Notes under the pieces: generated by a model
Told to the model about the DNA's origin: nothing
Database searches by the model: none
What the model saw: only the letters and a program-made list of their open reading frames with translations
Virus record (IMG/VR): IMGVR_UViG_3300032307_000369
Coordinates: 1 to 30,874 of that record
Length of the DNA stretch: 30,874 nucleotides
Reading direction: 5' to 3' (one strand)
DNA from: a virus
Shown: positions 1 to 30,874 of the stretch, one piece after another
Layout: each line of letters begins with the position of its first letter
Numbering within the stretch: the stretch's first letter is position 1
Program-made: the position numbers and the translations under genes

Positions 1-289
1 GGTCTTATCAGTGATCGCTACCTCGCGGTAGTGAGCAGGCTTGTCTAAATGAACTATTACTAGCGGAGTTATGTAGGCATACCTCCTTTGGCTGTGTCAC
101 CACAGTTATTCTTCGTAGACAGCAAGCCGCCTACAGGATGTTAAACCACCCTTAAATTCTTATACAACTGCACATTCTGGACCACGCATAGTAGGCATCG
201 GTCATCCTCCTACAGCTATTCAATGTGCATGTGTATAAGAACTTCTTATACTTCTAATTTTTAAAGAGCATTTACTAATTGCTTAGTAA
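1..289 (-). ncRNA. Putative structured non-coding RNA, 3' part outside window
   Basis: No credible gene lies here. Read on the minus strand it shows a hairpin at the predicted transcript start (272-289, 7-bp stem, GCAA loop), an 18-position long-range stem (159-176 with 222-239, two mismatches) enclosing a GTAGG/CCTAC stem (191-195 with 209-213), and two 5-bp hairpins closed by GNRA tetraloops (92-105, loop GUGA; 18-31, loop GCGA). GNRA loops appear only when the minus strand is read, which sets the strand. A consensus promoter at 296-324 faces into it. Large structured RNAs next to phage tRNAs (GOLLD and ROOL classes) are known; membership in either is not shown here. The end lies beyond base 1. 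Confidence 0.55.
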
Positions 290-295
290 GTATCT

Positions 296-324
296 ATTGT
301 AGCATTAACTTTCGTCTTTGTCAA
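296..324 (-). promoter_or_regulatory. Sigma70-like promoter for the left-end RNA
   Basis: On the minus strand TTGACA (319-324) and TACAAT (296-301) are separated by exactly 17 bases. The expected start is near 289, the first base of the GCAA hairpin. An A-rich tract lies just upstream of the -35 box. Confidence 0.75.
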
Positions 325-342
325 CACTTTTTTAAAAATATT

Positions 343-359
343 TTGTTGTATTTCAACAA
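343..359 (-). terminator. Hairpin between tRNA-His and the next promoter
   Basis: On the minus strand a 6-bp stem (TTGTTG/CAACAA) with loop AAATA is followed by AATATTTTT. It may end the tRNA transcript. It also matches small hairpins found upstream of two other promoters (4230-4249 and 4133-4148), so it could be part of a promoter module instead. Confidence 0.4.
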
Positions 360-378
360 CATAGAAAACTTATTAGGG

Positions 379-448
379 GTGACTAACGGGGTTCGAACCC
401 GTACAAAGAGAATCACAATCTCTGATGCTACCATTACATCATAGTCAC
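379..448 (-). tRNA. tRNA-His (GTG)
   Basis: The acceptor stem GTGACTA/TAGTCAC, a D-arm, an AGAGA/TCTCT anticodon stem with loop TTGTGAT, and a T-arm all fold. Base 73 is C, as usual for tRNA-His, but position -1 is U rather than the expected G, and the following bases read CCT rather than CCA. Confidence 0.93.
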
Positions 449-449
449 A

Positions 450-655
450 CCTAATAAGTCTTATGTAGGCTACGAGTTTCCAGCTCGCCCCTACTTGAGT
501 TGCTCACCCTGTCACTGCGTTTTGATGTCTTAATAGTTGCAGTTCTATCCAGCGGTTCGGGAAAACATTTATGTTAACCTACCTTTTCGGGTCACCGCCC
601 CCGACCTATGACGCCAGGCTAGCGACACCGATAACATTCGGTGCTGACGGGATTC
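450..655 (-). ncRNA. Gene-free, hairpin-rich spacer between tRNA-Arg and tRNA-His
   Basis: About 205 bases without a gene. Inverted repeats include CACCGA/TCGGTG (626-631 with 638-643), CGCCAG/CTGGCG (612-617 with 655-660, reaching into the 3' end of tRNA-Arg) and a two-tier hairpin GTAGG/CCTAC (465-469 with 490-494) enclosing CGAG/CTCG (473-476 with 484-487). The word GCCTACATAA on the minus strand recurs in the left-end RNA. It may be a structured RNA or processed spacer of the tRNA transcript. Confidence 0.4.
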
Positions 656-730
656 TGGCGCGGCGGATAGGAGTCGAACCTACATAAGACACTTTAGAAG
701 AGTGTTGCCTTTCCATTAGACTACCGCCGC
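656..730 (-). tRNA. tRNA-Arg (TCT)
   Basis: Perfect 7-bp acceptor stem GCGGCGG/CCGCCGC, anticodon stem ACACT/AGTGT with loop CTTCTAA, normal T-loop TTCGACT, discriminator G and encoded CCA. Reads AGA codons. Confidence 0.95.
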
Positions 731-738
731 ATTACTTT

Positions 739-746
739 TATAAATA
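739..746 (+). promoter_or_regulatory. T4-type late promoter-like box
   Basis: TATAAATA lies 20 bases before the ATG of the oxygenase gene at 767. The T4 late promoter consensus is TATAAATA at -10. The predicted start would leave a short leader holding the AAGGGG ribosome site. No -35 box is needed for this class. Confidence 0.5.
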
Positions 747-766
747 TTGATTATTAAGGGGACTTC

Positions 767-1369
767 ATGATTACTTCAATTTTTCCAAACAAAGTGTTAA
801 TTAAAGACTTTGATTTGAGTGACGAGTGGAACAACAATGTTACAGCAATAGTAAAAGCCATATTTGCCAAAGAGTTGGCAGAAAGAGGCGATTATGCTGC
901 CGCCGGAAATGACAGTATTTCTGTGTTCACTGAAGAAAACATGAAAGTTTGCCCAGAACTTGTAGAACTAAGACAAATGTTTGTAGACTGCTTTTATGAG
1001 TTGGCTAGTTCATATACTACTAACAAACTCACAAAAGAAGACATTGAACAACGTGTTAGAAAAGATTTAGGTCGTTTACCCTTTATGAAAAAGAATGATT
1101 TCAAACGTGTTCATAATCATGATTCCATGGTAGATGCCTTTGCAATCTTTTATCTAACAGATTTAGATAATGAAAAAGATGGTGGAGAATTAATTCTACA
1201 TGATCCAAGTTTTTCTGGAGTGTTCAACTTCCATGAAAAAAGAACATTTGGTATTGCCACTAAAAAACATAGAATGGTCATTTGCCCAAACCATATTTGG
1301 CATGAAGTGTCAATGTACACTGGCGAAAAAGAACGTGCCACTATTGTGTTAAATCTTAACGCCATATAA
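767..1369 (+). CDS. 2OG-Fe(II) oxygenase family protein
   Basis: A 200 aa protein of the 2-oxoglutarate/Fe(II) dioxygenase superfamily. The jelly-roll part has candidate iron ligands at His116/His118 with Asp119 nearby and a distal His179, the family-typical Gly-Gly-Glu at 139-141 and a possible 2OG-binding Arg190. Such enzymes hydroxylate proteins, nucleic acids or small molecules; the substrate is unknown. AAGGGG precedes the ATG at a good distance and a TATAAATA box lies upstream. It is a plus-strand gene inserted between minus-strand tRNA genes, separate from the three oxygenases of the large operon, and clearly diverged from them. Confidence 0.8.
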   Translation: MITSIFPNKVLIKDFDLSDEWNNNVTAIVKAIFAKELAERGDYAAAGNDSISVFTEENMKVCPELVELRQMFVDCFYELASSYTTNKLTKEDIEQRVRKDLGRLPFMKKNDFKRVHNHDSMVDAFAIFYLTDLDNEKDGGELILHDPSFSGVFNFHEKRTFGIATKKHRMVICPNHIWHEVSMYTGEKERATIVLNLNAI

Positions 1370-1370
1370 T

Positions 1371-1455
1371 TGGTACCCCTCCTCGGATTCGAACCGAGAA
1401 ACCTACGGCACTCCTTTTGAGAGAGCTGACTTTACCAAAATTTGTCCAGAGGGGC
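1371..1455 (-). tRNA. tRNA-Leu (CAA)
   Basis: Acceptor GCCCCTC/GAGGGGT (first pair G-U), anticodon stem GCTCT/GGAGT with loop CTCAAAA, an 11-base variable region, T-loop TTCGAAT, discriminator A and encoded CCA. Reads TTG codons. Confidence 0.92.
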
Positions 1456-1463
1456 ATATTGAA

Positions 1464-1681
1464 TTTGTTGCAGTAGTTCCACCATCGTTATTGGAACCAT
1501 TCACCTGGATTAACTAGCCCGGGCAGGACTCGGTACGTCACTTGGGATACTTAACCAGCGTAGCAACCAATCTGCGAGGATCTTCCGATCCTCTGGGAGT
1601 TGAACCCATTTGCCTTCTACTATATCAGTCCTTCGAAGAAACCTCTATAGCGTGTTGTTCTCTTGCTGACACTACAACAAA
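1464..1681 (-). ncRNA. Putative 218-nt structured RNA with closing stem
   Basis: The whole gap between tRNA-Thr and tRNA-Leu is enclosed by an 11-bp pairing of its ends (1464-1474 with 1671-1681, one G-U). Inside are a 7-bp hairpin with a GGAA tetraloop on the minus strand (1576-1593) and a 6-bp stem (1476-1481 with 1492-1497). The GNRA loop sets the strand. A T-arm-like motif at 1594-1608 finds no matching acceptor, so this is not a tRNA. Class unknown. Confidence 0.6.
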
Positions 1682-1684
1682 ACT

Positions 1685-1759
1685 TGGTGCCCCAGGATGG
1701 AATCGAACCACCACACCCTGCTTACAAAACAGGACCTCTACCACTAAGGATACAAGGGC
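1685..1759 (-). tRNA. tRNA-Thr (TGT)
   Basis: Acceptor GCCCTTG/CTGGGGC with one internal mismatch, anticodon stem CCTGT/GCAGG with loop TTTGTAA, T-arm GGTGG/CCATC, discriminator A and encoded CCA. Reads ACA codons. Confidence 0.9.
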
Positions 1760-1765
1760 TAAAAT

Positions 1766-1841
1766 TGGTCTCCCTACTAGGATTCGAACCTAGACCACAC
1801 GGCCCCAAACCGCGGATGCAACCAGGTAACACTTTAGAGAG
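1766..1841 (-). tRNA. tRNA-Pro (TGG)
   Basis: Acceptor CTCTCTA/TAGGGAG with C1-G72 as typical of bacterial tRNA-Pro, anticodon stem CGCGG/CCGTG with loop TTTGGGG, T-arm CTAGG/CCTAG, encoded CCA. Reads CCA codons. Confidence 0.93.
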
Positions 1842-1848
1842 ATATAAT

Positions 1849-1943
1849 TGGCGGAAAGCAGAGGAGTCGAACCCCACCCGGCTCATCACCAGGACCCAGT
1901 TTTCAAGGCTGGTCGGGGAACCAACTCCCCTGCATTACTTTCC
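1849..1943 (-). tRNA. tRNA-Ser (TGA)
   Basis: Class II tRNA with a long variable arm. Acceptor GGAAAGT/GCTTTCC, anticodon loop CTTGAAA, discriminator G and encoded CCA. Reads TCA codons. Confidence 0.92.
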
Positions 1944-1949
1944 ATAACT

Positions 1950-2023
1950 TGGCGTACCTCCAGGGACTCGAACCCCGACGAACAGTTTTGGAGACTGTCA
2001 TGCTGCCATTACATTAGAGATAC
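1950..2023 (-). tRNA. tRNA-Trp (CCA)
   Basis: Acceptor GTATCTC/GAGGTAC, anticodon stem ACAGT/ACTGT with loop CTCCAAA, T-loop TTCGAGT, discriminator G and encoded CCA. Confidence 0.94.
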
Positions 2024-2029
2024 ATTAAT

Positions 2030-2107
2030 TGGAGTACGGGGTCGGATTTGAACCGACGGTTTTACGGATTTGCAATCCGATGCAATGGGCCGCTCTGCCA
2101 CCCGTAC
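2030..2107 (-). tRNA. tRNA-Cys (GCA)
   Basis: Perfect acceptor GTACGGG/CCCGTAC, anticodon loop TTGCAAA, T-loop TTCAAAT, discriminator U (a tRNA-Cys identity base) and encoded CCA. Confidence 0.94.
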
Positions 2108-2118
2108 ATAAATTAATT

Positions 2119-2193
2119 TGGTGGTAAAGGTGAGATTCGAACTCACACCGGGCACCGTATGAAGGTGTTGCACAACCATTATGCTACTTTACC
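2119..2193 (-). tRNA. tRNA with CAT anticodon (Met, or Ile2)
   Basis: Perfect acceptor GGTAAAG/CTTTACC, four-pair anticodon stem CACC/GGTG with loop TTCATAC, T-loop TTCGAAT, encoded CCA. G1-C72 argues against an initiator tRNA. Elongator Met and lysidine-modified Ile (ATA) cannot be separated by eye. Confidence 0.9.
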
Positions 2194-2200
2194 ATATAGA

Positions 2201-2290
2201 AACATACTCCGCAGGAATTGAACCTGCCTACCCGGGAATGTCCCGAGCTGTAATCCGCTACATCTGCTTGGCCTAAGCATTTGAATATGT
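2201..2290 (-). pseudogene. Aberrant class-II tRNA-like element
   Basis: A T-arm (GCAGG/CCTGC, loop TTCAATT), a D-arm-like hairpin TGCTT/AAGCA containing GGCC, and a long variable hairpin CGGGA/TCCCG are present. The ends pair over 9 positions. The anticodon arm is abnormal: TGTA/TACA closes a 6-base loop GCGGAT with no U33, so no anticodon can be read. Unlike nearly all its neighbours it has no encoded CCA. It is either a decayed tRNA or a tRNA-mimicking RNA. Confidence 0.5.
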
Positions 2291-2297
2291 TTTTATA

Positions 2298-2371
2298 TGG
2301 TAGGGGCACAGAGAATCGAACTCTGATTTACGGGTTAAAAGCCCGCTACTTTACCATTAAGTTATACCCCC
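2298..2371 (-). tRNA. tRNA-Lys (TTT)
   Basis: Acceptor GGGGGTA/TGCCCCT (first pair G-U), anticodon stem GCGGG/CCCGT with loop CTTTTAA, T-loop TTCGATT, discriminator A and encoded CCA. Confidence 0.93.
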
Positions 2372-2444
2372 ATCATCTTACCACTCTTGTCACTTTCCAT
2401 GACAGATCTCCTTTTTAAAGTTAAATTTTATTCATAAATACAAG

Positions 2445-2681
2445 ATGACACGTTTATATGCTTATCATTGTATAAAGAAATTTGTAACATTCTTTCCTAC
2501 ACCAGTATTTTTAATACTGTCTTTGTGTAGTATTTTTTATTTTGGTCCTCCTATGTGCGGAGGATTTGCTTACGAAATGGCACTAATGTGGTTTCTTATG
2601 GCACTAGCACATGCAAGACCTTGGATTGAATACATTGAAATCAAACGCTGTCCTAACGGATGCGGTTGCCACACTGAATAA
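2445..2681 (+). CDS. Small putative membrane protein
   Basis: A 78 aa protein not recognised. Residues 14-32 form a likely membrane segment, followed by a second hydrophobic stretch around 42-57, and the C-terminus is Cys-rich (Cys70, Cys74, Cys76) and could bind metal. No clear ribosome site precedes the ATG. CATAAATA ends 5 bases before the ATG, too close to act as a late promoter for this start. It is a plus-strand gene between minus-strand tRNAs, like the oxygenase at 767. Its reality rests on length and composition only. Confidence 0.45.
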   Translation: MTRLYAYHCIKKFVTFFPTPVFLILSLCSIFYFGPPMCGGFAYEMALMWFLMALAHARPWIEYIEIKRCPNGCGCHTE

Positions 2682-2684
2682 ACT

Positions 2685-2758
2685 TGGCAGAGGGTACTGG
2701 GATCGAACCAGTGATGACAGAGTCAAAGTCTGTAGTGTTACCGCTACACCAACCCCCA
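2685..2758 (-). tRNA. tRNA-Gln (TTG)
   Basis: Acceptor TGGGGGT/ACCCTCT with a weak first position (U1 opposite U72; bacterial tRNA-Gln has a weak first pair), anticodon stem ACAGA/TCTGT with loop CTTTGAC, discriminator G and encoded CCA. Confidence 0.92.
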
Positions 2759-2766
2759 ACAAAACC

Positions 2767-2842
2767 TGGTGCTACCTGTAGGAATCGAACCTACTTCAAC
2801 GGTGCTTCAAACCGCCGCTATGACCACATCAGCTAAAGTAGC
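2767..2842 (-). tRNA. tRNA-Phe (GAA)
   Basis: Acceptor GCTACTT/AGGTAGC, anticodon stem GCGGT/ACCGT with loop TTGAAGC, T-arm GTAGG/CCTAC, discriminator A and encoded CCA. Confidence 0.92.
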
Positions 2843-2843
2843 A

Positions 2844-2920
2844 TGGCCGGCCCTGAGAGACTCGAACTCCCAACCTCTAGTTTCGAAGACTAGCACTCTA
2901 ATCCATTGAGTTAAGGACCG
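2844..2920 (-). tRNA. tRNA-Arg (TCG)
   Basis: Acceptor CGGTCCT/AGGGCCG, anticodon stem CTAGT/ACTAG with loop CTTCGAA, T-loop TTCGAGT, discriminator G and encoded CCA. Reads CGA, complementing the TCT arginine tRNA at 656. Confidence 0.93.
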
Positions 2921-2928
2921 TAAAACTT

Positions 2929-3003
2929 TGGTACCCGAAGCAAGATTTGAACTTGCGACCAACGGCTTATCAAGCCGCTGCTCTACCACTGAGCTATCCG
3001 GGT
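2929..3003 (-). tRNA. tRNA-Ile (GAT)
   Basis: Acceptor ACCCGGA/TTCGGGT, canonical D-arm, anticodon stem GCGGC/GCCGT with loop TTGATAA, T-arm GCAAG/CTTGC, discriminator A and encoded CCA. Confidence 0.94.
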
Positions 3004-3079
3004 AAATTGCTAAGGGACACATTCTAATGTTGTTTGAGACTGAGCTGGGGGTCTGTGTTCAGCAAGTCTCCCTTCTAAC
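3004..3079 (-). other. Hairpin-rich spacer between tRNA-Asp and tRNA-Ile
   Basis: A 76-base gap whose ends pair (AAGGGA 3012-3017 with TCCCTT 3069-3074), with an inner AGACT/AGTCT stem. It contains no gene. It could be a small RNA or a processing spacer. Confidence 0.3.
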
Positions 3080-3155
3080 TGGCGCCGTGGACGGGAATCG
3101 AACCCGCCTAAATCGGATAGACAATCCGGTGCTCTACCCAGAGAACTACCACGGC
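3080..3155 (-). tRNA. tRNA-Asp (GTC)
   Basis: Perfect acceptor GCCGTGG/CCACGGC, anticodon loop TTGTCTA, T-arm GCGGG/CCCGT, discriminator G and encoded CCA. Confidence 0.94.
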
Positions 3156-3247
3156 ATATAACGTAAGGCTATGCGAGCTCATCTGCATACTTAGGCTTTT
3201 TGTCTTCTCCTGCCCGGGCAGTTACGACTGTAGCGTCACCTTATGAT
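3156..3247 (-). other. Hairpin-rich spacer between tRNA-Glu and tRNA-Asp
   Basis: A 92-base gap with no gene. It holds a perfect 12-base palindrome CTGCCCGGGCAG (3210-3221), a TATGC/GCATA hairpin (3170-3174 with 3185-3189) and a weak closing stem TAAGG/CCTTA (3164-3168 with 3239-3243). It may be a small structured RNA. Confidence 0.3.
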
Positions 3248-3322
3248 TGGCATCCTGCACGGGTATCGATCCCGTTCCTACACCTTGAAAGGGTGTTGAT
3301 CTAGCCAGTAATCTAGCAGGAT
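3248..3322 (-). tRNA. tRNA-Glu (TTC)
   Basis: Perfect acceptor ATCCTGC/GCAGGAT, anticodon stem ACACC/GGTGT with loop CTTTCAA, discriminator G and encoded CCA. The T-loop reads ATCGATA, so position 54 is A instead of the near-universal T. Confidence 0.92.
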
Positions 3323-3328
3323 ATAATT

Positions 3329-3414
3329 TGGTGGAGCCGGTTGGACTTGAACCAACAATGCACGGGGGCGGCGGATTTACAGTCCACTGGGGTTACCAAT
3401 TTTCCTACGACTCC
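3329..3414 (-). tRNA. tRNA-Tyr (GTA)
   Basis: Class II tRNA: acceptor GGAGTCG/CGGCTCC, anticodon stem GTGGA/TCCGC with loop CTGTAAA, GC-rich variable arm, discriminator A and encoded CCA. It is the first tRNA transcribed from the upstream promoters. Confidence 0.93.
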
Positions 3415-3641
3415 AAATTTGTAAACACACTGTCTGCGGCATTTCAGCCCATGCCAGCTCAATGTGTGTATTAAAGCACTCTTCATGGATGAACCCACTT
3501 GCCGTACGGCCTGAGAATGCTTTAATACGTAACCATTTTTTTATCCACACAAGGATAAGCCATCCGGTACGCCGCCCGTTTGCTCCATGTTTTAAGTGCG
3601 GAGCCAGGACCTCGTTTCCTGTATGTTCACACTGTGTACTG
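3415..3641 (-). ncRNA. Putative structured RNA between a small gene and tRNA-Tyr
   Basis: A 227-base stretch without a credible gene. It has a perfect 11-bp inverted repeat (3468-3478 with 3518-3528), a 6-bp hairpin TTATCC/GGATAA (3541-3558), GGCAT/ATGCC (3438-3442 with 3451-3455) and a small GCC/GGC hairpin inside the first. A 7-bp pairing TGTAAAC/GTTTACA (3420-3426 with 3645-3651) could close it but runs into the end of the neighbouring gene. Expressed from the same promoters as the tRNAs. Confidence 0.45.
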
Positions 3642-3815
3642 TTAGTTTACACTAAACGTTGGCAATTTTGCTAACGATTCGTGATAAACTTTGGCACGGT
3701 CAAACTTATCTTGAATAAGTTTTTGAAGTTGTTCTTTAGACATTTCGCCAAGAACAGCTTCATAAGCCTGCTCAACAATACGTTCATTTAATTTTTCGTA
3801 ATCTATCTTTTTCAT
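3642..3815 (-). CDS. Small acidic/basic helical protein, unknown function
   Basis: A 57 aa open frame (starts MKKIDYEKLNERIVEQ) with a strong ribosome site AAAGGA 6 bases before the ATG. The protein is predicted mostly helical, charged and without cysteine or membrane segments. It follows a terminator-like hairpin at 3829-3862 and precedes a non-coding stretch and the tRNA array. No family recognised. Good start signals and biased codon content support it. Confidence 0.7.
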   Translation of the reverse strand: MKKIDYEKLNERIVEQAYEAVLGEMSKEQLQKLIQDKFDRAKVYHESLAKLPTFSVN

Positions 3816-3828
3816 TTTTTCCTTTATA

Positions 3829-3862
3829 AAAACAAAAACCCTAGGGTTTTTAATCCTAGGGT
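3829..3862 (-). terminator. Rho-independent terminator or attenuator
   Basis: On the minus strand the 8-bp stem ACCCTAGG/CCTAGGGT with a 9-base loop is followed by TTTTTGTTTTT. It has the full hallmark of an intrinsic terminator, but lies between the two tandem promoters and the tRNA array, just 14 bases ahead of the start of the 57 aa gene. Downstream expression must come from read-through or regulated antitermination. Confidence 0.75.
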
Positions 3863-3895
3863 CCTTGAAGTTTTGAAATGTATTAAGTTTTTTAC

Positions 3896-4042
3896 TTAAC
3901 CATCCCAGCCCTCCCGGACCCTTGTAATCTCTGATGTGCGATCATATCCTAGACTCAGATTAATCACAGACCAATAGGCTGGCATAAAGCCGCCCAACTG
4001 GGGTTTGCAATTATGTTGTCTAAAATTCGATTGCGTTTTCAT
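3896..4042 (-). CDS. Small protein, unknown function
   Basis: A 48 aa open frame (starts MKTQSNFRQHNCKPQL, ends REGWDG). AAAAGG lies 17-20 bases upstream, rather far from the ATG, so the ribosome site is weak. It is the first gene after the promoter at 4097-4125 and is followed by the terminator at 3829-3862, making promoter, small gene and terminator a compact unit. No family recognised; it may be a leader peptide or an independent small phage protein. Confidence 0.5.
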   Translation of the reverse strand: MKTQSNFRQHNCKPQLGGFMPAYWSVINLSLGYDRTSEITRVREGWDG

Positions 4043-4069
4043 TTTGATTACCGTTTTACCTTTTTTGTT

Positions 4070-4091
4070 CACACACTTTTGTAAGTGTATG
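4070..4091 (-). other. Hairpin at the 5' end of the tRNA-region transcript
   Basis: A 9-bp stem (4070-4078 with 4083-4091, one G-U, loop ACAA) lies at the predicted start of transcripts from the promoter at 4097-4125. The left-end promoter (296-324) also starts right at a hairpin. Such hairpins can protect RNA 5' ends. Confidence 0.45.
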
Positions 4092-4096
4092 TGTTA

Positions 4097-4125
4097 ATTG
4101 TATATTTTATTTAGTCTTTTGTCAA
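4097..4125 (-). promoter_or_regulatory. Sigma70-like promoter, proximal, for the tRNA region
   Basis: Minus strand TTGACA (4120-4125), 17-base spacer, TACAAT (4097-4102). A hairpin with stem TTTGTC/GACAAA and loop AAAA (4133-4148) lies just upstream. Confidence 0.75.
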
Positions 4126-4192
4126 GCACTAATTTGTCTTTTGACAAAATATTTATGACAATTAAAACTGGATACTTTTACAACTTGTCTCT

Positions 4193-4221
4193 ATTGTATA
4201 GTACTTGCTTGGCCTTGTCAA
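4193..4221 (-). promoter_or_regulatory. Sigma70-like promoter, distal, for the tRNA region
   Basis: Minus strand TTGACA (4216-4221), 17-base spacer, TACAAT (4193-4198). Lies just behind the last gene of the radical SAM operon, and 8 bases behind the hairpin at 4230-4249. Confidence 0.75.
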
Positions 4222-4229
4222 GAACTTTT

Positions 4230-4249
4230 TTGTTGTATTTTTACAACAA
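4230..4249 (-). other. Perfect hairpin at operon end and upstream of promoter
   Basis: 8-bp stem TTGTTGTA/TACAACAA with loop AAAA, beginning directly after the stop codon of the oxygenase gene. No U-run follows it on the minus strand, so it is not a standard intrinsic terminator. It may protect the mRNA 3' end or belong to the promoter module. Confidence 0.5.
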
Positions 4250-4819
4250 CTATTCTTTATCAGCAAGATTGAAGTCTACTGGGATTGCAAGCCTACACTG
4301 TCCTTGGAAAGGATTAACATAATGATACAGGAAACTAGGGAAGATTGCAAATTCTCCTGACTTTGGACTGTATACATTGGATTTAAATTTTGGCATCATC
4401 TCAAGTAGATAGCCTCTGTTTGCGTTGACTCTTGGATCTTCCAGTGTGAGTTCCCCACCCTTGCCATCTTCAACCAATAGATAAAAGACTCCAGTCATGT
4501 GGGATCCTGAGTGATTGTGATTGATCATAAAGTATCCAGGAGAATATCCTGCAACCCATCCACGTAGATAACTGTGTGGGTAATTGGACAAGTCCAAATC
4601 AAAAGATTCTTTTAAAAATGTAGCAAACGCAGGGAGTACTACTTCTGTTTTGAATCGTTCAATTATTGCTGACCCTGACTCAAATATGTTATCTTGAAGT
4701 ATATCGCTTGGCGGATTTTGTAAATCGTAAAGGGCAAACAGTTCACCAACTAGATCATTCAACAGATTCTGATCTTTGATTGAATCTTTAAGCACAGGTG
4801 TGGGCCAAAGATAGTTCAT
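4250..4819 (-). CDS. 2OG-Fe(II) oxygenase, last gene of the radical SAM operon
   Basis: 189 aa, resembling the putative 2OG-Fe(II) oxygenase family Pfam PF13759. Candidate iron ligands are His101/His103 in an N-H-N-H segment and His166; Gly121-Gly122-Glu123 and Asp128 mark the central strands and Arg176 is placed to bind 2-oxoglutarate. The ATG at 4819 is preferred over an upstream TTG at 4840, because the TTG would sit almost on top of its AAGGAG and the protein aligns from the ATG. Translation is probably coupled to the preceding gene, which ends 5 bases earlier. Substrate unknown; context suggests a protein or peptide also handled by the radical SAM enzymes. Confidence 0.85.
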   Translation of the reverse strand: MNYLWPTPVLKDSIKDQNLLNDLVGELFALYDLQNPPSDILQDNIFESGSAIIERFKTEVVLPAFATFLKESFDLDLSNYPHSYLRGWVAGYSPGYFMINHNHSGSHMTGVFYLLVEDGKGGELTLEDPRVNANRGYLLEMMPKFKSNVYSPKSGEFAIFPSFLYHYVNPFQGQCRLAIPVDFNLADKE

Positions 4820-4823
4820 TCCA

Positions 4824-5225
4824 TTAGTTAACAAGGTCAAACTCCTTTAAAAAATACATCTTTACATCTGGTATAATACCAATCTCTTCATTAAAATCAA
4901 AACCTACTGCATTCAGTATCTTATTGTATGTATCTTTATCCTGCTCGTAGGGAACATAGTATGGATCGTTGCCATGTAGCAATTCTGGATCATTTAGTGA
5001 TTCGTAAAAATCCTCACTAAAATGCTGGTTAAGCCATCGAGCATAGCATATGGCAACTACATAACTCTTAGCAGGATATACCCAACCTAATTCTGTTGTT
5101 GTAAAATACTTAATGGCGTTTTCTACTATTTCATCTCGTACTTCAACTTTGTGCAGACTTAGATCATCATCGTGTTCAGTATTGAGTCTGTGAAATATCT
5201 CTTGACGTATCTTCCATTCTTTCAT
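4824..5225 (-). CDS. Unknown protein of the radical SAM operon (133 aa)
   Basis: Not recognised. The protein is acidic and aromatic-rich with likely helices and no cysteine cluster, signal or membrane segment (only Cys at about residue 60). It overlaps the end of the upstream radical SAM gene by 50 bases, unusually long for this operon, and ends 5 bases before the next oxygenase. It could be a partner or substrate-recognition protein, but nothing in the sequence shows this. Confidence 0.7.
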   Translation of the reverse strand: MKEWKIRQEIFHRLNTEHDDDLSLHKVEVRDEIVENAIKYFTTTELGWVYPAKSYVVAICYARWLNQHFSEDFYESLNDPELLHGNDPYYVPYEQDKDTYNKILNAVGFDFNEEIGIIPDVKMYFLKEFDLVN

Positions 5226-6126
5226 AATATTCTAATAATCCTCGATAGCCATTACAACTGTTGGTTAGATCTCTAACGTATCTGTAATGTTCTGTTAAAC
5301 AATGACCCTTAAAAGGACAACTTTGACATATTGGGCTTAGACTTTGTTTTTCTTTTTCTGCCCAAGCAATGTATTCCTCAAAACTGTCTAGTTCTAAGAA
5401 GTATTCGTTATCGTTGAGATCAAACTCTAAAACAGCAAAATTTCCTTTAGGAGTAATGTACACATGGTCATCACTAAAACTGTTATATATTTTATCTAAA
5501 CTATCTTGTATATGATATTCATTGATAAACTCAAACTTCTTCTCTACTGGACTCTCTAACCACTTGATAACAAAGTTTTCAAAATCTCTGTGTGACACAC
5601 TGTGACAGTTGGCTTGGTTGGTGCTGTATGGTTTGATCTCAACTGATGATACTGCACTGCACATATTCAATTCATGTATCATGCTATCAACATCTAGGTC
5701 AATTAATTTTTTACTGGCTAGGATAAGAACGTATAAAGGCTTTTGAGACATCAGCATATTTTGATATACAGTTTCATTTTTTTCTCTAGCTTCAAAATCG
5801 TAGCTGACACTGAGCGTAATGTCATCGTCAAAGAACCAATCATGTATCATACTGTAGTTGGTTATGATATTAATAGAACCTGTATAATATTTTTTAATGG
5901 TACGTTTTAGTTCATAAAATTCTTCACGTTTTAAAATTCCAATTTCACCACCATACAAATCAATACCTTTAATTTTTGTATGTGCTGTAATTTGTTGTAG
6001 ACGTGTTTCTAACTGCTCAGAACTAATAGTCAATCTGTCACGTAGCTGTTGAGGAGTTAGGTAACAGAAGTTGCAACTAAAATTACAATAGTACGTTGGG
6101 TTAATGGATACTGTAACTTCACGCAT
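5176..6126 (-). CDS. Radical SAM protein with C-terminal Cys cluster
   Basis: 316 aa. Cys14, Cys18 and Cys21 form the CxxxCxxC motif for the SAM-binding 4Fe-4S cluster, and a GGE-type SAM motif follows near residue 60. Near the C-terminus a cluster of cysteines (CxxC, then C and C, residues about 263-290) resembles a SPASM/twitch auxiliary-cluster domain, seen in peptide-modifying radical SAM enzymes. It overlaps the end of the previous radical SAM gene by 8 bases. Reaction and substrate unknown; anaerobic-type chemistry on a protein or peptide is an inference from domain type and neighbours. Confidence 0.85.
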   Translation of the reverse strand: MREVTVSINPTYYCNFSCNFCYLTPQQLRDRLTISSEQLETRLQQITAHTKIKGIDLYGGEIGILKREEFYELKRTIKKYYTGSINIITNYSMIHDWFFDDDITLSVSYDFEAREKNETVYQNMLMSQKPLYVLILASKKLIDLDVDSMIHELNMCSAVSSVEIKPYSTNQANCHSVSHRDFENFVIKWLESPVEKKFEFINEYHIQDSLDKIYNSFSDDHVYITPKGNFAVLEFDLNDNEYFLELDSFEEYIAWAEKEKQSLSPICQSCPFKGHCLTEHYRYVRDLTNSCNGYRGLLEYYERMEDTSRDISQTQY

Positions 6127-7189
6127 ATTCTTTTACATACTCTGTTGGTTCTAAAATGCCTGACATGTTATTAGCTTCAATGATCTTAGGCGCGAGTGCC
6201 TTCATGCGTATACAATGTGCCTCTACTAGATTGAAATCTTTTAGGTCTTTGATTGTTTTGCGACAGCCGTTACAAATTTCAAACATTGGACAAGTGTAAC
6301 ATGCTTGCTTCAAACTTTGTAGTTCAGGCTCTACTCTTAATGGGAAGATCTTTTTACCTAACATCTCTTCTTTAAAATTGATTGAGTACAGTCTGTCATC
6401 TCCAAATGATCCACAACTGTAGTAGTCCCCGCTTGGTTGTAGTGTTCTAATACCGCCATCACATTTACGATTTTGTGGACATGATGTTGCGCCACCGTTT
6501 AATCGCTTGACCATTTGTTTAGTATTAAACTCCCATTCAGTCAACCCTAGTTCCCAAATCTTAACATATATTTCGTAAATCTTTGCCAGCATGTAGGGTT
6601 TGCCCTCTTGTCCCATTACAATGTTTTTAAATTTAACAGGGGGACCACTACTAAAAGCATAGTTGAGTTTACATTCAACACCCATCTTCTTAGCAAGCTC
6701 TACATTCTTAATGGCAAGATGTTCATTCTCTTCTGTAATAACACTAATAAAGTCTGGACGATAACCCACGTGCTCTAACATAGCATCACTTACAGCCCAA
6801 AAATCTTCTTCACTAAATTCTGTAAGGTCACCCTTTAATCTTCCGCCACCGTATTGGAATGATGTAGTAATACCCATGCGTTTGTGATTAAACAACTCTT
6901 TCCACTTGCTGGGATTTTTATAAAATGGCCAAAGATTAGATGTAAAACTTAACGTGGCATTAGAACCAATAGTTTCTAAATGTTCAATAATTTTCCAGTA
7001 GTAGCTAGGATCCATCATTAAAGGATCACCACCATTAACAATGATAGTTTGTGTTTCTGGGTAGCGTTTTAAAAATGCGTAGACATACTCTAAATCTAAT
7101 TCTAAAGATTTATCTTCAGTAATGTGTGTGCTACTACAGAACGTGCATTTAAAGTTACAACGTTCTGTTGGTTTAATTATTAAATCCAT
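6119..7189 (-). CDS. Radical SAM/SPASM protein
   Basis: 356 aa with CxxxCxxC at Cys11, Cys15, Cys18 and an N-G-G-D SAM motif near residue 52. The C-terminal part has a full-looking SPASM set: Cys in a C-x5-C pair, a GxxTLQPSGDYYSCG segment, then C-x2-C-x5-C-x2-C and a last Cys. SPASM enzymes modify ribosomal peptides or act in protein maturation using extra Fe-S clusters. Separated by one base from the 97 aa gene upstream and overlapping the next radical SAM gene. Confidence 0.9.
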   Translation of the reverse strand: MDLIIKPTERCNFKCTFCSSTHITEDKSLELDLEYVYAFLKRYPETQTIIVNGGDPLMMDPSYYWKIIEHLETIGSNATLSFTSNLWPFYKNPSKWKELFNHKRMGITTSFQYGGGRLKGDLTEFSEEDFWAVSDAMLEHVGYRPDFISVITEENEHLAIKNVELAKKMGVECKLNYAFSSGPPVKFKNIVMGQEGKPYMLAKIYEIYVKIWELGLTEWEFNTKQMVKRLNGGATSCPQNRKCDGGIRTLQPSGDYYSCGSFGDDRLYSINFKEEMLGKKIFPLRVEPELQSLKQACYTCPMFEICNGCRKTIKDLKDFNLVEAHCIRMKALAPKIIEANNMSGILEPTEYVKEYA

Positions 7190-7190
7190 T

Positions 7191-7484
7191 TTATTTTGAC
7201 AGTGGACTGCCTACTTCCAAATTGCCATCACCTCTTTCTAAACCATTCAATTGACGTATAACGTCCATGATTAAATGCTTATATTTCTGTGTAGGTCCTT
7301 CAAGTTCTTTAATCTTGGCATCCCAGTAATCTCTTTTCTCTGGAATCTCCATATCCCTAACGCAATTATTAGCGTATACCAAATACTCTTGGCAATAAAT
7401 TTCACGCTGTGCTTCGTACTTTTCTTTTAAAGAAATAAGTTCTTCTGGACTTAGGGTGTCTAAATCTACTCCATGGTCAATCAT
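7191..7484 (-). CDS. Small helical protein between two radical SAM genes
   Basis: 97 aa, not recognised. Mostly charged helix with possible coiled coil (residues 13-35 and 55-85), two cysteines (Cys31, Cys41) and a Gly/Ser-rich tail. Its ATG overlaps the stop of the cobalamin-type radical SAM gene (ATGA). Being small and placed between two radical SAM genes it could be a carrier or substrate, but it has no leader/core pattern that would prove it. Confidence 0.65.
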   Translation of the reverse strand: MIDHGVDLDTLSPEELISLKEKYEAQREIYCQEYLVYANNCVRDMEIPEKRDYWDAKIKELEGPTQKYKHLIMDVIRQLNGLERGDGNLEVGSPLSK

Positions 7485-9112
7485 GTTATTCTCCTAAATA
7501 GCTCATTCATTATTACTAATTTGTTTTCTTCAACCCAACGAGGAATGGCTTCAGTCCTTACCACACCTTTGATAGTATTAATATTTCTAGGCGGAGTATC
7601 AGGATTTAAAATGTCTTCAATTTCATCATAGATCTCTTGATACCCATCTAAAATTTTAAAAATCTCCCAACAGTGTTTTGCAAATTCACTCACAGTAACA
7701 CTGTCTTTAAACATGTCATACATTGTTCGTATTAAATTGTTGCCTGCAAAATTCATGAAAAACATTTGCACAACATCTTCTCTTGTAAAAGAATAGCTAC
7801 TGGCAACTGTTTTATAATATGTTCTGCGATTCTTAAATAATCCGCCTTGGTTGGCAATATCCTGTTCATCAACGTTGTCAGTATATACATCAACCAGCTC
7901 AATGTTGTAAATTTCTTGATAAACAGGATCACTAATTTCGCTGTCAGGTAACGCCATTAAGTCGTAACGCCAACTTGACCATGCTCCCAAATCATAAAAC
8001 AATTCCCATTCTGCATAAAAATCATCTAAGGTACTTCCTGGCATGGCCATGATAAGTTCCATGCCAGGATGATAATCATATTTGGCACATAGATCCCGCA
8101 TGTATTTGCCAAGTTTAATTTTATCTGAGACTTTCATATCAGTGCGTTTAGCAACTTGCATTGCAACATCACTGATGCTTTGAATACTGATGTTGGGCAC
8201 AATGGCTGCTCTATCTTTTCTACCAAACGGTTGAATGATCTCAAAGAAACTATCTACTAGTCTTTTTCTTCTTTCGTAGTCTTTTGTTTTTACTTGACTG
8301 ATATCAATGAAGGTTAACCCTGCATCTTTGGCAAACTTTAAGAGTCCTAAGTCACGTTCTTCAAACACACCAAAATTAGCATCAGCACAAATAGCTTCAG
8401 TATATCCTGCTTCTACAATAGCAACACAATCCCGTTGAGCCCATTCAACTTCTTTTTTAATAATTTTTCCACCAATGCCGCCACCCCATTCACAATAGGT
8501 ACATTTAAAAGGACAACCTCTTGTGGTCTCAATGACCATCATGAGTTCCATATCGTGTTCACGACCATAGGCACTGAGTTCTTTTAGGAAACTTAGATTC
8601 TCTTCATACGGACTTGCTAGTGGAAATTCCCAACGCTGTTGTTTATTAGAACGTAACTCATAAGTGATTTGATTGACATCAATATTATCTTCAATGTATT
8701 GATCAATTACGTCAGTGACAAAGAATTCACCAGGGAACATAGGGCGTAAAATATAATCATACATCCAACGTTTTTGCCAAAGCTCTTTGTCTTTGGCTCC
8801 TATCATTGGACCACCTAGCAAATTTACTACTTTTGGATTTTGTTTTTTAACGTATTCAGCAATGTTGTCGCACAGTGTATAATTCCAAACATAACTGCTG
8901 TACATGACTATATCAGCTTCTTTAATTAGCTCATATATCTCTTCAATGTTTTGATACTTGTTATATTTGTAAGGAGGTTCTAGCCATTCAACTTGATCGG
9001 CGTATTTTCCGTTATGCTCGTAAAAACTTTTGCATAGCATCCACGTGACTGGATTGATTAAACTCCAGTCGGCATGTGGCGGATTGATAAAGGCTATTTT
9101 GATTCTTTTCAT
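7481..9112 (-). CDS. Radical SAM protein with probable cobalamin-binding N-terminus
   Basis: 543 aa. The N-terminal ~150 residues (FINPPHADWSL at 8-18, a hydrophobic VNLLGGP at 96-102) resemble the B12-binding domain of class B radical SAM enzymes, though no clear DxHxxG is visible. Cys200, Cys204 and Cys207 form CxxxCxxC inside the typical TTRGCPFKCTYCEWG. B12 radical SAM enzymes typically methylate unreactive carbons, but ring rearrangements and other chemistries exist. No ribosome site precedes the ATG and a weak promoter lies at 9123-9151, so it may also be expressed by itself. Confidence 0.88.
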   Translation of the reverse strand: MKRIKIAFINPPHADWSLINPVTWMLCKSFYEHNGKYADQVEWLEPPYKYNKYQNIEEIYELIKEADIVMYSSYVWNYTLCDNIAEYVKKQNPKVVNLLGGPMIGAKDKELWQKRWMYDYILRPMFPGEFFVTDVIDQYIEDNIDVNQITYELRSNKQQRWEFPLASPYEENLSFLKELSAYGREHDMELMMVIETTRGCPFKCTYCEWGGGIGGKIIKKEVEWAQRDCVAIVEAGYTEAICADANFGVFEERDLGLLKFAKDAGLTFIDISQVKTKDYERRKRLVDSFFEIIQPFGRKDRAAIVPNISIQSISDVAMQVAKRTDMKVSDKIKLGKYMRDLCAKYDYHPGMELIMAMPGSTLDDFYAEWELFYDLGAWSSWRYDLMALPDSEISDPVYQEIYNIELVDVYTDNVDEQDIANQGGLFKNRRTYYKTVASSYSFTREDVVQMFFMNFAGNNLIRTMYDMFKDSVTVSEFAKHCWEIFKILDGYQEIYDEIEDILNPDTPPRNINTIKGVVRTEAIPRWVEENKLVIMNELFRRIT

Positions 9113-9122
9113 AGATTATACT

Positions 9123-9151
9123 ATTATACAGCATAAAGTTAACAATTACAA
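9123..9151 (-). promoter_or_regulatory. Possible internal promoter of the operon
   Basis: Minus strand TTGTAA (9146-9151), 17 bases, TATAAT (9123-9128). The -35 is 4/6. The implied start would be about 4 bases from the ATG of the cobalamin-type gene, giving a leaderless message. Confidence 0.35.
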
Positions 9152-9661
9152 GCCTTCTACATTATAAGTGAAACTAGCAAGTCTTCGTGTAATTTTACTT
9201 TTACTAGCTCTATGGAAAAAGCCAGGAGTTTGATTGAGCAACACTAAATCTCCTTTTTTAGGATAGTAAGTGTCAATGTTACCTTCCCCGGGCCATTTGA
9301 ATTGTATTTCCCCACCAGTTGCAGGGTTCTGGTCATCAAAGTAAAATAAGAAGAAGATATTACCTCCTTCAAATCCATCGTTGTGCCAAATACTGCTGTC
9401 AGCATCTACACCTTCAGCAATAACATAACTCATAAAATTATTCTTTGGAAACGCTTGATTAATGTATTTTTCAGTTATGTATACTTTGGCTGCTTCCATT
9501 TGCAACACTACTTCTTTAGGCAGGTTATCTTTAAAGTTATCACGCAAACGCTCTTCATGATATTGAAACTCTACGCTATCAATATCGATCATGCTGGCTA
9601 ATTCTTCTTCTCTAAAATAAGCATATCCTTTAGTAAGGAAATCATTCTTCCAATCTAACAT
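9146..9661 (-). CDS. 2OG-Fe(II) oxygenase
   Basis: 171 aa with a clear HxD...H iron triad: His93, Asp95 and His150, plus Gly116-Gly117-Glu118 and an Arg159/Arg160 pair for 2-oxoglutarate binding. It is closer to the prolyl-hydroxylase-like group than the two PF13759-like oxygenases of the operon. One base separates it from the preceding radical SAM gene. Likely hydroxylates a protein or small molecule made in the pathway. Confidence 0.87.
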   Translation of the reverse strand: MLDWKNDFLTKGYAYFREEELASMIDIDSVEFQYHEERLRDNFKDNLPKEVVLQMEAAKVYITEKYINQAFPKNNFMSYVIAEGVDADSSIWHNDGFEGGNIFFLFYFDDQNPATGGEIQFKWPGEGNIDTYYPKKGDLVLLNQTPGFFHRASKSKITRRLASFTYNVEGL

Positions 9662-9662
9662 C

Positions 9663-10685
9663 TCATTTCTCCAGTTTCATTTGTACGTATTTAAATGACT
9701 TTTTAAAAACACACTCATCTAAGTCTTTGGTTAATTCTTTATAGTCACTGCTGATAAAACAACTGAACCCGCATTTTTGATAAAACTCACAAGTAAAGCA
9801 ATTGCGTTCATTCATAAAGTTTTGAATAATAGCTGTGCCTTCTAAATTGGATGTGACATTGTTTTTCATCAACACACTTCCTGAACACCCTTTAGGTGAA
9901 GTGTTATCGTACATAATAGTAAAACTACTACCACGTGTACAAGCCATTTTATTGTTGGGTGCAGTTCCTAAAAATGATTCTACATTCATAGTCTTAGGAT
10001 ACTTATCAATTAATGTTTTATAAAATTCATACAACTCTGACTCTTTTGGCATCATTACTTTTAATGCGTTATGACCAGGTAACAAGTGATCCCATGTCAT
10101 GGTAAAGTTATTGTACAAGTAATCGTGATACTCGTCACCCTTTAAAAGATTAGCAATATTTTGTTTAGTGATTACCAGGCTGATTAATTTAACATAAGGT
10201 TTGAACTGTTCAATATTTTGTTTAAAAATTTCAAACTGAGCAGGATTAAATCTGCCAGCTAGGTCATAACTAACACTCATAGTCAAGTCGTATTTTTGAC
10301 AAAACTGTATCACATGATCCATTCTATCGTTAACTAAATTCGTAACAAAGTTGAAGATTAACACTTTATCCTTAGGAACTTTGTTTCGAACTTGTTTTAT
10401 GAATTCGCCGTAATACTCAATAAAGCCTTGATCTATTAGTTCATCCTGAAATAGTTCGCCACCCATAATATGTAGGTGAAATTCTTTGTTTTTATTATTT
10501 TTAATCCAATTGCATACAGGGTCAACTTTTTTTAGAATTTCCTCTTGGCTCAAACCAATACGACTGTTATGATCCTGTGGACAGAATACACAACTCATAT
10601 TGCAATGTTCAAAGAAGTTGACTACGATCTCAGACCAGTCAATTACTTTTTCCTTTATTACGCCATAAAAAAATTCATCACTCAT
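9663..10685 (-). CDS. Radical SAM protein with C-terminal Cys cluster
   Basis: 340 aa; Cys28, Cys32, Cys35 form CxxxCxxC and a GGE SAM motif lies near residue 75. The C-terminal region carries several cysteines including C-x2-C-x5-C-x3-C around residues 297-310 and a final Cys, like a SPASM or twitch domain. ATGA overlap with the upstream 380 aa gene. Substrate not known; the neighbours are an oxygenase and an unknown paralogue pair. Confidence 0.87.
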   Translation of the reverse strand: MSDEFFYGVIKEKVIDWSEIVVNFFEHCNMSCVFCPQDHNSRIGLSQEEILKKVDPVCNWIKNNKNKEFHLHIMGGELFQDELIDQGFIEYYGEFIKQVRNKVPKDKVLIFNFVTNLVNDRMDHVIQFCQKYDLTMSVSYDLAGRFNPAQFEIFKQNIEQFKPYVKLISLVITKQNIANLLKGDEYHDYLYNNFTMTWDHLLPGHNALKVMMPKESELYEFYKTLIDKYPKTMNVESFLGTAPNNKMACTRGSSFTIMYDNTSPKGCSGSVLMKNNVTSNLEGTAIIQNFMNERNCFTCEFYQKCGFSCFISSDYKELTKDLDECVFKKSFKYVQMKLEK

Positions 10686-11824
10686 GCAAACACCATTTGT
10701 TTTAATCTAGGATCGTTATTATTTTTTAACTCATACACAAGTTGTAGAATATAATTATTCCATTTTTGTACATGGGTTAGTATATCAAATACAATACTAA
10801 CGTTGTCCTTTTCAAAGTCTTTCTTTAGTATGCTGTTTATCTGTTCAGACGTCATGTTATCACGATTTTGAATCAGTGACCTTAACGTGTCAAAAACAAA
10901 ATGGGCATGATTACTTTCAAAGTAGTCTTCATCTAGTAATCTTATCTTATCATCTATTTGAATATCTTTGAACCAAAACTCTTGTAAGAATTTTCCAAGT
11001 TCTAATATTTCATCAATGTGTGCTAGAAAGTAAGCACTGTCCCTAGTTATGAACTTTAATTCGTTGTCAAACATCCAATATAACTTTGGATGAGATCTAA
11101 GTTTTTCTCTCCAACAATCATCGTCCCAAGATATATCTAAATCAAATGCTTCTTTTACATTTGCTTGCATGAAGTACTTGATAAAATAGAAGTACCACTC
11201 GCTAACTTCCATGGCTAATGCTTTTGATAACACATAGATGTATTTGTCTTTAAAAACTTCAATATGTGTTTCATCATTGAAAAAGTTTGCAAGATGCCAT
11301 TCAATACTGAATCCTTCAATGTGCTGTTTAACCCATTGTTGTCTTAGACCATTGTCACTCCATGGATTTAGATTATCAAATAATTCAATAAATTGTTTTT
11401 TGTTTAAGAACTCTATGTCAAGTATACTTGTTTTATTAAAATCCATAAAACTACTATTCAGCACTATAGCAGGGAAATGTAGTTTTGATCTTTGTACAGA
11501 TGCATTATAGCAACAAAATGCCAAGTTAGCATCCATGTTAGGAAAAATTGTTTTTATCCAGTTTACAAAGATGATATTAAAAGCATCCATGTCAACATAA
11601 AAGTTAAGTTTAGCTTCGTGCTCTAAACTGAGTAATAGTGAATGCCAATCTTTATAAGCACCATTTGCGCCCACTAGGTCTGCATACGTTGTAGCTTGAT
11701 GCTTGATTGGGTTTAGTGTAGACTTTTGTGCAACATTGGGATTTTTACTGACGATGATTCTTTTTTTAGAATTGTTGACTAGATAGTCTGGAGAGACATA
11801 TATTTTATTAAAAAGGTGTAACAT
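10682..11824 (-). CDS. Unknown protein, paralogue of the 12395-13555 product
   Basis: 380 aa. It shares with the 386 aa neighbour an N-terminal M-x-HLF-x-K-x-Y start, an A/D-DLVG motif (48-52), a YVD motif (76-78) followed by NWIK (88-91), and a similar overall helical, aromatic-rich composition. No catalytic motif, signal or membrane segment is seen. The family is unknown to me. Two diverged copies flanking an oxygenase inside a modification operon suggest a role as scaffold or substrate-binding partner; this is only inference. TAATG overlap with the upstream oxygenase. Confidence 0.8.
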   Translation of the reverse strand: MLHLFNKIYVSPDYLVNNSKKRIIVSKNPNVAQKSTLNPIKHQATTYADLVGANGAYKDWHSLLLSLEHEAKLNFYVDMDAFNIIFVNWIKTIFPNMDANLAFCCYNASVQRSKLHFPAIVLNSSFMDFNKTSILDIEFLNKKQFIELFDNLNPWSDNGLRQQWVKQHIEGFSIEWHLANFFNDETHIEVFKDKYIYVLSKALAMEVSEWYFYFIKYFMQANVKEAFDLDISWDDDCWREKLRSHPKLYWMFDNELKFITRDSAYFLAHIDEILELGKFLQEFWFKDIQIDDKIRLLDEDYFESNHAHFVFDTLRSLIQNRDNMTSEQINSILKKDFEKDNVSIVFDILTHVQKWNNYILQLVYELKNNNDPRLKQMVFA

Positions 11825-12369
11825 TATACAATCCTTTTATATTGATCTACATAAGATTCGTACCCGTCAGTGTTAATATATAAATCAAATGGCATGCACA
11901 ATCTTGTTCCCGGTCCACGATGAGTTAGTACTTCATGTCCTAAATAACTAGGGAAGATTAATAGGTCGCCAGGTTCTGGATGAATTTCAACTGGGTTGAA
12001 CCAACTTTGATTGATGTTAATTTGTTGTGATGGAGGATGTAATACGATTTCTCCTCCAGTTGCAGTTTGAAGATAAAATATCCCAGATAACCATCCCCAA
12101 GGATGCCAATGCCAACGAGCACTGTCTCCAGGCTCAATATACAGCATATTGCCGTTTAATTTTACCTCTGCACCTTTAGGTAGCTCTTCTTTCCAAGTTT
12201 CTGAAACAGCACTCATGATTTTTTCATAAAGTTTAGCTGTGAACTCGTCAGTGTCTTTAAACCATTTATTTTCGTGCTTGCTTACAACATCACTTTGAAA
12301 CATGAGTGTTGCCAACTCTTCGTTACCATGCTCATAATGTATTTTAGTTGGCCAAATTTCTCTTTTCAT
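11824..12369 (-). CDS. 2OG-Fe(II) oxygenase
   Basis: 181 aa, typical of the PF13759-like putative oxygenases: His87/His89 in a W-H-W-H-P segment followed by WLSGIFYL, Gly105-Gly106-Glu107, the PEPGDLLIFPS stretch, distal His145 and Arg156. AAAGG precedes the ATG. It sits between the two paralogous unknown proteins, whereas the operon's other oxygenases neighbour radical SAM genes. Confidence 0.88.
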   Translation of the reverse strand: MKREIWPTKIHYEHGNEELATLMFQSDVVSKHENKWFKDTDEFTAKLYEKIMSAVSETWKEELPKGAEVKLNGNMLYIEPGDSARWHWHPWGWLSGIFYLQTATGGEIVLHPPSQQININQSWFNPVEIHPEPGDLLIFPSYLGHEVLTHRGPGTRLCMPFDLYINTDGYESYVDQYKRIV

Positions 12370-12394
12370 TTAAACGCCTTTATAACACATTTGG

Positions 12395-13555
12395 TTATTG
12401 GATCACAAATGCGTTTAATTTAGATATTTGATTTTCTTTGTACAGTTGTTTTATATGCGCTAAGAGATAGATGTTATATCTAATTTTATCGTCAGAACCA
12501 AAAATTAGAAATTCTGTAACATTACTAGAACCGTCTATTTCATTCATAATTAGAGTTTCTAAATCGCTGTCAGTCAATTCAGATTTTCTACACATAGTAA
12601 AAACTTCTTTATTATGATTGATCCAGTTCAAGCCATTCTCGCCTGGATCATTTAATAATCCCAATGTCCAGTAAATGGTCAAGTGAGCTTTAAATTTTTC
12701 AAACTGTGAAGCAGTAATGTTGTTAAAATAAATCAAGCTATCGCTGTGTGGAACCGCAATTGATTCAACTCCCCAAATAGAAGAAGAGAACCAAATATCA
12801 AATGCAGGGTCTTCAACGGCTTCAGCTAGATTACTAGTAGTATACGTCTTTGTTGGACTGAATAAGTTTATGACATCTGGATTTAATAAATTTTCTATAA
12901 TGAAGCTTTTGCATTCATAAAAAGATTCTTGCATACCAAACTGTCTTTTGTTCAGTGCTATTGTTTTTAATTGTTCTTTACATGACCCATTGGCTAGATA
13001 AGATGCCAATAATAGTTCTAGACTTAAATCTGATTTAACTAGATTAACAAAACCATTGTACACGCTTGAATCTACATTGATTTGATAAAATACTTGACTA
13101 AACTCTTGTTGACTAATAAAATCTGCAATTTGAGTTTCTCTATAAGATCTTGAATAATTGTAGTATGTAGATGTTCCAAACATTCTAGTTTGAAACTGGT
13201 AAGTTGATACCATAGTATATGCATCATCAACTGTAGCTGACGGCAATACTGCTTTGATCCATGTGATTACAATCTTTAAAAAGTTTTCTTTATCTACATA
13301 TACAATGAGTTTTCTATCGCTAGTAAATGTATATTGATTTAACGAATTTAAAAATAACAGAAAGTTAGAATATTTTTTATCTTCTCCAACTAAATCGTCA
13401 ATTGATCTTGCATATTCGATCAACCTTCCATGCGCTACTCCATCAAGGTCTTGGAGCATACTAACTCCATTGGTTTGAGAAATAACAAGTCTGTCGTTGT
13501 TAACATCAATAACATCGTCAGATTCTAAATAAACTTTTTTAAACAGATGGAACAC
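12395..13555 (-). CDS. Unknown protein, paralogue of the 10682-11824 product
   Basis: 386 aa starting at a GTG preceded by GAGGAGA. N-terminus MFHLFKKVYL, DDLVG at 53-57, YVD at 86-88 and TWIK at 98-101 align with the 380 aa paralogue; the C-terminal halves have diverged more. Predicted soluble and helical. The start overlaps the end of the previous gene by 17 bases. Function unknown. Confidence 0.8.
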   Translation of the reverse strand: MFHLFKKVYLESDDVIDVNNDRLVISQTNGVSMLQDLDGVAHGRLIEYARSIDDLVGEDKKYSNFLLFLNSLNQYTFTSDRKLIVYVDKENFLKIVITWIKAVLPSATVDDAYTMVSTYQFQTRMFGTSTYYNYSRSYRETQIADFISQQEFSQVFYQINVDSSVYNGFVNLVKSDLSLELLLASYLANGSCKEQLKTIALNKRQFGMQESFYECKSFIIENLLNPDVINLFSPTKTYTTSNLAEAVEDPAFDIWFSSSIWGVESIAVPHSDSLIYFNNITASQFEKFKAHLTIYWTLGLLNDPGENGLNWINHNKEVFTMCRKSELTDSDLETLIMNEIDGSSNVTEFLIFGSDDKIRYNIYLLAHIKQLYKENQISKLNAFVIQ

Positions 13556-14252
13556 TTTGAATCTCCTCGATATCTCTTTTCATTGCTTCAACGAAATCAT
13601 CAGGATTAAACTTGTCAACGACAATCGCCCATGTTATAATGAAAATAGAGTTGTTGGGGTTAGCCCAATAATGGTATAAATTTTTACCTTTAAAAATATA
13701 GTCGTTAAAATATACTTCATGATACTTGAAGTTTTTGCTGTCTACAGTACTGTAGAAATCATAAAAATCATCATACTTCAATAATGATACAAAATTAATT
13801 CCAATGGTTAAATTGTTATCAAATCTTGGAGCTTGCTTAATTTGCTCTTTATAATTGTCATCATTAATTGAATATGTATTAAAATATAATAGGCTATCTA
13901 GTATACTAGCCCATACATCTAGTAGCTCTTTGTTTGCTTTGATAAACTCAGTATAACCAAAGTCATTTACTCCCTTATATTGCAGTAATAAACGTATGGC
14001 TTCTTTTTCTAAGAAAGGAATATTGACTAGAAAAGGTGAATTTAAATAATCAAGTAATAGCCCGTCAGCTAACTCAGTGTGTGCTTCTAACTTGATATCT
14101 GAAGGAATATCTAAATTACTAAGATAAGTTAATAACTTTGTCCCTTTCAAATCGCTGTTTTCATAATCAATTAGATAAAATGTTTCTTTATCAGCAAAAT
14201 ATTTTTTTAATTCTTCAATTTTAATAGGCGCAGTTGTTTCAATAATTTTCAT
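13539..14252 (-). CDS. Unknown protein (237 aa)
   Basis: Not recognised. Soluble, rich in Tyr, Phe, Asp and Lys, with no cysteines and no obvious motif. Composition resembles the two larger unknown proteins that follow but I could not align it to them convincingly. Its ATG overlaps the stop codon of the Cys-His-tailed protein (ATGA), so the two are made together; a chaperone or partner of that protein is one possible role. Confidence 0.75.
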   Translation of the reverse strand: MKIIETTAPIKIEELKKYFADKETFYLIDYENSDLKGTKLLTYLSNLDIPSDIKLEAHTELADGLLLDYLNSPFLVNIPFLEKEAIRLLLQYKGVNDFGYTEFIKANKELLDVWASILDSLLYFNTYSINDDNYKEQIKQAPRFDNNLTIGINFVSLLKYDDFYDFYSTVDSKNFKYHEVYFNDYIFKGKNLYHYWANPNNSIFIITWAIVVDKFNPDDFVEAMKRDIEEIQSVPSV

Positions 14253-14848
14253 CTTCTGCCTCTTGAATTATGGCAATTGCTATGACAACTAACGTGGCAA
14301 ACTTCTTTATAGTAAGTGGTACCATCGTCACCTAAGATATTTGGTCTAAGAGTTTGATATACTGTACTCATGTTAAGAATAAAGTTATTTAAATTTCCTC
14401 TAGAAATGATGTTGTTTGATTGTATGTCAAAATAGTTATTGATCACTGTAGGTTGCTCGCCCTGAGAAGTGATCGCAATCCTAGTCAAGTCAACGTTGCT
14501 AGTTGTTGCTGTGTATGGACCAGCTGGGGTATTTCCGCCGTTACCTGTGACTTTACGAACACAGCGTATATTTCTAATTCTAGTATAATATTGAATAATT
14601 AGACGTATGCCTTCAGTTACGCCGTCAGCCTCAATTACTCCAAGAGCTCCAAAATTATTATTAACTTCAACAGGATCTAATCCTCCCCAATCAGTGCGAT
14701 GGGCAAACCAACCGTCTTCTGCTTCTGGAAATGGTTTAATGTTTGTGCCCCAAACAATACCGGTTCTAGCAACACCGTTGATTTGTTCAATAGTACGTTG
14801 AACAATGGTTAATCGTCTAATTGGTCCTGGACTTTCTAATGCTGGCAT
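14249..14848 (-). CDS. Protein with C-terminal Cys-His tetrapeptide repeats, candidate modification substrate
   Basis: 199 aa. Residues 184-195 are three tandem tetrapeptides CHVS-CHSN-CHNS, followed by the basic end RGRR. Only one other cysteine (about residue 96) is present. The body (W, G, N and T-rich, FAHRTDWGG near 48-56) looks like a folded, possibly virion-type protein and not like a short leader. It lies 1 base after a radical SAM/SPASM gene, with AAGGA before the ATG. By analogy with ribosomally made, radical-SAM-modified peptides the tail could be the modified core; a metal-binding tail without modification is the alternative. Confidence 0.8.
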   Translation of the reverse strand: MPALESPGPIRRLTIVQRTIEQINGVARTGIVWGTNIKPFPEAEDGWFAHRTDWGGLDPVEVNNNFGALGVIEADGVTEGIRLIIQYYTRIRNIRCVRKVTGNGGNTPAGPYTATTSNVDLTRIAITSQGEQPTVINNYFDIQSNNIISRGNLNNFILNMSTVYQTLRPNILGDDGTTYYKEVCHVSCHSNCHNSRGRR

Positions 14849-14849
14849 C

Positions 14850-15908
14850 TTAAATTTCCTTGATTATGAACACTCTGCTGTTCTTTTTAGTATTTATGTT
14901 TTCTAACTCTAGCATCAAACTCTTTGGAGCACCACAAACCTCGCCTTGCCATTCCAATTGATGACAGTCGCCGCCACATTTATGAAATACTGCACAGTTA
15001 TAGCATCTTGAGTCCATATTACGTTCGCAAGCCATATTTTCTAATCTACGCTCGCTAGTTAACAACGTAGTTAAATCATCGTCAATATGTCCAAACTGTT
15101 GCTCTGGAGCACTATTTGGACATCCAGATATAGTACCGTCAGCGTTCAGTGTGAATAACTTTTCCTCACAATCCCTACAAAAAGTTCCGCCTCGAGTAAG
15201 GTTGTGCTCAAATTTAGAATACACAGTTTCTAAAAATTCGTTATTAAACCATGATCTAGCATTGTGTTGCTCACTCAATTGATGCATGAGTAAAAACCAA
15301 GCATCTTGTTCCAAGTTGGTTGGAAATATATCAGGATACAGTCTAGCGTTTCCATTATTGGTCAAACGCTCTAAGCTCATTTCCTTAACACCCAAATCCC
15401 GTACCCATTCTAATAAATCCAAGGGATTCATTTTTACAGTTCCGCTGGTAACACTTATGAACAATTTAATTTCAACTCCCAGGTCCTGCAAAGTTTGTAA
15501 ATTCTTACGCCATAGGTCATACTGCTTGGGATTGGCAAATCTAATGTCTGGATCCCAACTAGTACCAATTCTGTTACCAAGCGGGCCTTGAATAAATGCA
15601 ATAATTTCTGGAGTGAGTTTAAACACTAGGTTAGTGGTAACTCCCCACGTCATATAGGGCCAAATCTCTTTACTTTGATCGTACACATACTGCATAGTAC
15701 TTAAATCAGCTAGGAAAGGTTCACCACCATGAAACTCACAATGAACATGTGGACTATTGGGAATCGCTTGACCCAACCTTCTCAGCCAGTCTGCTACTTT
15801 AACATGGTCCCAATATATCTTAGCACCGTTAGTTCCGCTGGTAAAACAGTGTTTGCAATTTAAATTACAAGTTTCTGTTGTTTTAAGGTAGATACTTAAT
15901 TCTTTCAT
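14850..15908 (-). CDS. Radical SAM/SPASM protein next to the Cys-His-tailed protein
   Basis: 352 aa with Cys14, Cys18, Cys21 (CxxxCxxC), a GGEP SAM motif near 60 and a C-terminal SPASM domain with a C-x2-C pair, an LNADGTISGCPN segment, and C-x2-C-x5-CGGDC plus a last Cys. This layout matches anaerobic sulfatase-maturating and peptide-modifying enzymes. The ATG at 15908 overlaps the stop of the cupin (ATGA) and puts the first Fe-S motif at the usual distance, so it is chosen over an upstream ATG at 15932. Prime candidate to act on the next gene's product. Confidence 0.9.
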   Translation of the reverse strand: MKELSIYLKTTETCNLNCKHCFTSGTNGAKIYWDHVKVADWLRRLGQAIPNSPHVHCEFHGGEPFLADLSTMQYVYDQSKEIWPYMTWGVTTNLVFKLTPEIIAFIQGPLGNRIGTSWDPDIRFANPKQYDLWRKNLQTLQDLGVEIKLFISVTSGTVKMNPLDLLEWVRDLGVKEMSLERLTNNGNARLYPDIFPTNLEQDAWFLLMHQLSEQHNARSWFNNEFLETVYSKFEHNLTRGGTFCRDCEEKLFTLNADGTISGCPNSAPEQQFGHIDDDLTTLLTSERRLENMACERNMDSRCYNCAVFHKCGGDCHQLEWQGEVCGAPKSLMLELENINTKKNSRVFIIKEI

Positions 15909-16363
15909 TTTAGCCCAATGCTTATTGCCCAAGTGTCTCTTTGATTGAACACTCTGTGTTTGTGCCCTTTTGGAATAGACACACTGTCGCCTGACTTTAG
16001 AATATAAGTTTTATTTTTGATTTGCACTCTTTTGCGACCCTTAATAACGTACAACATTACATTTGTGGTATCATGGTGCCAACCAAAACTATAGTCAGTT
16101 CTAGGACTATAGAATAAATGGATATCTTTAATTTTAAGTTTACCAAAACACTTTTTAATATTTTGGTTCTTTTCTAGTCCTTCAACCTTAATGGCCGAAT
16201 AGTTCCTAATACTAGCCACATACTGAGTATATGATAATTTTTGATTAGCATACCAAGACCACATGGTATGACCTGTTCTATCAATAACGACAATCTCGTT
16301 ATTGTCAAAACGCTCAAATGAAATTATCTCTTCCTTGAGCATTTTGTACAGCGTTTTTACCAC
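15905..16363 (-). CDS. Cupin-fold protein
   Basis: 152 aa, GTG start preceded by GAGGAT. The C-terminal half is a cupin barrel: His96-His97-Asp98, then VMLYVIKGRKRVQI, GDSVSIPKGHKHRV with His134/His136. The HxD-like first motif and the late His could bind Fe(II), making this a possible further dioxygenase of the JmjC/cupin group, or a non-enzymatic sugar-binding cupin. The N-terminal ~80 residues are not recognised. Confidence 0.75.
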   Translation of the reverse strand: MVKTLYKMLKEEIISFERFDNNEIVVIDRTGHTMWSWYANQKLSYTQYVASIRNYSAIKVEGLEKNQNIKKCFGKLKIKDIHLFYSPRTDYSFGWHHDTTNVMLYVIKGRKRVQIKNKTYILKSGDSVSIPKGHKHRVFNQRDTWAISIGLK

Positions 16364-17271
16364 TTAATAAATCCTCGACTGTATCCTTCAGGACGATTAT
16401 ATCCATCTTCAAACGCCTGCTGCCATTCTGTATTTCTATCGTATCCCTTAGTCCAAAATTGACTAACATCTAGATCTCCACGCTCAATCCAACCTACAGC
16501 CAATTTCATACAATGATGGAATGTTTTTGCACGTGGACTTGGCATGATAATAGTAACGGCTTTCCAAAGCAAACTACTAAAATTAGTTACTAGTGCGGGT
16601 TTCTTTTCACAAGCCATGATCCAAAGAGCACCTGGAGCAAGTAAGTCTTGTTCTATTACTAGATTGTTTTCTCTAATATCTATAATCACATTATACTGTT
16701 CATGTTGTGGTTTATCAACTAGCACTCCGTTGTATTTTTGCCACATGTCTTGATTACTACTACCAAGAACTTCAATGCTGGCAAACTCCACATGAGTTAG
16801 GGATAATGTATGATAAGCGATCCAAGCAAGAAATCCACTACCAATAATCAAACAGCGACTGTCTGGACCGCTACGGTCACCAACTGCACGTAAATCTTGT
16901 TCAACCAAATTAATGCCACAAGCAACTGGCTCAATAATATATTTTGGATCTGCTTCTGGAACTCTTACCCACTCATTCATTTTTACATTATAGAAGTCTG
17001 CATAAGCAGGCTCGCCACGAGTGGCTATGAAATCACCTTCTTTGATTCCGCTAACAAGAGCACCTACTCGTGTTACCTGACCAAGACCTTCATGCCCTTG
17101 CATGTGTAAAGGTAACGGACCAAACTCCCCACGCATCATAGCAATATCGCTACGACAAACACCAGTCATTACAGCTTTGACTTCAATTTCATTTGATAAT
17201 GGTTCAGGCTTCTCCCAAATTTGTTCTTTGAAAGCGCCGTTGCTGTCTGTATAAAGTAGCCTAGTTTTCAA
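16357..17271 (-). CDS. Zinc-type alcohol dehydrogenase (MDR family)
   Basis: 304 aa medium-chain dehydrogenase. Catalytic-zinc residues Cys39, His60-Glu61 (GHEGLG) and Glu114 are in place, followed by a Rossmann segment around CLIIGSGFLAW. The four-cysteine structural-zinc lobe is absent and the protein is shorter than the usual 340-350 aa. TTG start overlapping the stop of the Gfo/Idh gene, with GAGAGGAT upstream. Such enzymes oxidise polyols or sugars; paired with the Gfo/Idh gene it suggests handling of a sugar or sugar alcohol. Confidence 0.85.
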   Translation of the reverse strand: MKTRLLYTDSNGAFKEQIWEKPEPLSNEIEVKAVMTGVCRSDIAMMRGEFGPLPLHMQGHEGLGQVTRVGALVSGIKEGDFIATRGEPAYADFYNVKMNEWVRVPEADPKYIIEPVACGINLVEQDLRAVGDRSGPDSRCLIIGSGFLAWIAYHTLSLTHVEFASIEVLGSSNQDMWQKYNGVLVDKPQHEQYNVIIDIRENNLVIEQDLLAPGALWIMACEKKPALVTNFSSLLWKAVTIIMPSPRAKTFHHCMKLAVGWIERGDLDVSQFWTKGYDRNTEWQQAFEDGYNRPEGYSRGFIKW

Positions 17272-18152
17272 AACTGAATCCTCTCATGTATCCACAAGTC
17301 CTGTAAAAATTGTCTTTGCCAAAATTGCTCATTGCTTATGTTGCTGATAGCACAATCAATCATGTTTTTATACGCTTCTTCTGGACAAAGCCCTAACTCA
17401 AAACGTTTAACTGTGCCATCTTTCATTTCAAATTCTACTGCACGATTGTCTGCTACACCATCTGCCCAGTTAGCTTCCATCTTCCATGTTTTTCCATTTT
17501 GCATGTACTTGATCTTACAAAGATCGTCAACATCATACACACCGTCCCTTTTGACTGCGCCATATTCTGTATCTTCAATTTTGTCTAAAGTATGCATTTG
17601 GCGAGCTTCTTGTCCAGTCATTTGTGCGTCCATCCACTTGTCATTAAGTGCAATGTACAAACTGAGCAAGTGTGGCATAAGGTCTCTACTAACTCCACCA
17701 AATGCCAATTTCTTTGTAGTAAACCAAGTACCTGGACCTGGGATACGATTCTTGTTAATCCATTTAATTTTTATAGCCTTGGCATCTGCTACACACTCCC
17801 GCATCTCTGCAATGTTATCACGCCACATGTTATTTTTAACCAACATGAAACGTGTATTTGGGAATGTGTTTACAAGAGTTGACCACACGTCAGCATTGGA
17901 TACCCCAGGCTTTTCAATAAAGATTATTTTGGCATGTTTAGCCAATTTCATAGCCATTTCAAAATGTGTAAAGTTTGGAGTACAAATATGCACAGTATCA
18001 AAAGGACCATGAGCAAAAATAGCAGACTCAATATTGGGCAAGTCAGCACGTTTACCAATATCGTTATCTACTGTAATCACTTCAATTTTTAATTCTTCCA
18101 ACACTTTTTTGTATAGAGATCCAATCCCCATACCCACTACCAGGCTTTTCAT
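17268..18152 (-). CDS. Gfo/Idh/MocA-family oxidoreductase
   Basis: 294 aa. N-terminal nucleotide-binding fold (VVGMGIGS at 5-12), HICTPNFTHF at 55-64 and the family signature EKPG at 80-83. The C-terminal half carries an open-faced sheet domain with a possible His (RDLMPHLLSLY). Acts on sugars or inositol-like compounds with NAD(P); substrate unknown. ATGA-linked to the gene before and TTG-linked to the dehydrogenase after. Confidence 0.87.
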   Translation of the reverse strand: MKSLVVGMGIGSLYKKVLEELKIEVITVDNDIGKRADLPNIESAIFAHGPFDTVHICTPNFTHFEMAMKLAKHAKIIFIEKPGVSNADVWSTLVNTFPNTRFMLVKNNMWRDNIAEMRECVADAKAIKIKWINKNRIPGPGTWFTTKKLAFGGVSRDLMPHLLSLYIALNDKWMDAQMTGQEARQMHTLDKIEDTEYGAVKRDGVYDVDDLCKIKYMQNGKTWKMEANWADGVADNRAVEFEMKDGTVKRFELGLCPEEAYKNMIDCAISNISNEQFWQRQFLQDLWIHERIQF

Positions 18153-18616
18153 TTTTTATTTTCCTTAGTAAGTTCACACATCAAAACAAAATTATCGTAA
18201 GACTTGCGTACTGCTGGATTACTTATTAGCTCTTTGAATTCATCCATCATGGCTCTGACACCAGCCTCAGCCGCTTCTCTGTAACTACACCATTCAAGAG
18301 CATACCGTTCTTCGCCAAACTCTTCGGCTAGTTTTTTCCATGCTTCAAGTTGTCTAGGAGTAAGTGGCTTGTGTTTTTCTGGAACCCTCAGAGCACTGGC
18401 CTCCATGATTTTTCTACTGATAGCATCTTCAGCCACACGACCTGCGGCTATCAATGCGGCATAATCAGGATCTATATTATACACCCTGCTGGACCCGCCT
18501 GGATAAACTTGCACCATGTGAGTTCCCTTGCCAAAAGAGTCTGTGAGCTCTTGGTCGTATTCAGAAACTGGTTGGTAACGTCTGCCAACTTTTTTGTAAA
18601 AAACTGTTTTTTTCAT
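18149..18616 (-). CDS. Unknown phage protein (155 aa)
   Basis: Not recognised. Basic N-terminus (MKKTVFYKKVGRRYQPVSEY), a GGSSRVYNIDPDYAALIAAG segment and a long helical C-terminus. No signal or membrane segment. ATGA overlap with both neighbours; it is the second gene of the operon. Its composition differs from the enzyme genes and it may be a general phage protein and not part of the pathway. Confidence 0.75.
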   Translation of the reverse strand: MKKTVFYKKVGRRYQPVSEYDQELTDSFGKGTHMVQVYPGGSSRVYNIDPDYAALIAAGRVAEDAISRKIMEASALRVPEKHKPLTPRQLEAWKKLAEEFGEERYALEWCSYREAAEAGVRAMMDEFKELISNPAVRKSYDNFVLMCELTKENKK

Positions 18617-18921
18617 AGCAAGCCTGCTGAATCTTCTTTTAGAATTTTTGCATTTTGATTTGGGAACCGTTGCATAAAGATTTTACTTATTTCTTCTATA
18701 GTTTCGGCCTGACCAACAAATTGATTGTCGTCTTTCCTATAACAGTATAACACCTTGCCATGCTTTTCTAAAGTCAAAAGAACTTCTTCTTTTTCTTGCT
18801 CTTGTTTGATTTGTTTGACTACCAAATGTGTAATCATTTTGAGCATAAGTTTTTGAATAGCCCAAGAAAATATTACCCAACTTAGGACTCCTATCCAAAA
18901 CCCATTCCAAAATTCGTCCAT
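18613..18921 (-). CDS. Small membrane-anchored protein, first gene of the operon
   Basis: 102 aa with one N-terminal membrane segment (about 6-28, WNGFWIGVLSWVIFSWAI) followed by a charged, likely coiled-coil and cytoplasmic part. The ATG at 18921 follows GGAG by 6 bases; a GTG at 18927 overlaps that ribosome site and is rejected. Begins about 20 bases after the predicted transcription start. Function unknown. Confidence 0.75.
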   Translation of the reverse strand: MDEFWNGFWIGVLSWVIFSWAIQKLMLKMITHLVVKQIKQEQEKEEVLLTLEKHGKVLYCYRKDDNQFVGQAETIEEISKIFMQRFPNQNAKILKEDSAGLL

Positions 18922-18948
18922 AAACACTCCAAATTGTTCAGTATCGCT

Positions 18949-18977
18949 ATTATAATATAGTAGACATTACATGTCAA
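18949..18977 (-). promoter_or_regulatory. Consensus promoter of the radical SAM operon
   Basis: Minus strand TTGACA (18972-18977), 17 bases, TATAAT (18949-18954): a perfect sigma70 consensus. It faces away from the promoter at 19020-19048, so the interval is a divergent control region. Confidence 0.85.
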
Positions 18978-19019
18978 TCATATAAAAATATTTAACCAAA
19001 CTGATTTTACCAAAAGGCA

Positions 19020-19048
19020 TTGACAAATAGCTGATATTACCTTATACT
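19020..19048 (+). promoter_or_regulatory. Consensus promoter of the rightward genes
   Basis: TTGACA (19020-19025), 17 bases, TATACT (19043-19048). ATTTTACCAAAA lies just upstream (19004-19015) and recurs before the promoter at 21792. Confidence 0.8.
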
Positions 19049-19097
19049 AGTAAAACGCTTGCAGGTGTAAGCGATTTTAAAACTTAGGAGAATAGGC

Positions 19098-19442
19098 ATG
19101 AATAAGGCAGAACACGCACTTGAACTTTTCAAAGACCACTGTGCTAAGAGCACAGGTATTGCTAATCAGTGGATTGGCAAATCAAACACATATCAGTTTG
19201 ATATTGGTCGTCCCACAGCGAATGGTACCATTAATGGTGTGATTCGTAAATTGGCTGGCACAGATGTTAGCGGTAAGCACATTTGGGCTGTTGCTGGTTC
19301 TATTAAAATTGATATCAACGGCGAATTCCATCGCGGTACAGGTATCCCACGCAGTTTGATGAAGGACATTACTTCTCAAGCTGATTTCTTGTACACACAA
19401 GAAAAAGCACAAACAACTACCAAAGCAACTGTTACAGTATAA
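19098..19442 (+). CDS. Unknown phage protein (114 aa)
   Basis: Not recognised. Soluble, with a KLAG...IWAVAGSIKIDINGEF beta-rich middle and a Thr-rich tail. TAGGAG 10 bases before the ATG. It is the first gene after a strong promoter and is followed by a GC-rich hairpin, so it may be made alone at high level. Confidence 0.75.
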   Translation: MNKAEHALELFKDHCAKSTGIANQWIGKSNTYQFDIGRPTANGTINGVIRKLAGTDVSGKHIWAVAGSIKIDINGEFHRGTGIPRSLMKDITSQADFLYTQEKAQTTTKATVTV

Positions 19443-19453
19443 TGATAACTGCA

Positions 19454-19475
19454 CAAGGGGGTAGATGCCCCCTTG
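19454..19475 (+). terminator. GC-rich hairpin after the first rightward gene
   Basis: Perfect 8-bp stem CAAGGGGG/CCCCCTTG with a 6-base loop, 11 bases after the stop codon. No U-run follows, so it may act as a partial terminator or an RNA-stabilising 3' hairpin. Confidence 0.55.
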
Positions 19476-19497
19476 ATTCAGTGATACTGGAGTTATA

Positions 19498-19890
19498 ATG
19501 AGTATGCATTTAGAAGGCCCGTGGTTATCTACGAGCGGAAAAAAGAAGGGCAAGCAAAAATTCCGTAATGCTGAACAGGCACGGAAGGCTCGCGAGCAAA
19601 GAGAAAGCTGGCAAGATTTACTCAAACGACATGATGTCAAACCTGTTACCAAAAAACAGAAGATTGACAGCACGTTGAGTTCATGTTATAGTTTAAAGAT
19701 ACCAGAAGGTCGTAACACTACTTCTCACATTAAAAGTTTGGACAGTGGCTTAGGCAGTGCTACACTTAAAGCGCCTAAGGTGTATACGGGCACTAAGGTA
19801 AAGGGTATTGCCACTATGCACAAGTCAAACGCTGTTCCGGTGTTCAGTGATGAAGAGGCAGTGGAAATAAGTAAAATGCGAAGAGGTTAA
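19498..19890 (+). CDS. Unknown phage protein (130 aa)
   Basis: Basic, Lys-rich protein beginning MSMHLEGPWLSTSGKKKGKQ with a charged helical N-terminal half and a flexible C-terminal half. No enzyme motif. GGAG precedes the ATG. Function unknown; nucleic-acid binding is possible from charge only. Confidence 0.75.
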   Translation: MSMHLEGPWLSTSGKKKGKQKFRNAEQARKAREQRESWQDLLKRHDVKPVTKKQKIDSTLSSCYSLKIPEGRNTTSHIKSLDSGLGSATLKAPKVYTGTKVKGIATMHKSNAVPVFSDEEAVEISKMRRG

Positions 19891-19891
19891 T

Positions 19892-20848
19892 TTGAAAAAG
19901 ACATCATGCCCGTTATGTGGGTCAAATCATGTGGAAGTGTTAGACACAATAGATAAAAATCTGTTGCGTAATGTATACCTAAAAGAATACAATACTGATG
20001 TTGGTCATATGATTACCAGTGACATGCGTGTGCTTGGATGTCAATCTTGTGACCTAAAATGGTTTGATCCAATGTTTACTGGTGATCAAAACTTTTACTC
20101 AGACTTGCAAAAATTTGATTGGTACTATAAAGATGATAAATTTGAGTACGATCACGTTGCTAACTTTATCAAATCAAAAGATAAAGTATTGGAAGTTGGC
20201 TGTGGCAAAGGAGCATTTAGTTCACGCATTCCTACTAAAAAATATGTAGGTTTGGAGTTTAGCGAAACTGCAAGAGACTTAGCCATTGCTTTGGGCAGGG
20301 ACGTTCGAACGCAAAGTATTGAAGAACATGCTGTGGAAAATGCAGAAAAATATGATGTTGTCTGTAGTTTTCAAGTGCTTGAACACGTAACTGATCCTAG
20401 AAGTTTTATTGAAAATTGCATCAAAACATTGAAGCCAGGTGGTACATTGATAATAACTACTCCGTCAGAAGATAGTTTTTTACAGCATATTCAAGACTTT
20501 GCATTGAACATGCCGCCACATCATGTGACCAAATGGACTGATAAGTGTTTGAATAATTTAGAAAAGGAATTTGGTGTTAAGTGCGTACATTTGTACCATG
20601 AGCCCCTAAATTCTTTCCATATTCCATGGTTTTTCACCAGTATGGTGGTATACCAGTTAAATAAAACGTTGGGAATTGTTCACAGTCTAATAAAACAACC
20701 CAAGCACTGGTTGAGCCACATGTTGGCTGTGTTACTATATAAATTGATTGGTAACCAAATTCCAAGTGCATATCAAGGACACGGCCATACCGTAATTGCC
20801 GTGTATAAAAAATCCGCGAACGGTACACTACCCAAAACAGAGCTATGA
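19892..20848 (+). CDS. SAM-dependent methyltransferase with N-terminal zinc-ribbon-like Cys
   Basis: 318 aa with TTG start preceded by AAGAGG. Residues 6-9 (CPLC) and 50-53 (CQSC) make a zinc-ribbon-like pair. Motif I of class I methyltransferases is at 99-109 (VLEVGCGKGAF), followed by an FQVLEHV segment and a KPGGTLIITTPS strand. This arrangement matches Methyltransf_23/sugar O-methyltransferases from surface polysaccharide clusters. The C-terminus has a hydrophobic stretch that may touch the membrane. Substrate unknown. Confidence 0.88.
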   Translation: MKKTSCPLCGSNHVEVLDTIDKNLLRNVYLKEYNTDVGHMITSDMRVLGCQSCDLKWFDPMFTGDQNFYSDLQKFDWYYKDDKFEYDHVANFIKSKDKVLEVGCGKGAFSSRIPTKKYVGLEFSETARDLAIALGRDVRTQSIEEHAVENAEKYDVVCSFQVLEHVTDPRSFIENCIKTLKPGGTLIITTPSEDSFLQHIQDFALNMPPHHVTKWTDKCLNNLEKEFGVKCVHLYHEPLNSFHIPWFFTSMVVYQLNKTLGIVHSLIKQPKHWLSHMLAVLLYKLIGNQIPSAYQGHGHTVIAVYKKSANGTLPKTEL

Positions 20849-20886
20849 CAATTCATATTGTCTAGCCTACTTTAAGGAGAAAAAGT

Positions 20887-21429
20887 ATGGATAAGATTCT
20901 TAGACCAGCAGTGTTATTTTTTGGCTTTCTAATAGCAATATTTGTAGTACAAAATGTAACCGCTAATAAGATTTACAAATTGCAAAATGGAGTAGTAGTG
21001 TCTTCTAAAGATATTATTACAATTAAAGATAGAGAACGCCAATTGGACTGTTTGGCAAAAAATATCTATCACGAAGCCGCAAGCGAGCCTTTTGAAGGCA
21101 AAGTCGCAGTGGCACAAGTAACAATGAACAGAGTTGAGAGTGGCAAATACCCATCCGACGTCTGTGGAGTTGTTTACCAAAAAAATATCTTTATGGAAAA
21201 GGTAGTTTGTCAATTCAGTTGGTATTGCCAAAATGGAGGCAAGATGCCAATTCGTTCAAACGAAATGTATCAAGAAAGCATGGCAGTGGCTAAAAAGGTT
21301 CTTTTGGAAGATTTCAGATTGGACATACTAAAGGATGCAATGTTCTATCATGCAGACTATGTCAATCCAAATTGGAAGAAAGAAAAAATTGGTAAAATTG
21401 GTCGTCACATTTTTTATAGGGGAAATTAA
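20887..21429 (+). CDS. SleB-type cell-wall hydrolase
   Basis: 180 aa. N-terminal membrane segment or signal anchor (7-26), then a Hydrolase_2 (SleB/CwlJ, PF07486) domain: AKNIYHEAASEP with likely catalytic Glu63, AVAQVTMNRV, a Cys pair around CQFSWYC and the closing FYHADYVNP. These enzymes cleave peptidoglycan. The anchor would place it in the periplasm, fitting a lysis role as endolysin. AAGGAG precedes the ATG. Confidence 0.9.
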   Translation: MDKILRPAVLFFGFLIAIFVVQNVTANKIYKLQNGVVVSSKDIITIKDRERQLDCLAKNIYHEAASEPFEGKVAVAQVTMNRVESGKYPSDVCGVVYQKNIFMEKVVCQFSWYCQNGGKMPIRSNEMYQESMAVAKKVLLEDFRLDILKDAMFYHADYVNPNWKKEKIGKIGRHIFYRGN

Positions 21430-21756
21430 ATGAATCAAGTTTCGTCAAAGGTAGCAGTATTTTTTCAACCAATTATGAAATTCATAACTGAAAAACTAGG
21501 TCATGTGTCAACAGAAGCACTAGGCTGGATGGCAGTTATCATAATTCATGCGGCTACATTGCCAACATTCCTAGCAGTAATGATGGGACTATCAGATCGA
21601 TTGCCCTCTGTGGACGTAATTTTACTTGTTTGGGCTGGTTTGGCACTTTTGTTCTTTAAAGCAGTTTTGCTCAAAGATATGTTGAATGTTGCCACAATTG
21701 GTTTTGGTTTTATGCTACAAGCCACAATGATGGCTTTGATATTCTTCAAATCATAA
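21430..21756 (+). CDS. Small membrane protein (108 aa)
   Basis: Three likely membrane segments (about 31-53, 62-82, 86-106). Starts directly after the stop of the wall hydrolase with GGGGA upstream. Placement next to an endolysin-like gene makes a holin possible; no holin family motif is recognised. Confidence 0.7.
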   Translation: MNQVSSKVAVFFQPIMKFITEKLGHVSTEALGWMAVIIIHAATLPTFLAVMMGLSDRLPSVDVILLVWAGLALLFFKAVLLKDMLNVATIGFGFMLQATMMALIFFKS

Positions 21757-21779
21757 ACAAAAACTAATTTTACCAAAAT

Positions 21780-21811
21780 GAAGGAATAGTGTTGACAAAA
21801 CCTATTCCTTC
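21780..21811 (+). promoter_or_regulatory. Inverted repeat around a promoter -35 box
   Basis: Perfect 10-bp arms GAAGGAATAG (21780-21789) and CTATTCCTTC (21802-21811) flank a 12-base loop containing TTGACA. It could be an operator, or a terminator for the previous unit (TGTTATTATT follows), or both. Confidence 0.65.
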
Positions 21812-21820
21812 TGTTATTAT
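21792..21820 (+). promoter_or_regulatory. Promoter of the lipoprotein genes
   Basis: TTGACA (21792-21797), 17 bases, TATTAT (21815-21820). ATTTTACCAAAA occurs 13 bases upstream of the -35. Confidence 0.75.
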
Positions 21821-21851
21821 TACTATACACATTAACACAGAAAGGTATTTT

Positions 21852-21974
21852 ATGAAAATTGCAGTGATCACATTTATGGTAATGATGCTTACAGCATGCG
21901 GAACCGTTGGTGGTGCAGTAAGTGGTGCAGGACAGGATCTGTCCAAAGCAGGTGATTGGATTAAAAATCGTTAA
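21852..21974 (+). CDS. Entericidin-like lipoprotein
   Basis: 40 aa. Signal peptide with lipobox LTAC (lipidated Cys16) and a mature part GTVGGAVSGAGQDLSKAGD that matches the entericidin A/B pattern (CxTV, G-rich helix, G-x-D/K-x2-x-G). Entericidins are tiny outer-membrane lipoproteins; EcnB is bacteriolytic and EcnA its antidote. The ATG at 21852 follows AGAAAGG; an upstream in-frame TTG at 21789 lies before the promoter and is rejected. A role in lysis or envelope stress is inferred. Confidence 0.75.
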   Translation: MKIAVITFMVMMLTACGTVGGAVSGAGQDLSKAGDWIKNR

Positions 21975-21992
21975 TAGGCATAGGAGAGGCAA

Positions 21993-22577
21993 ATGAAAAA
22001 GGCTCTAGTATTACTTCCAGTTGTTGCGGCATTGACCGCTTGTGGTACGTTTAGTTCAAAAGATCCGTATCAAAAGCGAGCTGATGACTTTATGGAACAG
22101 CGTCAAAAACAGGTTGAGAAGGTACAGGATAAAACTCCAAGTTGGTATCATAAAACCCCAGTGGCTAACCAAGGTGCAATATACGCCGTTGGTACAGCTA
22201 GTTCAACTAATCAGTGGGTAGCTCTAGATAATGCTAAGGTGCTGGCTAAGGCTAGTATTTGTACTAGTGTCAATGGCACTGTTAGCAAAAAGAGCAAGGT
22301 CTACTTTAGAAATACTGAAAATGACACAGTAGAAGTTAGTGAACTAGCCATCGTTGAACGATGTGAAAAGACTGATGTAAGTGGTTTGGACGTATCTCGT
22401 CAAGCTACCGCAGTCATTAATGGTAGACACTACTACTGGGTAGAGGTTGCGTTTCCTTTAGGAGAAGCCAACATCATTCAAAGTCAGCGTCAACGTAATA
22501 AAGAACGTGAAGCTTCCATTGTGGGATCTAAACAATTGTTCAATGAAGTTGACTCAGCTGACCAACGTAAAAATTAA
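21993..22577 (+). CDS. LPP20-like lipoprotein
   Basis: 194 aa with lipobox LTAC (Cys17). The mature protein has a charged linker, then TPSWY...AIYAVGTASS and a repeated A-rich helix, typical of the LPP20 lipoprotein family, which is found in outer membranes with unknown function. Two further cysteines could form a disulfide. AGGAGAGG precedes the ATG. Forms a pair with the entericidin-like gene. Confidence 0.8.
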   Translation: MKKALVLLPVVAALTACGTFSSKDPYQKRADDFMEQRQKQVEKVQDKTPSWYHKTPVANQGAIYAVGTASSTNQWVALDNAKVLAKASICTSVNGTVSKKSKVYFRNTENDTVEVSELAIVERCEKTDVSGLDVSRQATAVINGRHYYWVEVAFPLGEANIIQSQRQRNKEREASIVGSKQLFNEVDSADQRKN

Positions 22578-22588
22578 GGAGATCTTGT

Positions 22589-22738
22589 ATGTTTGAATCA
22601 ATTGAAATTAGAAAAGCCGAAAACGGTATCATTGTAACCATCAAGACAGAAGATGAGGACAAGGATTTTGTTTTTGGCAATATCCCAAAAACCTTGAAGT
22701 TTGTTAAAGAATATTTGGAAACAAAACCCCAATCATGA
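22589..22738 (+). CDS. Small acidic unknown protein
   Basis: A 49 aa frame (starts MFESIEIRKAENGIIVTIKT) with AAGGAG 8 bases before the ATG and an ATGA overlap with the next gene. Predicted beta-strands then a helix. Unknown function. Confidence 0.75.
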   Translation: MFESIEIRKAENGIIVTIKTEDEDKDFVFGNIPKTLKFVKEYLETKPQS

Positions 22739-23211
22739 AATGGCTACTGGCATTAGTATTGCTCATGCCAGCTGTAGCGTGGGCGAACTGTACTTCTGAA
22801 ACTACCGAAAGAACTGTTACAAAAACAGTACAGCCAAACGGTAGAGAATTGGTTAATACTGAAAAGACGTATGTTTGCAAAAATGGCAAACGAGAAGTAT
22901 TCTCCAATTGCAAAACATTCCAGTGGAGTACTTTTTTAGGTGAAACCAATACATCTAAATCTTGTTCAGAATGGGATGAGCGTGAGGCAACTGACACGGC
23001 ATTGACTTATGCACACGATGGTGTTATAGTTGAATGGATAGATACTCGTGGAAAGTTTAAAGGATCTATTATTGCTTGGACACTGCCAAAATCGCAAGAA
23101 GGCTGGTGCAGACAAATCGTTGTGACCAAAGACTATGGCAGTAGTTCTGACAACACTGTTAGGATAATGTGCTACGCAGAAGGAAGAGGATGGCAGTATT
23201 GGCGACGCTAA
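22735..23211 (+). CDS. Secreted Cys-containing protein
   Basis: 158 aa with a clear signal peptide (MKWLLALVLLMPAVAWA, cleavage near 18) and seven cysteines in the mature part, likely in disulfides. No family recognised. It is expected in the periplasm, with the two lipoproteins encoded just upstream. Confidence 0.75.
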   Translation: MKWLLALVLLMPAVAWANCTSETTERTVTKTVQPNGRELVNTEKTYVCKNGKREVFSNCKTFQWSTFLGETNTSKSCSEWDEREATDTALTYAHDGVIVEWIDTRGKFKGSIIAWTLPKSQEGWCRQIVVTKDYGSSSDNTVRIMCYAEGRGWQYWRR

Positions 23212-23216
23212 TAAGC

Positions 23217-23224
23217 AATAAATA
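23217..23224 (+). promoter_or_regulatory. Late-promoter-like box
   Basis: AATAAATA, 17 bases before the ATG of the large membrane protein gene. It matches the NATAAATA variant of the T4-type late promoter. The leader would be very short and begin near the GAGGAA ribosome site. Confidence 0.4.
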
Positions 23225-23241
23225 TAGATGAGGAAAATTTA

Positions 23242-24834
23242 ATGACATTAGCTTGGCTATTACTTATTACTGGTTTAACAATTTCAGCTGTGGCGATCTA
23301 CTATTCTGTAGTAGGTCTTGCCGCTATTTTTAGTGCGGCAGTTATTCCCATCATAGTTATGGGCAGTGCCTTAGAAGTAGCTAAATTGGTATGTGCCAGC
23401 TGGTTAAAGGCAAATTGGAACAGAACTCCAATATTAATGAAGACTTATATGACCATTGCAGTAATTGTGCTAATGGCCATAACATCAATGGGTATCTTTG
23501 GATTCTTATCAAAAGCCCACAGTGATCAAAGTCTAGTAAGTGGTGACGTTATGGGACGAATCGCCATTTATGATGAAAAAATTAAAACATCAAAAGAAAA
23601 TATAGATGCAAATAGAAAAGCACTTAGACAGATGGACGAAGCTGTGGATCAAAGCATGGCACGTTCTAACGATGAGAAAGGTGCTGACAAAGCCGTTGCT
23701 ATACGCAGAGGACAAGCAAAAGAACGTGCTAGACTGCAAAAAGAAATCGCTGACGAACAAGCCACAGTTGCCAAGCTCAATGAAGAATCTGCACCCATAC
23801 GAGCCGAAGTCAGAAAAGTGGAAGCAGAAGTTGGACCACTAAAGTATATTGCTAAACTAATTTACGGTGATGCTGGCGCTGACGAGAACATGCTGGAGAG
23901 AGCAGTTACTTGGGTTATTATTTTAATTGTGGTTGTATTTGACCCACTAGCAGTTATCATGCTACTTGCCGCCCAAATGTCGTTTGGATGGAAAAGACCC
24001 AATGAAGAACCAGTGGCAGTCAAGGACAGTGTTGAAAAAGAAACAACTGAAGAACCATTTGTTGGTATAATTGCCCAGGAGGTTGCAAGTGTACTTCCTG
24101 AAGCTGTAACCACAGTTCCAGATGAGTCAGTGGCTATTTTGAAAGATGCAAAAGAAAAGTTAGCACAGTTTGTTGACAAGGTTAATTTAGAAAACAAGCC
24201 AGAGCCACTTGTATTTGAAACTGTTAAAGGCTTTGCTGTTCCAAAAGTTGACAACGTACCAAATCTAGAAAACTTGACAGCATATACACCAAATGTTAAA
24301 GAATTAAACATACAGCCAATTCAACCAGAAGAAACTGAAGATGCTGGACTTGAAGCATGGAATAAAATGCTTGAAGAAGCCGAACAAGCAGTACGAGAAG
24401 AAAAATTAGCCAATAATAAGTTTCCATCAGATCCATTTACAGGACAACAGTTCAAATTAGTAACTGATGAAAAAGAACAATACTATGTATACAATGGAAC
24501 CAATTGGGTCAAGGCTCCGTTAAACGGCGAGGCACATGCTCCTGCTGATGATGATAATAAAAAATATAAAATATTTCCAGAACTAATCAATACCAATTAT
24601 GTTCAAAATGAAGAACAAGTGGAAAGTGGACTTTGGCAGGAAACTACTCAGTCACTAAGTCAAAACGATTATCAACAAAAAGTACTTGAGGCTAACATTC
24701 GTTCACTTGTAGAATCAATTAATGATGGTTCAATTTCAATTGAACAATTAACTGAAGACGAAGCCTTAGCAGTTGAAGAATATTTGAAAAAGGAAAGCAA
24801 TGGCAGGGAAGATAACGATAGTAAGTCCACCTGA
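23242..24834 (+). CDS. Large membrane protein with coiled coil
   Basis: 530 aa. Three membrane segments in the first 95 residues, a long charged coiled coil (about 105-205), a fourth membrane segment (about 222-247) and an acidic, disordered, Glu/Pro-rich tail of nearly 280 residues with a short aromatic module (about 390-432). GAGGAA precedes the ATG. No family recognised. It could span the inner membrane with a periplasmic coiled coil and act in superinfection exclusion or lysis control; this is speculation. Confidence 0.8.
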   Translation: MTLAWLLLITGLTISAVAIYYSVVGLAAIFSAAVIPIIVMGSALEVAKLVCASWLKANWNRTPILMKTYMTIAVIVLMAITSMGIFGFLSKAHSDQSLVSGDVMGRIAIYDEKIKTSKENIDANRKALRQMDEAVDQSMARSNDEKGADKAVAIRRGQAKERARLQKEIADEQATVAKLNEESAPIRAEVRKVEAEVGPLKYIAKLIYGDAGADENMLERAVTWVIILIVVVFDPLAVIMLLAAQMSFGWKRPNEEPVAVKDSVEKETTEEPFVGIIAQEVASVLPEAVTTVPDESVAILKDAKEKLAQFVDKVNLENKPEPLVFETVKGFAVPKVDNVPNLENLTAYTPNVKELNIQPIQPEETEDAGLEAWNKMLEEAEQAVREEKLANNKFPSDPFTGQQFKLVTDEKEQYYVYNGTNWVKAPLNGEAHAPADDDNKKYKIFPELINTNYVQNEEQVESGLWQETTQSLSQNDYQQKVLEANIRSLVESINDGSISIEQLTEDEALAVEEYLKKESNGREDNDSKST

Positions 24835-25213
24835 TATCTATGTTAATCGAACAACCAGTATTATTCTTGTTAATACTACTGAAAAAGAACAAGAGCAGAT
24901 TAGCGATTGGTTCAACCAAAATCAACTAGCCCAAGAGCTTTCAATTTATTTTTACAATAACGAACGAAACCTTCAATGGCTAGTAATGTCATTTGCTGTG
25001 GCTCAATTTCGATATATCAATCTAGATAACACTCAGGATCAAAGTGGCTTGCTTGCAGGGCACTTTTTAAGTTCTGACAACTGTTATTATACTCTAACCG
25101 ATACTAATTTATATGAAGCATACAGATTAGTAAATACTTCAAAGTTAGAAACAATAACTGAATTTTTAGATAAGGTAATATCAATTGAGCACACTGAAAC
25201 ACCAGAACTGTGA
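24800..25213 (+). CDS. Unknown phage protein (137 aa)
   Basis: Not recognised. Soluble alpha/beta-looking protein with a [18 protein letters not shown] segment. Starts inside the end of the membrane-protein gene (AAGGAAA upstream) and ends inside the start of clpX, so the three are coupled. Confidence 0.7.
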
Positions 25214-26405
25214 TTTTTGCGGCAAGGGTAAAGAAGACGTTGAAAAACTCGTCGTTGGTTCTAACGGATCAATCTGTAATGAGTGTGTGACTCTTTGTGA
25301 TAGAATTTTAAAAGATCAAAAAGGTAAAGTCAAAAACGATCACCTTAATCAATTTAATCCTGTTAGGATAAAAGAATATCTAGATGAATTTATTATAGGT
25401 CAGGATGAGGCTAAAATATCCGTTTGTGTTGGAGTAAGTCAACACTATAAAAGAATTAGCAGTTACACCAGTTATGTTGACTTGGACAAAAGTAATGTAA
25501 TGCTAATGGGTCCAACTGGTTGTGGCAAGACTCTCATGGTAAAGAAAATTGCAGAGTTTATTGATGTACCATTTGCACACTGTGATGCAAATACATTGAC
25601 TGAAGCTGGCTATGTTGGTGACGATGTAGAAACTGTAATACAACAATTATTACTTAGAGCTGATGGTGATGTTGAAGCAGCCTGCCGTGGAATAATTTAT
25701 ATTGATGAAATAGATAAAATAAGTAGAAAGGGCGAATCTAATACTGCTACCAAAGATGTGGGCGGTGAAGGGGTACAACAAAGTCTACTCAAAATGATTG
25801 AAGGTACAGTACTTAAAATTCAGGTGGGCAAAAAACGTGAAGAAGTAGAAATAGACACTAAGAATATTTTGTTTATTGTTGGCGGCAGTTTTGTTGGACT
25901 TGAAAAGATTATCAATGATAGATTAAACAATACTGGAATTGGATTTAATAGTGCATTAAAAAAGACTTCACAAACTAATCTATTTTCTAAAGTAGATCAA
26001 AAGGATTTGATCACTTATGGGTTAATTCCAGAGTTTGTGGGCAGATTTAGTATATTGACCACAGTTGATGATTTGACCAAAGAAGACCTGATTAAGATAT
26101 TAACAGTGCCACGTAATAATTTAATTAATCAGTATAAGTATTTGTTTGATATGGATGGTTTAGAATTAGATTTTGAACCAGAAGCTCTAGAAGCAATTGC
26201 AGATAAAAGTATAGAATCTAAAACGAACGCCCGCGGTCTAAGAAGTACTTTAGAAAAACTATTAATACCTTACCAATTTGAAGCTCAAGAATTGGTCAAG
26301 AAGGGTTTAAAGAAAATACTAATAAGTAAGAACACTGTGATTAAAGGAGAATTACCAATTTTTATGTTTAACCAGAGAAAGAAAGAAAATGCCAAAACAA
26401 TATAA
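25185..26405 (+). CDS. clpX: ClpX-type AAA+ unfoldase
   Basis: 406 aa, near full length (E. coli ClpX is 424). N-terminal zinc domain Cys9, Cys12, Cys31, Cys34; Walker A GPTGCGKT at 109-116; pore loop GYVG at 142-145; Walker B with IYIDEID at 171-177; ClpP-docking loop IGF at 252-254; Arg finger in GRF near 287 and a sensor-2 NARGLR segment. All features for ATP-driven unfolding and docking to host ClpP are kept. TTG start preceded by AAGG. It would redirect host proteolysis or remodel phage proteins. Confidence 0.95.
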
Positions 26406-26637
26406 TTCATCTTCTCGAAATGGTATCAGAGGTAACTCTGTTACAGTTGACGGGGATTTCAATAAAGCACTGAGAAAATTCAAAAAACGTGTAGAAGAAA
26501 GTGGTATCTTAGAAGCCGTAAAGGCAAAGATGTTTTACGAAAAACCAACCACTGAACGCAAACGTGCTAAAGGAGCCGCAAGGGCTCGCTGGCTTAAAAA
26601 AGTCAGAAACGAACAACTTCCTAAAAAACTCTATTGA
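26389..26637 (+). CDS. rpsU: Ribosomal protein bS21
   Basis: 82 aa. The core [37 protein letters not shown] and a basic C-terminus match bacterial S21 of the 30S subunit closely. The N-terminal ~18 residues are an added Ser/Asn-rich stretch. Phage-encoded bS21 is known in large phages and may replace the host copy to bias translation initiation. Overlaps the end of clpX by 17 bases. Confidence 0.95.
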
Positions 26638-26662
26638 CATAACACCATAGTTTTGTTATAAT
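26634..26662 (+). promoter_or_regulatory. Consensus promoter before the exonuclease gene
   Basis: TTGACA (26634-26639), 17 bases, TATAAT (26657-26662). The expected start is within a base or two of the ATG at 26670, giving a leaderless message. The -35 overlaps the stop codon of the bS21 gene. Confidence 0.85.
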
Positions 26663-26669
26663 ATGTATT

Positions 26670-27209
26670 ATGGCAAAACATTTAATGGTAGATTTGGAAA
26701 CAATGGCGACTGGGCCTGACTCAGTTATTTTAACAATCGGTGCTGTTAAGTTTGACCCTTGGGGTCCAAACGTAGATCGTAGCACACACAATATTTTTTA
26801 TCGAAGAGTTGACACACAAACTTGTGAAGACTTGGGCATGAAAATTGATCCTGGAACTTTAGACTGGTGGAGTAAGCAGGCACCAGAAATTATTGACGAA
26901 GCTTTCAGTCCAGACAACCGTATTCATATTGAACAAGTAATAGAAGAGTTTCATAAGTTTGCTTGGGGCTGTGATTGCTTTTGGAGTCACGGCGCAATTT
27001 TTGACATTGTGATTTTAGAAGAATATTATCGCAAGCTCAAACGAGCACTTCCATGGAACTTTTGGCAAATACGTGACACACGCACAATCTTTGATTTAGG
27101 ATATGACCCTGAGATGCCCAAGGACGCAAAACACAATGCGTTAGAAGATGCATACCGACAAGCAGTAGGTGTGCAAAATATGTACAAGAAAGTGGCTAGG
27201 CAAAAATGA
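26670..27209 (+). CDS. DEDDh 3'-5' exonuclease
   Basis: 179 aa. Exo I motif Asp8-x-Glu10 in MVDLETMATGPDS, Exo II Asp112 and Exo III His155/Asp160 in KHNALEDAYRQA make a complete DEDDh set. Closest to the Rv2179c-like exoribonuclease family (PF16473) and T4 DexA-type nucleases. It could degrade host nucleic acid or process RNA, including tRNA. No ribosome site is seen; the promoter at 26634-26662 suggests leaderless translation. Confidence 0.88.
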   Translation: MAKHLMVDLETMATGPDSVILTIGAVKFDPWGPNVDRSTHNIFYRRVDTQTCEDLGMKIDPGTLDWWSKQAPEIIDEAFSPDNRIHIEQVIEEFHKFAWGCDCFWSHGAIFDIVILEEYYRKLKRALPWNFWQIRDTRTIFDLGYDPEMPKDAKHNALEDAYRQAVGVQNMYKKVARQK

Positions 27210-27397
27210 ACGAACGAATTAAAGAACTTTGGGATGAAGCAGCCAAACTTGAATCTGATCCTTCTTGGCAAGGGCAGACTAAGTTTATGGAAAAGTTCGC
27301 CGAGTTGATTATTAGAGAATGTGCCAACGTTGCCGCCGAGCATAGTGCATTGGACATTTATGAAGAAATTAGAGAACATTTTGGAGTTGAAGAATGA
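27206..27397 (+). CDS. Small acidic phage protein (63 aa)
   Basis: Helical protein starting MNERIKELWDEAAKLE with FAELIIRECA in the middle, a type often seen in T4-like and other large phages without known function. ATGA overlap with both neighbours. Confidence 0.8.
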   Translation: MNERIKELWDEAAKLESDPSWQGQTKFMEKFAELIIRECANVAAEHSALDIYEEIREHFGVEE

Positions 27398-27576
27398 GTG
27401 AAGAATTTGATAAAGCAATGGCAGAATTTTTAGCCAATGGCGGAGTTATACAAAAAGGCGAGTATCGAGAAAGCGGTCGTGTTGAGGGAGCCGAACGATC
27501 AAACTCTTGGGGTACTAAAAAAGCTGGCAGACCTCCTGCCACAGCAGTTGTTGAAATTGATGAGGAAGAAGAATGA
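27394..27576 (+). CDS. Small unknown protein (60 aa)
   Basis: Short, charged and Gly/Arg-containing protein with an acidic end (DEEEE). ATGA overlaps on both sides place it firmly between the 63 aa gene and guaC. Function unknown. Confidence 0.7.
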
Positions 27577-28595
27577 GAATTGAAGACGAAGTCAAACTTG
27601 ATTTTAAAGATGTTTTAATTCGTCCTAAACGAAGTACTCTAAGTAGCCGTAAAGAAGTTGATTTAAAAAGAACATATACTTTTAAACACAGTAAGGCAAC
27701 TTGGTCAGGCATTCCAATTATGGCAAGTAATATGGATGGCGTTGGCACATTTGAAATGGCAACAGCATTACAAAAAGATCTTTTGTTCACATGTCTTGTA
27801 AAAAGTTATAATAGTGATATTGAAAAATGGAAGGATGCACTTGCATTAGATCCAGAAAATATTGCAGTAAGTACTGGTGTTGGTGAAAAGGATTTTGAAA
27901 GATTGAAATATATACTAACAGCAGTCAATAGCATTAAATTTATTTGTATTGACGTAGCAAATGGGTATGGTGAATATTTTGGCGATTATGTTTCTAAAGT
28001 AAGAGCCGAATTTCCTAATCATACAATTATCGCCGGTAATGTGGTTACCGCAGACATGACACAGGAGTTAATTTTACGTGGCGCAGACATTGTTAAAGTG
28101 GGCATTGGCCCTGGTAGCGTTTGTACTACTCGCGTCCAAACTGGTGTGGGCTACCCTCAGCTTAGTGCAATTATTGAATGTGCCGATGCCGCTCACGGTC
28201 TTGGTGCTCATATTATTGCTGATGGTGGATGTGTTTGTCCTGGTGATGTTGCTAAGGCTTTCGGCGCTGGTGCGGACTTTGTGATGCTAGGCGGCATGCT
28301 GGCAGGACACGACGAAGGCGGCGGCGAAGTCAAAGATGGCAAAGTCACTTTCTACGGAATGAGTTCAGATACGGCTATGAATAAGCATAGTGGTGGTGTT
28401 GCTAGTTATCGAAGTTCAGAAGGACGTACTGTAACAGTGCCGCATCGAGGTTCTGTTGAAAATACAGTATTGGATTTGCTTGGTGGACTTAGAAGTACAT
28501 GTACTTACGTTGGAGCACCATCGCTAAAACAGTTGTCAAAGTGTACTACGTTTATCAAAGTGTCTAGACAAATAAATGATGTTTTTGTAAAATAG
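27573..28595 (+). CDS. guaC: GMP reductase
   Basis: 340 aa, close to E. coli GuaC (347) over its full length from [20 protein letters not shown]. The active-site loop [11 protein letters not shown] carries catalytic Cys184; the CBS domains of IMP dehydrogenase are missing and the [10 protein letters not shown] segment is typical of GuaC. It turns GMP to IMP with NADPH, feeding guanine nucleotides into adenine synthesis. For an AT-rich phage that would favour dATP supply. ATGA overlap with the gene before; strong similarity to proteobacterial enzymes suggests acquisition from a host. Confidence 0.95.
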
Positions 28596-28620
28596 CATAT
28601 AATCAACTAAGGAACATATT

Positions 28621-29136
28621 GTGATTACTCTTAAAGAATTTATGGAAATTTGTAACTACCGCATTACTGAAGGTAGTGACTATCAATGGGAATGTTATGG
28701 ACCAAATGCATACACACTAGATAGCTGGAATGGTGATCAAGATGGTCACAGTTTCAGCATTTACTTTGATACCAAAACACAAGAAGTTTATGAAGTACAA
28801 ATTCACGACTATCGTAATCAACGTGCTTATCGTATGATCAATCCTGAGTTTGTTAAAAAGCATAAAAAAGAAGCTAAACGTCGTGCAGTAGAATACAAAG
28901 AAGCATGGGATAATGTTGACTATGTGGATTTGGAAGTTGATGACGATTGGATTCAAAAAGCTCTAGCAGTTGAAGCAGGAGAAGTTTATGACACCCGTGT
29001 GTCAGTACCACTAGTACTAGATCGTGACCAAATGTATGATCTAATGACCATGGCTCATGAACGAGATATAACATTGAATGAACTAGTTGAATTTGTATTA
29101 AGAGAAGAAATCAAAAGGATTGAAAATGGACTATAA
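28621..29136 (+). CDS. Unknown protein with possible ribbon-helix-helix-like end
   Basis: 171 aa, GTG start after AAGGAAC. The N-terminal half is aromatic and acidic; the last ~45 residues (VSVPLVLDRDQMYDLMTMAH then DITLNELVEFVLREEI) resemble a strand-helix-helix DNA-binding arrangement. A regulator is possible; no family is certain. Confidence 0.7.
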   Translation: MITLKEFMEICNYRITEGSDYQWECYGPNAYTLDSWNGDQDGHSFSIYFDTKTQEVYEVQIHDYRNQRAYRMINPEFVKKHKKEAKRRAVEYKEAWDNVDYVDLEVDDDWIQKALAVEAGEVYDTRVSVPLVLDRDQMYDLMTMAHERDITLNELVEFVLREEIKRIENGL

Positions 29137-29416
29137 ACCAGGTGTTGGGAAAGTTTTAGTAAGACTAGTGGATGCAGAAAAAACAACCGCTGGCGGACTT
29201 ATTATTGCACAGACTGCCGTCGAACAAACAAATCAAGCAACGGTAATCGCTGTAGGTAAAGGCAAAACGTCAGATGCAGGAGTAGTTTTTGACATTCCTG
29301 TTAATGTAAATGACCTAGTAATGTTCAGTAAGGGTGCTGGTGTTGTGATTGCAATTGACGGTGAAGAAATGCTAGTTCTCAGAGAAGAAGATATCTTTGC
29401 CGTTTTGGAGGAATAA
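29126..29416 (+). CDS. groES: GroES-like co-chaperonin
   Basis: 96 aa, the normal GroES length. KPGVGKVLVRLVDAEKTTAGGLI, the QATVIAVGKGK strand and VNVNDLVMFSKGAGVVI match Cpn10. The mobile loop that docks on GroEL is the TTAGGLIIAQTA segment. Phage co-chaperonins (T4 gp31, RB49 CocO) adapt host GroEL for capsid protein folding. The ATG at 29126, 6 bases after AAAGGA, is chosen over an upstream TTG. Confidence 0.92.
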   Translation: MDYKPGVGKVLVRLVDAEKTTAGGLIIAQTAVEQTNQATVIAVGKGKTSDAGVVFDIPVNVNDLVMFSKGAGVVIAIDGEEMLVLREEDIFAVLEE

Positions 29417-29418
29417 TT

Positions 29419-29679
29419 GTGGCATATAATTTTAATTTTGATGTCAGCGCACAAATTTCTGCCAAGACTGTAGAAGACATGATTAAAAAAGTCGTTGAAG
29501 AACAGACTGGAAAAAAGGCTGCACGAGTTGAACTTAAGATGCGTAGCGTGACAAAAGGTATGGGTCCTTCAGAACATACAGAAACTGTATTTGATGGTGC
29601 AACAGTATATTTTGAAAATGAAAAAATTGAAACTATTTTTAACGGAAACAAATCATTTAAAAAGGACACATACGAATAA
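29419..29679 (+). CDS. Small unknown phage protein (86 aa)
   Basis: GTG start after GGAGGAA. A two-part alpha/beta protein with an N-terminal helix rich in Lys and Glu (KTVEDMIKKVVEEQTGKKAA) and a strand-rich end. No family recognised. Two bases from groES and TAATG-linked to the next gene. Confidence 0.75.
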   Translation: MAYNFNFDVSAQISAKTVEDMIKKVVEEQTGKKAARVELKMRSVTKGMGPSEHTETVFDGATVYFENEKIETIFNGNKSFKKDTYE

Positions 29680-30632
29680 TGGCTACCTTAGAACAAAAAC
29701 AAGAGTTAATCGATACACTTAAATTTACTCCACGCACGGTTAACATTCAAATTTATGCTTATGGCGGCGAATGTTATATGGGCAAAGTAGATAGAAAAAT
29801 CTATGACTACTTTAAAGAACATAAAATTGACATGGACCAATATGCTAGTGATTGGGACAGCACTTTTGATTTTGTTCCCGAGGAGTTGCGTCCCTTCCCT
29901 CCAGGCAGTCCGTACGAATGCGATAGTCTTTGTCATGCCAGTGGTCCAGAAGTAAGCGACAATAACTATATTGAAATTACAGACGAAAACGGTGATAAAA
30001 TTTGGCAGAGCTCATTTGGACTCAATGAACTAGAAGATGCCGGTGTTGAAGTTGACGAATGGGAAACTGCTATCATTGACGACTTAGATGATGGTACCGT
30101 TGTGTTTTGGGGTGGACAAGGTGAAAAAGGCACTTGCTTTGGTAGTAGTTTTGAACTCCGTGCGCCATTTGATCCTAAGAAGCTAAGGATCAGTTATAGC
30201 AACTGTGATGGCTGGTGGATATGTAACGGCGTTAGTTACGATGACGAAGACCTTGATAATGACGACCTAAGCACCACTGGCAAGTGGGGTGAGAACAAAT
30301 GGGTCATTGTTGGAGGCGAAGAAGTTTATGAAGGCGTTGAACGTGATGAGGATGGAGAACTCCCCTCAATTCAAGAACTAGAAGAAGATAGTGAAGAATG
30401 GGATCCTGCCGCAGAACTTGACAAGATCACAGAAGACATGATGACCGAGTGGTATGATAAAGATACTAAGCCTGCACACAAAGGCAATTACGAAGTTATG
30501 ATTGATGCTCCTTGGCCTAATGGTGGTTTAGGTCGAGCAGAGTGGTCTGGTCGTGGTTGGAAGCAAGATGGAAAGAAAGTGGCCATACATCAATGGCGCG
30601 GTTTAAAATTTAATCCTAACGAGATAGTCTAA
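29679..30632 (+). CDS. Acidic Trp-rich unknown protein (317 aa)
   Basis: Very acidic (long Asp/Glu runs near 190-250) with many Trp and Gly and repeated WxxxxxW patterns near the C-terminus. No signal or membrane segment. Acidity may allow it to mimic nucleic acid, but this cannot be judged from sequence. Function unknown. Confidence 0.78.
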   Translation: MATLEQKQELIDTLKFTPRTVNIQIYAYGGECYMGKVDRKIYDYFKEHKIDMDQYASDWDSTFDFVPEELRPFPPGSPYECDSLCHASGPEVSDNNYIEITDENGDKIWQSSFGLNELEDAGVEVDEWETAIIDDLDDGTVVFWGGQGEKGTCFGSSFELRAPFDPKKLRISYSNCDGWWICNGVSYDDEDLDNDDLSTTGKWGENKWVIVGGEEVYEGVERDEDGELPSIQELEEDSEEWDPAAELDKITEDMMTEWYDKDTKPAHKGNYEVMIDAPWPNGGLGRAEWSGRGWKQDGKKVAIHQWRGLKFNPNEIV

Positions 30633-30796
30633 TGTTAAACTTACGTCAAATGATGATTGAATATATTTGTTTTGCTTTTGAAGAACAAGAGCTTATGACA
30701 AAATTTCATGTGAGTGAATCTGAGCTGTCAAACTTATGTGATATTGACTTGTTAGAAATTTATGATCAAACCCTACTCACACCAATTCAAGACTAA
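30632..30796 (+). CDS. Small acidic protein (54 aa)
   Basis: A frame starting MLNLRQMMIEYICFAFEEQE whose ATG overlaps the previous stop (TAATG). Acidic and helical, with no motif recognised. Confidence 0.65.
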   Translation: MLNLRQMMIEYICFAFEEQELMTKFHVSESELSNLCDIDLLEIYDQTLLTPIQD

Positions 30797-30874
30797 GGAA
30801 GAAGCTGAAGCTTTTATTAGAAAAATCATGGGGCCACCAAAAAGGCAGCTTGAGGGTAAAGAGCACGATCAAGT
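30762..30874 (+). CDS. Partial gene running off the window
   Basis: An open frame (starts MIKPYSHQFKTKEEAEAFIR) overlapping the previous gene by 35 bases and still open at the window end after 37 codons. No strong ribosome site is seen. The charged composition looks protein-like, but it cannot be identified. Confidence 0.45.
   Translation, partial: MIKPYSHQFKTKEEAEAFIRKIMGPPKRQLEGKEHDQ

Follow-up and report, generated by a model that had tools for sequence, protein, structure and literature searches.

What RNA is made from the left end of the virus record IMGVR_UViG_3300032307_000369, where a promoter faces a gene-free stretch rich in hairpins beside a large array of tRNA genes? The window analysed here is the 30,874-nt stretch from positions 1 to 30,874 of this linear record of 245,550 bases; base 1 of the window is base 1 of the record, i.e. 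a contig edge. An earlier sequence-only reading had suggested GOLLD, ROOL, or a new class. Comparison with homologous contigs indicates that the minus strand very probably carries the beginning of a transcription unit for GOLLD, with its promoter, leader, module-bearing stem, and GOLLD 5' region. ROOL is not supported, and the suggestion of a new class holds only for a 66-nt module within the stem. GOLLD itself is already known, and its cage is among the largest RNA-only cages known; what is new here is the portable 66-nt module and its swap site.

Promoter, strand and leader

The start of the unit and its immediate surroundings carry the following features:

296 to 324, minus strand: promoter TTGACA-N17-TACAAT, from a pattern match, with a similar one upstream of GOLLD homologs
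273 to 288, minus strand: leader hairpin UACUAA-GCAA-UUAGUA with a GCAA tetraloop, from the fold, at the inferred transcription start (about 289)
154 to 244, minus strand: leader stem abutting GOLLD and holding interchangeable modules, from the inverted repeat 154–176/222–244, the fold (z −4.4), and homologs
376 to 3414, minus strand: array of 16 tRNA genes, immediately upstream of the RNA and on the same strand

The promoter, read from 324 to 296, fires leftward off the contig and has a TG one base ahead of its −10 hexamer. Exact copies of its pattern number three in the window, where shuffling predicts 0.01, and five in the whole record, where the reversed control has none. The two other exact copies in the window (4097–4125 and 4193–4221, minus strand) lie upstream of the tRNA array. 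Downstream of the promoter the folded stretch holds no open reading frame of at least 40 amino acids, and the sequence-only reading had called it gene-free; that reading had also placed the first hairpin at the predicted start, which agrees with the position of about 289 given by promoter spacing. ARAGORN and Rfam call nothing at 1–290, and neither a tRNA nor a tmRNA lies there by the cloverleaf and T-arm test.

Over 290 nt, none of 200 shuffles folds as well as the minus strand (z −3.5). Folding energy is nevertheless modest evidence, because the plus strand also reaches z −3.1. Most of the minus-strand signal comes from the stem, since 154–244 alone gives z −4.4 and 1–150 alone only −1.3. 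The long stem reported earlier is real: 154–176 pairs with 222–244 and is 87% complementary over 23 nt. Within it, the repeat AACTTCTTATAC / AAATTCTTATAC (window 240–251 and 154–165) lets the outer 5' arm pair with either its 3' partner or an upstream copy. This alternative pairing, also present in L267 and L269, is a possible switch. The decisive evidence for an RNA is covariation in homologs.

Several further observations concern the neighbourhood. Window 449–655, between tRNA-His and tRNA-Arg, is gene-free, with no phage BLAST match and ordinary folding energy, and another gap in the array (1456–1684) contains a T-arm-like sequence that ARAGORN does not call as a tRNA. Judged by motifs only, an open reading frame run at 4250–18152 (minus strand) resembles several radical SAM enzymes and iron-dependent oxygenases; it includes the protein at 14249–14848 (C-terminal CHVSCHSNCHNSRGRR) and resembles a peptide-modification cluster. 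The right end of the record consists of tail genes, with no continuation of the RNA. In L002, at 19870–20000, the right end of the record breaks off within a tandem repeat coding DPKATAT units, likely an assembly break. A search with neighbouring proteins found one relative, which carries neither the tRNAs nor the RNA.

Identity of the RNA as a GOLLD 5' region

Rfam scans of the window, taken up to E 5 over 1–800, returned only tRNAs and a weak RAGATH-7 match that was judged to be chance. The GOLLD model RF02032 was found neither in the window nor in the 245-kb record, which stops short of the expected position. This model describes the GOLLD 3' region only (universally conserved, 416 positions), and Rfam missed GOLLD here because that region would lie beyond the contig edge. 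The covariance-model search proposed by the sequence-only reading gave no GOLLD or ROOL match in the window itself, and GOLLD downstream in homologous contigs.

A not-GOLLD reading, based at first on the fact that most loci of the 66-nt module lack GOLLD, was overturned by a search with an exact 23-mer from the GCGA hairpin (window 33–11, minus strand). This 23-mer matched 10 IMG/VR contigs, nine of which have RF02032 downstream on the same strand at 181–218 bits. L270 is 97% identical to window 1–177, and its RF02032 match begins 272 nt beyond the point equivalent to window base 1. Identity to window 1–330, promoter included, is 80–81% in L267, L269, and L274 (L267 from window 301). From these homologs, the GOLLD 3' region is expected about 270 nt past the contig edge. 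A looser motif retrieved 31 IMG/VR contigs, and RF02032 is present in 30 of them (29 above the cut-off); the one exception, L271, is cut by its own contig edge. Promoters like that at 324–296 stand upstream of the GOLLD homologs L267, L269, L270, L271, L281, L284, and L291.

The helices of this region are as follows:

about 1 to 152 (to 158), minus strand: GOLLD 5' region, first helices, cut by the contig edge, from identity with L270 and covariation
135 to 152, minus strand: helix AGGGUG/CAUCCU (helix 1), from covariation
115 to 134, minus strand: hairpin with a CUUG or UUCG tetraloop in most homologs (helices 2 and 3), from covariation
92 to 105, minus strand: GNRA hairpin with a GUGA loop (helix 4), all five pairs changed on both sides somewhere
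65 to 86, minus strand: helix GGAG/CUCC (helix 5), from covariation
53 to 64, minus strand: short hairpin with a GUAA loop (helices 6 and 7), from covariation
18 to 31, minus strand: GNRA hairpin with a GCGA loop (helix 8), source of the exact 23-mer common to 10 contigs

Across 21 homologs, 99.1% of cells in these helices form standard pairs and 24 of the 33 pairs have changed on both sides; the covariation score is 0.515, against 0.182 for shuffled and at most 0.134 for slid alignments. The sequence-only reading had named GCAA (288–273), GUGA (105–92), and GCGA (31–18) hairpins. All are present, a fourth GNRA loop, GUAA (64–53), can be added, and the GUGA, GUAA, and GCGA hairpins all lie within the covarying 5' helices. 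Absence of covariation, which that reading had offered as grounds for giving up a structured RNA, was not what homologs showed: the RNA covaries, and its promoter and its folding point to the same strand. That reading had not stated which strand is used, that the contig edge cuts the RNA short, or that a conserved 66-nt module is present.

The locus shares with GOLLD members a homologous 5' region whose helices and GNRA loops are conserved, and like them it sits in a phage genome near tRNA genes (a virus record with 16 same-strand tRNAs). That the stretch is instead an unrelated large RNA with some borrowed hairpins is very improbable; the part of GOLLD that Rfam models is missing from the window, as this reading would have it, but against it stand a contig that matches 177 nt at 97% identity and has GOLLD where it would be expected, and the same linkage in 30 of 31 contigs. 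ROOL identity is not supported by sequence comparison, as the ROOL covariance model (Rfam 15) has no match in the window, even with E up to 5 over 1–800. The GOLLD of this phage may also be truncated or diverged, as the 3' region is absent from the record.

A 66-nt module at a swap site in the leader stem

A search with a 17-mer taken from the long stem's tip uncovered a family of small phage RNAs, of which the window copy has these parts:

166 to 232, minus strand: 66-nt phage RNA module, made up of P1, conserved GAAUA junction, P2, 13-nt loop AGGAUGACCGAUG, and conserved GUGGUCCAG, from models R1 and R2 and covariation
186 to 216, minus strand: module P2 hairpin (5' strand 216–209, 3' strand 195–191 and 188–186, loop 208–196), from covariation
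180 to 203, minus strand: candidate loop contact of GACC (203–200) with GGUC (183–180), from 24 sequences, geometry uncertain

The consensus comprises a P1 of about 11 or more pairs, the junction, P2, the loop AGGNNGRYCGAUG, and the 3' segment RUGGYCC, with about 25 strongly conserved core nucleotides and variable stems. Model R1, which has the window in its training set, gives the window copy 71.5 bits. Model R2, built from cultured phages only and with the window excluded, still gives it 56.8 bits (E 1.3e-12), which places it within the family of 66-nt tRNA-cluster RNAs; R2 also recovers the 19 uncultured members put in the test. Among 24 diverse members, 94.6% of cells pair and 20 of 23 pairs show both-side changes, with at least one such change in each of the eight P2 pairs. 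The covariation score is 0.856, compared with 0.212 after shuffling and no more than 0.181 after sliding; for 45 distinct rows in an alignment fitted to the model, it is 1.03 compared with 0.23 shuffled.

The contact between GACC and GGUC is a candidate. It has one covarying pair (14 A–U and 10 G–C) and no mismatch in the 24 sequences, and one lineage, Limestonevirus, breaks it with an A·C. Its geometry, with only 2 nt spanning an 8-bp helix, would be tight within one molecule.

The loop also contains AGG and AUG, which resemble a ribosome binding site, and the AUG is present in 44 of 44 members checked. That the module encodes a short leader peptide nevertheless has almost no probability: the frame over the conserved 3' part varies by indels (27, 9, and 8 members in three frames), the peptides are not conserved, and the AUG is lost in Klebsiella phage cp20 (L135). 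Peptide coding was rejected because the reading frame is not conserved. The family is not in Rfam and is undescribed in the open-access journal literature searched; it may be contained in large, unnamed collections of predicted phage RNAs. The 66-nt module is a well-supported RNA family, absent from Rfam and from the papers searched.

In the window, the module-bearing stem stands directly ahead of the first GOLLD helix. The same stem, with flanks TTATACACATGCACA...TGTGCAGTTGTATAAGAA, occurs in L267, L269, and L270 with a tRNA-like insert bearing a GGTTC-type T-arm, and L275 has a similar stem with an insert of the same kind. The L270 insert forms a cloverleaf whose variable arm is long; those of L267, L269, and L275 fold less clearly. 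The T-arm motif is also found at the stem site in L280, L281, and L291, a bare hairpin in L284 and L282, and other sequences in L268, L271, L285, L290, and L293. In six contigs (L266, L278, L279, L286, L288, and L296), a promoter-like sequence intervenes between the upstream sequence and GOLLD, which argues that the leader module is a neighbour sometimes fused to the GOLLD transcript and not an integral domain. The 66-nt module occurs in none of the 31 other GOLLD contigs, so its fusion with GOLLD is seen once. A stem flank, CATATTGAA...TTTCAATATG, is common to the module in L084 and to a different module upstream of GOLLD in L266; this sequence match suggests that modules are exchanged at stems.

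Distribution, possible roles and comparison with known RNAs

BLAST with the 48-nt core of the module finds 300 cultured phage records (RefSeq and GenBank duplicates counted), and it is also found in metagenomic phages. Carriers include Ackermannviridae (CBA120 L137, Magnus L138, RC-2014 L139, and SKML-39 L142), Schitoviridae (PhAPEC5 L130, JWDelta L132, and cp20 L135), Kuravirus (WFI101126 L134), and Chaseviridae (Mangalitsa L140 and 4HA13 L141). The module usually lies in gene-free gaps or tRNA clusters, and no RNA annotation for it exists in any record inspected. All 29 records counted, and the record of the window as well, contain a single copy. Contigs related by tail tube, mostly short fragments, lack it.

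A pattern scan of 84,980 bacterial genomes gave 68 matches, none accepted as a member on inspection; no match was found in E. coli genomes, and those in plasmids were partial and weak. On these results, an origin of the module in bacterial chromosomes is unlikely.

Other structured sequences accompany the module at some of these loci. A permuted tmRNA gene in L090 has it between its two halves. L100 has GOLLD (11234–11702) and a free-standing module (14326–14391) about 2.6 kb apart. In the Ackermannviridae tRNA gaps of L138, L137, and L143, a second unannotated, stem-closed RNA module (CAGAGTGTAGAGGCTACAGTAGTGCGCACCTCACGGAATGCTACACCGGACACTCTG) lies beside the 66-nt one; sequences like it are found in 361 phage records, some of them from phages of about 110 kb, a size that looks T5-like. 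A conserved gene-free unit of Ackermannviridae tRNA clusters, ATGGGTGTGAAACGAAAG...CGCCCACCA (L137 2290–2420 and L138 2370–2485), has a tRNA-like CCA end and is followed by other repeated units. The Kuravirus loci L134 and L262–L265 differ at one locus in the module, extra RNA units, and tRNA-like sequence.

This distribution bears on what the module does. Theta (HDV-like) ribozymes sit beside phage tRNAs (PMC10879173), and the module might likewise cleave itself, as a ribozyme that would trim the leader of GOLLD at this locus and the 3' ends of tRNAs at others. Its modelled P1 begins 2–6 nt past a tRNA 3' end in L084, L085, L089, L094, L099, L102, L135, and L147, and a conserved core with variable stems would suit such an activity. 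Self-cleavage is unlikely, however: the outer stem is simply nested, and covariation describes a plain P1–P2 hairpin where HDV-like ribozymes have a nested double pseudoknot with a catalytic C. In L084 and L094, the stem reaches into the CCA end of the tRNA; the module also lies far from tRNAs (Chaseviridae L140 and L141), and no Rfam ribozyme family matches it, HDV included.

Somewhat more probable, though still doubtful, is that the module acts in cis in the transcription units of tRNAs and GOLLD, either by binding RNA polymerase for antitermination or as a site where RNases enter or are kept off. All tRNAs that ARAGORN finds up to 3 kb from a member share the strand of the module; the module follows directly behind the promoter leader in the window, lies near the start of some arrays (L099 and L085), and is single in each record. 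It is nonetheless placed in the middle or late in other arrays (L097 and L089), and it is missing from GOLLD homologs and from some phages of Kuravirus.

A portable, trans-acting RNA is favoured because the same core recurs in different phage families and settings, is not tied to a set place with respect to a gene, and can occupy the place of tRNA-like domains. The homology to GOLLD, the strand, the sequence of the promoter, the covariation, the swap site, and the fact that the module exists independently are established. The transcript would be made during infection, and its GOLLD part may form a cage of RNA like the nanocage that cryo-EM has shown for another GOLLD (PMC12286853); no function of GOLLD is known in the literature (PMC12286853). 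Tentatively, the leader module may be a separately functional, tRNA-sized RNA that GOLLD displays or carries here, that is released from tRNA-cluster transcripts elsewhere, and that binds a host factor which also sees tRNA-like RNAs. A broader and more speculative proposal is that the 66-nt RNA represents a class of portable phage small RNAs, exchanged horizontally among unrelated lytic phages and acting in trans on a conserved host component (e.g. as a decoy that draws off enzymes of tRNA handling or defence systems aimed at tRNAs), with GOLLD cages as scaffolds that would display or carry such interchangeable modules on the leader stem.

A leader stem that is empty, tRNA-like, or module-loaded offers a concrete handle on what the GOLLD cage might carry or display. 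The role of the module is directly testable, because the cultured E. coli phages Bas90, Bas96, and CBA120 carry it and a natural relative, Bas93, lacks it at the same Kuravirus position where Bas90 has it. More generally, phage tRNA clusters contain conserved structured RNAs that annotation has overlooked.

Among known systems, GOLLD (RF02032) shares with this locus the homologous 5' region, phage origin, adjoining tRNA array, and own promoter, with the Rfam part downstream in homologs; the locus differs in that its 3' region is cut off and its leader-stem module is not shared by the related contigs. ROOL is likewise a large phage RNA near tRNA islands (PMC12286853), but homologs of the window carry GOLLD. 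Theta ribozymes resemble the module as small structured phage RNAs often directly downstream of a tRNA, whereas the module has a nested stem with a possible single loop contact, other conserved sequence, and locations away from tRNAs. From the tRNA-like or tRNA inserts of other GOLLD RNAs the module differs in having no cloverleaf and no T-arm motif, and it shares with them (L267, L269, L270, and L275) the position at the tip of the stem.

Follow-up and report, generated by a model that had tools for sequence, protein, structure and literature searches.

The closest described relatives of this locus are the SPASM radical SAM (rSAM) peptide maturases (PapB, CteB and AnSME; ranthipeptide and sactipeptide systems). 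It shares with them an rSAM enzyme bearing the complete SPASM Cys signature and, with ranthipeptide and sactipeptide systems, a Cys-rich target encoded next door whose Cys are spaced by CXXX. Unlike PapB, CteB and AnSME, it is phage-borne, combines several rSAM enzymes with oxygenases, and has as its apparent target a large, C-terminally tagged protein, with no leader removal and no exporter; all scores fall far below the family cut-offs. The tag, (C-HxS)x3, also resembles a blend of the targets of the Hxs and CXXX-repeat rSAM systems. The gene set here differs from theirs, and matches to HxsC, HxsB and TIGR04115 reach only 22-32 bits against cut-offs of 268-370 (TIGR03977, TIGR03978, TIGR04115).

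Phages rich in rSAM genes have been remarked on earlier without explanation, as far as the accessible text of the reports goes (PMC12390700, PMC5332604). Aeromonas phage 332-Vera has eight rSAM genes within a structural cluster, termed "highly unusual" (PMC12390700). The accessible parts of reports on FLC6, S13, 332-Vera, RP12/RP31 (Ralstonia) and a marine T4-like genome name no substrate, tag or function for these genes (PMC8066314, PMC11898562, PMC12390700, PMC5468394, PMC5332604). Literature searches on the tag sequence, or on rSAM combined with phage and RiPP, returned nothing relevant among the papers covered, mostly openly accessible ones without supplements.

The locus lies in a 30,874-nucleotide stretch of viral DNA (the window; IMG/VR record IMGVR_UViG_3300032307_000369). 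The ORF map bears out the densely packed 19-gene operon proposed in an earlier note: 19 ORFs on the minus strand occupy 18927 to 4250, most of them overlapping the next, or separated from it, by a few bases, and the proposed consensus promoter is present as a sequence match immediately upstream of the first gene. In the order of transcription, the features are:

18949-18977, minus strand: promoter-like site, sigma-70-type, TTGACA-N17-TATAAT (12/12), a consensus match only and not proof of function
18613-18927, minus strand: h5, small protein, no assigned function, outside the conserved cassette, 2 near relatives only
18149-18616, minus strand: h4, no assigned function, outside the conserved cassette
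17268-18152, minus strand: GFO/IDH/MocA oxidoreductase (PF01408, 6e-8), accessory, not conserved
16357-17271, minus strand: zinc alcohol dehydrogenase-like protein (ADH_N; PF08240, 7.6e-10), accessory, not conserved
15905-16363, minus strand: cupin or JmjC-like protein, invariant H96xD98...H136 (PF07883, 2.3e-11; PF08007, 1e-7)
14850-15932, minus strand: R5, rSAM enzyme with a full SPASM domain; closest NCBIfam model PapB ranthipeptide maturase
14249-14848, minus strand: tag protein, candidate substrate, 199 aa, C-terminus CHVSCHSNCHNSRGRR followed by the stop, directly after R5
14252-14299, minus strand: 16-codon C-terminal tag of that protein (stop codon 14249-14251)
13539-14252, minus strand: h3, conserved partner gene adjoining the tag gene (phrog_20767), no PDB fold match
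12395-13555, minus strand: pB, conserved, paralogue of 10682-11824, no assigned function
11824-12369, minus strand: O3, 2OG-Fe(II) oxygenase (PF13759), conserved H87/H145/R156
10682-11824, minus strand: pA, paralogue of pB
9663-10685, minus strand: R3, rSAM enzyme, CxxxCxxC plus SPASM-type Cys (C249, C267, C296, C299, C305, C309, C325)
9146-9661, minus strand: O2, 2OG-Fe(II) oxygenase-like (PF13640-like, below cut-off), conserved H93xD95...H150...R159
7481-9112, minus strand: B12-binding (PF02310) plus rSAM protein, closest to KedN5-type C-methyltransferases (NF033712, 2.1e-24)
7191-7484, minus strand: h2, small protein, no assigned function, 3 sequence matches
6119-7189, minus strand: R2, rSAM enzyme (PF04055, 4.8e-9)
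5176-6126, minus strand: R1, rSAM enzyme, one C-terminal Cys cluster (C267, C270, C276, C291)
4824-5225, minus strand: h1, conserved small protein (phrog_20737)
4250-4840, minus strand: O1, 2OG-Fe(II) oxygenase (PF13759)

The first four genes (18927-16357) are present only in two near relatives and are therefore not part of the conserved system, which spans 16363-4250 and begins with the cupin gene. The order of its genes is kept across dozens of phages, so the operon is not a chance assembly. The earlier note named scattering of the same enzymes in related phages as a result that would speak against it; no such scattering was seen, and the genes remain grouped. We read 16363-4250 as a RiPP-like cassette whose enzymes modify a tail-associated virion protein in place, at its C-terminal tail, and put the probability of this reading at roughly 70%.

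The protein proposed as substrate is encoded by 14249-14848, a gene that the earlier note had missed in this role. The tag has the 16-residue, Cys/His-rich pattern CHxSCHxSCHxSRGRR and was found in at least 120 viral contigs. In 196 of 196 cases on viral contigs the stop codon abuts the end of the tag, with a search pattern that did not demand a stop. In bacterial genomes, chance matches to the pattern are scattered and real tags again end at the stop. Three C, three H and three R are invariant in the tag alignment (C, H, C, H, C, H, R, R, R), partly by construction at the searched positions, and synonymous codons vary freely. The same tag is carried by rSAM-anchored loci that were found without using it. 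It sits on at least two non-homologous protein cores: 110 of 155 fall in one family and the rest were not joined, and hhalign of the main family against the tandem-tag family aligned 22 columns only, at a probability of 18%.

For the protein itself, Pfam, PHROGs and NCBIfam gave no function, and sequence and fold searches of the PDB (Foldseek) no convincing match. Lookalikes in a viral structure library were confined to further tag proteins, a single small phage protein that is uncharacterised, and three proteins from the same myovirus. A tblastn search with the tandem-tag protein recovered no tag-bearing cultured phage and gave weak tail-fibre matches only. Heme attachment at CX3CH was disfavoured, as the protein has no evident signal peptide and the operon no cytochrome-maturation genes.

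Linkage between tag and rSAM genes is close to complete. Related rSAM genes occur in 94 of 120 tag stretches versus 0 of 67 random viral stretches (Fisher p about 1e-29), and 25 of the 26 remaining tag records have rSAM matches elsewhere in the record, for 119/120 overall. Conversely, where R5 relatives have an intact next gene, a tag protein follows, bar a few rearranged loci, with endings RGRR, RSRR or RARR. Of 50,697 phage records, R5 and R2 each match 7, the same set in both cases, and every distinct phage in that set had a tag that was read or matched; relatives of R2, 58-64% identical, occur in several unrelated cultured phages. Cultured jumbo phages with the cassette infect Burkholderia (FLC6, FLC8 and S13, the first and last being the rSAM-rich phages mentioned above), Agrobacterium (Atu_ph07), Sinorhizobium (Phosso) and Pseudomonas (DT01). 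The earlier note's view that phages seldom have several enzymes of this type is true of most phages, but the present cassette is widespread. The near-constant company that the tag protein keeps with the rSAM and oxygenase set, in many large phages and a few predatory bacteria, suggests an undescribed system for the chemical reworking of a protein end, the protein being probably tail-associated.

All five rSAM enzymes anticipated from the sequence have the CxxxCxxC motif, with three Cys 98-100% conserved in family alignments, and rSAM similarity; Pfam scores are modest, and the single-ORF score is clearly above the PF04055 cut-off only for R2. In R5, C22, C26 and C29 are invariant, as is the SPASM signature Cx9-15Gx4C...Cx2Cx5Cx3C...C (C255x10G266x4C271, C310x2C313x5C319x3C323, C333) in 46 sequences. 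The nearest families of R5 are peptide or sulfatase maturases, with further matches to the solved structures 4k37 and 5wgg, the latter of which we take to be CteB. SPASM-like clusters, predicted for most of the rSAM proteins, are thus complete in R5 and apparently in R3, partial or twitch-like in R2 and R1, and not seen in the family alignment of the B12-dependent enzyme. The PapB model (NF047865) scores R5 at 2.4e-14 and 53.3 bits against a cut-off of 340. Both domains were detected in the B12-dependent enzyme, at 85.7 bits against a KedN5-type cut-off of 700 (NF033712). Because the rSAM models score below NCBIfam cut-offs, no specific chemistry can be assigned; R5 is presumed to be the primary maturase of the tag.

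The other enzymes named in the earlier note, three 2OG-Fe(II) oxygenases, a cupin and two dehydrogenases (ADH_N and GFO/IDH/MocA by Pfam), are likewise present. The HxD...H facial triad is 98-100% conserved in O2 (H93/D95/H150, plus R159) and in the cupin (H96/D98/H136). O1 and O3 exceed the PF13759 cut-off and conserve two His and one Arg; the HxD carboxylate was not seen. The expected paralogues proved to be pA and pB, which, like h1, h2 and h3, received no function from Pfam, PHROGs or NCBIfam. A match of pB to a superoxide dismutase scored only 0.31 and was taken as noise. Sequence and Foldseek searches of the PDB returned nothing convincing for h3.

We predict that the substrate is a folded protein of about 200 aa with a flexible C-terminal tag, and that R5 is most likely the enzyme to recognise the tag and the first to act, with the three Cys as probable targets, for example for thioether or other cross-links. 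The other rSAM enzymes would elaborate the same tail, the B12-dependent one by C-methylation, and the Fe(II) oxygenases and cupin may hydroxylate its His, Arg, Ser or Asn residues. Escort or recognition roles are possible for h3 and pA/pB. The number of enzymes looks large for one 16-residue tail.

That abundance would also fit a tag that is an unmodified metal-binding or disulfide tail, with the cassette making another product (a nucleotide, tRNA, glycan or small molecule). CH-CH-CH might bind metal unaided, and GFO and ADH genes precede the cassette in the window. We consider this improbable given the 119/120 linkage, the adjacency of the tag gene to an enzyme of the SPASM peptide-maturase type, and the lack of conservation of the GFO and ADH genes.

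As in RiPP systems, a candidate substrate gene with a conserved, modifiable core adjoins its presumed maturase. The mix of SPASM rSAM, B12-dependent rSAM and oxygenases looks like a RiPP cluster, so the operon might make a secreted natural product or toxin cut from the tag protein. The earlier note had left this option open. However, Pfam identified no peptidase, exporter, transporter or immunity gene in the 19-gene set, several members of which match no family, and this makes a secreted product very unlikely; the tag protein lacks an evident signal peptide, its folded core of about 180 aa is retained, and the cassette is placed with tail genes. The same lack of a peptidase or exporter suggests that the modified tail would be kept on the protein.

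A location for the tag protein is suggested by its gene neighbourhood. Tail, baseplate or fibre genes lie upstream in 39 of 47 R5 loci on testable contigs, versus 0-2 of 67 controls per family; they are absent by the other 8, and no recognised tail genes stand beside the operon in the window's own phage. The tag protein is gp72 in FLC6 and gp170 in Atu_ph07, and the virion-protein cluster "CDS 170-215" of the latter, defined by mass spectrometry in the accessible text of its report, starts at gp170 (PMC6102473). From that stated boundary, gp170 would be in the virion.

Alternatively, the modified protein could be an effector that the phage brings with it, or a predator employs, rather than a fixed virion part; it would act in or on the host, and modification would activate or protect it. 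This would suit a protein that is small and soluble, with no homologue among known structures, and a cassette kept on the chromosome by predatory Bdellovibrionota. It is an unlikely reading, if the least so of the alternatives, since the tag gene directly follows tail-fibre or baseplate genes in most phages and the Atu_ph07 virion cluster begins at it, as far as the accessible text goes (PMC6102473). Least probable of all is an auxiliary metabolic role of the rSAM genes, linked to Fe-S metabolism in the host. This was proposed for rSAM-rich marine phage genomes, 12 rSAM genes of a marine T4-like genome being grouped with Fe-S genes in the accessible text (PMC5332604), but it leaves the strict tag linkage and the tail-gene neighbourhood unexplained. 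We favour in-place modification of a tail-associated virion protein: the tag protein is most likely assembled into the tail, fibre or baseplate region, where its modified tail may serve as a tip or contact site that is chemically hardened or binds metal. The earlier note's proposal that a protein, perhaps part of the virion, is modified in several steps is well supported, with the tag protein as the substrate candidate.

Bdellovibrionota chromosomes also carry the cassette, adjoining genes for pilin-anchored fibre proteins that combine a pilin-like N_methyl part with Peptidase_S74. For the fibre-associated domain beside these cassettes, no homologue was detected in the phage loci. In a tree of h3, most Bdellovibrionota copies stand apart from phage copies, with weak deep support. 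The S74 proteins recall the mosaic adhesive trimeric (MAT) fibres of Bdellovibrio (PMC10769870). The tag proteins themselves are not MAT proteins: they gave no S74 match, and a signal peptide is not evident in them.

With a named candidate substrate comes a possible explanation for the many rSAM genes of some jumbo and marine T4-like phages, and the idea of tag modification is directly testable in cultured phages. If it is right, it would hold for considerably more than a hundred environmental phages, and we know of no earlier case in which several enzymes mature a phage structural protein in RiPP fashion. More tentatively, this could be an altogether new kind of phage system: a C-terminal tail heavily rewired by several rSAM enzymes and Fe(II) oxygenases, on tail-fibre-associated virion proteins, would help to recognise or penetrate the host as a novel chemical contact or metal centre, and Bdellovibrionota might use the same machinery on pilus-borne, prey-contacting fibres. 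Shared chemistry would then link the tails of phages with the fibres of predatory bacteria.

The 245,550-base viral record that contains the window carries, from 18927 to 4250 on the minus strand, 19 tightly packed ORFs with few-base gaps or overlaps. Pfam, PHROGs and NCBIfam bore out the enzymes that an earlier note had read here: five radical SAM (rSAM) proteins, three 2OG-Fe(II) oxygenases, a cupin and two dehydrogenases (ADH-like and GFO/IDH/MocA). Its consensus promoter corresponds to a perfect sigma-70-type site at 18977-18949, by consensus match only. Only two near relatives carry the four genes that open the operon (h5, h4, GFO and ADH). The conserved gene set (the cassette, 16363-4250) and neighboring features include:

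376-3414, minus strand, sixteen tRNA genes adjoining the operon's downstream end
4250-4840, minus, oxygenase O1
5176-6126, minus, rSAM R1
6119-7189, minus, rSAM R2
7481-9112, minus, B12-rSAM
9146-9661, minus, oxygenase O2
9663-10685, minus, rSAM R3
10682-11824 and 12395-13555, minus, paralogues pA and pB
11824-12369, minus, oxygenase O3
13539-14252, minus, partner gene h3
14249-14848, minus, tag protein gene
14850-15932, minus, rSAM R5
15905-16363, minus, cupin
20887-21429, opposite strand, likely endolysin (cell wall hydrolase, PF07486) close to the operon
27573-28595, IMP dehydrogenase/GMP reductase-like gene carried by the phage (PF00478, 1.5e-71)

Family alignments show the CxxxCxxC cysteines kept at 98-100% in each of the five rSAMs; HxD...H is retained by O2 and the cupin, and O1 and O3 retain two His and one Arg. 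The SPASM-like Cys clusters ascribed to most of the rSAMs are complete in R5 (invariant across 46 sequences) and comparable in R3, but only partial in R2 and R1.

Directly downstream of R5 lies a candidate substrate of the cassette enzymes, a 199-aa protein ending in CHVSCHSNCHNSRGRR and a stop. Scanning viral contigs for CHxxCHxxCHxxRGRR, with no stop required, returned at least 120 stretches, and in all fetched loci a stop codon immediately follows the motif (196 of 196 copies). The C, H and R positions never vary across 155 distinct tagged proteins, in part because the scan required them, and Ser predominates at positions 4, 8 and 12. Synonymous codons vary freely (TGT/TGC, CAT/CAC, six Arg codons), which, given the invariant residues, argues for selection on the peptide. 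At L186:11005-11589 the tag is shortened to CHSSCHSSCHGSI before the stop, possibly through degeneration or sequencing error.

One core family accounts for 110 of the 155 proteins. Profile comparison gave no match between this family and the tagged proteins of ~127 aa that occur in tandem pairs at L005, L110, L052 and other loci (probability 18%, 22 columns), and a handful of larger proteins among the 155 likewise did not join the family. The tag thus behaves as a transferable signal. At the tandem loci, rSAMs either lie in another part of the record or are immediately next to the pair but divergent. AlphaFold2 modeled the window's core confidently (mean pLDDT 80) and the tag less so. Fold searches with this model and with h3 gave no PDB match; viral structure matches to the tag protein include that of Atu_ph07 and one of the same length as that of DT01. 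The model also resembles three larger proteins (504-660 aa) from Myoviridae sp. ctijX18.

Tag and enzymes travel together. Among the matches listed, a related rSAM is present in 94 of 120 tag-only stretches, the nearest being on the tag's strand in 93 of the 94, versus none of 67 control viral stretches drawn by random 15-mer (Fisher p about 1e-29). The remaining 26 records have rSAM matches elsewhere in 25, usually four to eight per record; the sole exception is an 18-kb fragment. The reverse search, with R5 as the only query, returned 66 viral loci; where the downstream gene is present its product is generally tag-ended (RGRR, RSRR or RARR), and the tag gene of L181, L182 and L184 is some kilobases upstream. 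In an annotated phage collection, R5 and R2 match the identical 7 of 50,697 records. Reading or matching identified tags in Pseudomonas DT01, Burkholderia FLC6, FLC8 and S13, Agrobacterium Atu_ph07 and Sinorhizobium Phosso. Identity to R2 is 62-64% in the Burkholderia, Agrobacterium and Sinorhizobium jumbo phages, clearly above the roughly 48% of R5, so R2 may be the most constrained enzyme.

The order cupin, R5, tag protein, h3, pB, oxygenases, R3, (B12-rSAM), R2, R1, h1, O1 is shared by dozens of contigs and, with variations, by the cultured phages; in Burkholderia phage FLC6 two 'dihydrofolate reductase' genes lie within the cassette (L192:14741-15954). The cassette is preceded by genes for a baseplate wedge subunit, a giant phrog_358 protein, a phrog_473 virion protein and a fibre-like protein. 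One or more of these families turned up in 39 of the 47 R5 loci that could be tested, versus 0-2 of 67 control stretches for each family; the phage of the window is among the exceptions. For Atu_ph07, PMC6102473 reports 131 virion proteins identified by mass spectrometry; the main clusters are CDS 31-76, CDS 170-215 and CDS 284-329, and this numbering matches the record (gp181 baseplate, gp198 portal). The Atu_ph07 tag protein, gp170, falls at the boundary of the second cluster and would on that basis be among the detected virion proteins. A virion or tail location is somewhat favored.

The nearest matches of R5 are PapB, AnSME and CteB-type maturases, and those of the B12-rSAM are KedN5-type C-methyltransferases; hydroxylase-type sites are present in the oxygenases and cupin. 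Most economically, the Cys/His/Arg tail would be modified stepwise by the cassette enzymes, stay attached to its protein and be built into the phage tail. Pfam showed no peptidase or exporter gene in the operon, which counts against the secreted product allowed by the earlier note. We put the probability that the tag is modified at about 0.8; any particular cross-link chemistry is doubtful, and we infer what the reactions are, in which order they run and what biological role they serve.

The cassette is also chromosomal. Among fetched bacterial loci, nine Bdellovibrionota MAGs carry the tag, one copy per genome; in a sample of 291 genomes from this phylum, 8 have it. Long contigs place R5, the tag protein, h3, 2OG, R1-R3, B12-rSAM and h1 together. 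Judged by reading, the surroundings resemble housekeeping rather than phage genes. The chromosomal loci (L308-L315) adjoin genes for proteins that combine a prepilin N_methyl motif with a Peptidase_S74 domain. S74 occurs only 1-4 times per genome, and in the five genomes with long enough contigs it is no more than about 17 kb from the tag. In the h3 tree, weakly supported at depth, most bacterial copies separate from phage copies.

Several rSAM genes were noted in phages FLC6 (PMC8066314) and S13 (PMC11898562), multiple ones in 332-Vera, called 'highly unusual' (PMC12390700), and in RP12/RP31 (PMC5468394), and 12 in a marine genome (PMC5332604); the available text of these five papers names no substrate or function for them. 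Searching a library of open-access papers did not turn up the tag. The system would be a variant of rSAM/RiPP-like protein maturation that is itself new, with a real chance of being a new kind of virion chemistry.
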